Part shown: positions 1-55,227 of the stretch, in pieces | Layout of the letters: every line of letters starts with the position of its first letter | How positions within the stretch are numbered: the first letter of the stretch is position 1 | IMG/VR virus record: IMGVR_UViG_3300032282_000541 | Span: 1-55,227 of that record | Length of the DNA stretch: 55,227 nucleotides | DNA from: a virus | Reading direction: 5' to 3' (one strand) | Notes under the pieces: generated by a model | The model's database searches: none | What the model saw: only the letters and a program-made list of their open reading frames with translations | What the model was told of the DNA's origin: nothing | Position numbers and translations under genes: made by a program

Positions 1-36
1 AGTTGTGATGACAGCGGCAACAATGTTGGTTGTCAG
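1..36. repeat. Terminal direct repeat, left copy
   Basis: The first 36 bases are identical to the last 36 (55192-55227). An open reading frame crosses the join without a shift, so the repeat is best read as the overlap left when a circular or circularly permuted genome was assembled. It is too short to look like a packaged terminal repeat. Confidence 0.9.
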
Positions 37-414
37 CTTTGCTTGTGGTACAGCGTCCCAAACATAGACGCGACCCAGTGGGCCAACACCTACGCTCATT
101 ACGGATGGGTTTTGCAACAAAGCATTACCAGAACCAATGATGGTGGCGCTTGCTACAGTTTGTGAGGCGCTTACGGTGTAAGTTCCTACACCACCTGCAC
201 CCGTACCAAAAGCAGTAATGTAGGTTCCATTGGTGAGTGACGTTGAACTGTCAATGAACATACCCACAGTAATTGGGTCACCAGAAAGCATGGCGGTGAC
301 GGTCAACGTGGTTGTAGCAATTGAACCAGTAAAAGTTGAAACAGCAGGGTAGGTATCCGCACCTTGATAGGTAATAGCGGAACCCAAAAATAGGTCGTCT
401 GAAAATTGAGGCAT
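1..414 (-). CDS. Head-associated protein, N-terminal part (gene spans the junction)
   Basis: This is the N-terminal 138 codons of a 325-aa protein. The ATG is at 414, preceded by AAGGAG. The frame is open to base 1 and resumes at 55191, ending at 54628. The sequence is rich in Thr, Ser, Gly and Ala (for example [19 protein letters not shown]) and looks like a beta-rich virion surface domain. It sits directly downstream of other small virion genes and directly upstream of the major capsid gene, so a head decoration or head-completion role is plausible. No family was identified with certainty. What is seen is the continuous frame; the virion role is inferred from composition and neighbours. Confidence 0.85.
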
Positions 415-483
415 TGATCTTCTCCTTGAAAAGCTTGATCAGATTAAAAAATGGGGCTGGGTTTTATACCAGCCCCGTTTGCT

Positions 484-1398
484 TTAGATACCGGGGGTAC
501 CAAAAGCACAGCGTGGATCGGTGAAGCCGAGGTCATAACGCTCGGTCGCCTTGTAACGCATTGAGTCAGTCTCGAAGTCACCTTCCATGGTTTTCTCCAA
601 ACGACGACGCATCAAGAGCTTGAAGCCCTCTGGAGCATCTGTTTGGATGAAGAACGCAGTGGCAGAAGTCAAACGAGAGATAACTGCGGCACCTTCGTCC
701 AGCAAGCCAATTGACTTGACGGGGTTGATGTCGTTGTTTGCATTACCTGCACGCAAAACAGATTTCAACAAAACTTCAGCTTGGAAGATGTTGCCCGGAG
801 CCACGATCAATTGACGTGGTACCAAACGAATCTTCTTGCCGTTGTTGTCCACTGACTGACGAACTTGAATCAACATCTGTTCGAGAGATGTCTGTGACAA
901 GTTGGCCGCAGTAGCCAATTGGTTGCTGAAGGTGCCATTCACGATGGGGTGAGCGGTGTTGATCAAAGACACACCGTCGCCACCGGGGTAGGCGCTGTTA
1001 AACGCAACGTTCAGCACGTTAGCGGCCAACAATTCTTTGGTTTCCACCAGAGATTGAGCCAAATGGCGTGCATACACTTGACCGATACGGATGTGGTCGC
1101 CGTCTTCCACCAAGACTTTAGTCAGGGCAAAAGCCAGACCGTACACTTTGTACAGGTAGCGTTTTAAGAAGAGGACACCACCTTGTTGGTAGGTCACTGG
1201 AGTGCCGTCAGGTAACTGAGGGGCGGCTCCGAAACCGTACAGGACGGGCTCTTCGTGGTAGTTACGGGGGATACCGTCTTCTTCGCGGAACACACGGCTC
1301 CACTCGTCGGCACGTTGGTCATAGACTCCGTCAAAGCACTCATTCAGAATGGGTTCGACAATTGAACGGAAGTCCGTACTTCGCATTGGTGCGGCCAT
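484..1398 (-). CDS. Major capsid protein
   Basis: 304 aa with an ideal AAGGAG site before the ATG. The length suits an HK97-fold shell subunit. The N-terminus (MAAPMRSTDFRSIVEPILNE) and a central segment with LINTAHPIVNGTFSNQ resemble the Mu gpT-like major head proteins common in environmental tailed phages. The C-terminal region (LEKTMEGDFETDSMRYKATE) ends in RYDLGFTDPRCAFGTPGI, like a P-domain with a short tail. It follows the scaffold-like and portal genes on the same strand, the normal order of a head module. It should form the icosahedral shell. The family assignment comes from recognition of the sequence, not from a search. Confidence 0.85.
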   Translation of the reverse strand: MAAPMRSTDFRSIVEPILNECFDGVYDQRADEWSRVFREEDGIPRNYHEEPVLYGFGAAPQLPDGTPVTYQQGGVLFLKRYLYKVYGLAFALTKVLVEDGDHIRIGQVYARHLAQSLVETKELLAANVLNVAFNSAYPGGDGVSLINTAHPIVNGTFSNQLATAANLSQTSLEQMLIQVRQSVDNNGKKIRLVPRQLIVAPGNIFQAEVLLKSVLRAGNANNDINPVKSIGLLDEGAAVISRLTSATAFFIQTDAPEGFKLLMRRRLEKTMEGDFETDSMRYKATERYDLGFTDPRCAFGTPGI

Positions 1399-1416
1399 TT
1401 TTTACTCCTTGGCTAG

Positions 1417-2013
1417 TTAAGCAATTGCGGTGACAGCACCGAAGAATTGCGAGTTGGCACATACGACACGCACAATAGTGTATGCATCGCCCCAGTCATT
1501 GCCCGGATAAGGAGCAATGTCAACCACACGCATTTGGCCTTGTGAACCATTACCGACGGCAGTTGCAGAGCCCAAAGTGGCTTGCGACAAACCTGTGGTA
1601 GTAGAACCAGCGGTCACGTTTGTGAAGTTGAACTCATTACCAATGGTAGTTTGAGCCATTGAGCCATCAGCTTGGATTTCATAAACGATGTTTTGGTCGT
1701 TGTAGAAATAAGCAACGCAAGTTCCTGCGGTGTACGCAGTATTTGCAGGCCAGTAGTTGGACACACGGGCGCGGCCAGTAGTGTCAGTCCATTGCACACC
1801 AGAGAAAGCACCAACCCAAGCACCTGAAGTGGTGGCAGGGAGAATGGTACCGATGGTGCCGCCAATGGCGGTTGTTTGATAGCGAACAGGCTGACCTTTG
1901 AGAATGTCAGTGTTGTATCCAGAGGGAATGCCGCCAGCTAACGCCTGAGCACGATCCAAACCTGAGGGATGGAACGCAGGGCGCAAGCCAAACGGAGCAG
2001 AGGTTGCACTCAT
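1417..2013 (-). CDS. Putative head protein (decoration or minor capsid)
   Basis: 198 aa, AAGGAG before the ATG, 18 bp upstream of the capsid gene on the same strand. The N-terminus (MSATSAPFGLRPAFHPSGLD) resembles a small protein often found beside capsid genes of environmental podoviruses. A TDTTGRARVSNYW segment and many Thr/Gly/Val strands suggest a beta-barrel. There are no catalytic motifs or membrane segments. A decoration or stabilising protein of the capsid is the best guess, from position and composition only. Confidence 0.6.
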   Translation of the reverse strand: MSATSAPFGLRPAFHPSGLDRAQALAGGIPSGYNTDILKGQPVRYQTTAIGGTIGTILPATTSGAWVGAFSGVQWTDTTGRARVSNYWPANTAYTAGTCVAYFYNDQNIVYEIQADGSMAQTTIGNEFNFTNVTAGSTTTGLSQATLGSATAVGNGSQGQMRVVDIAPYPGNDWGDAYTIVRVVCANSQFFGAVTAIA

Positions 2014-2026
2014 AAATTACTCCTTG

Positions 2027-2569
2027 TTAGCCCGAAAATACGGGCATTTTGTTGGGTTGCTGTTCAATAGAGCCAAAACCTTCACCTTCGACCATAAGCA
2101 AAGAACGGCCATTGCTGTCGCGCCCTTGGAGACTTTCCTGTTGAATCTTGATCTTTTCTGCTTCTTCACGAGGTTTATCGTGATGCATATGAGTCATGAC
2201 CTCTTGGTAAATGTCCATTGGCAACTTAAACAAAAGCATCTCGTTGCATGAGATATGTCCAACATGCTCACCCGACTTCACTCGATGTTCTTCATAGCCC
2301 GGGAACTCATCCGCTTTCACGGGAACGTATCCAAGGCGCATCCGTTTATCGATGCTGTCGTAGCTGTTGGTTGTCGAAAGCCAGCATAAATGCCACCCGT
2401 CAATTTCGGGTAGTTTTGGCAATGCTGATTGCGTCCATTCCTCGCTCCACATACGTGTACGTTCCTGCGTCGAAATGAACTTATCTTCAGGTGCTTTGCG
2501 GCTTGCGTCCTCGCTTGCGCGATCATTGCGGCCACCAGCATTGAGAGATTTTTTGAGACGTGATTCCAT
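2027..2569 (-). CDS. Hypothetical head-module protein
   Basis: 180 aa, with AAGGGG 8 bases before the ATG. The N-terminus is basic and Arg/Lys-rich (residues 1-35). The middle contains LPEIDGWHLCWLSTTNSYDS and RLGYVPVKADEFPGYE. A segment with many Glu, Gln and Lys follows (about residues 125-155). It lies between the scaffold-like gene and the putative decoration gene, so a capsid assembly role is likely. I do not recognise a named family. The Trp-rich central part looks folded; the ends look flexible. Confidence 0.65.
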   Translation of the reverse strand: MESRLKKSLNAGGRNDRASEDASRKAPEDKFISTQERTRMWSEEWTQSALPKLPEIDGWHLCWLSTTNSYDSIDKRMRLGYVPVKADEFPGYEEHRVKSGEHVGHISCNEMLLFKLPMDIYQEVMTHMHHDKPREEAEKIKIQQESLQGRDSNGRSLLMVEGEGFGSIEQQPNKMPVFSG

Positions 2570-2586
2570 GATGTATTCCCCTTAGA

Positions 2587-3582
2587 TTAGTTGCGACGAC
2601 CGTTGTTACGGTCATAAGAAATGAACTCAGCGATCATGCGCTTCTTGCGCTCAGGGTTGTCCCAAGCACCAGCTTCTTTCATTGCCTTGACTCGGTCAGG
2701 CGATAAAACAAACTGGTTGCGATTGGTACCACCATAAGCGGCTGACGCTTCTCGTCCTGCACTTCCCACAACATTCCTTGGTCTTCTGACATCACGGGAC
2801 TCGTTGTCATTGGAATCATTGTAGCGGTGTGGTAACTCTCTTTGCAAACGGCTGTCAAGCTCGTCCCAATAGTCGGGGTCGGTAGCGTTCCAACCCTGAG
2901 CCGCCATCAATTCGTCAGTCTTCTTGGCAATCCTGCTATCAGGGTCTGAAGCCGCCGGGTTGTACCACTTGTTGCGGCGCATCCACTGCTGGGCAAGCCT
3001 TTGAACCTCTGGATCGTGGTCATTGGCATCGTTTTGCTGAGGACGACGCAATTCTTGGTCAGCCTGATGGCGCATGGCCGTCAATTGGCGAGCCTCTTCT
3101 TGAGCAGTCTGCCAAAGAGTTTGAGCCTCCACCATGGCTTGGCCGTCGCCGTTCTGTGTGGCCTCTGCCAGCTTCATTTTGGCGTACTCAAGGCGCACCT
3201 GAGCGTCCTCAATACCCTTGTCGATGCGTGTAATGTGCTCGGACTTGGTATTTCGCTCCAATTGGCCTAAACGTCGCTTGAATTCCTCGTTTTCACGTTG
3301 GAGTTGGGTCAAGCGAGCGTCTTTTTCCTGATTTGTCTTGCGAATCAGGTCTTTTTTAGCCCGGCGACGGTTGCGTTTGGCCGCACGAAGCTCATCGTCG
3401 TCGTCTGGATGGTCTTCATCTTCAGCACTGACGTTGCCACCGTCTGCTTTTGCGTTTGAGCGGTCGTCATCACCACCTTCTTCGCCAGCATTCATTAGGC
3501 TACTGGGTAAATCGACCGTTGCAGAGCCGTCTTGCGACTCAATCACTGCAATGTCTTCATCTTTTCCTTTGGGATCAGCCAT
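2587..3582 (-). CDS. Scaffold-like acidic coiled-coil protein
   Basis: 331 aa, RBS AGGAG. The first 70 residues are strongly acidic (EDEDHPDDDDELRAAKRNRR region). About residues 80-185 form a long charged coiled coil (QLQRENEEFKRRLGQLER). The rest is basic and disordered-looking. A position directly before the capsid cluster with an acidic coiled-coil build is typical of scaffolding proteins. The N-terminus carries VIESQDGSATVDLPSS, which matches a motif present twice at the portal N-terminus and may be a shared assembly signal. The scaffold role is inferred from position and build. Confidence 0.65.
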   Translation of the reverse strand: MADPKGKDEDIAVIESQDGSATVDLPSSLMNAGEEGGDDDRSNAKADGGNVSAEDEDHPDDDDELRAAKRNRRRAKKDLIRKTNQEKDARLTQLQRENEEFKRRLGQLERNTKSEHITRIDKGIEDAQVRLEYAKMKLAEATQNGDGQAMVEAQTLWQTAQEEARQLTAMRHQADQELRRPQQNDANDHDPEVQRLAQQWMRRNKWYNPAASDPDSRIAKKTDELMAAQGWNATDPDYWDELDSRLQRELPHRYNDSNDNESRDVRRPRNVVGSAGREASAAYGGTNRNQFVLSPDRVKAMKEAGAWDNPERKKRMIAEFISYDRNNGRRN

Positions 3583-3594
3583 TTTTGACTCCTG

Positions 3595-4050
3595 TTAGAC
3601 GTAGGCTTTGAAAGAAAGGGGATTGCTTGTGACTTTGGCGATCACTTCGTGGTCGTTGATGGTCATAAACAGTACGGGGTCTTCGCTTGCATCAGTCGCC
3701 GGGTCTTTCATTTCCCAGCGGTCACCGCCCCAACGAGGTACGCGAACAAAGTCACCAACTTCTGCCCATGAGCCCTCAGGCCATGACTGCATGGTGTCTC
3801 GGTTTTTGTACGCCAAAGGCCCAAGTGCCACGACCTTTCCGATCATGTTGTTCCACTTTTCGTTTTCTTTGGTTTCATCGACGATGATGATCATCCCCGC
3901 CTTCTTCTTGATCCGTCGGAGTTGCACGATCATGCGCCCACCCAACGGTTCCATACCCGGATTCACACCCGGGAATGCCCACGCCAACTCTTGCGGGTCG
4001 GGCGTGTCCTGCGTCGCTTCAAAAGTCACGACTTGTTTTCCTTCACTCAT
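3595..4050 (-). CDS. GroES-like co-chaperonin
   Basis: 151 aa, AAGGAG before the ATG. After a 34-residue extension the GroES fold signature can be followed in order. PLGGRMIVQL (35-44) matches the PLxDRVxV start. KKAGMIIIVDETKE (49-62) lies where the mobile loop begins. GKVVALG (71-77), VGDFVRVPRWGG (98-109) and VLFMTINDHEVIAKV (126-140) match the remaining strands. Phage co-chaperonins such as T4 gp31 cap host GroEL to fold the large capsid protein. Placement between portal and capsid genes fits that role. The N-terminal extension and the Trp-rich segment around residue 90 are unlike host GroES. The fold call rests on motif order, so remote-homology confirmation would be worthwhile. Confidence 0.75.
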   Translation of the reverse strand: MSEGKQVVTFEATQDTPDPQELAWAFPGVNPGMEPLGGRMIVQLRRIKKKAGMIIIVDETKENEKWNNMIGKVVALGPLAYKNRDTMQSWPEGSWAEVGDFVRVPRWGGDRWEMKDPATDASEDPVLFMTINDHEVIAKVTSNPLSFKAYV

Positions 4051-4076
4051 CTTCTCTCCTTAACACCATATTTCAG

Positions 4077-4092
4077 GTGCATCGTTATGCAC
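4077..4092. other. Intergenic hairpin
   Basis: The 75-bp gap between the GroES-like gene and the upstream 59-aa gene holds a perfect 6-bp inverted repeat (GTGCAT, 4-base loop, ATGCAC). No T-run follows on either strand, so it is not a standard terminator. It could be an mRNA processing or stability element. Confidence 0.35.
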
Positions 4093-4125
4093 TTTTCAGC
4101 GCGGTCTCGCCACGGAGTGTGGCTA

Positions 4126-4305
4126 TCAATCTCTGTTTTTTTCTTCGTCCAGCATGTCGTCGATCATTGTCATGGTCAATTGCAGACCCTGATGCTCGCC
4201 GACCATTCGCTGGTAGCCGTCCCAAGTTGAAGGCACCCCGTGAGCGAGGGCCATTTGCAACTCAGCTTGGCGAATTTTGATCCTGTGGATCAGTTGTTCA
4301 AGCAT
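4126..4305 (-). CDS. Small helical hypothetical protein
   Basis: 59 aa from the ATG at 4305, which lies a few bases before the stop of the preceding 54-aa gene, so translation is probably coupled. A GTG at 4320 in the same frame is an alternative start. The protein is one or two amphipathic helices (MLEQLIHRIKIRQAELQMAL; HQGLQLTMTMIDDMLDEEK). No family is recognised. Position within the head module suggests a small assembly factor. Confidence 0.55.
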   Translation of the reverse strand: MLEQLIHRIKIRQAELQMALAHGVPSTWDGYQRMVGEHQGLQLTMTMIDDMLDEEKNRD

Positions 4306-4462
4306 TGGACTTCTTGGCACCAGACAAACCGCCAGTGCGCTTGGCAGGCTGGCTATTGGTTCCCTTGCCTTGCATGCTTTGGCCGTTCAGCTTCTCGCCC
4401 ATAGCCATGCGTTTGTGCTGGGGCACATTGACGCTCTTTTGTTCTTGATCAGATGTTGCCAT
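4298..4462 (-). CDS. Small basic hypothetical protein overlapping the portal end
   Basis: 54 aa, starting MATSDQEQKSVNVPQHKRMA and ending in a Lys/Gly/Ser tail (GLSGAKKSNA). The ATG at 4462 is preceded by AAGGAG with 6-base spacing and overlaps the portal 3' end by 14 bases. It overlaps the next gene by 8 bases. It is hydrophilic with no predicted membrane segment. It has real-gene features (RBS, coupling) but no recognised function. Confidence 0.6.
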   Translation of the reverse strand: MATSDQEQKSVNVPQHKRMAMGEKLNGQSMQGKGTNSQPAKRTGGLSGAKKSNA

Positions 4463-6902
4463 TAGGTTCTCCTTGAGGTGGCGTTGTGGGCTCGGCGGGT
4501 GCCGCGCTTATTTGAGCCTGAGCCACGTTTTGAATGGTCTCGTGCGTCAATTTGGAATTCTCAATGGCAATCTTGGTTTGATTGTCTTGAGTGTGCTTCG
4601 CCATGTCTTCCTGCATTTTCTGTGTGTCCAGTTGCAGGCGAGCTTGGTCATATTGCGTCTTGCGTTGGGTCTCAGCCATGCTGGTGTCCTTGACCACTTG
4701 TGCGTCAGGCGGCAAAGGCTGGGGTGAGTTCTTGCGCTGTTGAGCCATTTGAATAAGCTGTTGCAGAGCCTGTTGGAATTGGCCGAACACTTGCTGGGTA
4801 TCCAGCATGACGTGGGCACCAACGGTCGTGTACACCTTGTCAATGGTGGCTGTGAGATTTGGATCGTCGTAGTCGTCTATAGGCTTGCCAACGGCATTCT
4901 CAACATATCCATTTGAGCGGTTGAGATACCACAAGGTCATGTGTTGCTTCAGGTGCTCAATCAGGTTGTTCAGGTAGTTCGGGTCAGCAAATGGCGACTG
5001 TCCCAAGAATGGGTTCAAAGCAAATTGCAGGTGATCCTGAATGTGGGCAATGTGATCCTGTTGCAGGTACGCATAGGCTGGCTGGCCGATGAGCAGTGCG
5101 GCATTCTCGTCTGCCGAGGTGCGTTGTTCTGGTGATGGCACGTCTTTCATCAATTCGTTGATGTTGGGAACCTTCATCTGCTTAAGCATGCGAGCCAAGA
5201 CTTTGCTCATGTTGAACTGATCAGGGTGCTTCTCAGCCAAAGCCAATACGGCTTGGTTTTGAGCCATGCGCTGGGTCTCACTGAAGATGTGAGGATCAGA
5301 CACTGGCACCACGTCGGTGTTCTTGTCAAAGTCTTCGCGGGTGACTTCCAAGTCGGCAACCACGTCGCCCATTTGCATCTCATCAAAGTGCCAGCGGTTC
5401 AAGCGGCACAGAATCTTCAGCACACGGGCTTGGCTGTCGTGCATGCGTGCATGGATTGATGAGAACACCGCCGCACCTTGCTCAATCAGGGCTTGTGTGG
5501 TGCCTACAGGGGCGTTGGCGTTCACGTCAGCAATCTTCTCTTCGCTGGTTGTGACTACGCCTTTGGCGGCTTTATCCAGCCATCCCAGCAACTCCAACAG
5601 CACAGGGCTTGGTGGATTGAATGGCATGGGCATGGCAATCTGGCGAATGTCCTGCACGCCGGGTGCGCCTTCGATCTCCACGATCTGGGTGACATCAACC
5701 TGCTGGCTTTGGCCGCTGATCTTTGCGCCCTTCAACTTCAGCATGGTTGCTGTGTTGTTGATGTGTGCGGTATCCAACAAAGCACGCAAAGCGCCCGTCA
5801 GAGCGGCGCTGAGGCCACCAATCAAGTGGGGCAGGCCAATGGCATAGGCACCACGCCATGGGATGAACTTGAACTCCACAACCCAGTCCAGCTTGGTCAT
5901 GGTTTCGTCCTGCTCTTCCCAGTTGCGGTACAGGCCAACTACCTGAAGATCGATCTCGTCAACCATCAGGATGTAGGGGGCTGTTTCTCCCTTGGTCTTC
6001 TTATCGTCTTCCAACTCCAAGTAGCAGTAGATGTGATAGACCTTGCGAAGACCGTCTTGGTTGTCTTCAAACTTCTTGCCTTCAACTTTGTTGTTGGCCT
6101 GCTCGACTTTGTTTTGCTCAAGGGTTTGGCTGGCTTTGACGTAGCTGACATCGCGGTACATCCCGGTGCGGATGCGGCGCTCAAACTCATATGTGGTGAT
6201 CTCGTGGACTTCAGCCGCACGCTGGGCGGTGTAGAAGTTGGTGGCCGCAAATGGCAGGATCACACGGTCGATAGGCAGGAACTCCACGCATGGGCGCTTC
6301 TTTTGCTCGTCAAACCACAGCTTGAAATATTGTGAGCCGCCCAGTGGCAACTGAGTCAGCAATTGCTCTTGCTCGTCTTTGAACTCTTCGATCTGCTCAG
6401 TGATCTGCCAGTTCAGGTAGTCGCGCTTGCGCTCTGACTTGGCAGATTTCATGTCGTCCATCTTGCCCAGCACCTTGGTCTTGACAGGGCCATCAGGTGG
6501 AAACATCTCTTTGATAGCGCGGGATGCAAAGTCAACACAGCCCTCGGCCATTGCCGGGTGGACTACTTTGCTGGCACCCATGAAGGTGGCACCACCAGGG
6601 GCATCGTTGCCCATACCAGTGCGTCGAATACCCTCTTCGTATTGCTTGTCGCGCAGTGACCGGGCTTCCTTGTCGGTCTCCAGCAAATCAAGGTAGCGCA
6701 TAGCCAGCGAAGACAGCGTCCCGGGGTCAATGCTGTCGGCCAAGTTGTCGTAGAACTCAGGGTTGAACTCAGGCCCGTCGTTCTCCATGGTGATGATGGC
6801 TGAACCGTCTTCCTGCTCTTCCGTGTCCATATCGGGCAAGTCAACGACAGCACTGCCGTCTTCTTGCTCCTCGATTGGGTAGTCGTCTTGTTCTGCCATC
6901 AT
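4449..6902 (-). CDS. Portal protein
   Basis: 817 aa, long enough for a podovirus portal. The core contains segments typical of the family: DYLNWQITEQIEEFKDEQEQ (about 160-180), QYFKLWFDEQKKRPCVEFLP (about 190-210) and GLPHLIGGLSAALTGALRAL (about 355-375). A C-terminal helical barrel-like stretch follows (Gln-rich, about 690-800). It would form the dodecameric vertex through which DNA enters and leaves. The ATG overlaps the stop of the large upstream gene (ATGA). The N-terminus has two tandem copies of an EEQEDGSA motif (about 10-17 and 28-35), also found in the scaffold-like protein. A Gln/Pro-rich C-terminus is probably flexible. Confidence 0.85.
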   Translation of the reverse strand: MMAEQDDYPIEEQEDGSAVVDLPDMDTEEQEDGSAIITMENDGPEFNPEFYDNLADSIDPGTLSSLAMRYLDLLETDKEARSLRDKQYEEGIRRTGMGNDAPGGATFMGASKVVHPAMAEGCVDFASRAIKEMFPPDGPVKTKVLGKMDDMKSAKSERKRDYLNWQITEQIEEFKDEQEQLLTQLPLGGSQYFKLWFDEQKKRPCVEFLPIDRVILPFAATNFYTAQRAAEVHEITTYEFERRIRTGMYRDVSYVKASQTLEQNKVEQANNKVEGKKFEDNQDGLRKVYHIYCYLELEDDKKTKGETAPYILMVDEIDLQVVGLYRNWEEQDETMTKLDWVVEFKFIPWRGAYAIGLPHLIGGLSAALTGALRALLDTAHINNTATMLKLKGAKISGQSQQVDVTQIVEIEGAPGVQDIRQIAMPMPFNPPSPVLLELLGWLDKAAKGVVTTSEEKIADVNANAPVGTTQALIEQGAAVFSSIHARMHDSQARVLKILCRLNRWHFDEMQMGDVVADLEVTREDFDKNTDVVPVSDPHIFSETQRMAQNQAVLALAEKHPDQFNMSKVLARMLKQMKVPNINELMKDVPSPEQRTSADENAALLIGQPAYAYLQQDHIAHIQDHLQFALNPFLGQSPFADPNYLNNLIEHLKQHMTLWYLNRSNGYVENAVGKPIDDYDDPNLTATIDKVYTTVGAHVMLDTQQVFGQFQQALQQLIQMAQQRKNSPQPLPPDAQVVKDTSMAETQRKTQYDQARLQLDTQKMQEDMAKHTQDNQTKIAIENSKLTHETIQNVAQAQISAAPAEPTTPPQGEPNGNI

Positions 6903-9900
6903 TTAGCCTTTTTCTTCAAGATCATTTCAAGTTGCATTGTCCCAGTATTTTTATGGACGGCAACTGGCATTTTGAAGCGAGTGTGTTTGGTCTCATCTTC
7001 ACCGTGACGCATAGCCAAGTGGCGTTGGGCCGCGACGTTCTGCTCAGGGAATGCGTGGAAGTCGTCGTCGCTATAACCGGGGTGACGGCCACCAACTGCG
7101 CCACCTTCAGCATAGAACTTGATGGACTGAGGTGCGCGGTACTCTTTGCCTGCCGCCTTCAGTTGATCTTCTGGCTTGTCGATCTCGTACTCGCCTTTGT
7201 TTGCGATTGCGTGCTCGATGTGCTTGTCGCTCACGTTGTGGGTGAACGATGTCTGGTGCCCAATGTTGCTGGTGGACTCGGTTGGCGTAGTCATCAGGAT
7301 GTGACCAGCCTTCTTACCGTTCTTGGTCATGAACCGCTTCTCAGGTAAGAACTCCTCGTCCTTGAACCGTGAGTCGGTGGGGATCATGTGATCCACGGTT
7401 TCCATTTGTCCAGTCTTCTTGTTTTTCTTGCGCTCAGGTACGTTCACCAGACGTGGGTGCAGGATGTGTTGCTTCTGGTAGTCAAAGCGTTTGCCGCCAA
7501 CAGTGGTGTGGCCGTAGTGAGCCTGTTCTGGTTTGGTGGGCTTGCCGTCGCCGCCAAAGTGACCTTCTGGGCCTTCTTTCTTTTCTTCAGGTGTCAACTC
7601 ATGGTCTTCGCGGCCAGTCGTCCAATACTTGGCGTGAGTGATGTGCTCTTCCATTTTCTTGGACATAGGTGAGCCGCGCTTCACGTCAGTCACCATGTAA
7701 GAGCCCTTGGGCGGTGTCTTGTTGCCCTGCTCATTTGTGAAGTCACCCTTGTTGTCAGCGGCCATGATGGTGTTGCGTACACGAGCCTTGTCACGGCCAA
7801 TGTTTTCAGCAATGGACTCACCCTTCTTGACCTTGGGGCCGACGTTGGAGTGGGTGACGTAGTAGCCGTTCTCTGGATCATGCAACTCGTTGGTCTTGCC
7901 GTAAGAGTTGGCAATGATTGGCGGCTTCTTGTCGGCTTTGCGCTGGTCATTCAAGTGACGGATAACGTGGCGTGAGGTCACGTCGGTCTCGTCCACCACG
8001 TTGGGACGGAACAACAAACGCTTGTTGTTCTTGTCTGCCAGTCGTGCGGCATTACGTAATGAGCCAGTGTGAGCCAGTATCCAGTCATTGGTCATGGCTG
8101 GGTCGTGCTTGGCCTGCTCATGAGCGGCTCGGCGTACTGCGGCACCAGCGTACTGGGACTCAGCATTCGGCGCAAAGCAGGTGCCCTTCTTGGTGTCCAC
8201 AATGCCATTTGCATCTTTACCACCGCCACAGCCTTCGGTCTGACCGGGGCAGGTGTTGATGACGTTGTACTTGGTGTCCTTGCCGTGGCCTGTGGTGTAC
8301 AGAGCATGACCTGCCACGCCTTTAGAGGCAAATCCAATGTGAGTGCGGCCTTGTGCGTCTTCCTCATGGCGCACGGTGTCCAGCTTCTCTGACTCATCCA
8401 ACGTGTTGGCTGTCTTGCCAATGTGCTTGGCTTCACGCAGGCGATTCAGTGCGGCCTCTTCTGCCTCGTGTTGTTCTTCAGGCGACTTTGCAAAGTGGTC
8501 GGCCAATGTTTTCTTGTGCATTGAGGCCATCTTGCTGAGGGTCAGCGGGTCGCGGTGGTCGTCGCCATAGACCTTTGCCCGGGCTTCGTTCATCTCATGC
8601 ATGCCGACAGCGCCAGCTTTTTTATTGCCTTCCAGTGTGTGGCGGGGCACGACGATACCCTTCACGCCGCCAGAGCCTTCAGCATTGATGGTCACACGTT
8701 TGCCAGTATCAGTAGGTGCCTTTGCGGCCATCTCAGACTTCATCTCCTCCACGGACTTAGCAGAACCGCCCTTAGCCATGGCCTGTGGGGGTTTCATGGC
8801 ACCCAGCGCCTGACCTTGCGGTGTCATCTGAAGCATGTTGCCCATGGGCGGTGTTGCTCCTTGTGGAGCCATGTCAGGCATACCGCCGGGAGGAGGGGGC
8901 TGGCCGGGTAATCCACCCTGTTGTTCAGGCTGGGGAGGTGGTGTCATAGGCTGAGGCATCAACTGCTGGCCGGGTTGCTGTTGGCTGGTGTCTACACCAC
9001 CGACAGGCATACCGCTGGTGGTTGCCACACCACCGGGAGTAGGCATGCCGCCGTACTCTTGATCTGGTGGGAAGAATGTCTTGGGGAACATGCCGGGGGC
9101 TTCGTTCACGCCGATGTTCTTCAGGTTGATGGGGTTAGCCTTCTTGGCAATCTCCATCTTCATTTGGGTCAGTGATGGTTGCACGTTGCCTCCTTCGGCT
9201 TTATGAATGATGCCACCCTGTGCATACAGGGGAAGGCCATTGGTTAATACGTCTTTACGCATGTCTTCTGTGATGGGGAAGTGGTGCAACCGCTTATCAG
9301 CCGTTTCAGCAATTTTTTGATTTTGCTCTGGCGTTAGTTGCGCCATGGGGATGTGAGCGATGCCTAATTTTTCCACGGCATTGCCATAGTCTTCTGGCGA
9401 ACCCTGCAAGCGATGACCACCCAACTGAGTCTTCACACCATACTTCTTGCCAATGCTGTTCAGGATGTTGGGAACCTTAGTGTCGTAGAAAGCTTTCATG
9501 CCCTTGCCGCCAACATGAATGTCCTCACCTTCAAGCTGGTGAGTACCCAATACTTGCGGGGCTTTCAGCAGGCGGTCTGCAACCTCCTTGCCAATGTGGC
9601 TGGGCAAGTCTTCCTTCTTAATGCCAGCTTCGTTCATTACCTCACGGCGATCATGACCGTATGCCTTTAGGCGCTCTTCCTCTGGGTGATAGCCAAGGTA
9701 GCCAATGTGGTTGCCGATGTTGTATCGCTTGGCTTGCTCCACGCCGGGAGTCACCACGACACCGTGGTAGCCCTTCTCTGCGGCATGGTGGATCAGACGC
9801 TTGAGCGCCATCTCTTCCCAGTTCTTTTTGAATGGGGCATCGGGTATGCCAGTGTCAACAGTGAAGGGTTCTGACTCTGTGACTGTTCCGTTGTGGTTCT

Positions 9901-10789
9901 TTGCGTAATCTTCCGCTTCTCTTTTGTCTCTAAGGGTCATCAAAAGTTGGCCGTTAGCATTTCTTATTTCATATTCATGGCGCTGTACCTTACCGTACCC
10001 CTTATCACGCCCTTGCTGATGCCAGTCAGACTGCAACTCTTCAAGGTGCAACAGCTTCTCACCGCTGGGGCCAGTGCGGTCTTTCACTCGCATGCTGGCA
10101 AGGATGTTTGGCTCATGATTAAAGTGAGCGCCTACGCCGGGAAATAATTGCTGTCCCAATACAACGGAAGCTTGCCCACTGCTCCCAGCATGCTTGGATG
10201 CCTCATCAGGGTCATCAAATAGAATTTTCTCTTCGCCCGGGCGTTGCGCCCAATACTTAGCAGGCATCTTGATCAGCATCTCGCGGTAGTTTTCGCCGCC
10301 GGGAAGCGTCCATTTCTCATGGTATCCATGATCAGGTTGTTCAGTCAAATGCTCTCGCGCAATACGCAATGCATTTGGCATATGGCTGGATCGCAACCTT
10401 CTCATTTCGTCCGCAAGAAGGGATCGGTATTCGCTTGACGTGTCAGATGCCTCACTAGCGTACTCTCTAGAGCGTGTTGAGATTAACCTGTTGGCATACT
10501 TGCGAAGCGCCTCTCTGCTTGGCGGCTCAGGCTCTTCACCCAAAACTTTTTCAGCAATAGCTGGCACTGGACGGATGGCAAGGTTCGCCATGAACTGGTC
10601 ATGAGTCATGCGTGGCATGCCCAACACTTCACCCAGTCCACGCTCTTGTATCTCTGTCTGCTTGATGCCGGGGATGCCCATCAGTTCCTTCATGAACTCG
10701 GCACCAGTCCCAACCTTGCGCCTCAGCAGGCCAGCGGCTCTGTCAATAGAGGAGTGAAAGGGCTTGCCCTCTCCGACCAGCTTCTTCAT
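6899..10789 (-). CDS. Large polyvalent protein, probably injected with DNA
   Basis: 1296 aa, one of the two longest proteins beside the portal. The N-terminal third carries a widespread phage/plasmid domain recognised by LLHLEELQSDWHQQGRDKGY near residue 250, then a segment with AAEKGYHGVVVTPGVEQAKRY. A Pro/Gln/Gly-rich linker lies at about 590-660. The C-terminal half has a Cys cluster (NTCPGQTEGCGGG and GTCFAPN, near 850) faintly like the gp88-type domain of plasmids and phages. Its ATG overlaps the stop of the upstream gene. Proteins of this large polyvalent class are thought to be virion-packaged and to act early in the host cell. The enzymatic activity is unknown. Repeated short motifs (AEGG, AKGG) recur here and in other virion proteins. 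Confidence 0.6.
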   Translation of the reverse strand: MKKLVGEGKPFHSSIDRAAGLLRRKVGTGAEFMKELMGIPGIKQTEIQERGLGEVLGMPRMTHDQFMANLAIRPVPAIAEKVLGEEPEPPSREALRKYANRLISTRSREYASEASDTSSEYRSLLADEMRRLRSSHMPNALRIAREHLTEQPDHGYHEKWTLPGGENYREMLIKMPAKYWAQRPGEEKILFDDPDEASKHAGSSGQASVVLGQQLFPGVGAHFNHEPNILASMRVKDRTGPSGEKLLHLEELQSDWHQQGRDKGYGKVQRHEYEIRNANGQLLMTLRDKREAEDYAKNHNGTVTESEPFTVDTGIPDAPFKKNWEEMALKRLIHHAAEKGYHGVVVTPGVEQAKRYNIGNHIGYLGYHPEEERLKAYGHDRREVMNEAGIKKEDLPSHIGKEVADRLLKAPQVLGTHQLEGEDIHVGGKGMKAFYDTKVPNILNSIGKKYGVKTQLGGHRLQGSPEDYGNAVEKLGIAHIPMAQLTPEQNQKIAETADKRLHHFPITEDMRKDVLTNGLPLYAQGGIIHKAEGGNVQPSLTQMKMEIAKKANPINLKNIGVNEAPGMFPKTFFPPDQEYGGMPTPGGVATTSGMPVGGVDTSQQQPGQQLMPQPMTPPPQPEQQGGLPGQPPPPGGMPDMAPQGATPPMGNMLQMTPQGQALGAMKPPQAMAKGGSAKSVEEMKSEMAAKAPTDTGKRVTINAEGSGGVKGIVVPRHTLEGNKKAGAVGMHEMNEARAKVYGDDHRDPLTLSKMASMHKKTLADHFAKSPEEQHEAEEAALNRLREAKHIGKTANTLDESEKLDTVRHEEDAQGRTHIGFASKGVAGHALYTTGHGKDTKYNVINTCPGQTEGCGGGKDANGIVDTKKGTCFAPNAESQYAGAAVRRAAHEQAKHDPAMTNDWILAHTGSLRNAARLADKNNKRLLFRPNVVDETDVTSRHVIRHLNDQRKADKKPPIIANSYGKTNELHDPENGYYVTHSNVGPKVKKGESIAENIGRDKARVRNTIMAADNKGDFTNEQGNKTPPKGSYMVTDVKRGSPMSKKMEEHITHAKYWTTGREDHELTPEEKKEGPEGHFGGDGKPTKPEQAHYGHTTVGGKRFDYQKQHILHPRLVNVPERKKNKKTGQMETVDHMIPTDSRFKDEEFLPEKRFMTKNGKKAGHILMTTPTESTSNIGHQTSFTHNVSDKHIEHAIANKGEYEIDKPEDQLKAAGKEYRAPQSIKFYAEGGAVGGRHPGYSDDDFHAFPEQNVAAQRHLAMRHGEDETKHTRFKMPVAVHKNTGTMQLEMILKKKAK

Positions 10790-12069
10790 AGTGAGCGTTC
10801 CTCAATATCTAGGTGGTGGGCATGGGTGACTGGGCCACCTTGTCCATACAGCGAGCGTTTGCCATACACGGGATTCTTTGCCAGCACCAAGGGGCCGATC
10901 TGAACGACGTGCTCAGAGTGCGTGATGGGCTTCATGGTCTCGCGGTCATAGAAGTCACCATGGCGGCGCGGGTCGTATCCCACTTGACGGTAGTCAGGAT
11001 GGTTCAGGTACTTCTGCATGTGCTTGACGGCTTTGTCTTCGTCGATGTGCTCAAGCTCACCCTTTATCCGGGCAAACGGTGTCTTGGTCTGCTCGCCAGT
11101 GGCAACCCGGATGGCTTTGCTTGGGGAGCCCTCAAAGGTTGCATTGCGTACCGAGGATACCGAACCATATGAGGTGGGGAACTTGTCCTGCCCACCCGAC
11201 TCATCATGGATGGAGTTCACCCACACACCATGGCGCTCGTATGCCGGGATGTCCAAGCGTAGTCCAACACGGTGCCCAGCAGGCCAATTGTTGTGTGACT
11301 TCCAATTCTGCTTCTGCCTGTCAATCAGTACGTCCATTGCCTGCTCGTCAGTGGCAGGCTTGGGAATGAAGTTGTACGCCTTCACAGGCTTTTCTTTTGC
11401 CACCACCTTGGCATAGGCCGCTTGCTTCATCTTGCCATCAGCCAGTGCCCGTGCGGCGGCTTCTATGTTGGGGTTGCGACGGCTGGCCGCATCATCAAAT
11501 ACGGTAGGACGCACCTCGACCTTGCCGCCCTTGGCCTCGTGGATCACCTTGCGGGAGATGATGCCGAGACCTACGTCATGTTCCTTCTCGTACCGCTCTG
11601 CCTTGTGCAATGGGTACAGGTGCTTGGTCTCTGTGTTGATGTCGAACTGTGACCCAGCAGGCACCAAGTGGTGGCCTTCCATCTCGCGGAATCTTTTCTT
11701 GTTCACCACCTCGGGTTCGCCGATAGTCACTTCTCCAATGGCTTTGGCTGGGCCTTCACCAGTCCTGACAATAGCCACACGCTTGCCTACGTAGGGGCGT
11801 AAGGTGTCACTGTTGCGGGACTCATATGTCTTGTGGCCGTCCACAATCAGATCAGCATAGCTAAGGTCTGCCTTGCGGTCGGATGCCACGTTGATGCCCA
11901 TCACTGACCCACCCTTGGCCTTCTTATCAGTAGGCAGTGACACGCCTTTGCCTGCCATCTTTTCCATATTGGCAATACCTTGCATGCGCTGATCAAACTG
12001 CAATCCAGCAGGCTTAAACATTTCTTTTAGGCGCTGTAGTTCAGCTAATTGCGCGGGTGTCAAAGGCAT
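10786..12069 (-). CDS. ASCH-domain polyvalent protein
   Basis: 427 aa, GAGGT before the ATG. Residues about 65-160 look like an ASCH (PUA-related) domain: YADLIVDGHKTYESRNSDTL, then VGKRVAIVRTGEG and a GEVTIGEPEVV strand. ASCH domains are RNA- or nucleotide-binding and often occur in phages. Residues about 210-400 resemble parts of large polyvalent proteins (IGPLVLAKNPVYGKRSLYGQ near the C-terminus). It is translationally coupled to the 1296-aa protein, which shares KGG-type motifs with it (AKGGSVMG, AKGGKVEV). It probably travels with the virion and modifies host processes; the precise role is unknown. Confidence 0.6.
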   Translation of the reverse strand: MPLTPAQLAELQRLKEMFKPAGLQFDQRMQGIANMEKMAGKGVSLPTDKKAKGGSVMGINVASDRKADLSYADLIVDGHKTYESRNSDTLRPYVGKRVAIVRTGEGPAKAIGEVTIGEPEVVNKKRFREMEGHHLVPAGSQFDINTETKHLYPLHKAERYEKEHDVGLGIISRKVIHEAKGGKVEVRPTVFDDAASRRNPNIEAAARALADGKMKQAAYAKVVAKEKPVKAYNFIPKPATDEQAMDVLIDRQKQNWKSHNNWPAGHRVGLRLDIPAYERHGVWVNSIHDESGGQDKFPTSYGSVSSVRNATFEGSPSKAIRVATGEQTKTPFARIKGELEHIDEDKAVKHMQKYLNHPDYRQVGYDPRRHGDFYDRETMKPITHSEHVVQIGPLVLAKNPVYGKRSLYGQGGPVTHAHHLDIEERSL

Positions 12070-12130
12070 ATCAACCTCAAAAGGGAATTGCCGAGATTAT
12101 GCCTTCGCAGGGCAGTCAGAGCAACGTCCA

Positions 12131-12349
12131 TCAGCTTGGCAGATCGCCAGACTCTCGCAACTCTTTATCTCTGCGCCACCTGATCCACTCGCGCAACTGC
12201 TGGATAGCTTGTTGCTCGTTGATCTCTGCACGAGCACTGGTGAGGACTTCAAAGCGGTTGGCGCACACCGTGGTTCGGACTCCGTCGGTCTGAACAATCT
12301 TGGAATAGTCTTCGCCTGCATTGATTTCGATGTAGTCGTCATTTGCCAT
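12131..12349 (-). CDS. Small hypothetical protein between terminase and virion genes
   Basis: 72 aa with a strong AGGAGG before the ATG. The sequence is acidic then basic, ending in a helix (QQAIQQLREWIRWRRDKELR). It could be a head-completion or small DNA-binding protein; nothing specific is recognised. In an overlapping frame the last 60 bases could encode a Cys-rich tail that runs to 12097. Confidence 0.6.
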   Translation of the reverse strand: MANDDYIEINAGEDYSKIVQTDGVRTTVCANRFEVLTSARAEINEQQAIQQLREWIRWRRDKELRESGDLPS

Positions 12350-12374
12350 TCTACCTCCTGTAATGATTTGTGAT

Positions 12375-12420
12375 TAGTAGTCAGACTACGCTTTTGACTA
12401 GTAGTCAGACTACGCTTTTG
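12375..12420. repeat. Tandem 22-bp repeat carrying a palindrome
   Basis: Two perfect 22-bp copies with a 24-bp period (starts 12375 and 12399), immediately downstream of the large terminase stop. Each holds the 13-bp palindrome GTAGTCAGACTAC (12377-12389 and 12401-12413). The same palindrome recurs at 19753, 26974 and 49254. It may be a protein binding site, for example for the phage ParB-like protein. Confidence 0.85.
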
Positions 12421-13857
12421 TCAGACACCATACGGATTCTCGCGGCCTCGCATGTTGTATATCTCTGCGTCGGTGATGTCTTCCTGCTCCAAGTCTTCCC
12501 GTGGTGGTGCGTCGATGCTGATCCACCCGGCATCGCGCAGATACCGTAGTCCTTGGCTGATGCAGTCTACGAACTCGTCATGCACAGTGCCCTCGGGGAA
12601 TGAGCATATCTGGCTGACCATGCCTTCAGCCCAGTCTCTGACAAAGCCTTTGCGCTTGCCCGACTCTGGCACCCAGACTCTTCCAGCTTTGATAATGTTC
12701 GCCACGATGGACAGTCGCTGTACTTTGTCAGCCCTGCCGGGGTTGTAGGCGATCACAGGCAGGTGCGCCTGCTGTAAGTCTTGGATCAGGGAGATGCCTG
12801 CGCTCTTGTCTTCCACGAGGATCACGTCCACCAGCTTCTTGCCCTTGCCTTCACCGTAGACCGTCTCGAACTCGTCGATCACCTTGGGGCGCAGTTGCGG
12901 GTATTGCAGGTGGTCTTGCCAGCAGTCGAGGATCATGACGCACATGCCACCGTCCATGGGCTTGAACACGCCCAGTGTGATGCACCCGGTCGGGTCGTTG
13001 ATCGTCTTATCACTGGTGGCGCAGTCATAGCTCTGGAGGATGTACTCCAGCTTGGGGAAGGGCTTGCCGTCCGGCCACAGCCTGAACCAGTCCCGTTTGA
13101 CGATGCCGCCTTCCTCGGGGTCGATGATCTCAGCGTGAATCTCCTGCCGTCCAAGGTTGGTGCCCTCGTACTGAAGAATCTGCTTCTGGAACGATGGGGC
13201 CAAGTTCTTGATGTTGCTGTACGTGCTGGCCCGGGTGATGGTCACGTCGTCACCTTCGCGCTCTATCAACTCCAGCACCACGTCCTTGGGCTTGGGCGTA
13301 GTCGAGCAGATCAGCTTGGTGCGTGTACCCAGCCGGATACCGAACTGGATCATGTCCCATGAGTCACGCAGGTATTCCCATGCGGCCAACTCATCCAGCC
13401 AGCCGCCGTGGAACTGCGGCCCCCGGAACCGCTCAGGCTCCGATGCCGGGATACCCTTGATCAGGCTCCCATTGATCAGGGTGATCTCATGCAGGCTGGA
13501 GTTGTACTTCTCAATGATGGCCGGGGGAATGACCTTCAGTAGGCCGGACTCACCCTCAAAGCAGGTGCTCTTCAAATCTCCACTGGTCGGAGCGGATACC
13601 AGCCACCGGGTGCCTGCCTGCTCCCATGCCCACCATCCCAGCGTCTCTGCCGCCGCTCTGGTCTTCCCGGCTCCACGGCCAGCCAGCAGTAACCATATGT
13701 TCCACCAGTCACCCTCAGGCTCTATCTGGTGCTTGAGCGCCTGCACCTTCAGCCATGTCATCTGCCAATTGATGGTGGCCTGCTCTACAGGGGAAAGCTT
13801 CGCAAACTCGGTCTGAAGATATACCTCGTCGTCGAGGATTGCCTCTGCAACGCTCAT
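12421..13857 (-). CDS. terL: Terminase large subunit
   Basis: 478 aa. The N-terminal ATPase has Walker A LAGRGAGKT (residues 58-66), a Walker B-like WLDE (153-156) and a coupling motif STTPKP (185-190). The C-terminal RNase H-like nuclease has its first acidic site in SYDCATSD (about 276-283), a second in VILVEDKSAG (345-354) and a likely third in HDEFVDCISQ near 440. It packages DNA into the prohead through the portal and cuts it at headful or site-specific ends. The ATG overlaps the stop of the 103-aa gene upstream, with no strong RBS, so coupling is likely. The length is normal for the family. Confidence 0.95.
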   Translation of the reverse strand: MSVAEAILDDEVYLQTEFAKLSPVEQATINWQMTWLKVQALKHQIEPEGDWWNIWLLLAGRGAGKTRAAAETLGWWAWEQAGTRWLVSAPTSGDLKSTCFEGESGLLKVIPPAIIEKYNSSLHEITLINGSLIKGIPASEPERFRGPQFHGGWLDELAAWEYLRDSWDMIQFGIRLGTRTKLICSTTPKPKDVVLELIEREGDDVTITRASTYSNIKNLAPSFQKQILQYEGTNLGRQEIHAEIIDPEEGGIVKRDWFRLWPDGKPFPKLEYILQSYDCATSDKTINDPTGCITLGVFKPMDGGMCVMILDCWQDHLQYPQLRPKVIDEFETVYGEGKGKKLVDVILVEDKSAGISLIQDLQQAHLPVIAYNPGRADKVQRLSIVANIIKAGRVWVPESGKRKGFVRDWAEGMVSQICSFPEGTVHDEFVDCISQGLRYLRDAGWISIDAPPREDLEQEDITDAEIYNMRGRENPYGV

Positions 13858-14165
13858 AGGGGCTTGATCAGGGCGTAGGGTTCGTTGGTGCGCTTAACCG
13901 TGTCTTCCATGGCCTTGAGGTCTTCCAGTAATTCCTTTTGTACCAACTCAAGGTCATTGATCATCAGGTAGTTGTCGATCACGTTCCACTTCTTGGTCTC
14001 CCACAAGATGCGGGGTGCCATGTGCAGGCGCACCCTCAGGCGGTAGGTGGTGGCCGTGTTGGTGGCGAAGTCATACCAAGCCCACAGCAAACGAAAGCCG
14101 CCCGGTGCTCGGCTGAAGTTCAGGCCCAGCTTGATGTGGTGGCCTTCTGGTGTGTAGTGAATCAT
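13854..14165 (-). CDS. Conserved hypothetical protein in the terminase operon
   Basis: 103 aa, GAGG upstream, overlapping its neighbours by ATGA at both ends. The first half looks beta-rich (IKLGLNFSRAPGGFRLLWAWYDFATN) and the second is helical (NDLELVQKELLEDLKAMEDT). It lies between a 79-aa conserved phage protein and terL, so it may serve packaging, but no family is recognised. Confidence 0.65.
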   Translation of the reverse strand: MIHYTPEGHHIKLGLNFSRAPGGFRLLWAWYDFATNTATTYRLRVRLHMAPRILWETKKWNVIDNYLMINDLELVQKELLEDLKAMEDTVKRTNEPYALIKPL

Positions 14166-14401
14166 TCTGCGACCTCGTAAGTCATTTCAAAGATGTCTGG
14201 CTTGCATGGGTAGTGCTCGCCCTTTACGCCTGTGATGATCCAGTCACCAATCGTGACCTGCATTTGGCCTTCCAGCGTGTGAATCCACCCGGTAGCTGGC
14301 TCGTTGTCTTTTCTGGGCATTGTGCTGACTTTTGGGTGGGTCTCGTGCCCAAGCCATTGAACAGCTTCGACCACCACGGGTTTCTTGCGGTACTGTGCCA
14401 T
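14162..14401 (-). CDS. Conserved small phage protein (GDWIITGVKGEHYPCKPDIF type)
   Basis: 79 aa. It matches a very widespread small phage protein: N-terminal YRKKPVVVEAVQW, and C-terminal IGDWIITGVKGEHYPCKPDI. Its function is not known. The ATG at 14401 has GGGGAG with 5-base spacing. A GTG at 14407 that overlaps the small terminase stop is possible but has no spacing to an RBS. It lies between small and large terminase genes. Confidence 0.75.
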   Translation of the reverse strand: MAQYRKKPVVVEAVQWLGHETHPKVSTMPRKDNEPATGWIHTLEGQMQVTIGDWIITGVKGEHYPCKPDIFEMTYEVAE

Positions 14402-14403
14402 GG

Positions 14404-14778
14404 TCACTCCCCTGCCTGTCGGCTCATCTTGATAGATTTGAGCAGTTCACCGAACACGCTCACGTTGTGCTCGATCACCACCGGGTTGGTGTCACTGCCT
14501 GAGTGCTCCAACCGCGCCAGCTTAGGTATGTGGTACTCGACTACGCTTTGGAACATGTCGAACGCCTTAGCCGGGTTGGGTGGCACCACGTACTTCTCAA
14601 TGGGCTCACCGTCATCGGTTATCTCCAGCACCTTCACACCGTTGGCTACCTGATCAAGCCACTCAGTGAGCCTGTAGGCGTTTCCATCCACAAATGATGC
14701 TATGGCCTGCCTTGCATCCGAAGTGGCCTTATTTGGGCTTCCTGCTGGCCTCCCTGCGCCTTTATTACCTGTTGCCAT
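14404..14778 (-). CDS. Terminase small subunit-like protein
   Basis: 124 aa from the ATG at 14778, preceded by GGGAGGG. The N-terminal GAGRPAGSPNKATSDARQAI matches the GRPKGSxNK start of one small-terminase family, which binds packaging DNA and hands it to the large subunit. The middle is helical; the C-terminus (VFGELLKSIKMSRQAGE) may contact the large subunit. Two genes separate it from terL on the same strand. A TTG further upstream could extend it by four residues but lies on the RBS. Confidence 0.75.
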   Translation of the reverse strand: MATGNKGAGRPAGSPNKATSDARQAIASFVDGNAYRLTEWLDQVANGVKVLEITDDGEPIEKYVVPPNPAKAFDMFQSVVEYHIPKLARLEHSGSDTNPVVIEHNVSVFGELLKSIKMSRQAGE

Positions 14779-14842
14779 AGTCCCTCCCAATAGATTTGAA
14801 TTGTTTATTCAAGAATTGAGGTATTTTGTTTTCATCGGTCAT
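14765..14842 (-). CDS. Possible 25-aa peptide before the small terminase
   Basis: A 25-codon frame (MTDENKIPQFLNKQFKSIGR at the start) with AAAGGA 8 bases upstream, overlapping the start of the terminase small subunit by 14 bases. It may only couple translation of the terminase gene. It is too short to judge as a protein. Confidence 0.25.
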   Translation of the reverse strand: MTDENKIPQFLNKQFKSIGRDYGNR

Positions 14843-14896
14843 ATTCCAGTCCTTTGTCGCGCAGTCGTTTCAGCGCATAGGACGTGAGTTTACTAT

Positions 14897-15142
14897 CTAA
14901 CTCCTCTTCTTGTGAAGAGCGTATTCTTTGTCGAATGCTTCGTTCACATCTTTTTCGCGGATCAGGGTGCCTACTTGTCTTGGCATGCCCAAACCGTTTA
15001 TTACTGCGATGACCTCAGTCACCAACTCTGGCCTTTGTGTGTGGACATAGTCAATTTGAAGCCGTTGGGTGTAAACCTCTACGTTTTCTTTGTAGTCTTC
15101 GCCGATCAGCTTGACCGTGATCTCTAGCCATTTGTGTGTCAT
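14897..15142 (-). CDS. Hypothetical protein
   Basis: 81 aa, GGAGG before the ATG, which overlaps the stop of the preceding gene. It mixes beta strands (MTHKWLEITVKLIGEDYKEN) and a charged C-terminal helix ending in a Lys/Arg cluster. It is part of the leftward cassette of small coupled genes. No family is recognised. Confidence 0.6.
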   Translation of the reverse strand: MTHKWLEITVKLIGEDYKENVEVYTQRLQIDYVHTQRPELVTEVIAVINGLGMPRQVGTLIREKDVNEAFDKEYALHKKRS

Positions 15143-15327
15143 TCTGCCTCCAAAGGCACATCACGCCATTCGCCATCTAAAATTTGGTCTTTGTCAGAGT
15201 TCCATGTTTTACCTTCCCACCACTGCTGAAGGATGCGAACAGTTTTTGGTTGCACTACGTCTTTGTAATCTTGAAATGGCACAAATATCTCTCGCTCAAC
15301 AAATCGTAGTTTTGGTGTTGGTTTCAT
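15139..15327 (-). CDS. Hypothetical protein
   Basis: 62 aa from the ATG at 15327 (GGGAAG, 5-base spacing; ATGA overlap with the upstream gene). The sequence ends WNSDKDQILDGEWRDVPLEA. A longer frame to 15399 exists but would ignore this RBS. Function unknown. Confidence 0.6.
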   Translation of the reverse strand: MKPTPKLRFVEREIFVPFQDYKDVVQPKTVRILQQWWEGKTWNSDKDQILDGEWRDVPLEAE

Positions 15328-15584
15328 TGTTTCTTCCCTTCTCTGTATCCACGTTGATATTCTTTTTCCAAACGCTGTTTGAACTTCTCTCCCACCCATG
15401 TCATGAAGACAATTGCACTCTCCTCAGCATTTCCCTCAAATGCCAGTCCGGGGCCGTTGAAATCCAGTACACCTACTTCATCGCCGTCTTGGTTCAAGAA
15501 GGTTAGCTTGCTGTCGTGCTTCGGTGGTTTGAAGCTCATGGTGGTTGGTATGCGGTTTTGTTGGCATTCTGGGCCTTCACTCAT
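15324..15584 (-). CDS. Hypothetical protein
   Basis: 86 aa from the ATG at 15584, placed 5 bases after GAGGAG. The central part (LTFLNQDGDEVGVLDFNGPG) looks like a small beta domain. The C-terminus is a basic helix (FKQRLEKEYQRGYREGKKQ). A GTG six bases upstream is a weaker start. It is in the coupled cassette and has no recognised family. Confidence 0.6.
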   Translation of the reverse strand: MSEGPECQQNRIPTTMSFKPPKHDSKLTFLNQDGDEVGVLDFNGPGLAFEGNAEESAIVFMTWVGEKFKQRLEKEYQRGYREGKKQ

Positions 15585-15867
15585 GTTCACTCCTCAGGAT
15601 TCGTTGTTCGGCAAACTTCTGGTATGCCTTCAGTTCTTTGTTTTCGGTTTCCAGCCGCTCAACCTTACCCTTTAAGTGCTGGATGGTGCTGTTGGCACGC
15701 TCAATCCATTCTTTGACCTCTGTGGGCATTGAGAACATCTGATTGGCTGGTGCCTGCGCCACAGACTTGTTGGCTACCAGCAGGCGTGGTGGTGCCTTCT
15801 TTGCTACCTTCTTGGCTGGTGCCTTCTTGGCGGCTGGCTTAGTCGTAGCTTTTCGGGATACGGACAC
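15577..15867 (-). CDS. Histone H1-like Lys/Ala/Pro-rich protein with coiled coil
   Basis: 96 aa using a GTG start at 15867, chosen because GAGGAG lies 7 bases upstream. Residues about 5-30 are KPAAKKAPAKKVAKKAPP-like, as in histone H1 tails and bacterial Alp/H1 proteins, and should bind DNA or RNA without sequence preference. Residues about 50-95 form a coiled coil (IERANSTIQHLKGKVERLET). It overlaps the neighbouring membrane-protein gene by 29 bases. It may organise phage DNA; this is inferred from composition only. Confidence 0.6.
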   Translation of the reverse strand: MSVSRKATTKPAAKKAPAKKVAKKAPPRLLVANKSVAQAPANQMFSMPTEVKEWIERANSTIQHLKGKVERLETENKELKAYQKFAEQRILRSEHE

Positions 15868-16045
15868 AGGTGATCTCCTCAGGGTTGTATTGCATGTCAG
15901 GGGTGTAACGAATATCAGGGGCATAGGCGCACAGGATCAGGATCATGACAAACCACATCCCAATCACAATCTTTGACCACATGGATTCTGGTGGCCGCTG
16001 GCTGGGTAAATGGCTCATCATTTCGTCAATCTCTTCTTTTTTCAT
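15839..16045 (-). CDS. Small single-pass membrane protein
   Basis: 68 aa, GAGAGG upstream. A charged N-terminus (MKKEEIDEMMSHLPSQRPP) precedes one membrane segment (IVIGMWFVMILILCAYA, about 25-41) and a polar tail. An early phage inner-membrane protein of unknown job. Its start overlaps the stop of a 37-aa membrane peptide (ATGA), so the two membrane proteins are made together. Confidence 0.65.
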   Translation of the reverse strand: MKKEEIDEMMSHLPSQRPPESMWSKIVIGMWFVMILILCAYAPDIRYTPDMQYNPEEITCVRIPKSYD

Positions 16046-16155
16046 TTGCCTCTCCAATAAATGCCGTGGACAAAGCCACCAAGCCAACCAGCCAGTAAGC
16101 CTATGGCAAGGGCACCAATGGTCAGGAAGGTGAATACTGTGATTTCGCAGATCAT
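16042..16155 (-). CDS. 37-aa membrane peptide
   Basis: A very short frame, tied by ATGA overlaps to genes on both sides. It begins MICEITVFTFLTIGALAIGL and is nearly all one membrane segment ending HGIYWRGK, with a Gly-x3-Gly type pattern (GLLAGWLGG). Such tiny phage membrane peptides can act in exclusion or membrane remodelling. That is only a possibility here. Confidence 0.6.
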   Translation of the reverse strand: MICEITVFTFLTIGALAIGLLAGWLGGFVHGIYWRGK

Positions 16156-16412
16156 TTAACTTCCTCTATGGTGATGCGGTATTCCTTGCCAAACACGTCA
16201 TGTACCGTGATGGTCTTCTTTGCGCTCAAAATCTTGCCTTCCGGGCTCATGTCGTACTTGGGTCGGCCAACTATTTGAAGCAAGCCTTCGCTGTCATGTG
16301 ACCTCAGCTTGCCTGAAATGATGTGGGCAATGTAGTCGCAGTAGGCCATCAAGCTTTGTGCGTGGACGGCGCTGTTAACAGCCATTTTGATCATTGGTTC
16401 AAAGTCTTCCAT
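16152..16412 (-). CDS. Hypothetical protein
   Basis: 86 aa from the ATG at 16412 (AAGGAG, 6-base spacing). An N-terminal helix (MEDFEPMIKMAVNSAVHAQS) is followed by beta strands (KTITVHDVFGKEYRITIEEV). It is coupled to the 37-aa membrane peptide. No family is recognised. Confidence 0.6.
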   Translation of the reverse strand: MEDFEPMIKMAVNSAVHAQSLMAYCDYIAHIISGKLRSHDSEGLLQIVGRPKYDMSPEGKILSAKKTITVHDVFGKEYRITIEEVK

Positions 16413-16422
16413 GTTGTTCTCC

Positions 16423-16680
16423 TTAATTCTCGTACACGCCAAGTTCACCGGGATTGATCCACTCTGCATGCAAACCACATTTGCTCAGGACTGCGTCAAT
16501 CTTTGGGTTGACTCCAAATATCCAATTGGGTTGTAGGTACCCATCGTAGTAGTCAGCCCACTTGTACGAATCGGGCTCCTCAGCGCTGATCTGGAAACGA
16601 CCATCCATGTCGTCACGGGTGTACACAGGTACGCCCAGCTTCTTGAGGGCGTTGAATGCTTTGATGTATGTGCGCTTCAT
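16423..16680 (-). CDS. Hypothetical protein
   Basis: 85 aa, GAGG upstream, ATGA overlap with the 196-aa gene. It contains FNALKKLGVPVYTRDDMDGR and an aromatic stretch (YKWADYYDGYLQPNWIFGVN). It looks like a compact alpha/beta protein. Its role is unknown. Confidence 0.6.
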   Translation of the reverse strand: MKRTYIKAFNALKKLGVPVYTRDDMDGRFQISAEEPDSYKWADYYDGYLQPNWIFGVNPKIDAVLSKCGLHAEWINPGELGVYEN

Positions 16681-17267
16681 GCTGTCACCTCTGTGGAAAT
16701 GACTTTGGGGCGCTGGATGACTGTTTGCTTCACGCCATTACGCACGCCGTGCTCTTTGATGGTGGCTATGATGGTGGCTGTCTCACCCTTGTCAGGAAAG
16801 CCATTGGCTTTGCCTTTGTAGATGATGGTGTTGTTGTTTTCATCTTCGCAGATGTTGATGTAGTTGGTGCCGTAGGTGCCGTCCAGAACGACAATGTGAA
16901 CAACCTTGATGGTGATGGTGGTCTTCTCGCCCACGGTGCCAATGTGCTCGCGTGTAGCGTCTATAGCGGCCTTCTTGTCAGCCCACTCTGCGCGACGTGC
17001 GGCACGGGCATCAATACCCTTCAAGACGGCCTCGCACTGCTTAGGGGATAACTTACCAAAGGTGTCAAGAGCATAGGCCATGGAGCCCATGAAATCGTCT
17101 TTGTACATCACGTTGCCATTGCGGTATTCGCGGCCAGCCTCGGAAGCTTCAAGGATTTCAAGAGCGCGAGGGTTGTTAGCCAACCATGTTTTGCGTGCGT
17201 TGAAAAGAATGTTGCGCTTGACGGCGTTTGCATATGCTACGGGGTGCTCGATATGTTCTGTTGACAT
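16677..17267 (-). CDS. Hypothetical protein led by operator/promoter site 1
   Basis: 196 aa, AGGAG before the ATG. The first half is helical and basic (VKRNILFNARKTWLANNPRA). The second half looks like a beta-barrel of OB type (TTITIKVVHIVVLDGTYGTN, then INICEDENNNTIIYKGKANG). A nucleic-acid-binding early protein is plausible. It is the first gene after an extended -10 promoter at 17309-17317 and a leader with a small hairpin. Confidence 0.6.
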   Translation of the reverse strand: MSTEHIEHPVAYANAVKRNILFNARKTWLANNPRALEILEASEAGREYRNGNVMYKDDFMGSMAYALDTFGKLSPKQCEAVLKGIDARAARRAEWADKKAAIDATREHIGTVGEKTTITIKVVHIVVLDGTYGTNYINICEDENNNTIIYKGKANGFPDKGETATIIATIKEHGVRNGVKQTVIQRPKVISTEVTA

Positions 17268-17308
17268 GTTGATCTCCTGATTTAAACCTGCGTCATTGCA
17301 GTGAAAGA

Positions 17309-17328
17309 ACTATAACACAAAATTAGAT
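17309..17328 (-). promoter_or_regulatory. Operator/promoter site 1
   Basis: Contains TATAACACAAAATTAGAT, a variant of the recurring palindrome, overlapping a minus-strand extended -10 (TGTTATAGT, 17309-17317). The following leader (about 17267-17305) has a CTGC/GCAG hairpin, then TTTAAA and AGGAG. It lies over the last codons of the 79-aa gene. Confidence 0.6.
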
Positions 17329-17549
17329 TGTTTGAGATATTGTTTGGCGCGGCGCTTGTCGGCAATCGACATTGGCAAGCCCTGCTCCATGCGCTCGACC
17401 AGTCCCTTTTCGTATGCATAAGGATCGCAATCTGCCCAAGCGGTGTCGCCAAACTGCTCGGCACGCTCTTCGGCTGTCAGTTCAATGCGGGGGAGCCCTT
17501 GCTCCTTCCGCATTTTGATCTCGGCCAGTAATTGCTGATGTGTTCTCAT
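17310..17549 (-). CDS. Hypothetical protein
   Basis: 79 aa with a weak RBS, so translation is probably coupled to the gene 10 bp upstream. A charged helical protein: EIKMRKEQGLPRIELTAEER and DKRRAKQYLKQSNFVL. Its last codons coincide with operator site 1. No family is recognised. Confidence 0.55.
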   Translation of the reverse strand: MRTHQQLLAEIKMRKEQGLPRIELTAEERAEQFGDTAWADCDPYAYEKGLVERMEQGLPMSIADKRRAKQYLKQSNFVL

Positions 17550-17558
17550 CTTTTGACT

Positions 17559-17846
17559 TTAGTAGGTGTAAAAGCCTGCGACTGCTCCGACGTAACCACC
17601 CATGCAAGTTTTGCGGCTGAACATCTCGCTGTAGTCTAATGCGCCAACCCAGCGGTTCCATGCGGGAATGAAGAACACAACGTAGCGAGCAGGCTTGGCT
17701 TCTTTGTCGAAGTAGGTGCCTGCGGCTTTGGAAGCGGCGGCGGTTGCCTTCTCTGCGGCCTGCTGTGTTGCGTAGTTCTTGCAAGGCTGTTTGTTGGTGG
17801 TGCGGTACTCTTCGATGCGTGCTGTGACTGTTTCGATGATGTTCAT
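17559..17846 (-). CDS. Hypothetical protein led by operator site 2
   Basis: 95 aa, AGGAG before the ATG, first gene after promoter site 2. An N-terminal helix rich in Ala/Lys (TQQAAEKATAAASKAAGTYF) is followed by an aromatic beta part (ARYVVFFIPAWNRWVGALDY). The C-terminus GGYVGAVAGFYTY is hydrophobic. It may be an early host-interaction protein; no family match. Confidence 0.6.
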   Translation of the reverse strand: MNIIETVTARIEEYRTTNKQPCKNYATQQAAEKATAAASKAAGTYFDKEAKPARYVVFFIPAWNRWVGALDYSEMFSRKTCMGGYVGAVAGFYTY

Positions 17847-17886
17847 GTTGATCTCCTTTTAAACCGATCTCGTTGACCGTGAGAGA

Positions 17887-17906
17887 ATTCTAACACGAAG
17901 TTAGAG
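17887..17906 (-). promoter_or_regulatory. Operator/promoter site 2
   Basis: TCTAACACGAAGTTAGAG overlaps the extended -10 TGTTAGAAT (minus strand, 17887-17895). A leader of about 40 bases with a possible CGGU/AUCG hairpin precedes AAGGAG of the 95-aa gene. Upstream, 17917-17934 reads (minus) CTAGGGTAAACACCTAAA, an element also found ahead of site 3. Confidence 0.7.
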
Positions 17907-17929
17907 TCTTGATTGTTTAGGTGTTTACC

Positions 17930-18256
17930 CTAGTCTTTTCTGATCGGCCTTGGCTGGCAGGTTTGGCCTTTGCCCATGGCTTTGTGGATGGTCGTCGCAG
18001 TCTCTAAGATGACCTCACCCTCCTCCAGTTTGTGTTCCACCTGCATGGCCGCTATATAAGCGATTTCTGCGCGGCTTATCTCGTCCTTTGCCAATAGCAA
18101 AGCTTTTGCCAGCAGGGAAGTGCTCAGGTTGACCATAACGTTGAGGGCAACCTGCATGTCGTGCTCGTCAATCAAGGCTTTCATCTTAGCGTGCAGGTAT
18201 GCCTCATTGGCATCAATGGCGTTGCTGATGGCTTTTATGGTTTTGTCGTCCATCAT
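17930..18256 (-). CDS. Hypothetical helical protein
   Basis: 108 aa, ATGA-coupled to the gene upstream. Entirely helical in appearance (IKAISNAIDANEAYLHAKMK; TSLLAKALLLAKDEISRAEI), with a basic tail. No family is recognised. It belongs to the coupled early cassette. Confidence 0.6.
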   Translation of the reverse strand: MMDDKTIKAISNAIDANEAYLHAKMKALIDEHDMQVALNVMVNLSTSLLAKALLLAKDEISRAEIAYIAAMQVEHKLEEGEVILETATTIHKAMGKGQTCQPRPIRKD

Positions 18257-18540
18257 TGTCTCTGGCTTGGTATACGGTTCAGAATGGCCTGAGCGACCGT
18301 TCTAAGGGCTGTGACTACCTCACCCTCATCTTCGTGGTCAGCAAAGGCCATAACAAGGTCAGCGCATGCCTGACGCTCAATCATGATGACCCGCTTGCTG
18401 GTCTCAATTGCCACCGTCATGATCTCGGCCTTGGCGATGGTGATGGCATCGTCGAACTCAGCTTGGGTGAAGAATGTCACTGCGCCTGAACCACCCAACA
18501 GTTGCCGGGCCAGTTGGCTCATTTCTTTTTTCTCGGTCAT
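18253..18540 (-). CDS. Hypothetical helical protein
   Basis: 95 aa. A Thr/Glu/Lys start (MTEKKEMSQLARQLLGG) precedes amphipathic helices (FDDAITIAKAEIMTVAIETS) and ERQACADLVMAFADHEDEGE. The pattern ERQACA...A is common in small phage proteins of unknown role. It is coupled to genes on both sides. Confidence 0.6.
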   Translation of the reverse strand: MTEKKEMSQLARQLLGGSGAVTFFTQAEFDDAITIAKAEIMTVAIETSKRVIMIERQACADLVMAFADHEDEGEVVTALRTVAQAILNRIPSQRQ

Positions 18541-18737
18541 TTGAATTTCCTCACATTGGAAAACGGAATGTCAATTGGCTTTTCTGGTGGTGGTGGAGGC
18601 ATATTGGCGCTGGGTGGCACCCACCCATGTTTTCGCCAGATGGCCTGCACGTCAGACCCGCTACTCCATTTGAATTCGGCAGTAGGTATGCTGGGGTAGC
18701 TGATCTTTGAGTGCGGTGGCAAAGTGATCTTGCTCAT
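18537..18737 (-). CDS. Proline-rich small protein
   Basis: 66 aa, AAGGGA upstream. The core WSSGSDVQAIWRKHGWVPPS occurs in many small phage proteins of unknown function. It is followed by a run of prolines (MPPPPPEKP) and a basic end. Structure and job are unknown. Confidence 0.6.
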   Translation of the reverse strand: MSKITLPPHSKISYPSIPTAEFKWSSGSDVQAIWRKHGWVPPSANMPPPPPEKPIDIPFSNVRKFK

Positions 18738-18746
18738 GAAAATCCC

Positions 18747-19028
18747 TTATTCAGAATATGCAATGGCTTGCAGTTTACTGATACGCTCATTGATCTCAGT
18801 CACGGTCTTCTGGTATTCGGCCATGACCTTTTGCTTTTGCTTTTCCAATGCGGCAATTTTTTGTGCCCGTGGATCATAGTCTTCTGGCACGTCAATTTCG
18901 ATTTGTTGTTCGCAGACATAGGTGCGGTAATTGTCGTCGTCAGCTTTGAAGCTAAGAACCTCAAACTGGCCTTCTTCATCCCATTCGTACTTGCAATAGT
19001 GAATGTGTGCGGTTGTTTTGACTTTCAT
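18747..19028 (-). CDS. Hypothetical protein with C-terminal coiled coil
   Basis: 93 aa from the ATG at 19028 (AAGGAG; ATGA overlap upstream). The N-terminal half has beta strands (VKTTAHIHYCKYEWDEEGQF). The C-terminal half is a coiled coil (IAALEKQKQKVMAEYQKTVT). No family is recognised. Confidence 0.6.
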   Translation of the reverse strand: MKVKTTAHIHYCKYEWDEEGQFEVLSFKADDDNYRTYVCEQQIEIDVPEDYDPRAQKIAALEKQKQKVMAEYQKTVTEINERISKLQAIAYSE

Positions 19029-19234
19029 GCTAGGGCTCCTTTGGCAAGTTTCATTTGGCGTTCGCGGATGGCATCGATCTCTGCCCACAATTTGATGTAG
19101 TAGGGATCGTCGGTTGGCAGGTGGTTGTTCACCTGCAAAGTGGTATGGCAGTCTTGCAATGCATGGGCACACATGTTGGAGTCGTACCCCTTAAATTTGT
19201 TGGTGCAGGTTTCGCGCAATTGTCCGTATGTCAT
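19025..19234 (-). CDS. Hypothetical protein
   Basis: 69 aa, AAGGA upstream. It has three Cys/His residues in CTNKFKGYDSNMCAHALQDC followed by a helix (YIKLWAEIDAIRERQMKLAK). The Cys spacing is not a clear zinc motif. Coupled to the next gene by ATGA. Confidence 0.55.
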   Translation of the reverse strand: MTYGQLRETCTNKFKGYDSNMCAHALQDCHTTLQVNNHLPTDDPYYIKLWAEIDAIRERQMKLAKGALA

Positions 19235-19271
19235 AGTGTTTTCCTTGTGGGGGCCAAAGCCCCCGAGTTGA

Positions 19272-19619
19272 TTACTTGACTGGTGTCACGCGGATGTCGG
19301 CGCGGCCTTCTTTGCGGAAGGTGTTCAGCACGTCCTTCTGGATGCCGTATGCCACGCACAGCTTGGCGTAGTCCACGGTGCCAGAGACTGCGACCAGCTT
19401 GACAGTGACAGAATGCAATTCGCCTTTGTGTGGAATGTCGTCGCCGTTGGCATCTTTTGCACATTCGCCATATTTGTTGGCGATGGCATGCTTCATTGCC
19501 TCAACTTGTTTTGCCAATGCCTTGGCTTGCTGGTCGAGCACGAAGAGTGCGTCGATATCGTTTGTGAAAGACTCGATAGTTGCGAGTGCTTGGATAGTGG
19601 CTTGTGTTTCTGTGATCAT
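19272..19619 (-). CDS. Hypothetical protein led by operator site 3
   Basis: 115 aa, GGAGA before the ATG. An N-terminal coiled coil (FVLDQQAKALAKQVEAMKHA) leads into a small alpha/beta part (LHSVTVKLVAVSGTVDYAKL, then AYGIQKDVLNTFRKEGRADI). The shape resembles phage proteins that help siphovirus Gp157-type or recombination-related functions, but this is not secure. It is the first gene after promoter site 3. Confidence 0.6.
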   Translation of the reverse strand: MITETQATIQALATIESFTNDIDALFVLDQQAKALAKQVEAMKHAIANKYGECAKDANGDDIPHKGELHSVTVKLVAVSGTVDYAKLCVAYGIQKDVLNTFRKEGRADIRVTPVK

Positions 19620-19659
19620 TTGGAATCTCCATTTAAACCTGCGATGTTGCAGTGAACGA

Positions 19660-19679
19660 AGTCTAACACAAAGTTAGAT
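19660..19679 (-). promoter_or_regulatory. Operator/promoter site 3
   Basis: A consensus copy, TCTAACACAAAGTTAGAT, overlaps the minus-strand extended -10 TGTTAGACT (19660-19668). The leader has a CTGC/GCAG hairpin and TTTAAA, very like site 1. The element TTAGGGAAAGCACCTAC (minus strand, about 19711-19727) lies upstream as at site 2. Confidence 0.7.
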
Positions 19680-19745
19680 TCTGTTGGCAAGACTTTTCTC
19701 AATTATTTTTGTAGGTGCTTTCCCTAATGTTGTTATGTGAACTAT

Positions 19746-20018
19746 TTATTTAGTAGTCAGACTACTAAATACGTTTGAAACAGTGACATTCAGGGCATCC
19801 AACTCTTTCATTTTGGCTATAGCCCATGCACGTTTCTCCCCGTGCCAGCCCATCTTGGAGCCTTGGTGGCAGGACTTGCACAGAGCCACCACGGTGTAGT
19901 GCAGTCCCTGCTCAATGTGGTGGGCATCGGAGGGGCCGGGCACCCCGCATACAGAGCAGGGTTGCTCTTTGACCATACCTACCCACAGGCGCTCCAGCTT
20001 GTTGTAGCTACCGTTCAT
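19746..20018 (-). CDS. HNH endonuclease
   Basis: 90 aa from the ATG at 20018, overlapping the previous stop. It has the zinc and catalytic residues of a small HNH enzyme: CSVCG (Cys21, Cys24), DAHHIEQG (His33-His34), LCKSCHQGS (Cys47, Cys50, His51) and GWHGEK (His59). It should nick or cut DNA, for instance in recombination intermediates or packaging. The small size and position beside a RuvC-like gene favour a recombination role over homing. Its last codons contain a copy of the GTAGTCAGACTAC palindrome. Confidence 0.8.
   Translation of the reverse strand: MNGSYNKLERLWVGMVKEQPCSVCGVPGPSDAHHIEQGLHYTVVALCKSCHQGSKMGWHGEKRAWAIAKMKELDALNVTVSNVFSSLTTK
19748..19770. repeat. Extended copy of the dispersed palindrome
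   Basis: The core GTAGTCAGACTAC at 19753-19765 is extended to a 23-base inverted repeat that is perfect except for its central base. It is the longest copy of the family in this genome and lies at the end of the HNH gene. Confidence 0.85.
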
Positions 20019-20356
20019 GTCACCGCCTTGTCGAATGCCCGGTTGCTGGCCTCCTGAGAGCGCCACACGTCGATTCGTGCCTGCGCCGACACCAACCCCC
20101 AGCGATACGTTTCTTCGGCCTCTACGGCTGATTCCAGCCCATTCAGCACTTCGATGTAGACCGGGTCTGCGTAGGCTTCAATCTCGGCCACCGCCGCCGA
20201 CTTTGCCCGGCCATCTGATAACGCCGCTTTCATCAGCATGGCCTTCTGGCTTTTGCGGTACTCTTCCAGATACACCCGGTGCGCTCTGGCTTCCGCATAC
20301 TTGCGTCCGTGGGTGTACAGGTAGTCCACTGCGTCGTTGATGTCCTTCTGATTCAT
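20015..20356 (-). CDS. Hypothetical protein (recombination/replication cassette)
   Basis: 113 aa, GGGGAA upstream. Helical: MNQKDINDAVDYLYTHGRKY; ARAHRVYLEEYRKSQKAMLM; VEAEETYRWGLVSAQARIDV. It resembles small helical proteins found next to HNH and RuvC-like genes in phages. The family is common but its function is unknown to me. Confidence 0.65.
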   Translation of the reverse strand: MNQKDINDAVDYLYTHGRKYAEARAHRVYLEEYRKSQKAMLMKAALSDGRAKSAAVAEIEAYADPVYIEVLNGLESAVEAEETYRWGLVSAQARIDVWRSQEASNRAFDKAVT

Positions 20357-20392
20357 TTTGCTTCCCCTGAATTTGTCTTTTACGCCAGCCGC

Positions 20393-20842
20393 TCATGATC
20401 CGAACCGGGCGATCAATGCGGCATCTGCGAATGCTTGGCCTGCGCCCTTCTTGTCCAGTTCACGCCACTGCGGCCACAACTGCAACGCCTTTGACCTTGC
20501 CTCGTCCTTGTCCTTGCCGTTGACTCCAACGGCCTTCTTCCACGACTGAGGGGTGACGTTGGTCACAGGTATTTCAAGGGCTCCCAGCACGCCCATAACG
20601 CTTCCCACAGCATGGCCGAAGGTGAACATCGATGTCACACCTTGGCCGGGCATGGCACCCACCTGCTCAATCACAGCTTTGTCAATGTTGAGAAATCGAA
20701 TGAGGGATGCCAATGCGGCAGTGTTCACTCGGTTGTTCTTTCCAACCATGTAGGTGGGCATGCGCTCCCACTCAATTGGGTTGCCGTCTTCCAGCAAAAC
20801 AAATGCGCCGGACAGGCCGGGGTCGATACCAAGGACTCTCAT
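20393..20842 (-). CDS. RuvC-like Holliday junction resolvase
   Basis: 149 aa, GAGGAG upstream. The RNase H-fold motifs are in place: GIDPG with Asp7, AVIEQVGAMPGQG with Glu59, and a final QAFADAALIARF with Asp140. TFGHAVGSVMGVLGAL and VTPQSWKKAVGVNG are also family hallmarks. It should cleave four-way junctions and branched DNA, resolving replicating concatemers before packaging. Length is slightly short but normal for phage RuvC-like enzymes. It is coupled to the upstream 147-aa gene. Confidence 0.85.
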   Translation of the reverse strand: MRVLGIDPGLSGAFVLLEDGNPIEWERMPTYMVGKNNRVNTAALASLIRFLNIDKAVIEQVGAMPGQGVTSMFTFGHAVGSVMGVLGALEIPVTNVTPQSWKKAVGVNGKDKDEARSKALQLWPQWRELDKKGAGQAFADAALIARFGS

Positions 20843-21282
20843 GTGTTCTTCTCCTCGGCGTAGCCGTTCTTTAGCTTGAGTTTGGCTTCAATGGCTCTAG
20901 CAAATGATGTAACCATAGTCATTGTGCTTCTGTCTGGTTTTGTAGCTTCTTCCCACAAATTCCTAATTTCTTCTCCTTCTAGCCCTACCCATGTGCGCTG
21001 TGATGGGGTGATTGGGTCGCATATATGGCATACCTGACCTTGATTGCAATCACACACAGGCTCTTGGCTTTTCAACTCTGCAATAGCTTGGCGTAGTGCA
21101 GTGGTGGCGGCATCAATCTCTATATTGGCTTCATCTGCTCCACAGTTGCACTCATCTCGCTCAGAATCATTGGAGCATCCTTGGTGATGTTTTGGGCATG
21201 AATACCAAGTGTCTTCGCAGTAGTAATGCGTCTGCCTGTTGTTATCCAACGCCCTAAGCGCCTGTTTCAATACTTCAATCAT
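20839..21282 (-). CDS. Cys-rich hypothetical protein
   Basis: 147 aa. The first part (MIEVLKQALRALDN) looks like the small phage family in which a helical start precedes ATTALRQAIAEL. Two Cys clusters follow: YYCEDTWYSCPKHHQGC to CNCG (about 20-47), and CDCNQGQVCHICD (about 77-90). These may bind zinc. The C-terminal half is helical. It may be an early accessory protein; no function is known to me. Confidence 0.6.
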   Translation of the reverse strand: MIEVLKQALRALDNNRQTHYYCEDTWYSCPKHHQGCSNDSERDECNCGADEANIEIDAATTALRQAIAELKSQEPVCDCNQGQVCHICDPITPSQRTWVGLEGEEIRNLWEEATKPDRSTMTMVTSFARAIEAKLKLKNGYAEEKNT

Positions 21283-21440
21283 GCTTGTTTCTCCAACTGG
21301 CTTATGAATTCTTGAATTGTGAAAAAGGCTTCTTCTGCGCCAAACAAGCCCAATACTGGTTTGCCGTTTACCGAACCCGATGTTTCGATTAGCGCAAGCA
21401 GTGCAATCAATTCAACAAATTGTTCTTCAGTTATGTTCAT
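21279..21440 (-). CDS. Small helical protein
   Basis: 53 aa, GAGGAG 7 bases before the ATG, ATGA overlaps at both ends. It starts MNITEEQFVELIALLALIET and ends FISQLEKQA. It is a hydrophobic-helix peptide without a clear membrane anchor. It is unrecognised, but the RBS and coupling support it as real. Confidence 0.6.
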   Translation of the reverse strand: MNITEEQFVELIALLALIETSGSVNGKPVLGLFGAEEAFFTIQEFISQLEKQA

Positions 21441-21640
21441 GCTTGCTCTCCTCTGGCTCTGATGGCTTGGGCAATCGTGCTACCGATAACGCCAAAACCG
21501 GAATCGGCAATCGTTGCACAGGCTTCACGTTCAACGGCGGCTATTGTTTCCAATTGACCACGCAAATTAGCAATCGTCAGCAACAAAGAATCTCTTGCAG
21601 TTTTTAATCTTTCATATTCAATTGTTTCTTCATCGGTCAT
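21437..21640 (-). CDS. Small helical protein
   Basis: 67 aa with AAAGG upstream. A coiled-coil helix (YERLKTARDSLLLTIANLRG) is followed by EREACATIADSGFGVIGSTI, a pattern often seen in small phage proteins. Coupled by ATGA at both ends. Function unknown. Confidence 0.6.
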   Translation of the reverse strand: MTDEETIEYERLKTARDSLLLTIANLRGQLETIAAVEREACATIADSGFGVIGSTIAQAIRARGEQA

Positions 21641-21915
21641 GACTTGCCTTTCAATATAAATTTTGGACAGCGTTGCAAAATAAATCGTGATGGGGTTTGT
21701 GGTTTGCCAAACCTGTCAGGCATCTTGATGCACTTGTGATCGATGTAGTTCTTGCACTCAAAGCAAAGTCTGCGGTCGTCACCAATGTCTGCATCACGCT
21801 CCCACAACTTGTCGGCCAAGTTCCATGCATCGTCAGCACTCAACCCTTGCTCTTCAAACACCTTGCGACGACGTGTGTGTTTAGCGACTGCAATATCTGT
21901 TTCTTCTGCGGTCAT
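21637..21915 (-). CDS. Zinc-ribbon-like small protein
   Basis: 92 aa. The N-terminal half is helical (EQGLSADDAWNLADKLWERD). The C-terminal half has LCFECKNYIDHKC and later FILQRCPKF, four Cys in a spacing that could hold one zinc. Similar small proteins recur in proteobacterial phages. Its role is not known. Confidence 0.6.
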   Translation of the reverse strand: MTAEETDIAVAKHTRRRKVFEEQGLSADDAWNLADKLWERDADIGDDRRLCFECKNYIDHKCIKMPDRFGKPQTPSRFILQRCPKFILKGKS

Positions 21916-22355
21916 GCTGGAACCTTTAACATCATTTCTTGAGTGCGCTTCTCGGTGGCTCTATGAGCGGCGATCATGGTGCGTGCAGGTAAGTTCTCCA
22001 ACACCATTTCGTAGTCTTCCAACACGCCGCGCAAGGTGACCATGTCAGGGCCATTCAGGCGCAATGACATGCCCTTTTGCAAATGCCTCATGCCTGCGTT
22101 TGCCAGTGCTGTGACTGCGTCTCCAATGGCATCTTGCTCGTCGGCAACAAGACCCATATCCAGCAATGTCTGCATCATGTTCACTGCATCAAAAACAACT
22201 TCCCAGTCTTTGAGAGTGACTTCAGGGGCTCTCTCAATATTTTCAAGGCCAGCCTTCATGATGGTGAGTTGGTTGTCACGTTTTTGTTTTGGCAGTGGCT
22301 CTGTTGGGCTTGCCAGCAGTACATCCCAATGGCTGTAGCTGAATTTGGGTTTCAT
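21912..22355 (-). CDS. Hypothetical protein led by operator site 4
   Basis: 147 aa, AGGAG upstream, the first gene of the site 4 transcript. Mostly helical (VVFDAVNMMQTLLDMGLVAD; AIGDAVTALANAGMRHLQKG; MVTLRGVLEDYEMVLENLPA). The pattern resembles small phage proteins that count heterologous helices, but I recognise no family. An early regulatory or host-takeover role is possible from the promoter alone. Confidence 0.6.
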   Translation of the reverse strand: MKPKFSYSHWDVLLASPTEPLPKQKRDNQLTIMKAGLENIERAPEVTLKDWEVVFDAVNMMQTLLDMGLVADEQDAIGDAVTALANAGMRHLQKGMSLRLNGPDMVTLRGVLEDYEMVLENLPARTMIAAHRATEKRTQEMMLKVPA

Positions 22356-22392
22356 CTTTTCTCCTGTTATCCCACAACGGTGTGGTGCCTAC

Positions 22393-22412
22393 ATTCTAAC
22401 ACAAAGTTAGAT
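22393..22412 (-). promoter_or_regulatory. Operator/promoter site 4
   Basis: A consensus copy, TCTAACACAAAGTTAGAT, overlaps the minus-strand extended -10 TGTTAGAAT (22393-22401). The leader begins with a strong hairpin (CCACA, loop CCGT, TGTGG) and then AGGAG. The site covers the last codons of the 77-aa gene. Confidence 0.7.
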
Positions 22413-22640
22413 TTCTGAAATGGTGATTGTTGAATCTACTCTGTTGATATGCATAGTTCCTGTGGTCACAAAATTCCAGTCGTGATCGTTGGGGTCTGCC
22501 TCAGTGTGTGAGTGGGCCAACAGCCAAACCCTCTTGCAAATCCATTCTTTGCCAGTCTCATCGAACACACGCCACTTGTGATCGATGGTGCCCCTGCCGG
22601 GTTGCCCGGCAGACTTGTTGTATCTGATCCTGAATTTCAT
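22407..22640 (-). CDS. Small beta-rich hypothetical protein
   Basis: 77 aa from the ATG at 22640 with GGAGGT just upstream, overlapping the oxygenase stop. Strands are apparent (MKFRIRYNKSAGQ; HKWRVFDETGKEWICKRVWL; TGTMHINRVDSTITISEI). It may work with the 2OG oxygenase that is translated first. No family is recognised. Confidence 0.6.
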   Translation of the reverse strand: MKFRIRYNKSAGQPGRGTIDHKWRVFDETGKEWICKRVWLLAHSHTEADPNDHDWNFVTTGTMHINRVDSTITISEI

Positions 22641-23272
22641 ATCACCTCCACGTCGGGCTCTTGTGGCTCTGGTGCTACTGCCACCGATAGGTTCATGTGA
22701 ACGAACCTCATGGGCTCTTGGCTCATGTTTTTGGTGAAAGAGTGGGGTAGCCATGCATTTGCAAATATCAGGGTTCCTGCATCCGGCGTGAACACGACTT
22801 GATGTGATCCCATGGTGATCTTGTTGGCATCCTTCTCAGGCAGGTTGATGATCACCTTGGCGTGCCTCGGATCGTGCAATACCAGCTTGCATGAGTTCTT
22901 GGGTGCGTCGATGAAATAGAACGCACTGATCTGCACTCCATGGCCGTGGATATGGGTTTCCATTGAAGACATGTGGCTGTGTTCTTGCGTCCACATCTCA
23001 GTGAAGAACGTCACCAAACTATCCATGTTGTAGCCCTGCGACTCAAGAATGTTCCATGCGGTCTGCGACACGTACCGGGAAAACTCTTCCAACTCTGGTT
23101 CATGTGCATAGGTTCCGGTCATAAGGGTGGCACCTTTTGAACCTTCACGATTGGCTTCTTCATACCTCGAAGACACTGTGCGAACTGCCTCCAAAAACTC
23201 AGGTTTTTTCACCACATAAATCGGGCTGGCAAAGTAGTGCGCTTCTTCAAGTTTGTCCATTCGTTTCTCCAA
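22637..23272 (-). CDS. Putative 2-oxoglutarate/Fe(II) oxygenase
   Basis: 211 aa, GGAGAA upstream, led by operator site 5. The double-stranded beta-helix signature can be followed. HIHGHGVQISAFYFIDAP (His107/109/111) supplies the first metal ligands. LIFANAWLPHSFTKN has the distal His177, and EPMRFVHMNLSV supplies an Arg189 for 2OG. Phage members of this class are thought to hydroxylate protein or nucleic-acid targets. The usual HxD is replaced by HxH, as in a subset of phage enzymes, so activity is likely but not certain. A small beta protein is coupled downstream. Confidence 0.7.
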   Translation of the reverse strand: MEKRMDKLEEAHYFASPIYVVKKPEFLEAVRTVSSRYEEANREGSKGATLMTGTYAHEPELEEFSRYVSQTAWNILESQGYNMDSLVTFFTEMWTQEHSHMSSMETHIHGHGVQISAFYFIDAPKNSCKLVLHDPRHAKVIINLPEKDANKITMGSHQVVFTPDAGTLIFANAWLPHSFTKNMSQEPMRFVHMNLSVAVAPEPQEPDVEVI

Positions 23273-23285
23273 ATAAATTCACGTC

Positions 23286-23305
23286 AGTCTAACATAGGGT
23301 TTGAT
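23286..23305 (-). promoter_or_regulatory. Operator/promoter site 5 (degenerate)
   Basis: TCTAACATAGGGTTTGAT keeps one good half-site and overlaps the extended -10 TGTTAGACT (minus strand). It leads the 2OG oxygenase gene. The second half is degenerate and no leader hairpin is evident, so regulation may be weaker here. Confidence 0.5.
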
Positions 23306-23314
23306 TCTTCAGTC

Positions 23315-23334
23315 AAAAAAATCGGAGGCTCTCC
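23315..23334 (-). terminator. Weak terminator-like hairpin
   Basis: On the minus strand GGAG, a 3-base loop, CTCC and GA are followed by seven T. The stem is short, but it lies exactly where the structured RNA segment would have to end before promoter site 5. Confidence 0.45.
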
Positions 23335-23580
23335 CCCTTATTGACTCCTTATCAATCCTTTCACCCAAAGACCCCCCTACCCCAGACGGAGTAGAGAGGG
23401 AAGGTGCTTCACCCCACTTGCGTGGATCATCATGTGAACGGTTTTACGTTCGACCCCTCGGCTTGATGATTCGACCAGCCGACTGGATTATTCGGGAACT
23501 GCCCCCTAGCCTTGCGGCATACCAGCTACGCTTTCCTTCCGCGCCACCACGACTGGGGTGCTTACTTTCGTGCGGAGTAC
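23335..23580 (-). ncRNA. Candidate structured RNA with tetraloops and a pseudoknot
   Basis: No convincing reading frame exists in this stretch. On the minus strand two hairpins are capped by GCAA (GNRA) loops: CCAC-GCAA-GTGG (23414-23425) and GCC-GCAA-GGC (23509-23518). A 6-bp stem pairs 23458-23463 with 23477-23482. Its loop (23464-23470) can pair with 23426-23432 over 7 bp, giving a pseudoknot that encloses a GAACG/CGTTC hairpin (23436-23451). More distant complements also exist: ACCCCAG with CTGGGGT. The length, phage setting and adjoining tRNA recall the large ornate phage RNAs such as GOLLD, but I cannot claim membership. The strand is chosen from the tetraloops and T-runs. Confidence 0.5.
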
Positions 23581-23597
23581 GGCAGGGGTGAGAAAAC

Positions 23598-23691
23598 AAA
23601 AAAAGCCGTTAAGACAAACCCCGGTGAGAACTCATCCCCCTTTTGAGAGGATGGCACCCCATGCGGGGTCGGAGTTTGACTTAACGGCTTT
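23598..23691 (-). terminator. Large terminator with a structured apical domain
   Basis: A 12-bp perfect stem (23602-23613 with 23680-23691) continues for 5 bp after one mismatch (23615-23619 with 23674-23678). The minus-strand RNA ends in seven U. The apex carries two more hairpins: CATCC/GGATG (23633-23653) and ACCCC/GGGGT with an ATGC loop (23656-23669). It would terminate leftward transcripts that pass through the tRNA. A 20-codon frame starts at 23694, just before the stem. Confidence 0.75.
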
Positions 23692-23780
23692 CATTTGCAC
23701 AGGTTCTCACGCCTTGCAATTCAAATTCTATCAACAGGTCTCACGACATGTCAACACCAAAAACAAAATGGTGTCGCATT

Positions 23781-23855
23781 TGGTAGCGGGGGCTGGATTC
23801 GCACCAGCGATCTACGGGTTATGAGCCTGTCGAGTTACTACTTCTCCACCCCGCA
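23781..23855 (-). tRNA. tRNA with CAT anticodon, initiator (fMet)-like
   Basis: 75 bases including an encoded CCA end. The cloverleaf reads closely like bacterial initiator tRNA. Acceptor bases 2-7 are GCGGGG, paired with CCCCGC. Position 1 (T) cannot pair with position 72 (T), the mark of initiators. The D stem has A11:T24, another initiator trait. The loop is CTCATAA (anticodon at 23821-23823). Only two of the three G:C pairs typical of the anticodon stem remain (an A opposite C replaces the third), and the D loop lacks the usual GG. The T loop reads TGCGAAT. The gene overlaps the end of a Cys-rich frame upstream. Confidence 0.85.
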
Positions 23856-24103
23856 ATAAGTTGTCGGCTACTTGCATTGTCTGGTTGACAATTAAGCAAC
23901 GTGGCGGTCTAGGCCATCCTTCAGCATCCGCTTTCACCAACAAGAGTATGGACTGTTTGCAGTTGCGACCTGCACAGAGCATCGGGATGAATGACTTGGG
24001 TTCGGCTGGCTTGCAAGACACCTTACCGCAGAGGTCACATGACCGACTTCATACCTGCCAATCCACACACTTGTTGGCGTTGGCGTTTACAGTCCACCAA
24101 CAC
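23812..24103 (-). pseudogene. Broken zinc-ribbon-like gene (frameshift)
   Basis: Two overlapping frames together resemble one Cys-rich protein. The first (GTG at 24103 or 24097 to a TGA at 24035) contains VDCKRQRQQVCGLAGMKSVM. The second, open from 24048 to 23812, continues with CDLCGKVSCKPAEPKSFIPM and LCAGRNCKQS. Joining needs a one-base shift at ATG-TGA-C near 24037. The second frame has no good start that includes CDLCG (a GTG at 24021 is possible). Its last codons run into the tRNA. Either a mutation, a sequence error or a programmed shift could explain this. Confidence 0.4.
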
Positions 24104-24117
24104 GACCTTCTAGAGGG

Positions 24118-24987
24118 TCAGGAATATACCATTTCTTTTTTCTTCAGTTCCATGACCTTCGCAACGACCGCAAAAAGGCTTTCCCTTTGATGCAGGTCGT
24201 TGGCATCCCATCCCACAGTATCGGCCATCGTCCAAGGCAAACCTGTACTTATTGCCGATTTTTCTCCAGTCTTAGATTCATCGTTGTCGGCAAAAACATA
24301 CACCCTGCCGGGCACCTGATCGGCCACCTGCACCATGTTGCTGGCGCTGAAGCACACAACCACCGCCGCAGGCATGCCAACGCTCTTCAGGGCGTGTTTT
24401 AAGGACATCCCTGTGGCTACCCCTTCGACCAGCCAACTCTCGCCTGCATCGCGGTTTCCCAGCGTCAGGACGGCGTTCTTTGCCCTCATGCCATGGAGCA
24501 TCTTCTTTTCATACTTGCGAGTCTCTACGTCCCATCTGATCGACTGGTAGCCCTGCAACTTGTTGGTCACCACGTTCCGCATGGGGATCAACAGTTTGTC
24601 GTCCAGCACCAGCCCACGGGCTTCCTTGAACCCTTTGATCTCAAGGTAGGGGTGGTAGTCCTGCTTGGCCGACCGCAGGGTGATGTCAGCCTGCAAGGCG
24701 GCGTACTCGTACTTCTTGTCCTGTTCGCTGGCCGCTGTGGATCGTTTAGCCGCCCATGCACGCTTTTCTTCGTCAGTCCATGGTTTGGCATGCGGGTCTT
24801 CGTACCAGATCACTCTGGCCTCTCCTGACCAGTCCATGACCCATCCACGCTCACCATCCCAGAAGTAGGCACCATTGCCGGACTTTGGCTTCTCTACGGT
24901 GCCACACCGCTTGATCTTGTCGGACGCATACAGGCGGGTGTGATCAATCTCAACACCATGGGCTCGGGCAAAGTCAACGAAACGCAT
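24118..24987 (-). CDS. TOPRIM DNA primase-like protein
   Basis: 289 aa. The C-terminal part is a TOPRIM domain: LVEGVATGMSLKHAL with Glu188, then RVYVFADNDES with Asp234 and Asp236. The region before it (LLIPMRNVVTNKLQGYQSIR) matches the part of phage primases that precedes TOPRIM. A small N-terminal segment (to about 60) has one Cys and GAYFWDGERGWVMDWSGEAR, as in primases with reduced zinc parts. It would prime replication, working with the SF2 helicase gene two positions upstream. No DnaB-type helicase domain is fused, unlike many phage primases. Confidence 0.8.
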   Translation of the reverse strand: MRFVDFARAHGVEIDHTRLYASDKIKRCGTVEKPKSGNGAYFWDGERGWVMDWSGEARVIWYEDPHAKPWTDEEKRAWAAKRSTAASEQDKKYEYAALQADITLRSAKQDYHPYLEIKGFKEARGLVLDDKLLIPMRNVVTNKLQGYQSIRWDVETRKYEKKMLHGMRAKNAVLTLGNRDAGESWLVEGVATGMSLKHALKSVGMPAAVVVCFSASNMVQVADQVPGRVYVFADNDESKTGEKSAISTGLPWTMADTVGWDANDLHQRESLFAVVAKVMELKKKEMVYS

Positions 24988-25177
24988 ACGCCCCCCTTAC
25001 ACCACACAGGCGTTCATACTTGGCACCACGCTTAAGGCGCTTGCACACATTGGCCTTGCTTTGAGCTTTGGCCTTCTGTTGAAGTTGTGCTGAAGTCAAG
25101 GGCGCTGGCGGCTCGTTGTACTGATACACCGAAAACCCGACAGCAACGGCCAGACAAACCAAATATTCTTTAATCAT
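24974..25177 (-). CDS. Small secreted or membrane-anchored protein
   Basis: 67 aa from the ATG at 25177, overlapping the helicase stop. An N-terminal hydrophobic stretch (MIKEYLVCLAVAVGFSVYQY) is a signal or anchor. The rest is basic with two Cys (NVCKRLKRGAKYERLCGVRG). The 3' end overlaps the primase start by 14 bases. Function unknown. Confidence 0.55.
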   Translation of the reverse strand: MIKEYLVCLAVAVGFSVYQYNEPPAPLTSAQLQQKAKAQSKANVCKRLKRGAKYERLCGVRGAYAFR

Positions 25178-26703
25178 TTGCCAGCCCCTTTCTTCCACGC
25201 CATGTTCAGTTGGGTAATTTTATTGATCACGTTCTTGCCAATCTCAACTGTAGGCGCAGTGGTGAACTTCCACGTCGGGTCTTGCCCGGTAATCTTCTTG
25301 AACAGGTGGTAGGCGCGGCCTTGTTGGTTTTCAGGCTTGCTGTGAATGCGTGCGTAGTTCACGACTTGGTGCCACAGGTGCTCGGCGTTGTCGGCAATCT
25401 TTTTCTTGTTCTTACCCTCGCCAATGAAGATTTCCTTCATGTGGCCGGGCAGTGCTTCGCTGATCTGCGTGCTGACCTTCTCGTGGCCGCAGGCCATGCA
25501 CCGCTTGTGAAACGGCTTGTAGCCACAGCGTGGGCAACCCTTGGCCTCAAACTCCTCCTGCTTACGAATGGCCTTGTCCAGCTTCTCGCCGTCGTCCAAC
25601 TTCGCCAGACCATTGAAGTAGATGTCGTTGAAGTCCTCAAAGAAGCGCACGATGTTGCCGCTGAAGTCCAGCAGGTAGCAGTCCTTCTTGCCAGTCTCGT
25701 TGGATGAGCGCAGGCCACGCCCCCACATCTGGATCGCAGTAGACAGCGACTTGCGTAAAGGACGGGCATCACAGATACAACCCACGTCAGGCACGTCAAA
25801 ACCCTTTGCAAGAGCCTCTACGCTGATCAGCACCCGCAAGTGGCTGTCGGGCTTCCTATACTCCTTCAGGAGGTCTTCCCGCTCCTTGGCGGTGGTGTCC
25901 GAAGTGAACACAGCGGCCATCACGCCGCTTGTAATAAATTGCCGGGCCATTTCTTCACAGTGCTTGATGGTCGCGCCAAACACAATGGTCTTGCGGTTCT
26001 CGCCAAACCTGTGCCAGTCAGCGACTACGTCACCAATAATTGCCATGCCACGCTCTTCAGCGGCTTTGTCTGTCCATTCGCCGCCTGCGGTAGCCGCGCC
26101 AGTCATGTCAGGCTTGTGGCAAGAGAAGATTCGCATAGGCACCAGCACGCCGTTTTGCGTCAGGTCGTACATGGTGGTGGCGTTGATCAAGTTGGTGAAT
26201 ATCTTGCCCAAGCCAACTGTGAAGGGTGTGGCCGATAAACCGACTACAGCGGCACCAGTGCTTTGTGCAAACTCAGTCCACGCCTTGTAAGCAGTGTGGG
26301 CTTCATCGACCACCAGAACATCCATCTTCGGCCAGAACTCACGCTTGGCAATCGTCTGGACGGATGCAATCTGCAACAGTTCGTCGGGCTTACGTCTCCA
26401 GTGATTGGCCTGAATTATCCCGTGGCTGTGCAGGCCGTAGTTGTCGGCCACCGTGGATGTTTGGTTGATCAGCGTGGTGCGGTCGCACAGGAATACTGCA
26501 CGCTTACCACGCTGGATCGCTTCATTGCAAATTCTCAACCCGAGGTAGGTCTTACCCGCCCCGGTGGGAGCCATGATGAGTTGGTTTTTATGCCCCTCAC
26601 GGAACCCCTGTCTCAATTCGTTGTGAGCATCAACTTGAAACTGCCGGGGGGTTGGGAATTTTGATCCATCATCACGCTCACTTGGCGCTAGGGAGTTGGT
26701 CAT
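25174..26703 (-). CDS. SF2 DEAH-box helicase with zinc finger
   Basis: 509 aa. Motif I is APTGAGKT (residues 45-52), motif II DEAH (133-136), motif III SATPF (157-161). Motif VI lies in IQMWGRGLRSSNETGKKDCYLLDF-like sequence near residue 330-345. A C-terminal zinc finger (CPRCGY then CMACGHEK, near 405-425) may bind DNA. It resembles Rad3/UvsW/Ssl2-like phage helicases that unwind forks and branched DNA. Next to the primase it is probably the replication or origin-melting helicase. The ATG is coupled to the ParB-like gene upstream. Confidence 0.9.
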   Translation of the reverse strand: MTNSLAPSERDDGSKFPTPRQFQVDAHNELRQGFREGHKNQLIMAPTGAGKTYLGLRICNEAIQRGKRAVFLCDRTTLINQTSTVADNYGLHSHGIIQANHWRRKPDELLQIASVQTIAKREFWPKMDVLVVDEAHTAYKAWTEFAQSTGAAVVGLSATPFTVGLGKIFTNLINATTMYDLTQNGVLVPMRIFSCHKPDMTGAATAGGEWTDKAAEERGMAIIGDVVADWHRFGENRKTIVFGATIKHCEEMARQFITSGVMAAVFTSDTTAKEREDLLKEYRKPDSHLRVLISVEALAKGFDVPDVGCICDARPLRKSLSTAIQMWGRGLRSSNETGKKDCYLLDFSGNIVRFFEDFNDIYFNGLAKLDDGEKLDKAIRKQEEFEAKGCPRCGYKPFHKRCMACGHEKVSTQISEALPGHMKEIFIGEGKNKKKIADNAEHLWHQVVNYARIHSKPENQQGRAYHLFKKITGQDPTWKFTTAPTVEIGKNVINKITQLNMAWKKGAGK

Positions 26704-27491
26704 TTTTTGCCTTTCAGCTTATCGTTTTCTTTTTGAAGTTTCTTGCAAAGTTTTACTGCCTCGTTACGCTCATTCATCAACCCATGTATACGAACGTCAA
26801 GTTGAGCGTTCAGATGGTTCAGGCGTGTGATTTCGGCGTGTGCTGTTGCCAGTGCGTCGTCGGATTCCAACAGCTTGTACATGGCATCTTGGTCGGCCTG
26901 TAAAGCCAACTCATTTGCCTTCAGTTCAGCCTCGTCCGGGCCTTCGCCAACAAATGAGATTTCCTCAGAAAGCGTAGTCTGACTACTAGTTGCGGCCTCC
27001 TCAACGATCTGCTTGGCCTTCTCGACGGTGTGCTTTTTCTTAGACTCAGCCTGCTTTTTCTTGGTCTCCGGGTTACGGAGGGCACCAACAAATGACCGGG
27101 AAACGGCACAAATCTTGGCAATTTCGTAGTCGGTTTCGTCTTTGGTCAACTCATGAACCATGGCCGCTTCAACCACCTTGCGCTTGTCTTCATTGGTGCG
27201 TGGCTTGCCGTGCGTGCCATTGACACCAAACGACATGACCTGCGCTTCAAGTTGAGTGCCGGGCTTGTAGTTGATGTCCACTTGCTTGATGCCCAACAAC
27301 TTGTAAGCGTGATAGCGATGAAAGCCATCTACCAGCCAATGTGTTGCGCCATCAAACACCGTGAGCAAGGCGGGGAATACATCCCCTTCCTTCATGCACT
27401 CAACGTAGTGGTAGACAAGCTGTTGATCGATTAACTCACGGCCTTGGGTGCCGCCGTCGATCCTAATATCGTTCAAGTTTACTTTTTTCAT
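26700..27491 (-). CDS. ParB-like DNA-binding protein
   Basis: 263 aa, GGAGAC upstream. Residues 1-75 are ParB/sulfiredoxin-like, with the box LVDGFHRYHAYKLLGIKQ (53-70) that in ParB family proteins supports nucleotide (CTP) handling or nuclease activity. A helix-turn-helix follows (YEIAKICAVSRSFVGALRNP, about 122-141). The C-terminal half is a long coiled coil (NERNEAVKLCKKLQKENDKL). It may act in DNA segregation, transcription control or nicking. The gene itself contains one copy of the dispersed palindrome (26974-26986), a tempting parS-like site. Confidence 0.8.
   Translation of the reverse strand: MKKVNLNDIRIDGGTQGRELIDQQLVYHYVECMKEGDVFPALLTVFDGATHWLVDGFHRYHAYKLLGIKQVDINYKPGTQLEAQVMSFGVNGTHGKPRTNEDKRKVVEAAMVHELTKDETDYEIAKICAVSRSFVGALRNPETKKKQAESKKKHTVEKAKQIVEEAATSSQTTLSEEISFVGEGPDEAELKANELALQADQDAMYKLLESDDALATAHAEITRLNHLNAQLDVRIHGLMNERNEAVKLCKKLQKENDKLKGKK
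26974..26986. repeat. Dispersed palindrome inside the ParB-like gene
   Basis: GTAGTCTGACTAC, with the same flanks (AAGC before, TAGT after) as the minus-strand copies at 12401. In the protein it falls in a TSSQTT coding stretch with the same codons as the copy in the tail fibre gene at 49254. Confidence 0.85.
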
Positions 27492-27521
27492 TCATGTCTC
27501 CATTAAATACCCAACATCGGG

Positions 27522-27722
27522 TCAGTCAAACAAATCAGGGCGCAGTTCTTTTGCTGTCACGAGACCTTGTGTGGCCTTCTCAATTTTTCTTGCCAAAACA
27601 AACGATGGACGGCGTGCTTTTCGGATCAGTAGTCCCAGCCATGTCTGGGTGATTCCGAGGTGATCAGCCATCTCTTTTTTTGATCCGTATGGTTCATCCT
27701 TGAAATACTGCTTCAGGTTCAT
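27522..27722 (-). CDS. Small HTH repressor (Cro/YdaS-like)
   Basis: 66 aa from the ATG at 27722, preceded by AAAGGAG. KKEMADHLGITQTWLGLLIR (about 16-35) is a helix-turn-helix like those of Cro and YdaS proteins. The C-terminus (KIEKATQGLVTAKELRPDLF) matches the end of the YdaS-like fold (GLVTxxxLRPD). It starts about 20 bases below operator site 6, so it may bind that site and the five other copies. It would switch early promoters off, including its own. With no integrase found, this may be a lytic timing switch. Confidence 0.8.
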   Translation of the reverse strand: MNLKQYFKDEPYGSKKEMADHLGITQTWLGLLIRKARRPSFVLARKIEKATQGLVTAKELRPDLFD

Positions 27723-27742
27723 ACAACTCCTTTCTGTGAAAT

Positions 27743-27775
27743 AGTCTAACACAATATTAGATTGTGTGTTATAGT
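27743..27775. promoter_or_regulatory. Divergent promoter region with operator site 6
   Basis: TCTAACACAATATTAGAT (27745-27762) overlaps a minus-strand extended -10 TGTTAGACT (27743-27751) for the repressor gene. A plus-strand extended -10 TGTTATAGT (27767-27775) lies alongside for the rightward genes. The rightward leader starts with a perfect hairpin (CGGTC, loop GCGTT, GACCG) before AAGGAA. One bound dimer could control both directions. Confidence 0.7.
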
Positions 27776-27834
27776 CTTCCCACGGTCGCGTTGACCGGGC
27801 TGATGTCCTACGGGACGATTTACAAAGGAAGATT

Positions 27835-28482
27835 ATGAGCTTTATCGTGGAAGACAAAGGCGGCGACTTTGAGCGTTGCCCACAAGGAATGCACCTTGCA
27901 CGGTGCTACCGAATCATTGATCTGGGCACCCAGAAGTCTGAGTACATGGGTCAGGTCAAGTATTTGCACAAGGTCATGTTGGGCTGGGAAATCCACGGCA
28001 TGAACGACGATGGTACTGCCATCAAGATGAAGGATGGTCGACCATTTGCCATCTTCAAAAACTACACCTTGTCATGGTCTGAAAAAGCCAACTTGCGTCT
28101 TGACCTCCAGTCATGGCGTGGCAAAGCTTTCACGCAGGAGGAGATGCGGAAGTTTGACCTGAAGAACGTGCTTGGTGCCTTCTGCATGTTGAACGTAATT
28201 GAACGCCCCGGACAAGACGGCAAGACGTACACCAACGTCAATGGCGTGACTCCAGTGCCTGCAATGATCAAGCAAAACGGTCTGCCTGCTCCAGTCAACA
28301 CCAACGAGATGTTCAACCTTCAAGAGCCTGACTGGGTCATGTTTGAGAACTTCAGCGACAACCTCAAGAAGAAGATCATCTCTTCACCTGAGTTTGAAAA
28401 GGCGAAGGGTGGTGCACAGCCAGCAAAGCAAGCGCCTGCGGCCAGCATGGCTGATGATGATCTTGACGATATTCCTTTCTGA
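27835..28482 (+). CDS. Single-stranded DNA-binding protein (phage type)
   Basis: 215 aa, AAGGAA upstream, first gene of the rightward unit. The body is beta-rich (MHLARCYRIIDLGTQKSEYM). It ends in a flexible Ala/Pro/Gln linker and a DDDLDDIPF tail, the acidic tip used by SSB proteins to recruit partners. It resembles the conserved phage replication protein in the SSB-like group that sits near Cas4/RecB-type exonucleases. It should coat single-stranded DNA during replication and recombination. The tail is clear; the OB-fold family name is less sure. Confidence 0.75.
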   Translation: MSFIVEDKGGDFERCPQGMHLARCYRIIDLGTQKSEYMGQVKYLHKVMLGWEIHGMNDDGTAIKMKDGRPFAIFKNYTLSWSEKANLRLDLQSWRGKAFTQEEMRKFDLKNVLGAFCMLNVIERPGQDGKTYTNVNGVTPVPAMIKQNGLPAPVNTNEMFNLQEPDWVMFENFSDNLKKKIISSPEFEKAKGGAQPAKQAPAASMADDDLDDIPF

Positions 28483-28494
28483 TCGGAGGCCAAC

Positions 28495-28674
28495 ATGTCT
28501 AATTTTTTTGATTGGCTAAATGATTACGTCCCTTTGGTAATTGTGATCATTATTTGGCTGATTATTCTTCCCGTTCGGCTATCGATATTGATGCTGTTGC
28601 CTTCATCGGCTTGGCGTGGTTCGCACTTCTTCAACCCTGTGTATGAGTTTTTTGCATTCGAGGAGAGATTATGA
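28495..28674 (+). CDS. Small membrane protein
   Basis: 59 aa, GGAGG 5 bases before the ATG. A membrane segment (YVPLVIVIIIWLIILPVRLS, about 11-30) extends toward a second hydrophobic part. The tail is FFNPVYEFFAFEERL. Its stop overlaps the lipoprotein ATG (ATGA), suggesting the two are envelope partners. Function unknown. Confidence 0.65.
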   Translation: MSNFFDWLNDYVPLVIVIIIWLIILPVRLSILMLLPSSAWRGSHFFNPVYEFFAFEERL

Positions 28675-28958
28675 AATTGATTGCACTATTCCTTGTTGTT
28701 TTGGTCGGTTGCTCGTCTACCCCGCCTGCTCCCTCCAAGCCAGCGCCTGTTGTCATTCATGAGCAAACGTATCCCAATCAGAAATTGGTTGTGGATTCAG
28801 AGGTGTCTGAGATGAGTCGTCAAGACATCATCAGCGCCATTCATGAGTGCCAAGAAAACGACTTGCGACCTATCCCGGTTAAATCAAAGAAAAGAGTTGA
28901 AGGACGCATCACCGATGCCATCATCAACGTGATCTGCGGCCCTCAGAAAGCAAAATAA
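28671..28958 (+). CDS. Small lipoprotein
   Basis: 95 aa, GAGGAG upstream. The start MKLIALFLVVLVGCSSTPPA is a lipoprotein signal with lipobox LVGC (Cys14), then a Pro/Ser linker. The mature domain has a pair of Cys (HECQENDLRP and VICGPQ). It would be anchored in the host envelope. Superinfection exclusion or spanin-like roles are possible, but it is far from the lysis genes, so exclusion is more attractive. No family is recognised. Confidence 0.7.
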   Translation: MKLIALFLVVLVGCSSTPPAPSKPAPVVIHEQTYPNQKLVVDSEVSEMSRQDIISAIHECQENDLRPIPVKSKKRVEGRITDAIINVICGPQKAK

Positions 28959-28967
28959 GGAGAACAA

Positions 28968-29246
28968 ATGAGCACCATATCAACATCAAAACTCAGCGAA
29001 ATAGTTGGCTTGCATATTCCAATTGTTTTTTTGAAAGACCTTGGTCTCAAGCCTGCTTATGAAACAAAAAGCGGTGCCATGTGGAATGAGAGCGACGTGG
29101 ACTCCATCTTTTTGGAGTTGGGGCTTCATTTCCTAAACAAGTCCAAATTAAATTTGGAAGCTCCGTATGGATACAAAAAGAACGGCGAACCATCAAAAAA
29201 ACGTGGCAGGCCATCAACCCCTATATTTCAAAAGGAACACGCATGA
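28968..29246 (+). CDS. DNA-binding protein with AT-hook
   Basis: 92 aa, AAGGAG upstream. The first half looks helical, like a winged or HTH segment (SKLSEIVGLHIPIVFLKDLG). The C-terminus holds KKRGRPSTP, an AT-hook that grips the minor groove of AT-rich DNA. It is coupled to the exonuclease gene. It may regulate transcription or load the recombination proteins. Confidence 0.6.
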   Translation: MSTISTSKLSEIVGLHIPIVFLKDLGLKPAYETKSGAMWNESDVDSIFLELGLHFLNKSKLNLEAPYGYKKNGEPSKKRGRPSTPIFQKEHA

Positions 29247-30031
29247 GCACCATCATTGCCCGGTCGGCTGAATCAGTCCACTGGTACAAACAAGACGGAG
29301 GCCCACAGTACACCGTGAAGGCCAAAGACGGCTCAGACCGCCCCACGACCCTCAGGGACGCACGCAAGATGGACTTGGTGCCTTCGGTCACCACCGTCAT
29401 GAAAGTTGCCGCAAAGCCCGGCTTGGAGCAGTGGAAGCTGGAGCAAATGCTTTTGGCCTCCATGACCCTCACCCAGTTGCCCGGCGAAACAGAGCAAGCC
29501 TTCATTGCACGAATCGTTGCCGACTCTAAGGAGACGGGGAAGCAGGCCGCAGAAAAGGGCACGCGCATCCACGAGTCCATCGAATCATGGTTTGAAGGCA
29601 AGAAGGACGTTGTCCACAAGGACATCGCCATGGCGTTTGAAGAGTCCATCTTCACCCACTTTGGCACCCACCCGTTCCAGCCATGGCTGACAGAGCGGTC
29701 GTTCTCCAGCCCTCGGGGGTTTGGCGGCAAGGTGGACTTGTACTGTGAGCCTGATCAGCATGCACCCATGGGGATCGTGTTGGATGCCAAGTCAAAGGAC
29801 TTTGGCCCCGACGACAAGGTTGATGCCTATGACGAGCACCTGATGCAGTTGGCGGCATACCGCTATGGCCTCGGTGTGCCTTATGCACGCTGTGCAAACG
29901 TGTTTGTGTCTCGTAGTCACCCCGGCCTTGTGAAGGTCGTGGAATGGCCTGAGGCCGAACTGGTGAAGGGCTGGGAAATGTTCCAAGCATTGCTTCGCTT
30001 TTGGAAACTGAAAAATAACTTTGGAGTTTGA
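29243..30031 (+). CDS. PD-(D/E)XK exonuclease (RecB/Cas4-like)
   Basis: 262 aa. The nuclease core is easy to follow: GTRIHESIE (His110), PWLTERSF (Glu151), GGKVDLYCEP (Asp165), GIVLDAKSK (Asp181, Lys183) and a YDEHLMQLAAYRYG helix (Gln202). It should degrade one strand of duplex DNA for recombination or trim ends. With the SSB-like protein it could form a simple recombination pair; no annealing protein is obvious. The ATG overlaps the AT-hook gene stop. The length is normal for phage exonucleases of this group. Confidence 0.85.
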   Translation: MSTIIARSAESVHWYKQDGGPQYTVKAKDGSDRPTTLRDARKMDLVPSVTTVMKVAAKPGLEQWKLEQMLLASMTLTQLPGETEQAFIARIVADSKETGKQAAEKGTRIHESIESWFEGKKDVVHKDIAMAFEESIFTHFGTHPFQPWLTERSFSSPRGFGGKVDLYCEPDQHAPMGIVLDAKSKDFGPDDKVDAYDEHLMQLAAYRYGLGVPYARCANVFVSRSHPGLVKVVEWPEAELVKGWEMFQALLRFWKLKNNFGV

Positions 30032-30032
30032 G

Positions 30033-30245
30033 ATGGCAGAACGTATTTATGTAGTCGGTGGCCCCACAGGTATCCACCTCATCAGTTCATCCACCAAGCA
30101 AGGCGCAATTGCTTATGTGGCTCACAACGTCTACAAGGCCACTGTAGCCACCCAGAATGATCTGGTTGAACTGTTGGGCAAGGGTGTGAAAGTCGAGCAC
30201 GCTAGAGCGCAAAACATGGACTTGGACTTTGGGGAAAACAAGTGA
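30033..30245 (+). CDS. Conserved small phage protein
   Basis: 70 aa from the ATG at 30033 (GGAG upstream). YVVGGPTGIHLISSSTKQGA and YKATVATQNDLVELLGKGVK give a short beta-alpha fold seen in many phages near recombination genes. The function is unknown. Its stop overlaps the GTG of the next gene. Confidence 0.65.
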   Translation: MAERIYVVGGPTGIHLISSSTKQGAIAYVAHNVYKATVATQNDLVELLGKGVKVEHARAQNMDLDFGENK

Positions 30246-30484
30246 GCCTCAAGAAAGACGACGTGATCCAAGCCTTCTTTGCCGCTGGCCTTGAGGGTGA
30301 CTACAACTTCCTTGAAGACGATCTCATGAAGCTTGCAACGGCCTTTGCGGCCTTGCGAAACGAAGAGATCAACGAGAGGGTGTTCCGTACAGCCAAGTTT
30401 GAACGCTCACGCTGTGTAGAGTTCGTGCGAAGCCTCAACCCAGAGGTTGCACGAGCCCTTGAAGACAAGAAGTGGTCTCTGTAA
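30242..30484 (+). CDS. Small helical protein
   Basis: 80 aa with a GTG start at 30242 overlapping the previous stop and GGGGA upstream. A helical protein (DVIQAFFAAGLEGDYNFLED; ERVFRTAKFERSRCVEFVRS) that ends the rightward unit right before the terminator. No family is recognised. Confidence 0.6.
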   Translation: MSLKKDDVIQAFFAAGLEGDYNFLEDDLMKLATAFAALRNEEINERVFRTAKFERSRCVEFVRSLNPEVARALEDKKWSL

Positions 30485-30486
30485 AA

Positions 30487-30508
30487 AAGCCCCCTCATCG
30501 GGGGGCTT
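30487..30508. terminator. Terminator between convergent units
   Basis: An 8-bp G:C-rich stem (30487-30494 with 30501-30508, 6-base loop). On the minus strand it is followed by a T-run, so it is ideal for ending the long leftward virion transcript that finishes at 30572. For the rightward unit the stem is present but the trailing bases are not T-rich. Confidence 0.85.
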
Positions 30509-30571
30509 CAGAGGGGGCGTAAAAGGGGCAACTGCAATGCCCTCATATTGGCGAGACAACCAACATGATCT

Positions 30572-31825
30572 TTAAGGTCTTCCCTGTCCTGCTACTGTGC
30601 GTAAACCCTCAGCCGTTTGCTCAGGATGCTCAAACATTTCAGAGCCAGTAAACATATTGGGATCAGCAACATCGGGTAGGGTCATTCCCTTGTAAAGTTC
30701 ATCCCGATGTTTGTATGCCCAAGGCAATGTAGCCAATGCGCCAGCAGTGCCTGTCTTGCGACCTCCAAAAGTTTGAGCAAGGCTTCCAGCCAGACGAGAC
30801 CAATCTTGCCAATCAATTGGCTCTTTGTTTTTCCACTTTTGGTAAATGTCATATCCGCTCAAACCGGATTGAGCGCCACCAATTGTGCCCATAGCGGCTT
30901 TGCCTAAGCCCGAGCGATAACCTCTTGATTTTGAAAGGTCAGACTCCCTATTGATGGTTTGCTGAGACAAGCCAGCCTTGTTCAATTCGGATTGACGTTG
31001 AAGCTCCAAATTCTGGCGCTGTTGTTCAGTCTGAGCTTTGGCCTGCTGTTGAGCAATCTCTGTTGCAACATTTGTTGGTACTTGGATGCCACTCTTTAGC
31101 GGAACAACTTGTCCGGCTTGAACAATTGGATCAGGTGCATAAGGATTGATTTTGGAAACAGTGCGTTCTGTCTCGGCTTGATGACGTGCTCGACGTTGTT
31201 GCTCTGCGTTGTACCCATAGCCACGCTGTGCGCCTGTGGTGCCCATGGTTGGGCCTTCGCCACCTTGCAAGATGCGTTGCACTTGATCAGGTGTGAAATC
31301 AGTTATTTTGGCGTTGGGGTCTTGCGTTAGATTTCTGAGTTGCTCTTCAATCTTGTTGACAAGTGAATGCCTCTCTTTTATGTCGCCAACGGCCTCATTC
31401 ATTATGCGAATATTTTCTTCACTTGGCTTTGGAGAAAAAATATTGGTGCCTTGAGGGCTGGGTTTGAGGCCAGACTCAAAATCTCGACCAGTAAGGCGAG
31501 CCAAGACACCTGCCGTCGCACCACTTGCGGCGGCTATTTGTTTGTTGGAAAGAGTTTGAGCTTCTTCTTTTTTCTTCTCTTCTTCTTTTTGTTGTCTCTG
31601 AGCTTTTTCTAAAGCTTCTAGCACTTGATCGGCAATACTTTTTGGCGCACCACCTTCTTCGGCTGGTGGCTTGTTTTCAGCATTGGGTTCAGCAGAAGGG
31701 AGAGGCGCAGGTGGTTTTGCATGCCCACGTCTTACCTCAGGGGCATGCTTTTCGTCTTCGCTTTCAATCCCCTCTTCTTTCAGCCGGGCCTTGATTGCCG
31801 CTTTGATTTCTTCTTCTTCTGTCAT
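30572..31825 (-). CDS. Internal virion protein (putative ejection protein)
   Basis: 417 aa, coupled to the gene upstream. The first 100 residues are charged and disordered (EEEEIKAAIKARLKEEGIES, then EKAQRQQKEEEKKKEEAQTL). The middle is Gln-rich and helical (NVATEIAQQQAKAQTEQQRQ), typical of podovirus internal proteins that leave the capsid with DNA. The C-terminal part has Gly-rich SGLGKAAMGTIGGAQSG. It is the last gene of the leftward virion unit. Role inferred from position and composition. Confidence 0.6.
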   Translation of the reverse strand: MTEEEEIKAAIKARLKEEGIESEDEKHAPEVRRGHAKPPAPLPSAEPNAENKPPAEEGGAPKSIADQVLEALEKAQRQQKEEEKKKEEAQTLSNKQIAAASGATAGVLARLTGRDFESGLKPSPQGTNIFSPKPSEENIRIMNEAVGDIKERHSLVNKIEEQLRNLTQDPNAKITDFTPDQVQRILQGGEGPTMGTTGAQRGYGYNAEQQRRARHQAETERTVSKINPYAPDPIVQAGQVVPLKSGIQVPTNVATEIAQQQAKAQTEQQRQNLELQRQSELNKAGLSQQTINRESDLSKSRGYRSGLGKAAMGTIGGAQSGLSGYDIYQKWKNKEPIDWQDWSRLAGSLAQTFGGRKTGTAGALATLPWAYKHRDELYKGMTLPDVADPNMFTGSEMFEHPEQTAEGLRTVAGQGRP

Positions 31826-33348
31826 GGTCTTTGACCTTTCAGGCTCTTGTGATATTTTGCGTTCTTGTCTTTTAGGATTCCCTCGTAGACACCGTTTTCA
31901 ATCTTGAGGTCTTTGCTTTGTCTGTAAATATCGTAATGAGGCGACAAGCTACCAGAGTCAATCACGGTAGGTAATGCATCAGAGATGATGTCGTGAATTC
32001 GTTTGGCGTGCTTCAACTGCTCAATGTTCAAGTCAACCTGATGAGCAATTGCTTTTGGATTCTTGTCGATGTGCATCTCTTGAAGCAAAAGCTGTTGAAA
32101 CTTGCCTTCGCCAGCCTTGGATGGATCAATGCCTCTAGCCAGCAATCCATAGTAAGCACTGGTTGCAAGGTTGTTGATCAGAGTGTCACGATAAGCTTGT
32201 TCATCTGCGCTGAGATTTGCGTCCAAGCCAGCAGTCACTGGAATGCCAATGTTCACGCCATAGCCGTTCCAGTTCACAGATAAGCCTTTTTCGAGCATTG
32301 CGGCAAGACCTCCCTGCTGGCGAATCAAATTTGTAACTTTCAGGAAGGTGGTTGGGTCGCTTCTGATTGCCTCTTGAACGGAGTTATTTGAAGATGTTGC
32401 AATTGCAAAATTCTGAGGATCGTTGACCAGTTGAAGCGCCTTGAACTGACGCTCTGGCTCTGCATTGGTTGATGCCGCAGTATCCAATACAGACTTGTTC
32501 CTTGCCTTCTCAATTTCAGTTACTGCCTGAGGATGAGGCAACACAAACGACGGCTTGTACTTAAACGCCGTTGTGCTTTCAGCAGGTTTTGTTGCTGTGT
32601 CGCTTGTGATTGGCGGTACGTTGGACGAAGAGGTTCCGGGTGCCGCATTAGGTGTCGCACCGGGTGCGCCGGGCAATCTGTCTGCCGCAGTGCCTGATGT
32701 ATCGCCGGGATAAACAGGTGGTCTTTCAGACTGTCGAGCGGCAATTGCGGCCATTCCGGCTTTGTACTGCTCCTCCGTGATCATTCCAGACCTACGCTGA
32801 CTTTCAAGCAAAACCATGTCTTGCTGTTGTTGTTGAACCAGCAATTGATTTTGAGCCGTTCTATTGGACATCAAAGTGTTCTGCTGTGTGCGTGCTTCTT
32901 TAACAGACTGTGCAACTTCAGAGTTGGGATCAAGCGAAATGATGCGAGTCGCAGTGGACTCATCCATTGGCTTGCCAGTTTTTTTCCAGTCTTGAAAGAG
33001 AGTGTTTTGGATTTTTCTTTGACCAAGCAAAATATTTGACTGCTCAATCTGAGCCTTCATTTGAGCAATGGGTAGTTGTTGAGCACGCTTTTGCTCAGTC
33101 TGCTCACCCAAAGCCTCAGCCGCACTACCAGCAGACGCAAGGAAGCCACCTAATTGAGGCTTGGCAAACCCTGCGGCCACTTTGAACCAATTTGGCTCTT
33201 GGTAGCGTTTTTCGAGTGCCTGAACACCCTCTTGCAGAATGCCTTGATACTTTTCTAATTTATCCTCGGGCAGTTCTGCTGGGTTGATCTTTCCAAGGCC
33301 ACCAGTAAAACTGTAGTCCTGTGGTTTTTGTTGGGTAGTTTCTGCCAT
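31822..33348 (-). CDS. Internal virion protein (putative ejection protein)
   Basis: 508 aa, AAAGG upstream. Long helices dominate: ELPEDKLEKYQGILQEGVQA, QLPIAQMKAQIEQSNILLGQ and LMSNRTAQNQLLVQQQQQDM. A Pro/Thr/Ser linker (about 210-250) precedes a folded C-terminal half. No lysozyme or transglycosylase motif is visible, unlike T7 gp16. It should be part of the trans-envelope channel or its scaffold during DNA entry. Neighbours with the same style of composition support this. Confidence 0.6.
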   Translation of the reverse strand: MAETTQQKPQDYSFTGGLGKINPAELPEDKLEKYQGILQEGVQALEKRYQEPNWFKVAAGFAKPQLGGFLASAGSAAEALGEQTEQKRAQQLPIAQMKAQIEQSNILLGQRKIQNTLFQDWKKTGKPMDESTATRIISLDPNSEVAQSVKEARTQQNTLMSNRTAQNQLLVQQQQQDMVLLESQRRSGMITEEQYKAGMAAIAARQSERPPVYPGDTSGTAADRLPGAPGATPNAAPGTSSSNVPPITSDTATKPAESTTAFKYKPSFVLPHPQAVTEIEKARNKSVLDTAASTNAEPERQFKALQLVNDPQNFAIATSSNNSVQEAIRSDPTTFLKVTNLIRQQGGLAAMLEKGLSVNWNGYGVNIGIPVTAGLDANLSADEQAYRDTLINNLATSAYYGLLARGIDPSKAGEGKFQQLLLQEMHIDKNPKAIAHQVDLNIEQLKHAKRIHDIISDALPTVIDSGSLSPHYDIYRQSKDLKIENGVYEGILKDKNAKYHKSLKGQRP

Positions 33349-33351
33349 GGT

Positions 33352-34698
33352 TTAACCTTTCTTTTGTGGCAAAGCACCACGGTAGGTGGTTGAAGCACAG
33401 CCTGTGTAGCCACGAGCCTTTGATTTAATCAGGCCACCGCGAGCGGCAAATGCGCTACCGCCATAGCAACAGCAATAATCAAAATATCCCGGATCAACAG
33501 TTGAGTCATCAAAAGTTGAATCACCAAAACTTGAGTCGTCAGTTGGGTCTTGCATCCAACTTCCAGTGTTGTCGTTTATACCTGAGTCGTCAGTTGGGTC
33601 TTGCATCCAACCTCCAGTGTTGTCGTTTATTAACGAGCCGGGGTCTGCGCCTGCGCCTCCACCAAATATATTTCCAATCTTTGAAAAACCTTTATCCACC
33701 ACGTCCCTGAATCCGGGAATGCACTTGTACAGACCCATTGCCCCGGTTCCTGCGGCGGCAAGGCTTGATAGTGGTGACATGCACAGCGTGGTCTTGGTGC
33801 CCACTGGGATGCTGTAACCCTGCAACAGACTACCCAATGAAGCCAGCTTGGTCAATGGGTAGTTTTCTTCGTTCTGACCAATGGTCTGCTGTTGACCACC
33901 AAGGGTGGACAGAGCATTGATACAAGCCAAGTTCAGGCCAGCGCCAGTCTGCGCCAAGTTACCTATGTTTGTGCCTGCTGTATTCAGCAACTGGCCTTGG
34001 TTTGCCGCCGCTTGTGCCGCAGTAGAACCAGCAGTCAGGTTGGCTTGGTTTTGTGCTTGTTGGGCGGTGGATGTGGTGTTTGCAAGGTTGCCCAAAGCAC
34101 CTTGCTTGGCCGTAGCCGCTTGGAGCGCCTGAGCATACCCTTGGTTCTCCATGTTGGCGATCTGGGCGTTCAGGTCTTGCTGTGCCTGTGCATTGACTTG
34201 ACCCAGCACTTGGGCACCACGCTGTGAACCAAACTGTCCAGAGCCCACTGCCGCCGCTGTGGCCGCAGGAGATAAGTTATTGCGGATGTTGCGCTGGGCA
34301 ACGTCCGACATACCCTGCACAGCCGTCTGGATGTACGGGCTCATGTACTGAGATGCCAAGCATGAAAGGTTCAGGTTGGCGGTCTGGCAGATAAGGGGTC
34401 TGGCCGCGCACAAGGGGCTGGCATTGGTGCCTGCTTGCAAGTAGGGTGCGGCGGCACCAGTCACGTCCTGACCTGCCGCTTGGCCTATGTAGTTCTTACC
34501 CGTGGCAATGCTGGGTTGTTGCGCTCCAAAGTTCTGACAGACAGCCTCAAAAGCCTTTGTCTGTAAAGGCTGGGCACCTACGTAACACGCTTGCCCGGCG
34601 GCGGCTTGGCCTTGAGTGGCAAGGTTACTAAGGTAATTCGTGTAGTAACTGGGAGCCGTCGTTTCCTTGTTTTGTGACGATTGAAGTAAATTTGCCAT
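33352..34698 (-). CDS. Internal virion protein, cysteine-rich
   Basis: 448 aa, AAAGG upstream. The Ala/Gln/Asn-rich helical body (PYIQTAVQGMSDVAQRNIRN; AATAAAVGSGQFGSQRGAQV) matches a family of podovirus ejection proteins. A 17-residue tandem repeat (NDNTG-WMQDPTDDS type) lies near residues 355-388. About twelve Cys residues are spread through the chain, with three in a row in YCCCYGG near residue 411, unusual for this family. The C-terminus is basic (LIKSKARGYTGC). Cys may stabilise it after release into the periplasm; that is speculative. Confidence 0.65.
   Translation of the reverse strand: MANLLQSSQNKETTAPSYYTNYLSNLATQGQAAAGQACYVGAQPLQTKAFEAVCQNFGAQQPSIATGKNYIGQAAGQDVTGAAAPYLQAGTNASPLCAARPLICQTANLNLSCLASQYMSPYIQTAVQGMSDVAQRNIRNNLSPAATAAAVGSGQFGSQRGAQVLGQVNAQAQQDLNAQIANMENQGYAQALQAATAKQGALGNLANTTSTAQQAQNQANLTAGSTAAQAAANQGQLLNTAGTNIGNLAQTGAGLNLACINALSTLGGQQQTIGQNEENYPLTKLASLGSLLQGYSIPVGTKTTLCMSPLSSLAAAGTGAMGLYKCIPGFRDVVDKGFSKIGNIFGGGAGADPGSLINDNTGGWMQDPTDDSGINDNTGSWMQDPTDDSSFGDSTFDDSTVDPGYFDYCCCYGGSAFAARGGLIKSKARGYTGCASTTYRGALPQKKG
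33532..33632. repeat. 51-bp tandem repeat in the virion gene
   Basis: Two copies with a 51-bp period (starts 33532 and 33583) and only a few base changes, encoding two 17-residue units. It keeps the reading frame of the internal virion protein and looks like a recent duplication. Confidence 0.85.
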
Positions 34699-34700
34699 TT

Positions 34701-36647
34701 TTAACCTTTCGCTCCATTGATGTAGTCAAGTGGAGATTTTGCCTTTGGGGGAATTTTACTTGTGGGTGCTGATCTTTTGTGTGCCCTGAGTTTCTCACGA
34801 AGGCCGTCCAAAATCTTTGCACCCGCCTTGTTGTCACCGCCACCCAGAGCGGTCACAAATCCTTCTGGGAACACATACTCGCCATCTGCAATCTTTGCAG
34901 GTACAGGCTTGCCGCCACCAGTCTCTTTGTGAGGTACTTGGCTACGGAAGCTCTCAAGGACATCTTTACCAGCCTTGCTGGAGCCGTCGCCCAGTGCCGC
35001 CACCACGTCAGCGTCCATCACGTAGTCGCCATCGTGAAGCATGGCCGGAATTTCGTCTGATTGACCTGTACCGCCACCGCAAGCATAGAAACCAGTCAAC
35101 CCGGTTACAAACTCTGTGTTGTGACCTTCAGGTGCGGCCTCTCTGTACTTACTCGGCAGACCACCTTTAGCCAAGCCACCCATATTGCCCATAGGTGAAA
35201 TGTGTTGACTCATGTGTGAAAGCGGCTTCAAGCCCATTGCGGCACGACGCTGGGATGCAGTCGATGTCAATAGGTTTGCGGCGCAATCAGCAAATTTAGG
35301 CATGTACTTAGGATCATTGTTCAGGCAGAAACAAGTTGTTGTTCCACCTGAAGCAAATCCACTTGGGCTTGCAAAGTTTCCAGAGATTTGACTTCCAGTT
35401 TCATCAATATCCAGAGGCTTCAAAACGTCAGCAGAGTAATTTTTGCCGTACAGGGCCGCTTCTCTTTTTTTCTTTTCTAGCTCTTCTTCTGTCAAAGTAG
35501 TTTTGGTCAAGGCGTTTGGATCAAGCTTGTTCACCAGCATTTCTGCATCTGTGTTCAACCATGGGCTCATCACACTTGACAGGGATGAGTAGTCACCAGC
35601 GCCGCTTGATCCTTTTGATCCCGTTGACTTGCCTGTGCCTTTTTTCAGGAATGCGCTGGCATTGATGTTGGGCACATCGATGTTGTAGGCGCAAGAAGGC
35701 GTTGGAATGACCGCTTCACCAGTCACGTTGGGATTGTTGATGAATGATCCGGGATCACCCAGTGCAGGCTTGGCACTTTGATCAATGAACCCTGCGCCAC
35801 TGACAGTGCCCAAGGCACCTGTAGAGTAATCAGGATTGTTGATGAATGAATTGGGGTCGCCCAAAGGAGCGGAAGCATCAATTGAAAGCCCGGAAGCACC
35901 ACCCATGTTGCTCATTCCCGGCGCTTGCCCCATGATGCTATCCATGGTCAAGGTGTTGTAAGCACCAGCAGGATTCAATCCTTGCTCACTTGTGGGAATG
36001 TTGCTCTTATCACCAGTCAATGAGTAATCGGTTGGCTTTACATCCCAACTTGATTTGTCAAGAGGTTCATAGTCATCAGTACCCTCTGGAGAGTCATATG
36101 AGATATTTAAATCATCTTCATTCATTGATGGCGTATTCAACTCTGTAGCCGTTGCATCAGTGAGTGCATTAAATCCAGTATTCAGGCCGCTCATCAAAGC
36201 GCCTTGTCTAATATCTCCACCACGTAATCCTGCGGCGGTTGCTCCTGCGGCGGCGCTTCCAAGGGTTGCTGAAAGACCAGCGTTGATACCTTGATCAGTA
36301 AGTGCCGAGGAAAAAGATGAGCCCACGCCAGAGCCAATTTGCTGAGTTACGTATGAAACGCCAGCATTCAGTAGCGCCTTGTCAAGGGATTGACCATGAG
36401 CCACGCCATCGACAACGTTAACCGCAGGCAAGAGGTATGGCGCATAGACGGCGGCGGCAACCTTGGCCGCTGTACCAATTGGGTCTTTTCCTGCCGCTGT
36501 GATTGTGTTGTCTACAACCTGAACAACTGGCTGAAGGATTTCTCTATCTACTGTTTTTAAAACATCATCAGCCGCCTCGAACACATCTCCAACGGCATCT
36601 CCAACACCTTCAAAAACATCTCCAGCAAATTCAACCACTGCTCCCAT
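34701..36647 (-). CDS. Large internal virion/tail protein with repeated DGxYV motif
   Basis: 648 aa, AGGAG upstream. The N-terminus (GAVVEFAGDVFEGVGDAVGD) and an Ala/Gly-rich part are membrane-active in look. The C-terminal 130 residues hold two related units: IPAMLHDGDYVMDADVVAAL...GSSKAG, and PAKIADGEYVFPEGFVTALG...DNKAG. This (L/S)DGEYV-V-ALG-KAG unit is common near the ends of podovirus structural proteins. The centre is low in complexity with several Cys. It likely leaves the capsid with DNA or links tail parts. Upstream gene: 143-aa protein, spaced by one base. Confidence 0.65.
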   Translation of the reverse strand: MGAVVEFAGDVFEGVGDAVGDVFEAADDVLKTVDREILQPVVQVVDNTITAAGKDPIGTAAKVAAAVYAPYLLPAVNVVDGVAHGQSLDKALLNAGVSYVTQQIGSGVGSSFSSALTDQGINAGLSATLGSAAAGATAAGLRGGDIRQGALMSGLNTGFNALTDATATELNTPSMNEDDLNISYDSPEGTDDYEPLDKSSWDVKPTDYSLTGDKSNIPTSEQGLNPAGAYNTLTMDSIMGQAPGMSNMGGASGLSIDASAPLGDPNSFINNPDYSTGALGTVSGAGFIDQSAKPALGDPGSFINNPNVTGEAVIPTPSCAYNIDVPNINASAFLKKGTGKSTGSKGSSGAGDYSSLSSVMSPWLNTDAEMLVNKLDPNALTKTTLTEEELEKKKREAALYGKNYSADVLKPLDIDETGSQISGNFASPSGFASGGTTTCFCLNNDPKYMPKFADCAANLLTSTASQRRAAMGLKPLSHMSQHISPMGNMGGLAKGGLPSKYREAAPEGHNTEFVTGLTGFYACGGGTGQSDEIPAMLHDGDYVMDADVVAALGDGSSKAGKDVLESFRSQVPHKETGGGKPVPAKIADGEYVFPEGFVTALGGGDNKAGAKILDGLREKLRAHKRSAPTSKIPPKAKSPLDYINGAKG

Positions 36648-36648
36648 A

Positions 36649-37080
36649 TTAAGCTCCTAAATTCAAAACAATGCGTGTTTTGCCAGATTGCGATTTATAC
36701 ATTTGGTAACCCATGCCGGGCAACGGTGGACGCATTGCAATAATCTTGAACAACTGAGCCAACTGCGGATCATCAAATTCAGTGACAAGGACTTTCAAGT
36801 TCAAAACACGACGAGCCCAGACAACAAACTGTTTGCTGTTGTCAACAAAATTGGGTGGTATGTCAACGTTGAAGGCTTTGAAAAACCCTTGGCCGTCTTT
36901 GCCAGTATGAACTTCAAACAAAGTGTTTCCAATTTGTTGTACCTTGCAATTTGGTTGGCTCAACTCAGCCAAGATGGCAGGCATCACAACATTGTCAGGC
37001 TGAGGCTGAGGATTGTTCTTCAAGAAAATGCCAAGGATTTGACCTGAATCCAGTTCTTTGTCTTTTGAATCTACATACAT
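36649..37080 (-). CDS. Hypothetical protein after the KAS gene (phage GNAT-like size)
   Basis: 143 aa, GGAG upstream, one base after the KAS stop. The chain mixes helices and strands (ILAELSQPNCKVQQIGNTLF; HTGKDGQGFFKAFNVDIPPN; FVVWARRVLNLKVLVTEFDD; MRPPLPGMGYQMYKSQSGKT). A small fold of acyltransferase type is possible: the strand, then a helix plus MGYQMYKSQSG near the end, recall N-acyltransferases. I see no clear catalytic pattern, so this is a guess from context with the acyl-carrier genes. Confidence 0.45.
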   Translation of the reverse strand: MYVDSKDKELDSGQILGIFLKNNPQPQPDNVVMPAILAELSQPNCKVQQIGNTLFEVHTGKDGQGFFKAFNVDIPPNFVDNSKQFVVWARRVLNLKVLVTEFDDPQLAQLFKIIAMRPPLPGMGYQMYKSQSGKTRIVLNLGA

Positions 37081-37081
37081 G

Positions 37082-38197
37082 TCATAACTCCGTTGTCATT
37101 ACTGCCGCTGAATACACGTTGCCCATGCCAGCCGCCAACGACAGAATGGCACCCTTGGGTGCATCAACGTCATGCGACAAAAACACGTCATCTTCTTGAG
37201 TTCTATTCGGGATGCCGGGCACAAACCCACTGTTCATATTGTCGATCAGTAAGCATGTTTCTAGCAACCCGCTCACGCCCATGGTGTGGCCGATCACCTG
37301 TTTGTAGGATGTCGCCACAAAATCCTTGAATACCGACTCAATGGCGTTTCTCTCTGCCTTGTTGTTTGACTTGGTGCCAGTTCCGTGGGTTTTGATCACC
37401 GCCACGCACTCCGGAGACAGTTTTGCCATATCCAGAGCGCCCTTAGCGGCCCGGATAAAGCCTTCGCCACTCTCAGCCTGCCCAATGGCATTGGCGTGGG
37501 CTTCTGAGGCCGTGTAGGCACCCAAAAGCCGCCCCTTTGGTATGACTGCACGACGTATCACCGTCGCCTCGTCCTCAAACACCGCCAAGCAGGCTCCTTG
37601 GCCTACGTGGAAGCCGCCGTTGACACTGTCAAAGGCTGAGGGCTTGACACCCTCTTTTTCGTCTTTCCACGCCAGCGAGGCTTGGGCTTCGCCAAAGAAG
37701 TTCAGGGTGAGGTTGCTGACCTGATCCTCGACGGCCAGCACCACCACCCGGTTGAAGCCATAGAACCGCATCAGGGTCTGCACATCCATGAGCACCTTCA
37801 TGCTGGAAGCGCAGGCGCTGGAATCGGTCACGATGTGGTCGGATGCGCCAAAAGCTTGGGCTGTACGGCCTGCATAGACCTGAGTCAACGTCAGTGGCAA
37901 GAACTTGTACTCGTAGATCAGCGAGTTGGGCTCAGACTTGATCGGGTTGATCCCGGCAAAGTGAGCATTGCCGGAAGCAAGAATGAACGCCGTTTTGGCT
38001 TCTTTGTCTTCCCTGATCGACGTTGCCAAGTCTTTGTCCAACACCTTGTCGGCCACCCGGTGGGGCACATAGAACAGGCCAGTCTTGATCCTGTCGTAGG
38101 TTTCTGGGAACCAATTGACGACCTGAGGATATTTGATGTCCTCAAGCAGTTTGGTCTCGGTGGTGGATGCCAGTCGGTAGTCGCTGAGATAAATCAT
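37082..38197 (-). CDS. Beta-ketoacyl-ACP synthase (KAS, FabF/FabB-like)
   Basis: 371 aa, thiolase fold. The catalytic parts are intact and correctly spaced. The nucleophile is Cys129 in TDSSACASSMKV. His271 sits in VIKTHGTGTKSNNKAE. Lys299 and His304 sit in KQVIGHTMGVSG, five residues apart as in FabF (Lys335, His340). The C-terminal loop LAAGMGNVYSAA replaces the usual GFGGTN, so the Phe gate residue is Met. Cells use these enzymes to elongate ACP-bound acyl chains. The start codon overlaps the ACP stop (ATGA). The chain is some 40 residues shorter than FabF. A sub-family making a special acyl or polyketide product cannot be excluded. Confidence 0.85.
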   Translation of the reverse strand: MIYLSDYRLASTTETKLLEDIKYPQVVNWFPETYDRIKTGLFYVPHRVADKVLDKDLATSIREDKEAKTAFILASGNAHFAGINPIKSEPNSLIYEYKFLPLTLTQVYAGRTAQAFGASDHIVTDSSACASSMKVLMDVQTLMRFYGFNRVVVLAVEDQVSNLTLNFFGEAQASLAWKDEKEGVKPSAFDSVNGGFHVGQGACLAVFEDEATVIRRAVIPKGRLLGAYTASEAHANAIGQAESGEGFIRAAKGALDMAKLSPECVAVIKTHGTGTKSNNKAERNAIESVFKDFVATSYKQVIGHTMGVSGLLETCLLIDNMNSGFVPGIPNRTQEDDVFLSHDVDAPKGAILSLAAGMGNVYSAAVMTTEL

Positions 38198-38475
38198 TTG
38201 ATCATCTCCATGGCGGCTTCGATGGACTCACACTCGCGCTTTTTGTTGACTTGGATGAAGTCAAACAGTTCTTGCGGAGTGGTTGGGTGGTAGTCAGTTG
38301 CGACAGCGTCGTCAATGTCGTAGATGATTGCAAAGTACATCACAATCATCAGGCCATCTAAAGAGTCGATCTCCGTCTCTGTGAATGGCTCCTCCATGCT
38401 TTGCAATGGAGTCAGGTCTTGGTGAGACGGTTTGGTAAACCTCGCCACCTTGTTGAGTAAGTCAAGAAAATTCAT
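38194..38475 (-). CDS. Acyl carrier protein
   Basis: 93 aa, GGGGG upstream. The DSLD box at residues 37-40 puts Ser38 in place for a phosphopantetheine arm. The following helix (GLMIVMYFAIIYDIDDAVAT) and a late TPQELFDFIQ match ACP helices II and IV. A 30-residue N-terminal extension (KVARFTKPSHQDLTPLQSME) is unusual, as is the basic C-terminal helix. It would need host AcpS-type transferase to be loaded. It is tied by ATGA to the KAS gene, which should act on it. The helix after Ser is more hydrophobic than in host ACP, perhaps to suit one partner. Confidence 0.75.
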   Translation of the reverse strand: MNFLDLLNKVARFTKPSHQDLTPLQSMEEPFTETEIDSLDGLMIVMYFAIIYDIDDAVATDYHPTTPQELFDFIQVNKKRECESIEAAMEMIK

Positions 38476-38708
38476 TGTGCCCCCACATTCATAATGCCTG
38501 TCATTTGTTCAGCCCACTCGTACCAGAACTCATATCCACGGTGATCAGGAACACCTGATTGGACAAAGTACCCAATACCATTTAGGCCATCAACCCACTG
38601 TCGCCAGTTTTCTTCTTCTACGTACCCCAACTGGTTAGGGGCAAACAACTCGGCCATCAATTTGCAGTATTGATCCCAAGTCATCCCTCTCGGATCGTAG
38701 GCAATCAT
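38472..38708 (-). CDS. Small aromatic protein upstream of the ACP gene
   Basis: 78 aa, overlapping the ACP gene (ATGA) and the nozzle gene (TAATG). It is rich in Trp/Tyr (WDQYCKLMAELFAPNQLGYV; GYEFWYEWAEQMTG), with no known motif. It may belong to the ACP-KAS unit, or may be a small tail protein placed there by order alone. Confidence 0.5.
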   Translation of the reverse strand: MIAYDPRGMTWDQYCKLMAELFAPNQLGYVEEENWRQWVDGLNGIGYFVQSGVPDHRGYEFWYEWAEQMTGIMNVGAQ

Positions 38709-40981
38709 TATGGATTACCTGTTCCGCGCACATCGCCTGTATCCAAACTCAACAATGTTCGACCCATGAAGTAATCGCCATTTTGTGTGTTGCTTCGGAA
38801 CTTTAAGCGCATCTCGCGTCTTTGCTCTTTCATGTCAATTTTAAGCGTAGTGTTTGCAAAGACGTATGGCTCGGAAGGATCGTCAACGTCGTCAGCGTAG
38901 GATTTACCCGTTACCACCACTTCCATGTCGCCTACCTGAACAAAGTCAGGTTCAATCCGCTCGCATCGTGTCCACACGTTATCACCGGGTTGCTCTACAG
39001 CACCCACAAGACCCGCACGAGCGCCAATCACATTGGTCTCAAAGAACGAGTCAATTGCGTTCACACGGTTGGTATAAACCTCATTTGTGCCAGTTTCGTG
39101 TTGCCACAAGGTGTACTGTCCCGCCGTGTTCTCGACGTTACCAGCCCAAATAGGCCGACGGAACACTTCAGAAAACACACCAGCAGAGCGATAAGCGCCC
39201 AAAGCTTGACCTGCGTCATACCAAACCTTCTCTCTCACGTTGTAAATAATTGCATCATTGCATTCTTCACTGTCGCCGGACGGAAAGAACCACCAAATCT
39301 CACCCCAGCGCGGCACCTTGCTAACCCATACCTTTTGGCGCTGTCTGTAGTTCAAGTTGTCAAAAAAGTAGTTGAAGTTCTGCTTGTTGTCCAACTCCTG
39401 AACCACACCGTTGTAGGTCAAGAATCGGTCTGTTCCGCACCAGTAAAAAATGCCGTCATATTCAATAACGCACTGGCTGGACAGGATTGATGACTGTTGG
39501 GTGATCAGGTCGTACTTCCAATAAAAGGTCTGGTTGCCCACAGTGGTCGGTGCATAGGTCACCCGTACCACTGAGTCCAATGTCCAAAATAGGCCAGCAG
39601 GAGACGTTGTGCCGCCCCTCAGAGGCAGTCCCTTGACCACTTTGGTGGATGACACGTTGTTCTTGTTGGAGTCGGCTGAAGTCCAGTTGCTGAAATCTCC
39701 TGCCGCGCTGTTGGCAATGTAGCCGTAGTTGCCATAGGCAAACAGGTATGGGAACAGCATCACGATGCCACCAGACACTTCAATGTTGTTGTCAAAGGTC
39801 AATGTTGCATAAGCACCAAAAGTCAGGCCAGTGGTTGTGCCTGCGGTTGTGGTGATTGCGGTGCCGCCAAACGTCGCCGACAAGGTGAATGTGCTCGTTG
39901 TGTTGGTGGTAATTACGTAATACGTACCAGCGGCAATGCCTGTGGCGGTGCCTGTTAACGTGCCTGTAACGACAACCGTTTGACCAACTGCAATGTTGGT
40001 GGTTGCTGTACAAGAGAATTGACCAGCAGTGCCAGTAACAGCAACAGAGGCCAATACTGCACTTGGTGTAGACGCAGTGGCATTCCTGCTCAATGTTGCC
40101 GTCCAAACGCCAGTAACTTCTAAGGCAGACAAAACAGTGGTGCCTGTGGGGATGCCCGTACCAGTCACGGATACGCCAGCGCCGATAGCCGCAATTGTTG
40201 TTGGGAAAGTGACAGTAGGCGATCCACTTGTGGTGGTGCCCGTTGCTGTGAACACCCCCACAGGATTTAATGTTGACCCTGCAAATGGGCCAAACATAGG
40301 TCGAGAGTTTATTGAGGACGAAATGTCATTGAGGTTTTGACCGGGGTGAGCGATCAAATTGTTGTCGCCATTTCCCAGTGCGTCATATCCAATGTCAAAC
40401 TGCCACAGTGTGTTATCGCTTGGAGCGTAGGTAGTCAAATCGTTAACGTAGGAGGCAAACCCAGAGCCAGCGCCGCCAATACTTGCATTGTTGATGGTGA
40501 TAGCCCCATTGTGGACGTAATCAATACCAGCCGTGGTTACAACCACACTGAAAACCAAATTACCTGCAACTACCACGGTAGCAAGAGCCCCTGTACCCGA
40601 TGTAGCAACTAAAGGAACACTGGTGTACGTTCCATTGACATAACCTGTGCCTTGATTGGTGATTGTGATTGTTTCCAAAGGGCCAGTCGGCTCAATTGGT
40701 ACTGGGCCAAAGCCCACACCATTGTCGTTATCGGTCGTCCACTGTTCTATGCCGTTGTTGTATCCAGATATTACATAGTTGAGGCCGTCCTCGGCACTCA
40801 TAATCATTCCGCGACTGATACCTGTTGCATCCAAAAAAGCCCCAATGTAGCCACCTATCTTGCGTGGTCGGCTGTATTGGAATCTCACCCATTTTCCGTC
40901 CACATAACTCACAGAGGCAAACTGCGTGCTATCTCTTTGGATGCCCGGGCCAACTTGTAACGTGACGACTTTTGCGGTCAT
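38708..40981 (-). CDS. Tail nozzle-like/stabilisation protein
   Basis: 757 aa, TAATG coupled. The N-terminal part (VSYVDGKWVRFQYSRPRKIG) and the region about 450-650 (CVIEYDGIFYWCGTDRFLTY; KVWVSKVPRWGEIWWFFPSG; VWYDAGQALGAYRSAGVFSE) are like the beta-propeller tail proteins of podoviruses, such as P22 gp10-type nozzle proteins. An insert of repeated Thr/Gly/Val strands (about 265-400) resembles Ig-like domains that bind host surfaces. It should close the tail tube after packaging. Family naming is by overall look. Confidence 0.65.
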   Translation of the reverse strand: MTAKVVTLQVGPGIQRDSTQFASVSYVDGKWVRFQYSRPRKIGGYIGAFLDATGISRGMIMSAEDGLNYVISGYNNGIEQWTTDNDNGVGFGPVPIEPTGPLETITITNQGTGYVNGTYTSVPLVATSGTGALATVVVAGNLVFSVVVTTAGIDYVHNGAITINNASIGGAGSGFASYVNDLTTYAPSDNTLWQFDIGYDALGNGDNNLIAHPGQNLNDISSSINSRPMFGPFAGSTLNPVGVFTATGTTTSGSPTVTFPTTIAAIGAGVSVTGTGIPTGTTVLSALEVTGVWTATLSRNATASTPSAVLASVAVTGTAGQFSCTATTNIAVGQTVVVTGTLTGTATGIAAGTYYVITTNTTSTFTLSATFGGTAITTTAGTTTGLTFGAYATLTFDNNIEVSGGIVMLFPYLFAYGNYGYIANSAAGDFSNWTSADSNKNNVSSTKVVKGLPLRGGTTSPAGLFWTLDSVVRVTYAPTTVGNQTFYWKYDLITQQSSILSSQCVIEYDGIFYWCGTDRFLTYNGVVQELDNKQNFNYFFDNLNYRQRQKVWVSKVPRWGEIWWFFPSGDSEECNDAIIYNVREKVWYDAGQALGAYRSAGVFSEVFRRPIWAGNVENTAGQYTLWQHETGTNEVYTNRVNAIDSFFETNVIGARAGLVGAVEQPGDNVWTRCERIEPDFVQVGDMEVVVTGKSYADDVDDPSEPYVFANTTLKIDMKEQRREMRLKFRSNTQNGDYFMGRTLLSLDTGDVRGTGNP

Positions 40982-42201
40982 TAGAACGCTCCACCAACAA
41001 TCCCTACGGGCAAACGCAATCCTGTTGAGGCCAAGGTTCCAGCATTTACGCCAGCAACTGCAAAGCCAAGCTGATTACTGGCGGCTTGATACAAACCAGT
41101 CGTTGGGCTGGATGCAAACGACAACGATGGTGCGGCGGCAGAACCATTACCCAATGTCAATGCATTGATTGACGAAGATGTTGATGTTTGTGCGTTGTAG
41201 ACGTTTGTGCCATCGCAAATTGCAATGATCGTTTGATTCTGTGGCAATACAACCGTTGTGCCCCCAACTACACCAGTAGTGAAAGTTAACGTATATGAGC
41301 CAGTCGTATTGTTTTGTAAAGAATACAACTGCACAGTTGGAGGAAGCACCACGGTGCAGTTTGATACTAAGGCACCTTGGTACTCTTGAATGATGTTTGC
41401 GCCTTCTGCTGAAGTCAACGTCACAGTACCGCCAGTCACCGACTTAGCGAGTTGAGTGAAGAAGAACGTCGCAGATTGTCCGTAACCATAACTAAAGTAA
41501 TTCAAGCCATCAGAAACCACCACAAACGATTCGGCAATTTGAAGTTGTGCGCTTGAATTTCCATCAATGGTGTTGGAGCCCACAAGGGCTACATTCAAAA
41601 TGCCAGTGCCGTTGTTTTTGATCACAACGTACCAGCCTTCACCTACTGTTACTGCGTTGGGTAGTGTGACCGTACCAGCACCACCAGTCCACGCATAAAG
41701 GGATGATTGATCTACTGGCAACAAACTGTAGTTTGAAGAAAAAGTTGAAACCAACGTAGAGGTATTCAGCGTAGTAGAAATGGCCGTGAGGCCGTATCCA
41801 GCCAGTGTGGCGGCGTTGGCCGAGGATGTGCCTGCGCCAAAGGTTACGCTCTCCCAAGAGCCATTAACAGTCGTGTTGTCCGTGACGTAGATGTACTCAG
41901 AAATACCTGAAGCAATTGACACAATAGTGTTGCCGCCAGTATCCACCACGGTGAAAGAATAAGAGCCAATGTTGCGGATCAGCACACTTTGACCTGTAGA
42001 CACCGAAGTCGCAGGCGGCATGTACAGTTTTAAGTTTGTGTTGAGGGTCGCTGTGACTTCAATGATGTTGGCAACAACGTTGTCAGTGTTGCCGTTGATC
42101 GGCCATTGAAGTTCGGTGTCGGCGCTAATCGACAGGCTCTCATAACCCACCTGAGATGGGCTGATCGTTTGACCTGTGTATGGGTTTATGTAACTTGTCA
42201 T
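40981..42201 (-). CDS. Tail fibre-like protein
   Basis: 406 aa, weak RBS, coupled to the adaptor gene by spacing. A Thr/Ser/Gly/Asn-rich, strand-dominated chain (NIEVTATLNTNLKLYMP type) ends in a domain with LTLGNGSAAAPSLSFASSPT and GLRLPVGIVGGAF. That end type (trimming motif GIVGGAF) is shared with the 876-aa fibre (GISGGAF). It probably forms a trimeric fibre or adhesion part. Confidence 0.7.
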   Translation of the reverse strand: MTSYINPYTGQTISPSQVGYESLSISADTELQWPINGNTDNVVANIIEVTATLNTNLKLYMPPATSVSTGQSVLIRNIGSYSFTVVDTGGNTIVSIASGISEYIYVTDNTTVNGSWESVTFGAGTSSANAATLAGYGLTAISTTLNTSTLVSTFSSNYSLLPVDQSSLYAWTGGAGTVTLPNAVTVGEGWYVVIKNNGTGILNVALVGSNTIDGNSSAQLQIAESFVVVSDGLNYFSYGYGQSATFFFTQLAKSVTGGTVTLTSAEGANIIQEYQGALVSNCTVVLPPTVQLYSLQNNTTGSYTLTFTTGVVGGTTVVLPQNQTIIAICDGTNVYNAQTSTSSSINALTLGNGSAAAPSLSFASSPTTGLYQAASNQLGFAVAGVNAGTLASTGLRLPVGIVGGAF

Positions 42202-42203
42202 TT

Positions 42204-42842
42204 TTATGAGTCCACGGCAATGGCTTGACGATCACCAACTCGCGCAATATCTTCTGCTTTAAGAGATTGGAGCGCCTCGGTGTACTTTTGCTGAAAGATT
42301 GTGCGCTGGTCGTTCTTGAGGAACTGCATCGCCTGCAACAGGGTGCCAAACAACATAGCGTTTGGGGCGTTTTGGGTGAGCCAATTGGTTTGATTGGCAG
42401 AACTCAATGGGGAGATGCGCTCATAGTAAAGCACCTCAAAGTCGTAGTTTGTATCAGGTGTGGGTGCCAAGTACCAGTGCTCCCAATCGGTATCTGCGTA
42501 GTACAAAGGCACATCGGTCTCAGTATCGTCAGGCCAGTAGTTCTTCAGATACTCGTACTTGCGAAGGTAGACAGGCTGTTTCTTGCCGCTCACTTTGACG
42601 CTCATAGATACAGTCTTGCGCCACCGAGCAGGCTTTTGCAAGATGGGGTTGTCCGGGGTCATTGAGGCTTCGACTACTTGCAATTGACCCAGCGTCTTGA
42701 TCTCCTGAGCAATTTCAAACTCAGCCAGCGAGATGAAGGTGGGAATTGCATCAACAACAGAGGCATCTTTACGCTCCAAGTACTGAAGTACCGTGGAGGT
42801 CAAGCTGTCGTAAGTCATCACCCATGATGGGATTAGTGTCAT
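42204..42842 (-). CDS. Head-to-tail adaptor
   Basis: 212 aa, AAGGGA upstream. The segment MTYDSLTSTVLQYLERKDAS followed by IPTFISLAEFEIAQEIKTLG matches phage adaptor proteins of the SU10/T7 gp11-like group that form a ring below the portal. The C-terminal part (APNAMLFGTLLQAMQFLKND) is the usual helix. It should join portal and tail nozzle. An internal ATG at 42818 is a less supported start. Confidence 0.75.
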   Translation of the reverse strand: MTLIPSWVMTYDSLTSTVLQYLERKDASVVDAIPTFISLAEFEIAQEIKTLGQLQVVEASMTPDNPILQKPARWRKTVSMSVKVSGKKQPVYLRKYEYLKNYWPDDTETDVPLYYADTDWEHWYLAPTPDTNYDFEVLYYERISPLSSANQTNWLTQNAPNAMLFGTLLQAMQFLKNDQRTIFQQKYTEALQSLKAEDIARVGDRQAIAVDS

Positions 42843-42854
42843 TGCGTCGTCCCT

Positions 42855-43196
42855 TTATCCAACATTGCGCTCAAAGTGAGGGCAGTCAACAAGTGATTTG
42901 AAGTTGCCTCCCCAGCGATTCTTGGGGTGCAGTGACTCCCAATATACGCCCAGTGGAGCAAGCATCTCCTTGTCCCAGATTATCTTCCCTGCCTTGAAAA
43001 AGTTCAAATCAATGGCGCACCGCTTCAGGTGGATTGAGTTGAGGGTCTTGGAACGGCCTGTTTTGACGTATATGGCCTGTTGTTCGGGTGTCCGGGCCAA
43101 CTCCCCACCAGTGACCATGAAACCCTGTGCGGTGGCGTATTCGATCAGTTTGCAGGCATCTAGCAAGAAAGCCGCTTGTTCTGTGTTCAGGCTCAT
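42855..43196 (-). CDS. Endolysin, M15 peptidase
   Basis: 113 aa, GAGGAA upstream. SIHLKRCAIDLNFF holds His56 and Asp63, and DCPHFER holds His107: the zinc set of L-alanyl-D-glutamate or D,D-peptidases. RWGGNFKSLVDCPHFE is typical of phage M15 enzymes. There is no signal peptide, so it needs a holin. It would cut peptide links in the cell wall at the end of infection. Coupled to the adjacent holin-like genes. Confidence 0.9.
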   Translation of the reverse strand: MSLNTEQAAFLLDACKLIEYATAQGFMVTGGELARTPEQQAIYVKTGRSKTLNSIHLKRCAIDLNFFKAGKIIWDKEMLAPLGVYWESLHPKNRWGGNFKSLVDCPHFERNVG

Positions 43197-43414
43197 TTTT
43201 CTTCCTCATCATGGGATAGTTTCACGCCAGCCAACAACCCAATAAAACCGCCCACAATGGTTTGAAATGCAGGGCTAATCAGTTTAAAGATTTCAGCGTT
43301 GTCCACTTTTTCGTCAAACAATCCTGTCATCAAAACGCCAACCATGCTAAGGATGACAACGCACAAAGTGAAGCTGACCATCAAGGTCACAAAGAAAGTT
43401 AACTTGGCTTTCAT
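43193..43414 (-). CDS. Small holin-like membrane protein
   Basis: 73 aa, GAGGAA upstream. Two membrane segments: FFVTLMVSFTLCVVILSMVG (about 7-26) and IVGGFIGLLAGVKL (about 52-66), then a charged tail HDEEEK. It fits a two-segment holin or antiholin and is coupled to endolysin and the larger holin. Confidence 0.75.
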   Translation of the reverse strand: MKAKLTFFVTLMVSFTLCVVILSMVGVLMTGLFDEKVDNAEIFKLISPAFQTIVGGFIGLLAGVKLSHDEEEK

Positions 43415-43920
43415 TTCTTCCTCATTTCTGCCAGCTTCTCAACCGTGCGACCGCCAAAGTAGGCACCCATGATCAGCATGCCCCAGTTGCCCAGTAAAGT
43501 GACGTAGGACTCGTTGGCGTTGTAATTAAAGGCTGACATCATGGCAAATAAGAAGTAGCCCACAAAGATTGCTATGAGGCTGATAGGGCGTATGTTTTTA
43601 GACAGCCAAGAGTCAGATGCCATATCCGCTTCCCAGCGGTCTGTGATGTTGTCAGCATCGTTCTGGGCGGCTTTTGCCAACAGATCAAGTTCGGCTAATT
43701 CCATCTTGGCTTTTTCAATGCCCAGCTCAAGTAATCGTTCTTCATGGTCAAATTGAAGCTGGCGCAGCTTGGCGACATCCTCAGGTGTAGGGTTATCAGG
43801 GATTTTCACGCCCAAAGTGTTTTCAACAACTTCCTTGCCTTTGGCTTGGATAGCGCTGGAAAGCAGCCCCAGACCGTTCTGGGCAAGACTACCTAAAAGG
43901 GACGCAAGTATTGGCAACAT
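43411..43920 (-). CDS. Holin, three-segment type
   Basis: 169 aa, AAAGGA upstream. An N-terminal hydrophobic stretch (PILASLLGSLAQNGLGLL), a long charged helix (EERLLELGIEKAKMELAELD), and two C-terminal membrane segments (ISLIAIFVGYFLFAMMSAFN; LLGNWGMLIMGAYFGGRTVE). This is the 3TM-holin pattern, including the N-terminal LGVKIPDNPTPEDVAKLRQL. It would release the endolysin. It is TAATG-coupled to the next upstream membrane gene. Confidence 0.85.
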   Translation of the reverse strand: MLPILASLLGSLAQNGLGLLSSAIQAKGKEVVENTLGVKIPDNPTPEDVAKLRQLQFDHEERLLELGIEKAKMELAELDLLAKAAQNDADNITDRWEADMASDSWLSKNIRPISLIAIFVGYFLFAMMSAFNYNANESYVTLLGNWGMLIMGAYFGGRTVEKLAEMRKK

Positions 43921-44078
43921 TATTTTTCCTTTGCTTTGTCAATCAATTTTTGAACAGTTTGCTGCTGTTGTTTGGTCTGCTCTCGTACTTCCAAAATATC
44001 AAAGTACAGCATTGCCATCAAAGGCAAAAGCACACCAAACACAGCAACCATAGCAATTAAAGCAATCAGAAACCCCAT
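43920..44078 (-). CDS. Small lysis-cassette membrane protein
   Basis: 52 aa from the ATG at 44078 (GAGGAT, 6-base spacing). One membrane segment (MGFLIALIAMVAVFGVLLPL) then a coiled-coil tail (REQTKQQQQTVQKLIDKAKE), a layout like an inner-membrane spanin. The frame is open to an ATG at 44201, which would add a 41-residue polar N-terminus overlapping the gene upstream by 136 bases. The shorter form has the better RBS. Confidence 0.6.
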   Translation of the reverse strand: MGFLIALIAMVAVFGVLLPLMAMLYFDILEVREQTKQQQQTVQKLIDKAKEK

Positions 44079-44605
44079 TTCGCTATCCTCATCTGTCGGA
44101 TTGCTAGAAACATTAGGTGGAGGTATATAAAAACTATTACCACTCCCGCTATTAGAAGCGCCCTGTCTTGTAGTTGGTTTAGCATTTTTCTGCGTTGCCA
44201 TGCCACTACCCTTTCTTTGGCCTCTTGCGCTAGTCTCTCCTGATCTTGTTCAGCCTGCAATCTTTCAAACTCATTTTGAAACCGTGACCAGACCGCGCCC
44301 AATGCCGGATCAACGCCGTAAATCAACAGTTCCCTTAACTCAGTGGCTTGGCGCTCCAACTCCATCTCTTGAAAGATATTGTCCAGTGCCTGCGCTTTTA
44401 ATGACTTACCCTTTGGCGGGTTTTTCTTTTGTTCGGCGGCGGCGGTTTTGACTTGTTCATGGGCATCGAAAAATTTGCCGATGTGACCAGAAATTTCCAT
44501 TGTGATGGAGGTGACATCCTTAGCGACCGACTTTGCATCCTTGTAAAGCGCCACACCTTGTTTAATTGCGGCAATGGCGGCAAGTGCAAGTGTGAAAGGA
44601 TCAAT
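44066..44605 (-). CDS. Lysis-cassette membrane protein with probable ATT start
   Basis: 179 aa if started at ATT (44605), directly after the preceding stop. The frame is open from there and gives IDPFTLALAAIAAIKQGVAL as N-terminus, a start seen in other phage proteins as MDPFTLALAA. A GTG at 44554 is the fallback (162 aa). The rest is a charged helix (FQEMELERQATELRELLIYG) and one C-terminal membrane segment (ALLIAGVVIVFIYLHLMFLA). GGGGCTCTAA lies just before the ATT. It is part of the lysis unit, perhaps a holin partner. Confidence 0.6.
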   Translation of the reverse strand: MDPFTLALAAIAAIKQGVALYKDAKSVAKDVTSITMEISGHIGKFFDAHEQVKTAAAEQKKNPPKGKSLKAQALDNIFQEMELERQATELRELLIYGVDPALGAVWSRFQNEFERLQAEQDQERLAQEAKERVVAWQRRKMLNQLQDRALLIAGVVIVFIYLHLMFLAIRQMRIAKWGF

Positions 44606-44803
44606 TTAGAGCCCCAAGAGTTTCTTGACAAATTCACCGGCAACGCCAGGGCCAAACAACACGCAAATCATGACCGCATACAGCAAGTATTCAATCTTGG
44701 TCATGCGCTTGTCGCCCTCTGCCAAAGTTTTTTGAATGGCCTCGTACCGTTGGGCGCAAATGGCCTCATGCACGGCAAACTCTATTTCAAGTTCATCACT
44801 CAT
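44606..44803 (-). CDS. Small membrane protein of the lysis unit
   Basis: 65 aa. A charged N-terminal helix (IQKTLAEGDKRMTKIEYLLY) and one membrane segment (LLYAVMICVLFGPGVAG). The ATG overlaps the stop of the 48-aa gene. It resembles small hemolysin XhlA-like phage proteins, which have a coiled coil plus one membrane segment. This is a reasonable guess only. Confidence 0.6.
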   Translation of the reverse strand: MSDELEIEFAVHEAICAQRYEAIQKTLAEGDKRMTKIEYLLYAVMICVLFGPGVAGEFVKKLLGL

Positions 44804-44942
44804 TTGCTGGCTCAGGTTGAGTTTGCTCTTTGGCTTCTTTTTGGATAGCTTCTATGATTTGAAAGACTTCACCATAGGGGCGTGTTCCAAGGTATTGCAA
44901 AATGCCGTTGACAAGTTGAGTTGAAAGTTTAATGCTTTCCAT
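44796..44942 (-). CDS. Small hypothetical protein
   Basis: 48 aa. The ATG overlaps the stop of the 96-aa gene (TAATG), with AGGAG about 10 bases upstream. It reads MESIKLSTQLVNGILQYLGT, then a helix and a polar end. It shows the N-terminal pattern of small phage proteins (LVxxILxYLxxRPYxEVxxLIxxI) seen near lysis genes. Function unknown. Confidence 0.6.
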   Translation of the reverse strand: MESIKLSTQLVNGILQYLGTRPYGEVFQIIEAIQKEAKEQTQPEPANE

Positions 44943-45232
44943 TACCAAGGTACTCCTGTTGCTGTTACTGGATTCTTTTGCAGTGCAATCTGGCTTGCTA
45001 GACTTGCTTCTGTTGCGTCTTTGTCTACGCCATTAGCCCAACACCAATCCAGCACATCCTGCTCAGTCACGCTGGCGTATGGGATAGATGGCGTAGCACT
45101 AGCAAAGCCACAAGTGCTGTAAACAGAGGCTGTGTAGTCTCCATCCACTGCTGTTGCAGTCCAGTGGGCGGTGGTGATGAAACCGTCAGAGACTAGGTAG
45201 TCGGTTTGGGTAATAGACCAAGTTATTGCCAT
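44942..45232 (-). CDS. Conserved phage tail-region protein
   Basis: 96 aa, AGGAG upstream. The core (MAITWSITQTDYLVSDGFIT; TAHWTATAVDGDYTASVYST; TEQDVLDWCWANGVDKDATE) matches a common small phage protein found just after tail fibres. It has a beta fold followed by a helix; the function is unknown. It may bind the fibre as a chaperone or cap. Confidence 0.65.
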   Translation of the reverse strand: MAITWSITQTDYLVSDGFITTAHWTATAVDGDYTASVYSTCGFASATPSIPYASVTEQDVLDWCWANGVDKDATEASLASQIALQKNPVTATGVPW

Positions 45233-45244
45233 GATTGCTCCTGA

Positions 45245-47137
45245 TTAAACTAAACGATAAAGAACAAAGGTGTTTGCCGCTGTTCTGCGAATGCGGAAGT
45301 GGGCTGATGCGCCAATTGCAATGGTTAATGAACCCAATGAAGTTACGTTTGTATTCACAGCCATTGTAATTACACCAGTAGCTGTGTTGATAACAAAGAA
45401 GTCATAGCCAATGTTTGTAGTTGCCCATGTAGCCAATGTCTCCAATGTCGAACCCAGAGGCATTGTGATGGTGTACGTTGTACCTGTGGCACTGATTATT
45501 TGCCCTTGGATGTTGGCGTTGGTCAGCGTTGTTGCGGCGGCAATTCCTGTAGGTGCTGGTGCATACGGCATGATTGCGCCAGTTAAAACCTGTAAATTAC
45601 CAGCATCAACAATTATGCTTCCAGTTCCGCTTTGACGGAACAAGTGAAGATTTGTATCAGCACGCAATTGCATTGACCATATATTTACTTGGTCTTGGGC
45701 AAGATGTAATGATGGGTATGAAGATGCACCAGCACCATCGGCTTGCACTGCGCCGCTACTTGCTGCTGTTGAACTGCCAACATAGATGGTAGGGTTTCCA
45801 GAATTTCTAACCGTCAAAGCCCCGTATGTTCCAGGCGAAGTAGTACCTATACCCACATTACCGCTGGTATCTATAACAAACGGGGTGGTGCTTGCAGTAG
45901 TATTTTGAATAGTAAAAGAAGAACTACCTGTTGTACCTGCTCTCCAATTTTGAGCAGAAGTTGCATTATTTCTAAATTGAACATACGCAAAATTACTAGA
46001 CGTTGTTCCATCGCCAGCCGATAAAACTAATGACGTTCCTGTTGATGTAGAGGTGTTGTTTATAGATACTTGTTCTTGTGTTTGGCAGGTAAATGTAGTG
46101 CGACCGCTGGAGTCAATACGCATACGTTCAGAAGAAGCACTAACGTCATAAAAACGAAGTGCGCCATCATTAGTGCTTGAATTACCAATAGCCCATGTTC
46201 TTGTACCTGTGTAGGTAAATCTAATCATGCCATTAGAAGTGCCAAGCAACTCTAATAATGAACCCGGCGAAGTAGTACCTATACCTAAATTGCCAGACGC
46301 ATCCAGTGTCATGTTTGATGACCAAGTTAATGCAGCACCTGCGCCACCAGAATTACTTGCGGCTGTTTGCCATACATGAGTTCCTGCTGACTGGTAATAG
46401 TTTGTGGCGTATCCGTTGCCGACATATTTAGGAGATGAGCCAACGCTATATGCGTTTTTACCTAAATTCATTGCGCCGGAAGTAGTTCCAGAACTTAAAA
46501 AAGAAGTGTTGGACGCATCCCCAATTTGAATGGCTTTATCACTGTTCCATGTGGCACTAGGCGTAACACCTATACCCAAATTTGTACCATCAAATACTAA
46601 GCCTGTACCAGAAGTAAGAGACTTACTACCATTTAGATATGTAACGCCATTTGCAGTACCCGCAGACAGCACAGGATTGGCTGTAAGGGTTGCAACGCCT
46701 GTCAGGGTTGTAGTTCCAGTTACTCCCAAAGTAGTAGAGGCTGTAACTGAAGTAAACGCACCCGCCAACGGCGTAGTCGTGCCAATGATGACGTTGTTAA
46801 TCTGGTTACCGCCGCCTGCTACTGTGCCGCCAAGAGTAAAAGCACCAATGGTGTTGGCAGTTAATGTCGTGCCGTTAAAGGTTAAGTTGGCAGAGCCAGC
46901 AAGCACGCCAGATGAGTTGTATTGCACCTGTGTGTTTGAACCGCCAGCAGGGCCACCGCCAGAAGCAGAAAGCAGTGTTACCACGCCTGAACTGTTCTTG
47001 AAGTAAAGCTTTCCATCGGCGTAGTTCAAGGCCAATTCAGCACCTAATGCGCTACTGGTCAGGTTGGCGGCAAGAGGTACGTTTGAGGCTGTACCAGAAC
47101 CGTAGATCAGAATTGGGGTATATCCACTTTGTGCCAT
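45245..47137 (-). CDS. Tail fibre protein
   Basis: 630 aa, AAGGAA upstream. Repeated segments of GNLGIGTTSPGSLLELLG type (three or more: about 290, 435 and in relaxed form near 195) are typical of long phage fibres. The centre is beta-rich and of low complexity. The C-terminus (TTNIGYDFFVINTATGVITM; FRIRRTAANTFVLYRLV) is a receptor-contact domain shape. It follows the 876-aa fibre on the same strand. Confidence 0.8.
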   Translation of the reverse strand: MAQSGYTPILIYGSGTASNVPLAANLTSSALGAELALNYADGKLYFKNSSGVVTLLSASGGGPAGGSNTQVQYNSSGVLAGSANLTFNGTTLTANTIGAFTLGGTVAGGGNQINNVIIGTTTPLAGAFTSVTASTTLGVTGTTTLTGVATLTANPVLSAGTANGVTYLNGSKSLTSGTGLVFDGTNLGIGVTPSATWNSDKAIQIGDASNTSFLSSGTTSGAMNLGKNAYSVGSSPKYVGNGYATNYYQSAGTHVWQTAASNSGGAGAALTWSSNMTLDASGNLGIGTTSPGSLLELLGTSNGMIRFTYTGTRTWAIGNSSTNDGALRFYDVSASSERMRIDSSGRTTFTCQTQEQVSINNTSTSTGTSLVLSAGDGTTSSNFAYVQFRNNATSAQNWRAGTTGSSSFTIQNTTASTTPFVIDTSGNVGIGTTSPGTYGALTVRNSGNPTIYVGSSTAASSGAVQADGAGASSYPSLHLAQDQVNIWSMQLRADTNLHLFRQSGTGSIIVDAGNLQVLTGAIMPYAPAPTGIAAATTLTNANIQGQIISATGTTYTITMPLGSTLETLATWATTNIGYDFFVINTATGVITMAVNTNVTSLGSLTIAIGASAHFRIRRTAANTFVLYRLV

Positions 47138-47146
47138 GTTTTTTCC

Positions 47147-49777
47147 TTAGAAGGCTCCACCTGAAATGCCACCTGTAATTGTGCCATTTACTGCGTTGCA
47201 AGTTATTGATGAGTTTACCAATTGAGGCAAATTACCGCTAGTCGCGGTCACGAAAGTCAAGTAGTTTGTCGCACCTGTTGTTGCCGCTGTAATGGCTGTG
47301 TTTGTTGCGTTGGTCGCAGTACCCGCAGTCGCCGCATTCAGGTTGGCAACTTGCGTGGTAGATGCAACAGTAAACGGAGCCGTTCCGGTCGCAACGGTGG
47401 ATGTGATGACACCAGTTGCCGAAATAGTGGTAAACGCCCCTGTAGTGGCCGTTGTAGCCCCCACAGTGCCGTTGATGTTGATGGACGCTGTACCCGTCAG
47501 ATTTGTCACCGTGCCGCTACTTGGCGTACCCAAAGCGCCGCCGTTGACCACAATAGACCCGGCAGTACCCACAGCAACCGCCAAAGCAGTTGCTACGTTC
47601 GTTCCCAAACCCGTGATAGACCCAACAGCAGGGGTCACGGTGGTGTTTCCGGCCAACGTCAGTTGACCTTGAGCATTAACGGTGAAAGTCCCAACTTGAG
47701 TCGCTGAACCATAAGCTCCAGCGGTTACCCCGGTGTTGGAGATGTTGAAGGTCGTTACCGGAGACAGGTTTAGGCCAGTGCCAGCGGTATAGGTCAGCGG
47801 CGCATTGAACTGAAGGAAAACCAGCGCAGTTGTGCCGACCGTGATTGGAAGCGGAGTCTGCTGAACCCATGCGGTCGATGCATTTGTACCCGAGATGACC
47901 AGCACATAGTCGCCAGCATCAATCTCGTTGGTTCCTGACCCGCTAGTGTCGTAGTCAGTTGCACGAGTCAACACCCATGGGGTTATGGCAGAACCCACCG
48001 ATGTGACGGTATATACGCCGTTGTAGGCATCAAGCCCACCAGCAGAAGGCTCGTCTTTAACGAGAACTCGTTGCCCAACCGTAGGTGAACCACCTCCCAA
48101 AGACAGGGTGGCATAAGGCACTGACTTTGTGATCGTTGCACCCACCCCGGAAGCGCCATTGTTGTAAACGTAGGCTCCAAGCACTGCGGTCGTTGCATAG
48201 TTGACTGGCTGGTGGTAGTTCAAACCAGAAGCGATTGAGTCCACATACTGCTTGGTAGCCAGTTCCAAAGCCGATGTAGGGTCTTGCGTCACCGTCACCG
48301 TAGTCAGGCCAGCCAAGGTGGTTGTCGTGCCCCCCAATGACAGAACAGTCGACCCAATGGTCACCGATGAGTTGGTCAGGCTTGAGTTACCAATATTGGT
48401 CAGGGTGTTGGTTGATCCGCTGATCGCTTTGTTTGTCAGGGTCTGTGAGCCCGTCAGGGTCGCCACGGTCGAGTCAATTGCCACCGTCACCGAGCCAGAA
48501 CCGTTGTAGCTCGTACCCGATAACCCGGTGCCAATCGTCAAAGAATTGAGGTTTGAACCCAGTGCAACACCGGATATGGTGCTGTTGGACAGGGCAGAGT
48601 TGGGTATGTTGCTGAACGTGTTGCTCGCCCCTGACATGGTCTTGTTGGTCAGGGTCTGGGTTCCAGTCAGGGTTGCAACCGTCGAATCAATCGCAATAGT
48701 GACCGCAGTCGAACCGTTGTAACTTGTGCCAGACAACCCAGTGCCTATGGTCAAGGCATTGGAAGCCGTGGCTGTCACAGTAATTGAGCCACCCAAACTG
48801 ACAGATGACCCATTGATTGAAATCGCACTGTTTGCCAATTGAGCGTTGGTTACGGTGCCAGACAAATCTGTTGTTGGAATGGTGGCCGATGCGGTCATGG
48901 CCGACACGCCATTTCCGTACATGTAACCAGTCAATGCTGATGCACCTGTGCCGCCGCTTGATGAATTTACGATGCCTCCCAAAGTCACCGAGCCCGTGGT
49001 GCTTGTATTGGGTGTTAATCCTGTTGTTCCTGCACTGAAAGACGTTACGCCGCCAGTCAGACTAAATTGATTCCACCCATTGTTTGTGTACCCCTCAAAC
49101 TGCTGGAGACTGGAGTTGTAGCGGAAGGTTCCCAGATTGGTAACCCTTTGTCCAGTGGAGCCCACAGGCACCGTGATGCCACCTTGACCGGGAATTATGG
49201 TGTTGTCGGCCAATCCAACAGTCACATCAGCGGAACCGTTGCCGTTCAAAACCGTAGTCTGACTACTAGTTGCCAAAATATTTATCTTGGCCGGGATGCC
49301 AGATTGAATTGCCAAAATGCCTGTTCCGGTCAGCCCGGCAAAGTTACTTAGCACCGTTCCAAGGCCAATTGTGGGGTTTCCAGCCACTCCATCGCCGTCA
49401 GCAATAGTCAACCCTGTATTGACTGCTATTTGGCGTGCTGTGACCGTATTTGAGCCTGTCTTGACTTGAATACCAGTACCGCTGGAGTTCAGTGATAAGG
49501 CCGCGCCGATCAAATTGATTTGCAAGGTGCCTTGAGCACCGTTGTCGGTCAGGCTCAAACCAGCATTGGTGGAGATGTAGCGAGATTGAGTTAAGCCAGC
49601 AGTCAGACCAACGGTCAAGAATGGGTAGTTCAGGGCACCAGCACCAGCAATTGCGCCAGTGGTGGTTTGCACAGTTACGCCACTCTGAACGATTGGAACT
49701 GATTCTGATCCCGTTAGAGCTAGCGCCTGTGGTAGCTGTGTGATTGCGACTTGTGACATATCAGGGTTGCGTTCCAA
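47147..49777 (-). CDS. Long tail fibre protein
   Basis: About 870 aa; the best start is the ATG at 49759 just after the previous stop, while a TTG at 49777 extends it by six residues. The N-terminus (MSQVAITQLPQALALTGSES) is a fibre anchoring part. Several units contain LTGTQTLTNKTMSGASNTFS and IGTGLSGTSYNGSGSVTVAI, repeats common in environmental phage fibres. A YVDSIASGLNYHQPVNYATT region with VKDEPSAGGLDAYNGVYTVT is a known fibre segment. It ends GGISGGAF. Contact with the host surface is expected. It contains a copy of the GTAGTC palindrome at 49254. Confidence 0.85.
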   Translation of the reverse strand: MERNPDMSQVAITQLPQALALTGSESVPIVQSGVTVQTTTGAIAGAGALNYPFLTVGLTAGLTQSRYISTNAGLSLTDNGAQGTLQINLIGAALSLNSSGTGIQVKTGSNTVTARQIAVNTGLTIADGDGVAGNPTIGLGTVLSNFAGLTGTGILAIQSGIPAKINILATSSQTTVLNGNGSADVTVGLADNTIIPGQGGITVPVGSTGQRVTNLGTFRYNSSLQQFEGYTNNGWNQFSLTGGVTSFSAGTTGLTPNTSTTGSVTLGGIVNSSSGGTGASALTGYMYGNGVSAMTASATIPTTDLSGTVTNAQLANSAISINGSSVSLGGSITVTATASNALTIGTGLSGTSYNGSTAVTIAIDSTVATLTGTQTLTNKTMSGASNTFSNIPNSALSNSTISGVALGSNLNSLTIGTGLSGTSYNGSGSVTVAIDSTVATLTGSQTLTNKAISGSTNTLTNIGNSSLTNSSVTIGSTVLSLGGTTTTLAGLTTVTVTQDPTSALELATKQYVDSIASGLNYHQPVNYATTAVLGAYVYNNGASGVGATITKSVPYATLSLGGGSPTVGQRVLVKDEPSAGGLDAYNGVYTVTSVGSAITPWVLTRATDYDTSGSGTNEIDAGDYVLVISGTNASTAWVQQTPLPITVGTTALVFLQFNAPLTYTAGTGLNLSPVTTFNISNTGVTAGAYGSATQVGTFTVNAQGQLTLAGNTTVTPAVGSITGLGTNVATALAVAVGTAGSIVVNGGALGTPSSGTVTNLTGTASININGTVGATTATTGAFTTISATGVITSTVATGTAPFTVASTTQVANLNAATAGTATNATNTAITAATTGATNYLTFVTATSGNLPQLVNSSITCNAVNGTITGGISGGAF
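49254..49266. repeat. Dispersed palindrome in the long fibre gene
   Basis: GTAGTCTGACTAC with right flank TAGTTGCC, sharing the flank TAGTTGC with the ParB-gene copy. It sits in a TSSQTT coding stretch that uses the same codons as in the ParB-like gene, which points to selection on DNA rather than protein. Confidence 0.85.
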
Positions 49778-50102
49778 TAATTTGTCGGTTGCCGTCCTGT
49801 GCAGGAGTTTCTCCGCTTTGCTCGGTGCTCAGGACTTCGCCGCCATATGGTTGAGTCAAAATGTCGTTTGGATCGACAGCCACACTGACATCTGGCCGTG
49901 GATATTGGAGTGTAATGCGCTCTGTCTTTCGAGCGGGTAAACGGTAAGGGTCTTTTTGATCGGCGCAATTTTGCTGACAGACCTTTAAACCCGGAAAGTT
50001 TGGATCAGGCATGGCCTCAACAATAGCCCTCTTCATGCGACAACGGTCGCAAATAAAGATTGCTATCGATGCATTGCCTTCAGTGTTTAAAAAACGAGGC
50101 AT
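49761..50102 (-). CDS. Small Cys-rich tail-region protein
   Basis: 113 aa, GAGGT upstream. CDRCRM (about 18-23) and VCQQNCADQKDPYRLPARK (about 41-59) could hold zinc. The layout (CDxC, then VCxxNC, then DPYRLPARxTE) matches a conserved protein of environmental podoviruses near tail genes. Its function is unknown. The ending DGNRQIIGTQP is flexible. Confidence 0.65.
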   Translation of the reverse strand: MPRFLNTEGNASIAIFICDRCRMKRAIVEAMPDPNFPGLKVCQQNCADQKDPYRLPARKTERITLQYPRPDVSVAVDPNDILTQPYGGEVLSTEQSGETPAQDGNRQIIGTQP

Positions 50103-50105
50103 GCG

Positions 50106-51176
50106 TTACCTCGTATAAACAGAAATGTTAGGGGCGTAGTAGATCGGTGATTTGTCGCGGTTTTCGTTCTCAGCCATGATGAAGTACTTGTCGGCTTGGC
50201 CTTCAAGGTACGTAACCCTAGCAAGGTCAACCGCAGGCAGGATCAAGCTCATCTGGTGAGCCAGCATGCACTGGATTGCTTGGTAGAAGTACTGAGGAAT
50301 TTCCAATTCGCCGTACAAGTCGCCAACGTCCATCACTTGGCGAGAGTACCAAATGGTCATCTGCACAAAAGGGTCGGACGGTGTCGGCCACAACACAATT
50401 TTGGATTGAGGCAGGGTGCGATTGAACCAGTACTGGAACGGCTGGTTGGCCGTGAAGTTCTTGTTTGGCAAATTGGTGTAGTCATCACGGTTCAAGCGAG
50501 CCATGGTGATTTCAGTACTGTTGTTGCCCACATAGAACTCAGCCACGTCCAGAGTACCGCCGCCAGTCTCGCGCATGCGATAAAACTGAGCAGTCACACC
50601 GGGATCAATGTCGTACCACAACCATTGGCCTGACTCCCATATGGTCACGCCTGTGTCTTGCAACAGATTCCATGTTGCGCCGTCACTTGACCACTCCAGC
50701 AGGATGTGGAACGAGCCAGAGGTGGCAGGCAAGATACCGATTGATCCGGCATAGATGGGGTTATTTGTGCCGTAGTCGATGCTGATGTAGCCATCGGGCG
50801 CGGTTTGTGCGTCTGATGTAAGTACGTTGTTGTCAAAAGCCAAGCCAGTTATGCCAGAAGATGAAGAATACCCGCCACCTGTTGATGGAGTTGGTCGGTT
50901 CATCCTGCGATACAAAGCGTTGAGCACATCATTGCCACCCAAAGGAAGCAAGTACTCAAACTGGTCGGCATTCAGGCCATAAACCTTCTTGTCAATACAC
51001 CAATAGTTGATGCCCTGATTTATCAGGTTGGATAGGATAAAGAACAGCGCCTGCTTGGAGCCTTGGACTTGCTCAACAGTCAACTCTTCAGCCAATTTAC
51101 CCGCCATGCGAGCACCTTGGTCAATGAATTTCTGTACTGAGACAACTGTCTGTCCTACGGTTCCGCTGTAAGCCAT
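50106..51176 (-). CDS. Tail or connector protein with inserted lectin-like domain
   Basis: 356 aa, GAGGT upstream. The ends match podovirus connector/tail proteins: SKQALFFILSNLINQGINYW near the start, and MTIWYSRQVMDVGDLYGELE and QYFYQAIQCMLAHQMSLILP near the end. An insert at about 105-230 (SGITGLAFDNNVLTSDAQTA; GSFHILLEWSSDGATWNLLQ; GQWLWYDIDPGVTAQFYRMR) looks like a carbohydrate-binding beta sandwich. It may form a tail ring that touches the host surface. Confidence 0.65.
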   Translation of the reverse strand: MAYSGTVGQTVVSVQKFIDQGARMAGKLAEELTVEQVQGSKQALFFILSNLINQGINYWCIDKKVYGLNADQFEYLLPLGGNDVLNALYRRMNRPTPSTGGGYSSSSGITGLAFDNNVLTSDAQTAPDGYISIDYGTNNPIYAGSIGILPATSGSFHILLEWSSDGATWNLLQDTGVTIWESGQWLWYDIDPGVTAQFYRMRETGGGTLDVAEFYVGNNSTEITMARLNRDDYTNLPNKNFTANQPFQYWFNRTLPQSKIVLWPTPSDPFVQMTIWYSRQVMDVGDLYGELEIPQYFYQAIQCMLAHQMSLILPAVDLARVTYLEGQADKYFIMAENENRDKSPIYYAPNISVYTR

Positions 51177-51184
51177 TATTTACC

Positions 51185-51688
51185 TCACCAATTTGATTGT
51201 TTTTTGTTTTTGGTATGGGTTGATACCTTGCAATCCTTCAAGCTGATCTTGCCGCCTTTTTTAGCGCGGTAACCTTCAGATTCAACTCTAGGATATTCGT
51301 ATGGTTCGCCGCCTTCTGTTGCTACATCTTTGGTGCGTTCTATCTGTATATCGCCTTTTTTGTTTCTTACTGGAGGAACAAAAGATGGGCGGCTTTCATT
51401 GGTTGACAAGTCAACAGCTTTCTCACGAGCCGGGGCTACATAAGGCTCCAATGGAATTGACTTGCCAGCATCACGACGAGCATTCACCGCATCTTCAACA
51501 CCTTGTTTTCTTGCATCACTCTTGCCAAACAAGAAGTTACGGACAGCACTGAGGTTGTTCTCTCCAGCGGCTTTGTCTCGGTCATATTGCTTGCGAGCCA
51601 TTTCGTCACCGGGGTAAATCTTTCCACGGTTGCCGGGCTTGTTAGACCATGCAATTTCGTCGTCAGAGCGTGATTTCCAATTACCCAT
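51185..51688 (-). CDS. Virion-associated protein with GGKISLKDCKVST tail
   Basis: 167 aa, AAGGGG upstream. A polar and charged chain with little order (SDDEIAWSNKPGNRGKIYPG). It ends KKGGKISLKDCKVSTHTKNK plus a Trp, a tail shared with the next two genes. Probably a virion component or assembly factor. The tail may be a signal, for docking or processing. Confidence 0.6.
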   Translation of the reverse strand: MGNWKSRSDDEIAWSNKPGNRGKIYPGDEMARKQYDRDKAAGENNLSAVRNFLFGKSDARKQGVEDAVNARRDAGKSIPLEPYVAPAREKAVDLSTNESRPSFVPPVRNKKGDIQIERTKDVATEGGEPYEYPRVESEGYRAKKGGKISLKDCKVSTHTKNKKQSNW

Positions 51689-51697
51689 GATGACCCC

Positions 51698-52006
51698 TTA
51701 CCAGCCTGAATGCTTGGAATTTTTCTGATGCGTTGATACTTTGCAATCTTTCAAGTTGATTGAGCCGCCTTTTGCTTTTTTCAATGGCCTTTTCAATGCA
51801 AGAGTCTTTGCTCTCATGTCATCAAACTGCGAGTCAAATGCATCAGGCTTCAACATTTCTTTTCGCTCGACAGTAGATTGAGCGTTTCTTTGGTCAAAAA
51901 CGTCTTTGGGCACAGCAACATTATTGTGCATGTAAACAGGAGCGCCACTTGCATCTTTGGTTATTCTGAAAATGTTTGTGTCGCCTAATTGATTTTCGTT
52001 ATCCAT
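51698..52006 (-). CDS. Small protein with GGSINLKDCKVST tail
   Basis: 102 aa, AAGGAG upstream. A charged N-terminal part (RITKDASGAPVYMHNNVAVP) ends in KAKGGSINLKDCKVSTHQKN and a final Trp. It is a tail paralogue of both neighbours. No other motif is seen. Confidence 0.6.
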   Translation of the reverse strand: MDNENQLGDTNIFRITKDASGAPVYMHNNVAVPKDVFDQRNAQSTVERKEMLKPDAFDSQFDDMRAKTLALKRPLKKAKGGSINLKDCKVSTHQKNSKHSGW

Positions 52007-52016
52007 GATTTACTCC

Positions 52017-52496
52017 TTACCAGCAAGAATTATTTTTGCCCTTGGACGCAGTTGAAACACTGCAATCCTTCAGGTTGATTTTGCCACCTTGTTTGTATCC
52101 ATACTTCTTGACATTTTGGATTCTTTGAGCCATTTGATTCATGCCTCCTTGCATGTCTCGGGCGGTGCGCTCTTCATCCGACAAGTTCTGCTCGCGGTCT
52201 GCGTACTGGTAGTTCTTGCCCTTGTTGTAGGTGGCTTCCATTTCAGCATGGCGCTTTTGAAGGTTTGGTAAATCAGCGGCATCTTTCTTGGCAGTATCAC
52301 GCTCACGCTGAACGCCTTCAGCCTTAGATTTTTCATTGCGTGCCTTGACATCAGCCATGGACTTTTGTTTAAAAGCCTCACGCTCTGCCTTGGCTTCAGC
52401 GCCAGTTTTTCTAACGCCTGAACTGATGCTCTTCAATGCGGCATCGATAGCGGCTTTTTGCCTTGGACTTGATTTGTAGTTGCCCATCATGCTCAT
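52017..52496 (-). CDS. Coiled-coil protein with GGKINLKDCSVST tail
   Basis: 159 aa, AAAGGA upstream. Highly charged helices (AEAKAEREAFKQKSMADVKA; LPNLQKRHAEMEATYNKGKN) precede the tail KQGGKINLKDCSVSTASKGK and a final Cys-Trp. Role unknown; it is probably packaged or involved in assembly, with its neighbours. Confidence 0.6.
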   Translation of the reverse strand: MSMMGNYKSSPRQKAAIDAALKSISSGVRKTGAEAKAEREAFKQKSMADVKARNEKSKAEGVQRERDTAKKDAADLPNLQKRHAEMEATYNKGKNYQYADREQNLSDEERTARDMQGGMNQMAQRIQNVKKYGYKQGGKINLKDCSVSTASKGKNNSCW

Positions 52497-52506
52497 GATT
52501 TTTCCT

Positions 52507-53019
52507 TTACCAGCCGGGACAGTTCCAGCGTTTTAACGAGGCTTTGGCTCTTGGTGCGTCACCCTTTGAGTGCTCAACAACACCGCTCATTCTGGCGCAG
52601 AACGAGTCCTTGCGTGCGCCGCCTTGGGGCTGTGGAGCCTTCAGGTTGCTTCCAGTTTCACGGTTGTATTTTGCCCGACCCTTGGCTGTTAATCCAGCGC
52701 CTTTGGACTCGGGAAGCTTCTCACCGCGACCGACCGCAAGGCTGGGGCCACCCTCTTTCAGTTTGGCGGTTTTTGCTGACTGCTTGAAGGCATCAGCCGT
52801 TGGCGCACCTTTGCTACCAACTCGACGCATTTTTTCACCAGAGCCTTCAGCAATTCTTTGCTGTTTGCGATGAATGTTTTCATAGAGACCACCCTCTTTC
52901 ATGTTTTTGTCGGCCTTGACAAATTCTTTGCCAACCTTCTGAGGAACGCCGCCAAAGCCGCCCTTGGTGTGGGCGGCGGCTTCCATCAAACGATGTTGAG
53001 CAGGTGATTTGCTTGGCAT
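52507..53019 (-). CDS. Basic conserved virion-module protein
   Basis: 170 aa without a clear RBS. The segments SPAQHRLMEAAAHTKGGFGG and LTAKGRAKYNRETGSNLKAP, then ARKDSFCARMSGVVEH and a LKRWNCPGW end, identify a basic protein widespread in environmental podoviruses. The function is unknown. The Cys/Trp end echoes the tails of its neighbours, and KEGG motifs occur twice. Confidence 0.65.
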   Translation of the reverse strand: MPSKSPAQHRLMEAAAHTKGGFGGVPQKVGKEFVKADKNMKEGGLYENIHRKQQRIAEGSGEKMRRVGSKGAPTADAFKQSAKTAKLKEGGPSLAVGRGEKLPESKGAGLTAKGRAKYNRETGSNLKAPQPQGGARKDSFCARMSGVVEHSKGDAPRAKASLKRWNCPGW

Positions 53020-53021
53020 GA

Positions 53022-53426
53022 TCAGGCGTATGACTTGACCATCTCAAGCACAACGGTGTAAGTGTCACCAGCAGATGCATCAAGGGTAGTGAATGTGATT
53101 GCGCCATCAACACCAGTTCCAGCATTGTTGGTCAAGCCACCAATTGCACTGAAGTCTTGTTGATAACTGTTGTTCTGTGGAATTGTTTCAATGACCACAG
53201 GTGTACTTGCCTTCCACTTCAATTGCACTTCCATGCCATGAGTCAAGGCAGTGATTTTTGTAATGGTCACACGGTCGCAAGCGCCACCCGCCGCAGACGA
53301 ATTCAGCGACGAAGGATTGACTTTGACAACATTGGTTTCACCAGTGCCATCACTGGTGTTTGTAAATTTCATGATTGCAACACGCTCACCATCAAAGAGC
53401 GTTTGACTTCCGACTGCATCAGCCAT
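53022..53426 (-). CDS. Beta-rich virion protein
   Basis: 134 aa from the ATG at 53426 (GGAGAA upstream). It is strand-rich with paired Cys/Asp (SSAAGGACDRVTITKITALT; VQLKWKASTPVVIETIPQNN). The fold resembles small structural domains of phage heads or fibres. Expected in the virion; no named family. Confidence 0.6.
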   Translation of the reverse strand: MADAVGSQTLFDGERVAIMKFTNTSDGTGETNVVKVNPSSLNSSAAGGACDRVTITKITALTHGMEVQLKWKASTPVVIETIPQNNSYQQDFSAIGGLTNNAGTGVDGAITFTTLDASAGDTYTVVLEMVKSYA

Positions 53427-53470
53427 AAATTTCTCCAATTAAAAGCAGGGGCCGAAGCCCCTACTCATTT

Positions 53471-54616
53471 TCAACAAGCGCGACCGCCTCGTTTCTTGCC
53501 GGGCGACACAGTCACTGATTTCTCGGTTTTTGTGACGCTACCAGCAGGCGGCGAAATGAAGTTCTTGGCCTTGCCATACAACTCCTTCGCCATACTCAGC
53601 GGGTTCATAGCCTCTTCAAGTTCACGGCTGGCTTTGTCGCTGACGGCTTTTGGGTCTTTCACGGTGTACTTGTCACCAGAAGAACCGCCGTCTTCAAACT
53701 TTTTTACCTTGCCGCCTTCCTTGAAGGTGCCGGATTGCAAGCTGTTCGCTACTGGGCGCGAAACTGGCTTTTTGGGCATCGCGACGGGTTTGCCTGTATC
53801 AACAGTTCCCCCCGTCGCGTAGGCTTTTTTTGCTGAACCACCCATCTTGTAGCCGCCACCGTTGGCTTTTTTCACACCGCCAGTGGTGGTGTTGGTAACG
53901 CCGGGCTTGGCTGTGTCAGCGGGACGGTTTTCCCAATTGACATCGCCGCCCGTTTTGTAACCACCACCATTACCCATCTTTACGCCGACGTTGCCGCCAG
54001 ACTTGTAGCCACCCGGTTTGCCTTCTTTGACTTCGCCAGTGCTACCTGTGGTCATGCCTTTTTTGGCTGTGACCATTTTGGTCTTGCCAGTTTTGCTCAT
54101 GATGATGCCACCTGAAGCTTTGCCGTGAGCCTTGGAGGCAGACATAGACTCGTGGTGCTTCAACTCTTTCTCAAGAGCCTTGCACTCAGCAGAGCCGCCG
54201 TCTTTCATGCCAGTCAAGGCACGACGCACAGCCATAGCACGAGCGTTACGCTTGGTAGGAGGCATGCCAGCCAGTGCGGCACGACCCATGGCCTGCATAG
54301 GAGCAGGTGCCGGAGCGTTTGCACCGGGTGTCACGCCGGGAGCGGCAGGCATCATTCCACCCATTTGCTTGTGAGCGACTTTGCCGCCATGAGCATACAT
54401 GTTTGGATTCATTGCCTTGCGACGTGCGGCCATGGATGGCTTTTTGGGAGCCACGCCATTCTCAGGGCTTTCAAATACCTTGGTGTTGTTGCTTGCCATG
54501 GACTTGAAGCCATCGGATTGCATAGCCTTGGAGGCCACTTTGCCGCCCTTTTTGAGCTTCAGGATAACTGAGGGCTCTGTGGTCATCATTTTGACCATTG
54601 GTTTAAATTGACCCAT
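53471..54616 (-). CDS. Basic glycine/lysine-rich virion protein
   Basis: 381 aa, AGGAG upstream. Dominated by Gly, Lys, Ala and Met, with repeated GGK and GGGYK motifs (KKGGKVASKAM; AHGGKVAHKQM; GNGGGYKTGGDVN; ANGGGYKMGGSAK; KEGGKVKKFEDGG). It carries a strong positive charge, suggesting it binds DNA in the capsid or is disordered until assembly. Ends KKRGGRAC. No enzyme motifs are visible. Repeats look like expanded modules. Confidence 0.65.
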   Translation of the reverse strand: MGQFKPMVKMMTTEPSVILKLKKGGKVASKAMQSDGFKSMASNNTKVFESPENGVAPKKPSMAARRKAMNPNMYAHGGKVAHKQMGGMMPAAPGVTPGANAPAPAPMQAMGRAALAGMPPTKRNARAMAVRRALTGMKDGGSAECKALEKELKHHESMSASKAHGKASGGIIMSKTGKTKMVTAKKGMTTGSTGEVKEGKPGGYKSGGNVGVKMGNGGGYKTGGDVNWENRPADTAKPGVTNTTTGGVKKANGGGYKMGGSAKKAYATGGTVDTGKPVAMPKKPVSRPVANSLQSGTFKEGGKVKKFEDGGSSGDKYTVKDPKAVSDKASRELEEAMNPLSMAKELYGKAKNFISPPAGSVTKTEKSVTVSPGKKRGGRAC

Positions 54617-54627
54617 GTTGCTCTCCT

Positions 54628-55227
54628 TTATGCTTGTGTTACGCCAAAAGCGCCAACACGGGTTGCATTTGGGCCTGCCGCAATTGCTGGCAGGGCTATG
54701 CCCATCACAAGACGTTTGATACCGTCACAAGCAGAAGAGGGCAAATAAGTACCCCGCACATCGCCAGTAGTGGTGGTAGCCGTCAATGTGGCGGCGGCGG
54801 CAAATGTTCCTGCATCTTCTGCAAGCGTGTTGTTCCAACCAGCGCGAGTGACGTATCCAGCATCAGTGATACGCAGTGGCGCACCCAAGATGTCGGTTGT
54901 ACCTACCGCAACAGTTACCACGCTTGCGCCAGAAGCAGTGACGCTGGAGATTTGGTAAAAAGCTTTTTTACCGTTGACAGTTGTTGATGCCACTGTTCCT
55001 GTTGCAATCACTTCGCTCATGGCTTGACCGTAGTAGTCGTAACCAGAAACAGTAATGTTGACAGAAGTTGGAGAACCAGCACCAGTGGTTGTAGAAACCG
55101 CACGAGGGCAGTCAAGTTGCAAGACTGTTGCGCCGCTTGTATTCGTAACGGATGTAACACCAGCACCTGCGGCAAGCGTGAGCGTGGTAGCAGTTGTGAT
55201 GACAGCGGCAACAATGTTGGTTGTCAG
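54628..55227 (-). CDS. Head-associated protein, C-terminal part (gene spans the junction)
   Basis: The 187-codon C-terminal part of the 325-aa protein that starts at 414. Frame and sequence continue through the 36-base overlap (…[20 protein letters not shown]…). The sequence has ITDAGYVTRAGWNNTLAEDA and TTGDVRGTYLPSSACDGIKR, then a conserved ending with GPNATRVGAFGVTQA, seen in a virion protein group of environmental phages. A head-fibre, decoration or completion role fits its place before the capsid gene. The natural start of the linear genome is not shown by this sequence. Confidence 0.85.
   Translation of the reverse strand: MTTNIVAAVITTATTLTLAAGAGVTSVTNTSGATVLQLDCPRAVSTTTGAGSPTSVNITVSGYDYYGQAMSEVIATGTVASTTVNGKKAFYQISSVTASGASVVTVAVGTTDILGAPLRITDAGYVTRAGWNNTLAEDAGTFAAAATLTATTTTGDVRGTYLPSSACDGIKRLVMGIALPAIAAGPNATRVGAFGVTQA
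55192..55227. repeat. Terminal direct repeat, right copy
   Basis: Identical to bases 1-36. Removing one copy gives a unique circle of 55,191 bp. Confidence 0.9.

What the first reader, a model, noticed from the sequence alone, without database searches (positions are those of the whole stretch)
17309..27775. Phage-wide operator: six 18-bp palindromes, each on an extended -10
TCTAACACAAAGTTAGAT-like sites occur at 17311, 17889, 19662, 22395, 23288 and 27745. Each right half forms part of TGTTAgAnT, an extended -10, so binding would block the promoter. One site lies in the divergent region beside the 66-aa HTH gene. This points to one regulator for several early transcripts, without an integrase.
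Basis: partly seen in the sequence, partly recalled or inferred. Interest (0 to 1): 0.7.

Follow-up and report, generated by a model that had tools for sequence, protein, structure and literature searches.

The report
Repressor-controlled early promoters with RNA hairpins
A family of uncultured bacterial viruses appears to run many early genes from copies of one small promoter unit, which a 66-amino-acid repressor can probably switch off and which usually gives the message a hairpin at its start.

Summary
The six sites are real and above chance (5 at ≤1 mismatch, none in 60 shuffles). They are confined to 17.3-27.8 kb, so "phage-wide" is too strong. In relatives with the same 66-aa helix-turn-helix gene, the gene-side arm is an extended -10 (64 of 85 one-sided sites, 2 of 85 on the other side). 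The second arm has one exact spacing (215 of 313 promoters, ≤6 at any other offset). The protein is YdaS/Cro family. Recognition-helix residue 30 tracks the operator: Gly with C in 116 of 118 arms, Ser with T in 72 of 84, but independent changes are too few for proof. Integrase, S24 and ParA families: 0 of 31 records. Best reading: a Cro-type repressor without a detected CI partner shuts off an early regulon built from a reused operator-promoter-hairpin cassette. Binding, start sites and hairpin function are inferred, not shown.

The parts
17309..17328 (-). operator/extended -10 promoter (TGTTATAGT; -10 hexamer 17309-17314), predicted start ~17302, for the 196-aa gene 16677-17267
   Evidence: start inferred from spacing
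17288..17301 (-). 5' leader hairpin CTGC-N6-GCAG
   Evidence: read from the sequence (the minimum-energy fold of the whole leader prefers another pairing)
17887..17906 (-). operator/extended -10 promoter (TGTTAGAAT), predicted start ~17880, for the 95-aa gene 17559-17846
17865..17879 (-). 5' leader hairpin CGGTC-N5-GATCG (one G-U pair)
19660..19679 (-). operator/extended -10 promoter (TGTTAGACT), predicted start ~19653, for the 115-aa gene 19272-19619
19639..19652 (-). 5' leader hairpin CTGC-N6-GCAG; stem covaries in 13 leaders of the same gene family
22393..22412 (-). operator/extended -10 promoter (TGTTAGAAT), predicted start ~22386, for the 147-aa gene 21912-22355
22372..22385 (-). 5' leader hairpin CCACA-N4-TGTGG
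23286..23305 (-). operator/extended -10 promoter (TGTTAGACT) with degenerate distal arm (TCAAAC), no leader hairpin, for the 2OG-Fe(II) oxygenase gene 22637-23260
   Evidence: in relatives 0 of 17 leaders of this gene class have the hairpin
27743..27762 (-). operator over the leftward promoter (TGTTAGACT) of the 66-aa repressor gene and the ParB-like, helicase and primase genes behind it; also covers the -35/spacer of the divergent rightward promoter
27767..27775 (+). rightward extended -10 (TGTTATAGT), predicted start A27782, for the 215-aa gene 27835-28482
27783..27797 (+). leader hairpin 1 (CGGTC-N5-GACCG) of the rightward transcript; stem covaries
27805..27816 (+). leader hairpin 2 (GTCC-N4-GGAC) of the rightward transcript; varies on one side only
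27522..27722 (-). 66-aa YdaS/Cro-type helix-turn-helix protein, the proposed repressor; recognition helix 26-33, residue 30 = Gly

Best explanation
The six sites are operators of the phage's own 66-aa Cro/YdaS-type repressor. Each is a ~17-bp inverted repeat (arm CTAA, 7 bp, TTAG) whose gene-side arm is the extended -10 of a host-sigma-70-type early promoter. After injection, host polymerase would fire all these promoters, including the repressor's own divergent promoter pair. As the repressor accumulates, a dimer would occupy the operators, occlude the -10 elements, and shut off the scattered early units together, itself included, by negative feedback; the structural genes of the window carry no such sites. 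At most of these promoters transcription should begin with an A followed at once by a 4-7-bp hairpin and a short segment before the Shine-Dalgarno sequence. This probably protects or insulates the 5' end of these short-leader messages. The repressor and 2OG-oxygenase messages lack it. Shown by sequence: sites, spacing, overlap with the -10, hairpin position and covariation, protein family. Inferred: binding, repression, timing, hairpin role.
For: (1) Above chance in the window and found de novo as the most enriched palindrome in 48 family sequences: TCTAA-7-TTAGA, 66 against ~0.8 expected. (2) Extended -10 on the gene side in 64 of 85 one-sided sites, against 2 of 85 on the other side. (3) Of 313 promoter-like TGTTAnRnT sites with a Shine-Dalgarno and start downstream, 215 have the second arm at the exact offset, against 0-6 at each of ten other offsets (near-identical contigs not removed; 182 two-arm promoters are left after removing exact copies). 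(4) Protein is PF15943/phrog_35, AF2 pLDDT 91, nearest solved fold CP-933P YdaS at TM 0.91. That YdaS footprints over both divergent promoters, in a region holding 18-bp palindromes; its exact site was left open there (PMC8630535 section 7). (5) Residue 30 of the recognition helix (helix 26-33): Gly loci have arm base C in 116 of 118, Ser loci have T in 72 of 84. Palindrome counts in 82 loci agree: Gly, 45 loci, CTAA type 107 (control 12.5), TTAA type 13 (control 18.2); Ser, 35 loci, 4 (control 1.5) and 90 (control 11.5). (6) Hairpin 6-8 nt after the -10: 115 of 121 'other' leaders and 21 of 23 divergent leaders, but 0 of 17 oxygenase and 1 of 14 repressor leaders; shuffled means 14.8, 4.3, 1.4, 1.4. 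The covariation score exceeds all 500 shuffles in two leader sets. (7) In a MAG holding a phage fragment the exact palindrome occurs only on a contig of the same phage kind.
Against: No binding, footprint or start-site data. The residue-30 link rests on few independent changes: 3 independent pairs on the best tree, 1 on well-supported branches, so the sign test cannot reach significance, and the 64-column tree is weakly resolved. Some rows do not fit: the Phe-30 locus L066 has C in 3 of 5 scored arms; Ala-30 loci L211/L212/L214/L216 have C or G; Ser-30 loci L057, L060, L199, L200, L201 and L202 are mixed. Group D (6 divergent loci) showed no clear palindrome (highest count 4). No -35 consensus was found. 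98 of 313 promoter-like sites lack the second arm at the exact offset. Of 65 records with the exact 17-mer, 50 show no repressor relative: 32 lack the promoter-hairpin cassette and 18 have it. Five of those 18, including the three over 20 kb, were searched with a profile without a hit; four of the five also lack the neighbouring ParB-like and 215-aa genes, and in the fifth the 215-aa gene starts 115 bases from the contig end, so they look like fragments. The number of pairs changed on both sides in the hairpins (2 and 1) does not clearly exceed its controls. Direction (repression, not activation) is inferred from overlap with the -10. Covarying inverted repeats in leaders could in principle act as DNA, although 39 different stem pairs argue against one DNA-binding protein.
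Confidence: 0.77

Rival explanations
1. The same repressor and operators serve to keep a quiescent, plasmid-like prophage (P1-style immunity) rather than to turn early genes off during lytic growth.
For: Dispersed promoter-overlapping operators resemble those of P1 C1 (PMC8198154, PMC4713147, passages). A ParB-like gene (phrog_1033) lies directly behind the repressor, and a second palindrome occurs five times in the window.
Against: No ParA-type ATPase (PF13614) in 31 of 31 records. The repressor has no relative above 41% identity in the plasmid collection; its 5 hits are E. coli or Salmonella records. The protein is a 66-aa Cro type, and it lies in front of helicase and primase genes on the same strand, which fits feedback better than stable maintenance. 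The Pfam scan gave the ParB-like protein no family.
Confidence: 0.13
2. The sites are only a conserved promoter sequence copied around the genome; the palindrome is incidental and nothing binds it but RNA polymerase.
For: The gene-side arm is constrained by the -10 anyway, and the cassette is found in front of 41 gene families.
Against: The distal arm lies in the spacer, where a promoter needs no sequence, yet it is kept at one exact offset (215 against at most 6). Its base differs with the regulator type.
Confidence: 0.06
3. A host transcription factor, not the phage protein, binds the palindrome, so that the phage senses host state.
For: No binding data exclude it.
Against: In the two MAGs (3.6 and 3.0 Mb) that hold relatives of the gene, the exact palindrome occurs at two places, both on a contig of this phage kind; other possible hosts were not searched. 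The site stands at the phage regulator's own promoter and tracks that protein's helix.
Confidence: 0.04

Closest known systems
YdaS (Cro-type) of prophage CP-933P, E. coli O157:H7 (PMC8630535)
   Same: Same protein family and fold (PF15943; TM 0.91 to 8co2); footprints over two divergent promoters, its own included, in a region with 18-bp palindromes (section 7).
   Different: YdaS works with a CI-type partner (PaaR2) at an immunity region and one further promoter (passages). Here no S24 repressor or integrase family was found and the sites are scattered over separate early units.
Phage P1 C1 operators
   Same: One repressor, many operators near or over promoters of lytic genes (passages).
   Different: P1 is a plasmid prophage with C1/Coi immunity. 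Here the protein is Cro-like, no ParA was found, and leaders carry hairpins. Number and sequence of the P1 sites are recalled, not read.
Cluster A mycobacteriophage stoperators
   Same: Many repressor sites across a phage genome (PMC9283540, abstract and outline).
   Different: By that abstract the repressor is a monomer on an asymmetric sequence and also terminates elongation; these sites are inverted repeats placed on -10 elements.
T4-type PeSL cassettes (Arbiol 2010; Comeau 2014)
   Same: A reused early promoter plus stem-loop unit, said to mediate gene shuffling.
   Different: Known here only from a passage and reference titles in PMC4503421, one title reading 'promoter-terminator motifs'. 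In the present unit the hairpin lies after the promoter, at the predicted transcript start, and an operator is built in.

Membership tests
YdaS/Cro-type repressors (PF15943, phrog_35) | sequence match above the curated cut-off | tested here: met
   38.7 bits against cut-off 30; phrog_35 5.3e-11
YdaS/Cro-type repressors (PF15943, phrog_35) | helical fold close to solved YdaS | tested here: met
   AF2 pLDDT 91, Foldseek TM 0.91 to 8co2
YdaS/Cro-type repressors (PF15943, phrog_35) | inverted-repeat site overlapping its own divergent promoters | tested here: met
   promoters are predicted
YdaS/Cro-type repressors (PF15943, phrog_35) | specific DNA binding and repression | not testable with these tools
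   needs gel shift, footprint, reporter
Lambda-type CI/Cro immunity switch of an integrating phage | CI-type (S24) partner repressor | tested here: not met
   PF00717 in 0 of 31 records; CI-like proteins without an S24 domain were not searched for
Lambda-type CI/Cro immunity switch of an integrating phage | integrase | tested here: not met
   PF00589 and PF00239 in 0 of 31 records
P1-like phage-plasmid immunity | dispersed promoter-overlapping operators | tested here: met
P1-like phage-plasmid immunity | ParA-type partition ATPase | tested here: not met
   PF13614 in 0 of 31 records
Stoperator-type repression | asymmetric repressor site | tested here: not met
   sites are inverted repeats fixed on extended -10 elements
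PeSL cassettes | promoter-terminator stem-loop unit | tested here: inconclusive
   the hairpin is downstream of the -10 and most often followed by GTTTAA-, GTTAAG- or GTTTAT-like sequence rather than a U run; primary papers not held

The most novel reading that the evidence does not exclude
In this phage family an integrase-less, CI-less Cro has become the sole master regulator of early genes. The genome acquires early genes by placing them behind copies of a single operator/extended -10/5'-hairpin cassette. Operator specificity is set mainly by one recognition-helix residue (30), and the hairpin is kept off two transcripts, the repressor's own and the 2OG oxygenase's, so that these decay or are translated differently.
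Probability: 0.35. Interest if true: 0.68.

Novelty: new variant of a known kind. Interest (0 to 1): 0.56.

Why it matters
Cro is usually studied as half of a lysis-lysogeny switch. Here a Cro-family protein seems to act alone across many separate early units, in phages with no detected integrase. The operator can be read off the sequence, so early genes of unknown function in uncultured phages can be listed by finding it (41 downstream protein families, 26 of them singletons). The natural Gly-30 and Ser-30 variants with CTAA and TTAA operators offer a ready specificity test. The covarying 5' hairpin, absent from two gene classes, makes the role of 5' structure in phage message stability directly testable.

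Tried and rejected
A phage-wide operator in the strict sense was rejected: a matrix scan of the whole window gave no site outside 17.3-27.8 kb. A host-regulator reading was tested on two MAGs and disfavoured. A plasmid-prophage reading was tested with ParA and plasmid searches and disfavoured.

Records with the exact 17-mer but no repressor gene were checked as possible counter-examples. 68 stretches matched, against 7 for the reversed pattern. 65 of the 68 were submitted; 3 were left out because they lie on contigs already in the list. 15 of 65 have the gene (13 of 50, 2 of 15). The full cassette (T at the -10 end, hairpin, Shine-Dalgarno and start) follows 21 of 23 matches on contigs with the gene and 18 of 50 on records without it (flanks read). 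Of the 18, 15 are under 20 kb. Five, including all three longer ones, were searched again with a profile (no hit, which had no positive control) and for the neighbouring genes: four lack both, and the fifth ends 115 bases beyond the start of the 215-aa gene, where the repressor gene would come next. They are therefore explained as fragments; the other 13 were not examined further.

A -35 consensus was sought and not found beyond weak T enrichment. Formal proof of residue-operator coevolution was attempted and lacks power. Folding energies of single leaders are unimpressive (mean z -0.92 over 105 of 129 unique leaders, the rest outside the length limits); position and covariation of the hairpin carry the case. 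Literature: the listings showed no report of this cassette, but only titles and starts of abstracts were seen there, the library is partial, and the T4 PeSL papers are not held. Acidovorax phage AP1 was read as a distant relative.

Full report
Observation. The six palindromes are present at the stated positions. Three are perfect, two have one mismatch and 17311 has two. With three mismatches allowed the bare palindrome is not enriched (12 against 12.04). With at most one there are 5 and none in 60 shuffles; with at most two, 6 against a mean of 0.95. The window is the whole of a 55,227-base virus record. A matrix refined on 49 sequences finds only the same six places in the window. Over all 49 sequences it gives 375 strand hits, against 2-21 for 20 column-permuted matrices; it was trained on the same sequences, so only the contrast matters. 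All six lie between 17.3 and 27.8 kb, in front of small genes of unknown function, a 2OG-Fe(II) oxygenase gene, and a divergent pair. One side of that pair is the 66-aa gene followed by ParB-like, helicase and primase genes; the other is a 215-aa gene.

Promoter overlap. Of 190 unique sites in those 49 sequences, 85 had an ORF start on one side only (95 had one on both sides, 10 on neither; these were dropped). On the gene side TGTTA..nT occurs in 64 of 85, on the other side in 2 of 85. Starting instead from 313 promoter-like TGTTAnRnT sites with a Shine-Dalgarno and start codon downstream, in 114 sequences, the second arm TAA stands at one exact offset in 215 and at each of ten other offsets in 0-6. 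Near-identical contigs were not removed from these two counts. A promoter spacer needs no such arm, so a dimeric DNA-binding protein is the natural reading. No -35 consensus appears, which suits extended -10 promoters (general knowledge).

The regulator. The 66-aa protein matches PF15943 (YdaS) above cut-off and phrog_35, transcriptional repressor. Its model (pLDDT 91) is closest to YdaS of prophage CP-933P (TM 0.91, 34% identity). That YdaS footprints over two divergent promoters in a region with 18-bp palindromes, although the authors leave its exact binding sequence open (PMC8630535, section 7 read). Relatives were found in 130 IMG/VR stretches, of which the best 80 were kept, with more from two further queries. 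In most close relatives the region between it and the divergent gene keeps the double promoter and operator; in several, other elements are inserted.

Operator and helix. De novo, the most enriched palindrome is TCTAA-7-TTAGA in 48 close sequences (66, about 0.8 expected), TTAAC-5-GTTAA in 23 group-B loci (23, about 0.3), and CTTAA-7-TTAAG (level with TCTTA-9-TAAGA) in 5 group-C loci (10, about 0.1). In 6 more divergent loci nothing exceeded 4. The arm base follows residue 30 in the recognition helix: Gly with C in 116 of 118, Ser with T in 72 of 84. The 13 Ala and Phe loci are mixed, and so are some Ser loci. On a tree of 74 distinct proteins the Gly state changes four times; only 3 independent pairs exist (1 on strong branches), so the link is suggestive and not proven.

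The hairpin. Among 182 unique two-arm promoters, 149 had an inverted repeat starting 3-9 nt after the -10, 96 of them at 7. With the stricter window of 6-8 nt and 175 unique leaders: 115 of 121 'other', 21 of 23 divergent-gene, 0 of 17 oxygenase and 1 of 14 repressor leaders; shuffled means 14.8, 4.3, 1.4 and 1.4. There are 39 different stem pairs. Two leader sets were aligned without reference to structure: 13 leaders of the 115-aa gene family (that family has 32 two-arm promoters) and 18 of the divergent gene (the short-leader group around L057-L206 was left out). Paired cells are 96.2% and 90.0%, and the covariation score exceeds all 500 shuffles and every slid version. Against this, the number of pairs changed on both sides (1 and 2) and the number of pair types do not clearly exceed their controls, and the structures were read from these sequences. 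The stem begins at or one base after the predicted start, most often after CA (86 of 137), so the message would begin with the hairpin. Stem-loops are among the features known to protect bacterial messages (PMC7509114, passages); whether this one does is inference.

A reused cassette. The 182 promoters stand before 41 protein families, 26 of them seen once. Within a family, presence of the hairpin is nearly constant: 30 of 32, 25 of 27, 18 of 18, 10 of 12, 8 of 8 and 6 of 6 in the larger ones, against 0 of 17 for the oxygenase and 1 of 15 for the repressor; a small family in one genome also has none (0 of 2). This resembles the idea of T4 PeSL cassettes, known here only from a passage in PMC4503421. 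It differs in that the stem is downstream of the promoter and an operator is built in.

Life style and host. Tyrosine integrase, serine recombinase, S24 repressor and ParA-type families were found in 0 of 31 records, chosen mainly for length; control genomes rang in 14, 10, 10 and 14 of 14. One of the 31 is annotated as a complete circular phage genome (MW202545); the rest may be incomplete. One scan of genome contigs found two relatives, both on short contigs of MAGs named as betaproteobacterial or Burkholderiales. In the one MAG with exact palindromes both places lie on a contig whose terminase is about 85% identical to the window's; no others were found there. The host is thus probably a betaproteobacterium, with low certainty. 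The distant Acidovorax phage AP1, annotated with an Xre repressor and an integrase, has by annotation the same ParB-like, helicase, primase order; only the ParB-like match was measured (27% of the query at 66% identity).

Counter-examples sought. Records with the exact site but no repressor gene fall into 32 without the cassette and 18 with it; the five of these examined further look like fragments that stop short of the repressor region.

Mechanism and confidence. Most likely the protein is an early-gene shut-off repressor acting on its own and on a scattered regulon (0.77). P1-like maintenance (0.13), a plain conserved promoter (0.06) and a host factor (0.04) are less likely. The kind is known (Cro repression; dispersed operators as in P1). 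The combination of a Cro without a detected CI partner, a dispersed early regulon and a 5'-hairpin cassette did not appear in the search listings named in Tried and rejected.

Noticed in passing
An outer helix of at least 4 bp forms in 102 of 114 distinct copies against 39.75 with shuffled partners, with 24 helix types. 72 of 123 have a start codon within 150 nt, 42 of them 20-29 nt downstream. No Rfam match at E up to 1 in the one segment tested. Possibly an undescribed phage RNA family; not seen complete in the window.
   Followed up: partly
window 12377, 12401, 19753, 26974, 49254: A second palindrome, GTAGTCWGACTAC, occurs five times (none in 100 shuffles). One copy lies inside the ParB-like gene (26974); a related palindrome stands 704-764 bases after the repressor start in 22 of 44 Gly-30 relatives, where that gene should lie (not checked gene by gene). 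TACTA-7-TAGTA was the second most enriched palindrome in the family. Candidate binding site of the ParB-like protein.
   Followed up: partly
window 23290-23780: About 490 bases to which I assigned no gene, with a long inverted repeat read by eye (AAAGCCGTTAAG 23602-23613, CTTAACGGCTTT 23680-23691), beside a tRNA-Met gene (23781-23855, minus). No Rfam match beyond the tRNA and two chance hits far below threshold.
   Followed up: partly
L012 13893-14010; L019 16343-16410: Rfam Betaproteobacteria-1 sRNA (RF02932, 102.5 bits) and int-alpA RNA (RF02996, 39 bits) on relative phage contigs.
   Followed up: no
OM049504.1 (L354, L355): Acidovorax phage AP1 has, by annotation, the same ParB-like, helicase, primase order but also an Xre repressor and an integrase: a possible temperate relative of this replication block.
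   Followed up: partly
window 27522-27722 and its homologue in MW202545.1: The homologue is annotated 'putative antitoxin' in MW202545 and its Pfam family is named 'bacterial toxin YdaS'; the context here speaks for a Cro-type regulator instead.
   Followed up: yes

What the first reader, a model, noticed from the sequence alone, without database searches (positions are those of the whole stretch)
23315..23580. Candidate structured RNA with GNRA loops and a pseudoknot
About 250 bases without a gene can fold on the minus strand into two GCAA-capped hairpins and a pseudoknot enclosing a third hairpin, with a T-run after a short stem at the end. Such clustering next to a phage tRNA recalls large phage RNAs like GOLLD, but the sequence may be new.
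Basis: partly seen in the sequence, partly recalled or inferred. Interest (0 to 1): 0.7.

Follow-up and report, generated by a model that had tools for sequence, protein, structure and literature searches.

The report
New phage RNA with three pseudoknots
The gene-free stretch encodes a real folded RNA that more than a hundred different phage sequences share and that matches no catalogued RNA family; its fold is confirmed by matching mutations, but what it does in the infected cell is not yet known.

Summary
On 65 diverse members, a 60-pair structure with three pseudoknots is 96% paired, with 461 double-change cells against 124±11 in shuffles. No Rfam 15 family matches, even at E≤10. The two GCAA hairpins, the hairpin-enclosing pseudoknot and the terminator are real; the GCAA loops themselves are not conserved. 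tRNA proximity is incidental (3 of 62 loci). What recurs is replication/recombination genes (55 of 62), a sigma-70 promoter, and a second structured element upstream ("RNA1", terminator-like, with a loop-apex pairing conserved by compensation). In relatives of this phage, the slot after the Toprim primase holds just one of three RNAs: this one (20, plus two hybrids), Rfam RF02932 Betaproteobacteria-1 (18), or a third unnamed one (3), suggesting equivalent roles. Best reading: a standalone, early, trans-acting phage RNA of a new family. Family and fold are shown; expression, partner and function are inferred. It is not a GOLLD or ROOL.

The parts
23725..23754 (-). sigma-70 promoter TTGACA-N18-TAGAAT for the RNA1-RNA2 unit
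   Evidence: 11 of 12 consensus matches, the only promoter-like site in the intergenic region (0.5 expected); a promoter of at least 8 of 12 upstream of RNA2 in 93 of 116 homologous loci tested, a permissive filter
23598..23718 (-). RNA1: 5' hairpin whose loop pairs with the apex of a long terminator-like stem (AAAGCCGTTAAG...CTTAACGGCTTTTTTT)
   Evidence: loop-apex helix 23710-23703 with 23631-23624; 22 of 23 class-A relatives keep at least 7 bp, permuted mean 8.1, max 15; all classes 19.3 vs 14.3±0.39. RNA1 classes A-F precede RNA2 in most loci
23355..23586 (-). RNA2 (the finding): ~225-nt structured RNA core with three pseudoknots
   Evidence: cmsearch 249.6 bits for the window, which was in the training set; 168 fetched stretches by nhmmer, 127 distinct RNA sequences; covariation
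23538..23576 (-). RNA2 pseudoknot 1 (23576-23572 with 23542-23538), crossing the 3-bp hairpin 23581-23579 / 23571-23569
   Evidence: 96% of cells paired; pair at columns 14-47 switches GC to AU in 24 of 65 sequences
23529..23551 (-). RNA2 pseudoknot 2 (23551-23549 with 23531-23529), from the loop of hairpin 23560-23545
   Evidence: 100% paired; middle pair is GC in 33 and CG in 29 of 65 sequences
23482..23526 (-). RNA2 stem 23526-23522 / 23486-23482 enclosing two hairpins (the first GCAA hairpin 23518-23509, and 23506-23494)
   Evidence: 100% paired, 4 of 5 pairs with double changes; insertion point of 100-200 nt in about 25 loci
23426..23481 (-). RNA2 hairpin 23481-23459 with pseudoknot 3 (23470-23464 with 23432-23426) enclosing hairpin 23453-23435
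   Evidence: 99.8% of cells paired in the 7-bp pseudoknot, 5 of 7 pairs with double changes
23414..23425 (-). RNA2 second GCAA hairpin
   Evidence: 86.5% paired, 3 of 4 pairs with double changes
23372..23399 (-). RNA2 3' hairpin: drifting pyrimidine strand opposite the near-invariant G strand GGGGUAGGGGGG
   Evidence: 92.9% paired, mostly one-sided C/U changes opposite fixed G
23360..23413 (-). direct repeat GGUGAA on either side of the 3' hairpin: first copy 23413-23408, second copy 23365-23360
   Evidence: the two copies change together: 31 of 65 full matches, permuted mean 14, max 21
23314..23337 (-). intrinsic terminator-like end of RNA2 (GGGGGAGAGCCTCC then GATTTTTTTG)
   Evidence: not above chance on its own: 1 found, 1.2 expected; position kept in the window's group, replaced by other endings elsewhere

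Best explanation
RNA2 belongs to a new family of phage-encoded noncoding RNAs. Shown by sequence: a near-consensus sigma-70 promoter, then RNA1 (a terminator-like hairpin whose apex pairs with the loop of a 5' hairpin), then ~20 nt, then RNA2, a compact RNA with three pseudoknots, then in this phage a terminator of its own and a fresh promoter-like motif for the next gene. Inferred: host RNA polymerase makes the transcript early in infection; most transcripts stop at RNA1, and read-through yields RNA2. RNA2 acts in trans as a free RNA or RNA-protein complex on a host or phage component of the replication/transcription phase, because it sits among replication genes of unrelated phages, has no fixed target gene beside it, and is exchanged one-for-one with the Betaproteobacteria-1 RNA in the same slot.
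For: Covariation of all three pseudoknots. 127 distinct RNA sequences in at least three phage lineages. Promoter-like sequence upstream in 93 of 116 loci tested. Terminator plus new promoter-like motif after RNA2 in the window's group. Mutually exclusive RNA2 / RF02932 / third RNA in one slot. The nearest clustered downstream gene is convergent in 12 of 77 loci, only 6-7 nt away in three, so RNA2 is not generally a leader. Downstream genes differ between lineages.
Against: No transcript data. In many loci the next same-strand gene starts within 100 nt, which also fits a leader. A terminator between promoter and RNA2 is odd for a highly expressed RNA. No protein or RNA partner found. Replication genes sit near most early-region features, so proximity is weak evidence of function. 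Three loci (L155, L285, L236) follow a terminase-like gene instead.
Confidence: 0.5

Rival explanations
1. Cis-acting early leader: RNA1 is an attenuator and RNA2 an RNA that acts on the RNA polymerase that made it (like HK022 put) or senses a signal, to control genes downstream.
For: Nearest clustered downstream gene on the same strand in 65 of 77 loci, often within 100 nt. A terminator hairpin lies between promoter and RNA2. The 5' strand can pair with both the apex and the linker before RNA2, 19.3 vs 14.3 and 14.5 vs 11.7 permuted, and RNA2 has a co-varying direct repeat: both look like competing partners.
Against: Terminator and new promoter-like motif after RNA2 in the window's group; convergent gene 6-7 nt downstream in L227, L237, L260; no conserved downstream gene; RNA2 lies after, not before, the terminator it would have to suppress.
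Confidence: 0.28
2. Replication RNA: RNA2 primes or opens the phage origin, like ColE1 RNA II, its invariant G-rich strand forming a persistent RNA-DNA hybrid or G-quadruplex.
For: Near-invariant strand GGGGUAGGGGGGUCUUUGGG while the opposite strand drifts between C and U; neighbours are primase, helicase and replication-initiation genes.
Against: GC skew shows no turn at the site; the 30 nt after the core are barely more AT-rich than context (0.53 vs 0.50); the conserved U's in the strand go beyond a G-run; Betaproteobacteria-1 in the same slot has no such G strand.
Confidence: 0.1
3. Ribozyme or self-processing RNA: the matched direct repeats mark cleavage or ligation points, and RNA2 is a catalytic core.
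For: Many invariant loop purines and three pseudoknots, two matched repeats around the 3' hairpin, variable insertion in a peripheral stem, as in catalytic RNAs.
Against: No match to any Rfam ribozyme or intron; no interrupted gene; no intron-borne protein.
Confidence: 0.08
4. A coding or DNA-level element: an overlapping small gene, or a single-strand DNA hairpin.
For: Open frames of roughly 90-150 codons overlap it in many loci.
Against: Frames and strands differ between loci; indels and compensating changes follow pairing, with C-G to U-G shifts only sensible for RNA of the minus strand.
Confidence: 0.02

Closest known systems
Betaproteobacteria-1 RNA (Rfam RF02932)
   Same: Occupies the same slot after the Toprim primase, behind the same RNA1 module, in sister phages. 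Both have a GUGAAG-type motif just before a 3' hairpin and a CGCAC...UAGC stretch near the 5' end, which may hint at distant kinship.
   Different: No sequence or covariance-model match between the two; different stems; Rfam models only 120 nt of it.
GOLLD RNA
   Same: Phage-borne structured RNA of unknown function with a variable 5' part and a conserved 3' part, sometimes near a tRNA (PMC12286853).
   Different: ~225-nt core against more than 800 nt; no Rfam match; tRNA proximity in only 3 of 62 loci.
ROOL RNA
   Same: Phage/prophage RNA with multiple pseudoknots and no known partner (PMC12286853).
   Different: No Rfam match; not tied to tRNA islands.
HK022 put RNA (antitermination; from general knowledge)
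   Same: Phage RNA near an early promoter, no protein needed; a model for the cis rival.
   Different: put is shorter, has two hairpins and lies before the terminators it suppresses; here a terminator precedes the RNA.

Membership tests
GOLLD / ROOL | Match to the family's covariance model | tested here: not met
   cmscan of 22600-24200 at E≤10 lists neither; window-wide gathering scan lists only the tRNA
GOLLD / ROOL | Encoded near tRNA islands | tested here: not met
   tRNA within 2.5 kb in 3 of 62 loci
GOLLD / ROOL | Homo-oligomeric RNA nanocage | not testable with these tools
   needs cryo-EM or native sizing of the transcript
Betaproteobacteria-1 (RF02932) | Match to the Rfam model | tested here: not met
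   window region gives no match at E≤10, whereas sister locus L013 gives 86.3 bits
Betaproteobacteria-1 (RF02932) | Same genomic slot (after Toprim primase, behind RNA1) | tested here: met
   this RNA (20 + 2 hybrids), RF02932-like (18) or a third RNA (3) in 43 of 46 primase loci, never two together
HK022-type put antiterminator | Suppresses downstream terminators in cis without protein | not testable with these tools
   needs in vitro transcription; the order terminator-then-RNA2 argues against it
Self-splicing intron / known ribozymes | Rfam ribozyme or intron match, or an interrupted gene | tested here: not met
   no such match; RNA lies between genes
Structured noncoding RNA family (general) | Compensatory base changes across divergent homologues | tested here: met
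   461 double-change cells vs 124±11; 0 of 500 shuffles as high

The most novel reading that the evidence does not exclude
RNA1 plus an exchangeable RNA2 (this RNA, Betaproteobacteria-1 or the third type) is one unrecognised two-part phage RNA system: a terminator-like sensor or gate with a loop-apex pairing, followed by one of several analogous effector RNAs, that serves a shared early function in many unrelated phages.
Probability: 0.45. Interest if true: 0.85.

Novelty: new variant of a known kind. Interest (0 to 1): 0.72.

Why it matters
Few phage-encoded structured RNAs of this complexity are known, and the best-known large ones (GOLLD, ROOL) have no assigned function. This family is widespread, has a comparatively proven fold and a testable promoter and terminator layout, and shares its slot with an Rfam RNA for which I found no described function. 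That turns two orphan RNAs into one question that can be tested in an isolate: Acidovorax phage AP1 carries the sister type in the same slot.

Tried and rejected
Rfam at gathering and at E≤10: nothing but the tRNA and chance hits. Isolated phages and plasmids: only a partial hit in MW202753 and none in plasmids. Bacterial genomes: 7 pattern hits, none a convincing model match (best 8.3 bits); of 399 genomes of one order, one weak match of 25.8 bits, again after a Toprim primase-like gene. Host RNA complementary to the G strand: no, 1 of 41 genomes, and that one is the contig already found with the motif. GC-skew sign of an origin: no. Coding potential of 23861-24117: the frame is broken in relatives. 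tRNA link: rejected. A column-wise covariation count for RNA1 was not made because its 5' loop was misaligned by one base; a permutation test was used instead. Literature: no held paper describes it; the 2017 survey that I recall as describing Betaproteobacteria-1 is not held.

Full report
WHAT WAS CHECKED. The minus strand between the Toprim primase gene (24987-24118) and the 2OG-Fe(II) oxygenase gene (23272-22637) has no convincing gene; it holds a tRNA-Met (23855-23781) and the reported element. Rfam 15 gives only the tRNA at gathering score and only chance matches at E≤10. Folding the reported 266 nt alone is unremarkable (z -1.41), so comparison was needed.

HOMOLOGUES. Relatives of the two neighbouring proteins in IMG/VR showed 70-90% identical DNA in the gap, even where the primase was only 65% identical (L041). 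An iterated profile finds the RNA in 168 of 288 sequences held, the window included. Some of these are stretches of the same contig; 127 have distinct RNA sequences. In about 25 loci the hairpin at 23518-23509 carries an insertion of 100-200 nt.

STRUCTURE. 65 full-length sequences (mean identity about 69% in the 71-member set) were aligned. A structure of 60 pairs in 12 helices, three of them pseudoknots, was counted: 96.0% of cells paired against 83.0±0.3 shuffled, 461 double-change cells against 124±11, covariation score 0.396 against 0.162±0.005, all 0 of 500. Sliding partners by 1-3 columns gives 37-48% pairing. The structure was read off these same sequences, which helps it against the slid versions, but the two measures that count pairs and pair types are also never reached by shuffles. 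RNAalifold, run without my structure, recovers seven of the twelve helices, 16 of its 36 pairs with double changes. Changes such as C-G to U-G only make sense for RNA of the minus strand. The covariance model scores 249.6 bits on the window, which was among the sequences it was built from.

THE UPSTREAM ELEMENT. About 20 nt before RNA2 most loci have a terminator-like hairpin with a T-run, of several distinct sequence classes. Upstream of it is a sigma-70 promoter (window: TTGACA-N18-TAGAAT, 23754-23725, 11 of 12; at least 8 of 12 in 93 of 116 loci tested). The 5' hairpin loop of this RNA1 pairs with one strand of the apex of the terminator stem: across classes mean helix score 19.3 against 14.3±0.39 for permuted partners; in 23 class-A members 22 keep at least 7 bp with 20 distinct strands, permuted mean 8.1, maximum 15 in 2000 permutations. 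The same 5' strand also matches the linker just before RNA2 (14.5 against 11.7±0.31), so it may switch partners; this is the weaker test, as the linker windows varied in length. Relatedness of loci is not removed by these permutations.

ONE SLOT, THREE RNAs. Behind the Toprim primase of this phage's relatives, 46 loci have enough sequence. The slot holds this RNA in 20 (two more have its 5' half joined to a different 3' half), an RNA of the RF02932 Betaproteobacteria-1 type in 18 (86.3 bits in L013, gathering score 49.4; the others by similarity to L013), a third RNA without an Rfam match in 3 (L012, L035, L039), and none of these in 3. No locus has two. Acidovorax phage AP1 (OM049504), an isolate, has the Betaproteobacteria-1-like RNA directly after its primase. 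A weak relative of the 5' half lies in a genome of the order of G001 (a Burkholderiaceae MAG), also directly after a Toprim primase-like gene. The two main types have no detectable homology; a shared GUGAAG before a 3' hairpin and CGCAC...UAGC near the 5' end is only a lead.

CONTEXT. At least three lineages carry RNA2: primase/helicase phages like the window; phages with Sak annealing protein, PD-(D/E)XK or YqaJ nuclease on one side and primase-helicase or replication-initiation genes on the other; and a small group behind what reads like a terminase C-terminus (L155, L285, L236; by eye). 55 of 62 loci with enough flank have replication/recombination genes within 6 kb. tRNAs lie within 2.5 kb in 3 of 62.

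STANDALONE OR LEADER. In the window's group RNA2 ends in a terminator-like hairpin with T-run, and a new extended -10 motif (TGTTAGACT, 23294-23286) precedes the next gene; that motif follows RNA2 within 130 nt in 38 of 127 loci. The nearest downstream gene of a recurring cluster is convergent in 12 of 77 loci, ending 6-7 nt away in three. RNA2 cannot be the leader of those genes. But in 65 of 77 it is on the same strand, often within 100 nt, so a cis role remains open in part of the family. Gene calls were rough (longest non-overlapping frames, then filtered by recurrence).

MECHANISM. Shown: fold, strand, promoter-like and terminator-like sequences, slot sharing. Inferred: early transcription, termination at RNA1 with read-through to RNA2, action in trans on replication or transcription machinery. 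The strictly kept G strand (GGGGUAGGGGGGUCUUUGGG) opposite a drifting pyrimidine strand, and the direct repeat whose two copies change together (31 of 65 full matches against 14 permuted, maximum 21), point to a sequence-specific partner or a switch not yet identified; an antisense match in host genomes was not found.

NOVELTY. No Rfam match and no paper found in the held library. It is a new RNA family of a known general kind (phage-encoded structured noncoding RNA), not a member of GOLLD, ROOL or Betaproteobacteria-1. Preprints and most subscription papers could not be searched, so an unindexed description remains possible.

Noticed in passing
window 24085-23936 (-): Another noncoding stretch between primase and tRNA with an imperfect long hairpin (CCAACAAG...CTTGTTGG). 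It is 72% identical to DNA in the phage MW202484 (L003) and to a different place in L026 (1003-1150); reading frames are broken in relatives, so it may be a third structured RNA.
   Followed up: partly
L013:5038-5262 and 17 further primase loci: The Betaproteobacteria-1 RNA of these phages is conserved for about 80-100 nt beyond the 120-nt Rfam model RF02932, including a 3' hairpin.
   Followed up: partly
L012:2873-3450, L035, L039: A third, longer RNA in the same slot after RNA1, with no Rfam match.
   Followed up: partly
RNA2 3' part, e.g. window 23413-23408 and 23365-23360: Direct repeat (GGUGAA, GUGGAA, GAGGAA, AUGGCAUA ...) whose two copies on either side of the 3' hairpin change together between loci; unexplained.
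   Followed up: partly
downstream of RNA2 in 11 loci (e.g. L113, L121, L188): A further conserved element GACACGGCTAGGT..CCAGACCG..GCCGCTGTTTCTTT follows RNA2, possibly another RNA or a terminator.
   Followed up: no
MW202545.1 5652-6109: Two annotated hypothetical proteins (UOF78434.1, UOF78433.1) lie across RNA1 and the Betaproteobacteria-1-like RNA and are probably spurious.
   Followed up: no
L026:5008-5262, L027:5024-5278: Natural hybrids: the 5' half of RNA2 joined to an unrelated 3' half, showing that the RNA is modular.
   Followed up: partly

What the first reader, a model, noticed from the sequence alone, without database searches (positions are those of the whole stretch)
23781..23855. 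Initiator-like tRNA (CAT) encoded by the phage
The tRNA matches initiator tRNA in its T1/T72 mismatch, A11:T24 pair and overall sequence, and encodes CCA. It is the only tRNA found. It deviates in the D loop (no GG), in one of the three anticodon-stem G:C pairs and in the T loop. A phage initiator tRNA could boost initiation, resist host cleavage of initiator tRNA, or be a decoy.
Basis: partly seen in the sequence, partly recalled or inferred. Interest (0 to 1): 0.7.

Follow-up and report, generated by a model that had tools for sequence, protein, structure and literature searches.

The report
Phage start tRNA, alternative elbow
A phage carries its own copy of the tRNA that starts proteins, and its odd sequence does not look like decay: many other phages share the same paired change in the part that holds the tRNA's L shape together.

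Summary
The tRNA is real: minus strand 23855-23781, CAT anticodon, encoded CCA, the only tRNA in the record. An initiator covariance model gives it 82.4 bits; a model of other CAT tRNAs gives 55.8. In non-CAT tRNAs positions 18 and 55 change together: 1086 G/T, 43 A/G, 3 G/G, 0 A/T. Other tRNAs in the same viral stretches keep T55 in 667 of 685. In 36 aligned members 1:72 is unpaired in 28, while the other stems covary. Best reading: a functional initiator-like tRNA supplied by the phage, in a recurrent variant form. Expression, charging, formylation and host are untested. Phage initiator-like tRNAs as such are not new; one is annotated tRNA-fMet.

The parts
23781..23855 (-). initiator-like tRNA(CAT), 75 nt with encoded CCA
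   Evidence: ARAGORN, Rfam tRNA 55.5 bits, initiator CM 82.4 bits
23821..23823 (-). anticodon CAT (34-36), in an unchanged CUCAUAA loop
23838..23839 (-). D-loop A18 (23839) and G19 (23838); canonical tRNAs have GG
   Evidence: invariant in 36 of 36 aligned members
23801..23803 (-). T-loop U54 G55 C56; canonical tRNAs have U55
   Evidence: coupling with position 18
23855..23855 (-). U1, unpaired with U72 at 23785
   Evidence: 1:72 not a standard pair in 28 of 36 members and in 80 of 103 distinct viral G55 tRNAs
23816..23828 (-). anticodon stem 29-31/39-41 and loop; A29 (23828) opposite C41 (23816), G30:C40 and G31:C39 kept
23856..23957 (-). non-coding leader shared, together with the tRNA, with phage contig L159 (90.4% over 177 bases); holds GTTGGTGAAAGC at 23930-23941
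23757..24130 (-). approximate extent of the tRNA-bearing module that is absent from the closest relatives L002 and L003, whose primase end abuts the next promoter

Best explanation
It is a phage-encoded initiator-like tRNA. Shown from sequence: it has the bacterial initiator pattern (CAU, unpaired 1:72, A11:U24, G2:C71, C3:G70, G30:C40, A73, CCA) and an alternative elbow in which A18 with G55 replaces G18 with U55 while G19 and C56 are kept. This elbow recurs in initiator-like tRNAs of many phages. Inferred: the transcript is matured by host enzymes, charged with methionine by host MetRS, formylated, bound by IF2 and used in the P site for AUG starts, so that initiation continues when the host initiator pool falls during infection. 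Also inferred: A18 with G55 makes a stable elbow that does not depend on U55 modification or on proteins that read the usual GG/TPsiC elbow. In this phage family the tRNA sits in a variable slot after the primase gene into which different tRNA sets have come and gone.
For: Initiator CM 82.4 bits against 55.8 for a CM of elongator-Met/Ile2 CAT tRNAs; E. coli metY-position gene 100 against 68.1. blastn in E. coli at E up to 10 finds a median of 4 places per genome in 5375 of 5426 genomes; the one place opened lies between argG and rimP, the metY initiator locus (name recalled). In 36 ungapped members of the class, 16 of 21 pairs show changes on both sides, 92.9% of cells pair against 39-48% for slid controls, and the exception is 1:72, unpaired in 28 of 36; 11:24 is A:U and 2:71, 3:70 are G:C, C:G in 36 of 36 (A11:U24 and the 75-nt length were selection criteria). 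Of 103 distinct viral G55 tRNAs 1:72 is a G:C or C:G pair in 1, and G30:C40 is kept in 93. 18/55 coupling: 86 G/T, 3 A/G, 0 crossed, 1 C/T in 90 distinct initiators not selected on 18 or 55; 1086 G/T, 43 A/G, 3 G/G, 0 A/T in non-CAT tRNAs. Other CAT tRNAs in the same viral loci, 34, all have T55 and Y11:R24, so these phages give the variant elbow to the initiator-like one. In 45 of 111 held stretches it is the only tRNA found, as in the window; in 5 of 11 G55 phage records searched whole it is the only tRNA. Tools for a role: the 18-55 pair of P-site tRNA matters for translocation (title of Pan et al. 2006 seen in a reference list), and swapping G30-C40 in E. coli cuts initiation 20-fold (passage, PMC11497404).
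Against: No expression, charging or formylation data. The window copy has A29.C41 and A13.A22 mismatches. Only two related contigs carry this tRNA (L051 and L125, identical copies); the two closest relatives (L002, L003) lack it (whole contig of L003 has no tRNA). No sigma-70-like promoter lies between the primase gene and the tRNA, so transcription is assumed to come from upstream. A profile scored without 1, 72, 11, 24, 54 and 55 puts the window at 30.6, inside the initiator range, but one labelled non-initiator reaches 31.9 and one initiator falls to -13.9. About a third of the viral G55 class (35 of 103) lacks A11:U24 and 10 of 101 score below zero in that profile, so the class is not purely initiator-like. 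MFE folding is no better than shuffles. The host is unknown.
Confidence: 0.6

Rival explanations
1. Decoy or sponge: the tRNA is cut or modified by a host defence enzyme that targets initiator tRNA (such as VapC or AtaT) and so spares the host pool, without itself initiating.
For: Initiator tRNA is a known target of VapC (passages, PMC10264068) and AtaT (title in a reference list). The anticodon loop is unchanged, as a decoy would need.
Against: Features that matter only for function in initiation (1:72, 2:71, 3:70, G30:C40) are kept across the class. No host or toxin is known for this phage.
Confidence: 0.12
2. Passenger or decaying copy: a host-derived tRNA carried by a mobile non-coding cassette and drifting.
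For: Present/absent between close relatives; leader plus tRNA shared with L159, a contig with no window-protein homologue in its held 8.4 kb other than a short match to this same non-coding leader; two stem mismatches in the window copy.
Against: Compensatory T-stem changes between the window and L051 and strong covariation over the class; the coupled 18/55 exchange.
Confidence: 0.15
3. It is an elongator tRNA-Met or a tRNA-Ile2 with lysidine that only resembles an initiator.
For: Of two tRNA(CAU) in a T4-like vibriophage one carries lysidine (passage, PMC13191261), so phage CAU tRNAs can be Ile2.
Against: 26.6-bit preference for the initiator CM; unpaired 1:72 and A11:U24; E. coli search returns the initiator-type places.
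Confidence: 0.04
4. Attachment-site relic of an integrating phage.
For: Phages often integrate at tRNA genes (general knowledge).
Against: No integrase of family PF00589 in the record; none of 30 window proteins scanned against PHROGs was called integrase; a full-length divergent tRNA is not what a relic looks like.
Confidence: 0.01
5. Non-translational role, such as a primer or structural RNA that needs a tRNA-like fold.
For: It lies between the primase gene and a conserved structured RNA.
Against: Initiator-specific positions are kept; the slot holds ordinary elongator tRNAs in relatives.
Confidence: 0.05

Closest known systems
Bacterial initiator tRNA (tRNA-fMet, e.g. E. coli metY)
   Same: CAU, non-Watson-Crick 1:72, A11:U24, G2:C71, C3:G70, G30:C40, G31:C39, A73, CCA; 81.6% identity over 74 positions of the query in E. 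coli
   Different: A18/G55 instead of G18/U55, seven-base D-loop, A29.C41, A13.A22
Phage-encoded initiator-like tRNA-Met, canonical elbow (Pseudomonas phage D3, Caulobacter phage CcrBL9 annotated tRNA-fMet, Mycobacterium phage Daffodil, Prevotella phage Lak-B2 and others)
   Same: phage-encoded, CAT, A11:T24 in 14 of 17 annotated phage records opened
   Different: all 14 have G18; U55 in 13 of them
Phage-encoded initiator-like tRNA with A18/G55 (Brevundimonas phage Gurke, L135; IMG/VR contigs L145-L262)
   Same: the same elbow exchange
   Different: Gurke has C11:G24; many members have other anticodon-stem pairs
Patescibacteria (CPR) initiator tRNAs with A18/G55
   Same: same elbow; in four CPR genomes the G55 copy is the only initiator-like hit of the pattern
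   Different: chromosomal and, there, apparently the native initiator; rare even in that group (4 of 116 genomes of the phylum of G001 match)

Membership tests
bacterial initiator tRNA (tRNA-fMet) | CAU anticodon, A73 and CCA | tested here: met
bacterial initiator tRNA (tRNA-fMet) | no Watson-Crick pair at 1:72 | tested here: met
   U1.U72
bacterial initiator tRNA (tRNA-fMet) | A11:U24 in the D-stem (feature recalled) | tested here: met
bacterial initiator tRNA (tRNA-fMet) | three consecutive G:C pairs 29:41, 30:40, 31:39 | tested here: not met
   two of three; A29.C41. The rule is not strict: 29:41 is G:C in 26 of 89 canonical-elbow viral initiators, so I call the tRNA initiator-like and do not file it as canonical tRNA-fMet
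bacterial initiator tRNA (tRNA-fMet) | scores above non-initiator CAT tRNAs in a covariance model | tested here: met
   82.4 against 55.8 bits
bacterial initiator tRNA (tRNA-fMet) | charged with Met, formylated, binds IF2 and the P site | not testable with these tools
   needs biochemistry
canonical tRNA elbow | G18 G19 in the D-loop and U54 U55 C56 in the T-loop | tested here: not met
   A18, G55; G19, U54 and C56 kept
tRNA-Ile2 (CAU, lysidine) | elongator-type CM score and Watson-Crick 1:72 | tested here: not met
phage tRNA that evades anticodon nucleases through anticodon-loop mutations (PMC10264068) | mutated anticodon loop | tested here: not met
   loop CUCAUAA is the ordinary initiator loop

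The most novel reading that the evidence does not exclude
Phages have a dispersed second type of initiator tRNA whose elbow is rebuilt around A18 with G55. The exchange is selected, not drift: it keeps the 18-55 contact needed in the P site while freeing phage initiation from host U55 modification and from host enzymes that read the GG/TPsiC elbow, including ones that deplete initiator tRNA during infection.
Probability: 0.3. Interest if true: 0.8.

Novelty: new variant of a known kind. Interest (0 to 1): 0.6.

Why it matters
The G18-U55 contact is described as near universal in the reviews seen (passages, PMC7912444, PMC7566577). A class of phage initiator-like tRNAs that changes both sides together gives a clean natural test of what that contact does, and of why phages carry initiator tRNAs at all. 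It also shows that automatic annotation as tRNA-Met hides a recognisable phage class.

Tried and rejected
Elongator-Met and Ile2 identity: rejected by covariance models. Attachment-site relic: no PF00589 integrase. Anticodon-nuclease escape by loop mutation: anticodon loop unchanged. A protein-coding gene between primase and tRNA: a 69-aa frame overlaps the tRNA, but L051 shows stops in the three frames printed across that stretch, so I treat it as non-coding. The leader motif as a tRNA signature: rejected; 48 of 59 motif sites in 58 viral stretches have no tRNA within 400 bases downstream, although in the first 491 loci and the window it occurred only near these tRNAs, apart from L006. Variant elbow as the normal host form: 3 of 200 genomes of the phylum of a Citrobacter genome match the pattern; two of the three matched strings also lie in held loci (L340, L286) where ARAGORN calls no G55 CAT tRNA, and the third was not checked. 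Secondary structure by energy alone: uninformative. A first count of the 18/55 table that mixed in loci selected on G55 (p 1e-18) is not used as evidence; I use, which leaves those loci out. In one search the non-CAT tRNAs lie in loci partly selected for a G55 CAT tRNA, low-quality and duplicate tRNAs were dropped, and the 43 A/G cases cluster in a few contigs (L305, L311, L193 and others), so its p value overstates independence; the same holds for relatedness. Position 18 was assigned by rule (GG first, then AG from the third loop base).

Papers: passages only of PMC10264068, PMC12482277, PMC11497404, PMC7912444, PMC7566577 and PMC13191261; only reference-list entries of PMC4810234, PMC7824862 and PMC6293099. 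No paper describing A18-G55 phage initiator tRNAs turned up in search listings; that library lacks most subscription journals, and I recall without checking that engineered suppressor tRNAs with altered 18-55 contacts have been studied.

Full report
The thing itself. The window is an IMG/VR virus record of 55,227 bases whose ends share 36 identical bases. It encodes portal, terminase, primase, helicase, ParB-like and tail proteins. ARAGORN and Rfam find a single tRNA, tRNA-Met(CAT), on the minus strand at 23855-23781. It has U1.U72, A11:U24, CAU, A73 and CCA, A29.C41 with G30:C40 and G31:C39 kept, A13.A22, D-loop AGUAGUA and T-loop UGCGAAU. An energy fold alone does not recover it better than shuffles (z -0.46).

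Is it an initiator? I built one covariance model from 34 viral-contig initiators with the canonical elbow and one from 40 other CAT tRNAs. The window tRNA scores 82.4 and 55.8 bits; the E. coli gene between argG and rimP scores 100 and 68.1. The initiator training set was found with a consensus pattern, which favours that model; non-initiator CAT tRNAs in the same search score the other way (for example L174:4512, 49.7 and 78.5), but that one was in the training set of the second model. A profile that leaves out 1, 72, 11, 24, 54 and 55 gives the window 30.6, with initiators at median 38.4 (range -13.9 to 52.3) and non-initiators at median -64.2 (range -109.3 to 31.9). In E. coli, blastn at E up to 10 finds matches in 5375 of 5426 genomes, median 4 places.

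Context. The tRNA lies between the primase gene (24118-24987) and a 2OG-Fe(II) oxygenase-like gene. Among 122 loci of relatives (L002-L123), nine loci from eight contigs carry ARAGORN tRNAs: Thr; Met plus Asn (L051); Pro-Asn-His; Pro-Tyr-Asn-Trp-Thr; Pro-His; Tyr-Asn-Thr-Ser-Trp-Ser. So the slot holds different tRNA sets in different relatives, though many of these loci do not extend far past the primase. The closest relatives L002 and L003 lack about 370 bases here and their primase end abuts the next promoter. A pattern scan gave one more homologue, L125, identical to L051. Window and L051 copies agree at 64 of 75 positions and differ by two compensatory T-stem pairs and one wobble.

The elbow. 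D-loop A18 G19 and T-loop G55 C56 replace G18 G19 and U55 C56. With the window and its homologue and one annotated phage, 103 are distinct: A18 in 100, A11:U24 in 68, G30:C40 in 93, 29:41 G:C in 22, 31:39 G:C in 55, all three G:C pairs in 5, non-standard 1:72 in 80 and G:C or C:G there in 1. In 36 ungapped members, selected for A11:U24 and length, 16 of 21 pairs show changes on both sides; 1:72 is unpaired in 28 and 13:22 in 20.

Is 18 really coupled to 55? In 90 distinct initiators from loci fetched with a pattern that leaves both positions free, and after leaving out loci already held, there are 86 G/T, 3 A/G, 1 C/T and no crossed case. That scan reported 120 stretches of which 111 were new, so nine were loci already held; the four of those visible in its list are G55 loci. 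In non-CAT tRNAs of all loci then held, 1086 are G/T, 43 A/G, 3 G/G, 0 A/T, with other combinations besides. Relatedness is not removed from these counts.

Where is it found? In the viral loci, non-CAT tRNAs have T55 in 667 of 685, G55 in 15, C55 in 3, and the 34 other CAT tRNAs there have T55 and Y11:R24. In the loci from the initiator scan, non-CAT tRNAs have T55 in 409 of 410 and G55 in none. So phages that carry it usually give the variant elbow to the initiator-like tRNA. A scan of bacterial and archaeal genomes also hit its limit (118 stretches); ARAGORN and the numbering script give 56 distinct G55 CAT tRNAs there, 53 with A18. Many are Patescibacteria; in four such genomes the G55 copy is the only initiator-like match of the pattern, while in Brucella, Phyllobacterium and Euryhalocaulis genomes it is an extra copy beside canonical ones. 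Drawn genomes show it is rare: 3 of 200 in the phylum of a Citrobacter genome match the pattern, none shown to be a tRNA, and 4 of 116 in the phylum of a Saccharibacteria genome. 106 of 117 G55 viral loci hold no homologue of a window protein in the stretch held. In L159, one of the eleven others through only a short match in this same non-coding stretch, leader and tRNA are 90.4% identical to the window over 177 bases.

How it most likely works. Shown: initiator pattern, alternative elbow, selection on stems, recurrence in phages. Inferred: maturation, methionylation, formylation, P-site use, and supply of initiator during infection. For the supply idea there is a precedent in a vibriophage whose tRNAs sustain translation as host RNA is degraded (passage, PMC13191261). 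The 18-55 contact is reported to matter for translocation of P-site tRNA (title only), which is where an initiator starts; that makes a coupled exchange more plausible than loss. Why the exchange is favoured is open: independence from U55 modification or from enzymes that read the elbow are my guesses.

What is known. Phage initiator-like tRNAs are not new in databases: 222 phage records match at E up to 0.01, 14 of 17 opened have a CAT tRNA with A11:T24, and CcrBL9's is annotated tRNA-fMet. The eLife 2023 paper reports that phages of a Shigella host generally avoid tRNA-fMet (passage). I found no description of the A18/G55 class in the searches listed under Tried and rejected.

Noticed in passing
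window 23325-23754, minus strand: A conserved structured RNA directly downstream of the tRNA: promoter TTGACA-18-TAGAAT at 23754-23725, a long hairpin ending in a T run, a core of about 235 bases at 71-95.5% identity in 30 distinct near-complete relatives (57 loci with a match), terminator at 23337-23324; MFE z -5.3; 18 of 60 predicted pairs with changes on both sides in 21 sequences; no Rfam family near its threshold.
   Followed up: partly
window 23930-23941; L051, L124, L149, L159, L250, L522-L575: A dispersed non-coding element CCAGYCGTGTTGGTGAAAGC in 58 viral stretches, usually with no tRNA nearby (48 of 59 sites); in L051 three copies of its GTTGGTGAAAGC part precede the tRNA.
   Followed up: partly
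L193, L305, L311, L329, L336: Stretches in which several tRNAs of different isotypes carry A18/G55, two of them (L305, L311) in Opitutaceae MAG contigs with dense tRNA arrays.
   Followed up: no
L298, L303, L322, L332 (Patescibacteria): Chromosomal initiator-like tRNAs with A18/G55 that look native in these genomes.
   Followed up: partly
L242 (record G335): ARAGORN calls an initiator-like tRNA in this stretch, but the Rfam tRNA search of the whole record reports none.
   Followed up: no
window 1-36 and 55192-55227: The two ends of the record are identical over 36 bases.
   Followed up: no

What the first reader, a model, noticed from the sequence alone, without database searches (positions are those of the whole stretch)
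37082..38475. Phage-encoded acyl carrier protein and ketoacyl synthase as a coupled pair
Seen: a 93-aa ACP with DSLD (Ser38) overlaps by ATGA a 371-aa KAS with Cys129, His271, Lys299 and His304 at FabF-like spacing. The pair sits inside the virion gene row, flanked by a 143-aa and a 78-aa protein of unknown role. Known: KAS condenses acyl groups held on ACP. Inferred: the phage makes its own acyl chain or diverts host acyl groups, for membrane change, a lipid on a virion protein or a small molecule. The ACP extension and the Met in place of the gate Phe hint at specialised substrates.
Basis: partly seen in the sequence, partly recalled or inferred. Interest (0 to 1): 0.85.

Follow-up and report, generated by a model that had tools for sequence, protein, structure and literature searches.

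The report
Phage-specific acyl carrier–ketosynthase gene pair
A large group of uncultured aquatic phages carries its own matched pair of a fatty-acid carrier protein and a chain-extending enzyme, always side by side with intact active sites, which suggests that these viruses run a small acyl-making step of their own whose product is still unknown.

Summary
ORF 38194-38475(-) is a divergent acyl carrier protein (ACP). ORF 37082-38197(-) is a short FabF-type ketoacyl synthase (KAS). Their ends overlap by ATGA.

The pair is not a quirk of this contig. In 167 distinct KAS loci an ACP lies directly upstream in all 166 where the upstream side is visible. The ACP Asp-Ser is kept in 146/146 distinct ACPs. 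The KAS Cys, His, Lys, His are kept in every unique sequence that covers them. The phage KAS form one clade far from the bacterial KAS sampled, with a shortened N-terminus and an Ala-Gly-Met-Gly gate loop.

New here: the 143-aa neighbour has a GNAT fold and resembles T7 gp13-type virion-module proteins. The ACP-KAS pair has moved as a unit to DNA-metabolism regions at least twice, and has been lost or decayed elsewhere, while the GNAT gene stays.

Best reading: a catalytically competent pair working in the infected cell with host AcpS, malonyl supply and reductases, changing acyl or lipid output; the product is unknown. Virion-protein acylation stays open.

Phage ACPs, and prophage fabG-acpP-fabF sets, are already known. 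This phage-only pair was not found described in the papers searched.

The parts
38194..38475 (-). phage acyl carrier protein, 93 aa, predicted 4'-phosphopantetheine site Ser38 in D-S-L-D
   Evidence: family profile vs PDB: ACPs best E 2.7e-4; AF2 model pLDDT 89.7 with ACPs as best fold matches; Asp-Ser in 146/146 distinct relatives
37082..38197 (-). phage beta-ketoacyl-ACP synthase (KAS), 371 aa, catalytic Cys129, His271, Lys299, His304; Ala356-Gly-Met358-Gly gate loop; shortened N-terminus
   Evidence: PF02801 2.9e-17, PF00109 4.1e-6; FabF 4.6e-23; profile vs PDB FabF 4e-27; residues kept in all covering sequences
38194..38197 (-). ATGA overlap: stop of the ACP gene and start of the KAS gene (translational coupling inferred)
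   Evidence: 4-base overlap in 80 of 83 relatives
36649..37080 (-). 143-aa GNAT-fold protein, likely counterpart of T7 gp13-type virion-module proteins; neighbour of the pair, probably not an obligate partner
   Evidence: AF2 pLDDT 94.4, GNAT order of helices and strands; PDB fold matches are N-acetyltransferases, best E 9.6e-5; persists where ACP-KAS is absent
38472..38708 (-). 78-aa virion-module protein of unknown role, ends in a 4-base overlap with the ACP start
   Evidence: conserved in relatives
34701..36647 (-). 648-aa protein downstream of the GNAT gene, probable internal/ejection-type virion protein (inferred from position and weak tape-measure matches)
   Evidence: weak PHROG tape-measure matches, best E 0.0038
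38708..40981 (-). 757-aa virion structural protein upstream of the pair
   Evidence: phrog_3287 virion structural protein 5.6e-22; relative annotated 'phage stabilization protein'

Best explanation
The two genes encode a dedicated, catalytically competent ACP-KAS pair of an old phage-specific lineage. Shown: fold and family of both proteins, conservation of the carrier serine and the four catalytic residues, strict linkage, and movement as a unit. Inferred: host AcpS loads Ser38; the KAS takes an acyl group from host acyl-ACP onto Cys129 and condenses it with a malonyl unit held on the phage or host ACP; host FabG/FabZ/FabI process the beta-ketoacyl-ACP. The pair thus adds one rate- or length-controlling step to host acyl metabolism during infection. 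The most likely benefit is a changed fatty-acid or envelope-lipid supply in the infected cell. The pair works in the cytoplasm and is not a virion component.
For: Family and catalytic residues. ACP identity. Carrier serine 146/146. Obligate linkage, 166/166 visible loci, 4-base overlap in 80/83. Strong purifying selection on the KAS: dN 0.09-0.14 with dS 0.95-1.49 against four relatives. In other lineages the pair sits in DNA-metabolism regions with no GNAT neighbour; on the tree this needs at least two moves, so the function does not depend on virion-module position. The record that holds L201 keeps the GNAT gene about 20 kb away without the pair beside it. No phosphopantetheinyl transferase of PF01648 was found in the window, so host enzymes are needed.
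Against: No other fatty-acid enzyme was recognised in the window, so any product is inferred. Most copies (149 of 158 with a visible downstream side) sit next to the GNAT gene in the virion module, which would fit a virion role. The pair can be absent or decay. Gate-loop changes leave substrate and even reaction type (condensation against decarboxylation) open. No structure was predicted for the KAS itself.
Confidence: 0.5

Rival explanations
1. Virion-protein acylation. The ACP-KAS pair makes or holds a particular acyl chain, and the GNAT-fold neighbour passes it to a lysine or N-terminus of an ejection or tail protein, as HlyC does from acyl-ACP, helping that protein enter membranes.
For: The 143-aa neighbour has a GNAT fold; KAS and GNAT genes are adjacent in 149 of 158 loci with a visible downstream side. 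Precedents: HlyC uses acyl-ACP (PMC8339906), and a dedicated ACP serves acylation of a membrane-inserting translocon protein (PMC5279801).
Against: The GNAT gene persists without the pair and the pair persists elsewhere without an adjacent GNAT gene. The GNAT segment before helix 3 lacks the usual R/Q-x-x-G-x-G/A loop (sequence; motif from memory), and GNAT proteins stand beside internal virion proteins in T7-like phages described without such a pair (PMC6775973, passages read). ACP-KAS distance correlation is no stronger than ACP-GNAT (partial r 0.49 both).
Confidence: 0.2
2. Specialised small molecule. The pair makes a beta-ketoacyl or other acyl product used as a signal, an inhibitor of rival phages or host defence, or a precursor of a modification, rather than feeding bulk lipid.
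For: The phage KAS are a distinct clade with an altered gate loop, Ala-Gly-Met-Gly, in essentially all members. The actinorhodin KS is among the PDB profile hits (1tqy, 6.8e-23), though FabF scores better.
Against: No tailoring enzyme is adjacent in any of the contexts inspected; the best matches are ordinary FabF.
Confidence: 0.17
3. Non-catalytic role. The ACP and KAS act as decoys or scaffolds, for example binding host ACP partners or stabilising a complex.
For: ACPs are known structural subunits elsewhere (mitochondrial complex I ACPs are among the profile hits).
Against: The four KAS catalytic residues and the ACP serine are kept without exception, which a scaffold would not need.
Confidence: 0.08
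4. Recent host gene or assembly artefact: an ordinary bacterial acpP-fabF fragment misplaced in a viral contig.
For: Prophage fabG-acpP-fabF sets are reported (PMC8224337).
Against: Syntenic in many independent viral contigs and in a circular phage record; one clade far from the bacterial KAS sampled; the only close genome-collection hit (54%) has phage genes around it.
Confidence: 0.02

Closest known systems
FabF / beta-ketoacyl-ACP synthase II (type II fatty acid synthase)
   Same: Ketoacyl-synt N and C domains; Cys-His-Lys-His set and the Glu after the second His; best PDB matches are FabF
   Different: About 40 residues shorter at the N-terminus, Ala-Gly-Met-Gly for Phe-Gly-Phe-Gly, long branch to the bacterial KAS sampled; no fab operon around it
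AcpP-type acyl carrier protein
   Same: Asp-Ser-Leu/Met site, helical fold, profile matches to ACPs
   Different: Below Pfam detection for most members (5 of 41 match PF00550, best E 0.003); about 15 extra residues; encoded in a phage beside its own KAS
Rhodobacteraceae prophage fabG-acpP-fabF sets (PMC8224337)
   Same: Phage-borne acpP and fabF together
   Different: Three-gene set with fabG, discussed there as fatty-acid synthesis genes like those of bacterial fab operons; not this two-gene cassette
Lone phage ACP genes (Alteromonas phage R22Y, Erythrobacter phage R6L, Vibrio phage R16F)
   Same: Phage-encoded ACP, proposed fatty-acid role
   Different: No KAS partner is described in the passages read
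MW202545.1, uncultured Caudoviricetes from Manatee Spring
   Same: Same gene order; [quoted passage not shown]
   Different: Its ACP is annotated hypothetical, and the Manatee Springs community paper does not mention acyl or fatty-acid genes
T7 gp13-type GNAT proteins in podovirus virion modules
   Same: GNAT-fold protein beside internal virion proteins (PMC6775973), as the 143-aa protein here
   Different: Described there without an ACP-KAS pair
HlyC/RtxC acyltransferases with acyl-ACP; IacP-SipB translocon acylation
   Same: Dedicated or host acyl-ACP used to lipidate a membrane-inserting protein
   Different: No shown acylated target here; the GNAT gene and the pair separate in some phages

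Membership tests
Beta-ketoacyl-ACP synthase (KAS I/II, FabB/FabF) | Ketoacyl-synt N and C domains above the curated cut-off | tested here: met
   PF02801 63.2 bits and PF00109 27 bits, cut-off 20.8 each; the N domain matches only from profile position 112
Beta-ketoacyl-ACP synthase (KAS I/II, FabB/FabF) | Cys-His-His triad plus Lys at aligned positions | tested here: met
   Aligned to FabF; Cys in 110/110, His, Lys, His in 108/108 covering sequences
Beta-ketoacyl-ACP synthase (KAS I/II, FabB/FabF) | Phe-Gly-Phe-Gly gate loop | tested here: not met
   Ala-Gly-Met-Gly in the phage family; bacterial comparison rows also vary at the second Phe. Typical of FabF but not required for KAS membership as such
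Beta-ketoacyl-ACP synthase (KAS I/II, FabB/FabF) | Condensing activity | not testable with these tools
   needs an enzyme assay
Acyl carrier protein | Asp-Ser-Leu phosphopantetheine site | tested here: met
   Asp-Ser in 146/146 distinct sequences, followed by L or M
Acyl carrier protein | Four-helix ACP fold | tested here: met
   Five predicted helices, Ser38 at the start of helix 38-51; best fold matches are ACPs but with weak E-values, TM about 0.5-0.6
Acyl carrier protein | Match to Pfam PP-binding above cut-off | tested here: inconclusive
   No hit for the window protein; 5 of 41 members match PF00550, best E 0.003
Acyl carrier protein | Loaded with phosphopantetheine in vivo | not testable with these tools
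   needs mass spectrometry
GNAT acyltransferase (143-aa neighbour) | GNAT fold | tested here: met
   pLDDT 94.4; listed PDB matches with E below 0.001 are acetyltransferases
GNAT acyltransferase (143-aa neighbour) | R/Q-x-x-G-x-G/A acyl-CoA loop | tested here: not met
   Segment between strand 64-71 and helix 75-91 reads N-V-D-I-P-P-N-F; conserved as N-x-D in relatives (motif from memory)
Rhodobacteraceae prophage fabG-acpP-fabF set | fabG present with acpP and fabF | tested here: inconclusive
   No reductase-like ORF adjacent in the contexts inspected; fabG was not searched with a family model

The most novel reading that the evidence does not exclude
A widespread, phage-only branch of ketoacyl synthases with its own carrier protein makes a dedicated acyl product, possibly not an ordinary fatty acid, that gives these phages an advantage; where it sits beside the GNAT gene, that product may be placed on an ejected virion protein, a lipidated phage injection machine.
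Probability: 0.2. Interest if true: 0.9.

Novelty: new variant of a known kind. Interest (0 to 1): 0.68.

Why it matters
Viral auxiliary metabolic genes are usually thought of as host genes taken up recently. It suggests a function for PHROG families 35856 and 28189 (both 'unknown function'), and makes a direct question testable: what acyl product does a phage need? If the product ends on a virion protein, it would be a lipidated phage injection system.

Tried and rejected
Tested whether the GNAT neighbour is an obligate partner: rejected, since each occurs without the other beside it.

Distance-matrix correlation as a sign of special ACP-KAS coupling: not informative, ACP correlates equally with KAS and GNAT (partial r 0.49 each).

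Host gene or contamination: rejected. Isolated phage with the pair: none in 50,697 phage records; only MW202545.1, uncultured. The other, weaker phage-record hits are 24-28% identical and mostly in unannotated records; they are not counted as the same family.

An apparent ACP 'DAMD' variant was a regex artefact; the real site is DSLD. Single-sequence Pfam and PDB searches with the ACP found nothing useful; only the family profile worked.

PHROG search with the GNAT family gave no hits. No KAS structure was predicted, as both jobs went to the ACP and the GNAT protein.

Host prediction was not achieved.

Full report
OBSERVATION. The window is itself a 55,227-base virus record. The two ORFs are as described: ACP-like 38194-38475(-) and KAS 37082-38197(-), overlapping by ATGA, between a 78-aa gene (itself overlapping the ACP start by four bases) and a 143-aa gene.

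KAS. The 371-aa protein matches both Pfam ketoacyl synthase domains above cut-off and FabF chains in the PDB at 4.6e-23. Cys129, His271, Lys299 and His304 fall on the catalytic positions. A profile of 41 non-redundant relatives reaches FabF at 4e-27. Those four residues and Glu313 are invariant in the 41 and in every covering sequence of 110 unique ones. Two features set the family apart from 23 bacterial KAS: a loss of about 40 residues at the N-terminus, and Ala356-Gly-Met358-Gly in place of the Phe-Gly/Ala-Phe-Gly loop. Met358 is in 108/108 and Ala356 in 106/108. Met or Ile also occurs at the second position in 10 of the 23 bacterial rows, so Met alone is weak evidence of a special substrate. 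The bacterial rows were picked by shared motifs and are not a representative sample of FabF.

ACP. The 93-aa protein has no Pfam match by itself. A 13-sequence profile gave only ACPs below E = 1 in the PDB (21 of 21, best 0.026). A 41-sequence profile gave a chloroplast ACP at 2.7e-4, and 59 of the top 60 chains were ACPs aligned on the DSL site. The predicted structure is confident (mean pLDDT 89.7) with helices 3-14, 38-51, 56-60, 67-77 and 85-92. ACPs are its best fold matches, though with weak E-values (best 0.09, probability 0.98). Asp-Ser is kept in 146 of 146 distinct ACPs, as DSLD 130, DSMD 15 and DSLG 1.

LINKAGE. Among 167 distinct fetched KAS loci, an ACP is directly upstream in 166; the other is cut by a contig end. 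The ACP-KAS overlap is four bases in 80 of 83 loci. The KAS is under strong purifying selection (dN 0.09-0.14, dS 0.95-1.49 against four relatives; synonymous sites of the ACP and of more distant pairs are near saturation).

CONTEXTS. In the common arrangement the order is virion protein, small protein, ACP, KAS, 143-aa protein, 648-aa protein. The 143-aa protein has a very confident GNAT fold (pLDDT 94.4). Its listed PDB matches below E = 0.001 are acetyltransferases, and a DUF2824 phage protein is among the viral matches. A GNAT protein next to internal virion proteins is known from T7-like phages as gp13 or its counterpart (PMC6775973). This neighbour is therefore probably a virion-module gene in its own right. 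Its segment before helix 3 lacks the usual acyl-CoA loop (sequence; motif from memory).

THE PAIR IS A UNIT SEPARATE FROM THE VIRION MODULE. (a) In L146 the small protein runs straight into the GNAT gene with no ACP or KAS. (b) In L163 a decayed KAS C-terminal scrap remains just before an intact GNAT gene. (c) In L191-L201 the pair lies between a helicase and other DNA-metabolism-region genes. In the record holding L201, the virion module about 20 kb away keeps the GNAT gene without the pair. (d) In L268 the pair follows a different gene in the DNA-metabolism region. On the KAS tree the 'elsewhere' copies need at least two changes, forced by well-supported branches, so the pair has changed place at least twice. 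The direction, from virion module outward, is inferred from nesting. Names of the DNA-metabolism genes in (c) and (d) rest on reading the sequences, not on a family search.

ORIGIN. Phage KAS form one clade with full support on a long branch from the bacterial KAS sampled. The nearest GTDB-genome hit (54%) lies in a contig with the same phage gene order, so it is probably a phage contig. In 50,697 phage records only the uncultured MW202545.1 holds the pair; its KAS is already named there.

MECHANISM. Shown: families, catalytic and carrier residues, linkage, mobility as a unit. Inferred: host AcpS charges Ser38 (no PF01648 protein in the window), the KAS condenses host-derived acyl and malonyl units, and host reductases finish the cycle. 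Because the pair is kept in DNA-metabolism regions as well as in the virion module, I favour an effect on acyl or lipid metabolism in the infected cell (0.5). Virion-protein acylation through the GNAT neighbour has good precedents in HlyC (PMC8339906) and IacP-SipB (PMC5279801), but the neighbour and the pair separate in some phages, so I give it 0.2. A specialised small molecule gets 0.17 and a non-catalytic role 0.08.

KNOWN OR NEW. Phage ACPs and prophage fabG-acpP-fabF sets are published. I found no description of this two-gene, phage-only cassette, but the held library lacks most subscription journals, and the search was limited to ten queries. I rate it a new variant of a known kind, with an unknown product that can be tested.

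Noticed in passing
L163 5901-5990: Decayed KAS C-terminal scrap (reads like S-Y-K-A-K-I-G-F-T-M-G-S-S-G-L-L) before an intact GNAT gene, with the catalytic His of the GH motif read as Phe: a scar of pair loss.
   Followed up: yes
window 36649-37080: The neighbour 'of unknown role' has a confident GNAT fold without the usual acyl-CoA loop; relatives keep invariant G-N-T and N-x-D motifs of unknown role.
   Followed up: partly
window 3595-4050: GroES-like protein (PF00166 E 3.7e-4, just under cut-off) near the capsid genes; the relative in MW202545.1 is annotated 'chaperonin 10 kd subunit'.
   Followed up: no
window 22637-23260: Putative 2OG-Fe(II) oxygenase (PF13759, 3.4e-11).
   Followed up: no
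window 23781-23855: Single tRNA-Met gene.
   Followed up: no
window 28671-28958: Small lipoprotein-like ORF (VVLVGCSSTP signal, by eye) resembling ORFs in L198 and L268; may be a conserved lipoprotein of this phage group.
   Followed up: no
window 42855-43196: M15-type peptidase (PF13539, 7.8e-8), likely endolysin, next to small membrane proteins.
   Followed up: no
L095 (JAGYJQ010000016.1): A contig binned as a Balneolaceae MAG carries the phage gene order ACP-KAS-GNAT; it is probably a phage or prophage contig and may hint at a host.
   Followed up: partly
L268: ACP-KAS pair after a gene similar to window 29243-30031, downstream of a DNA methyltransferase-like ORF, on a contig with virion-type genes in the opposite direction.
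   Followed up: partly
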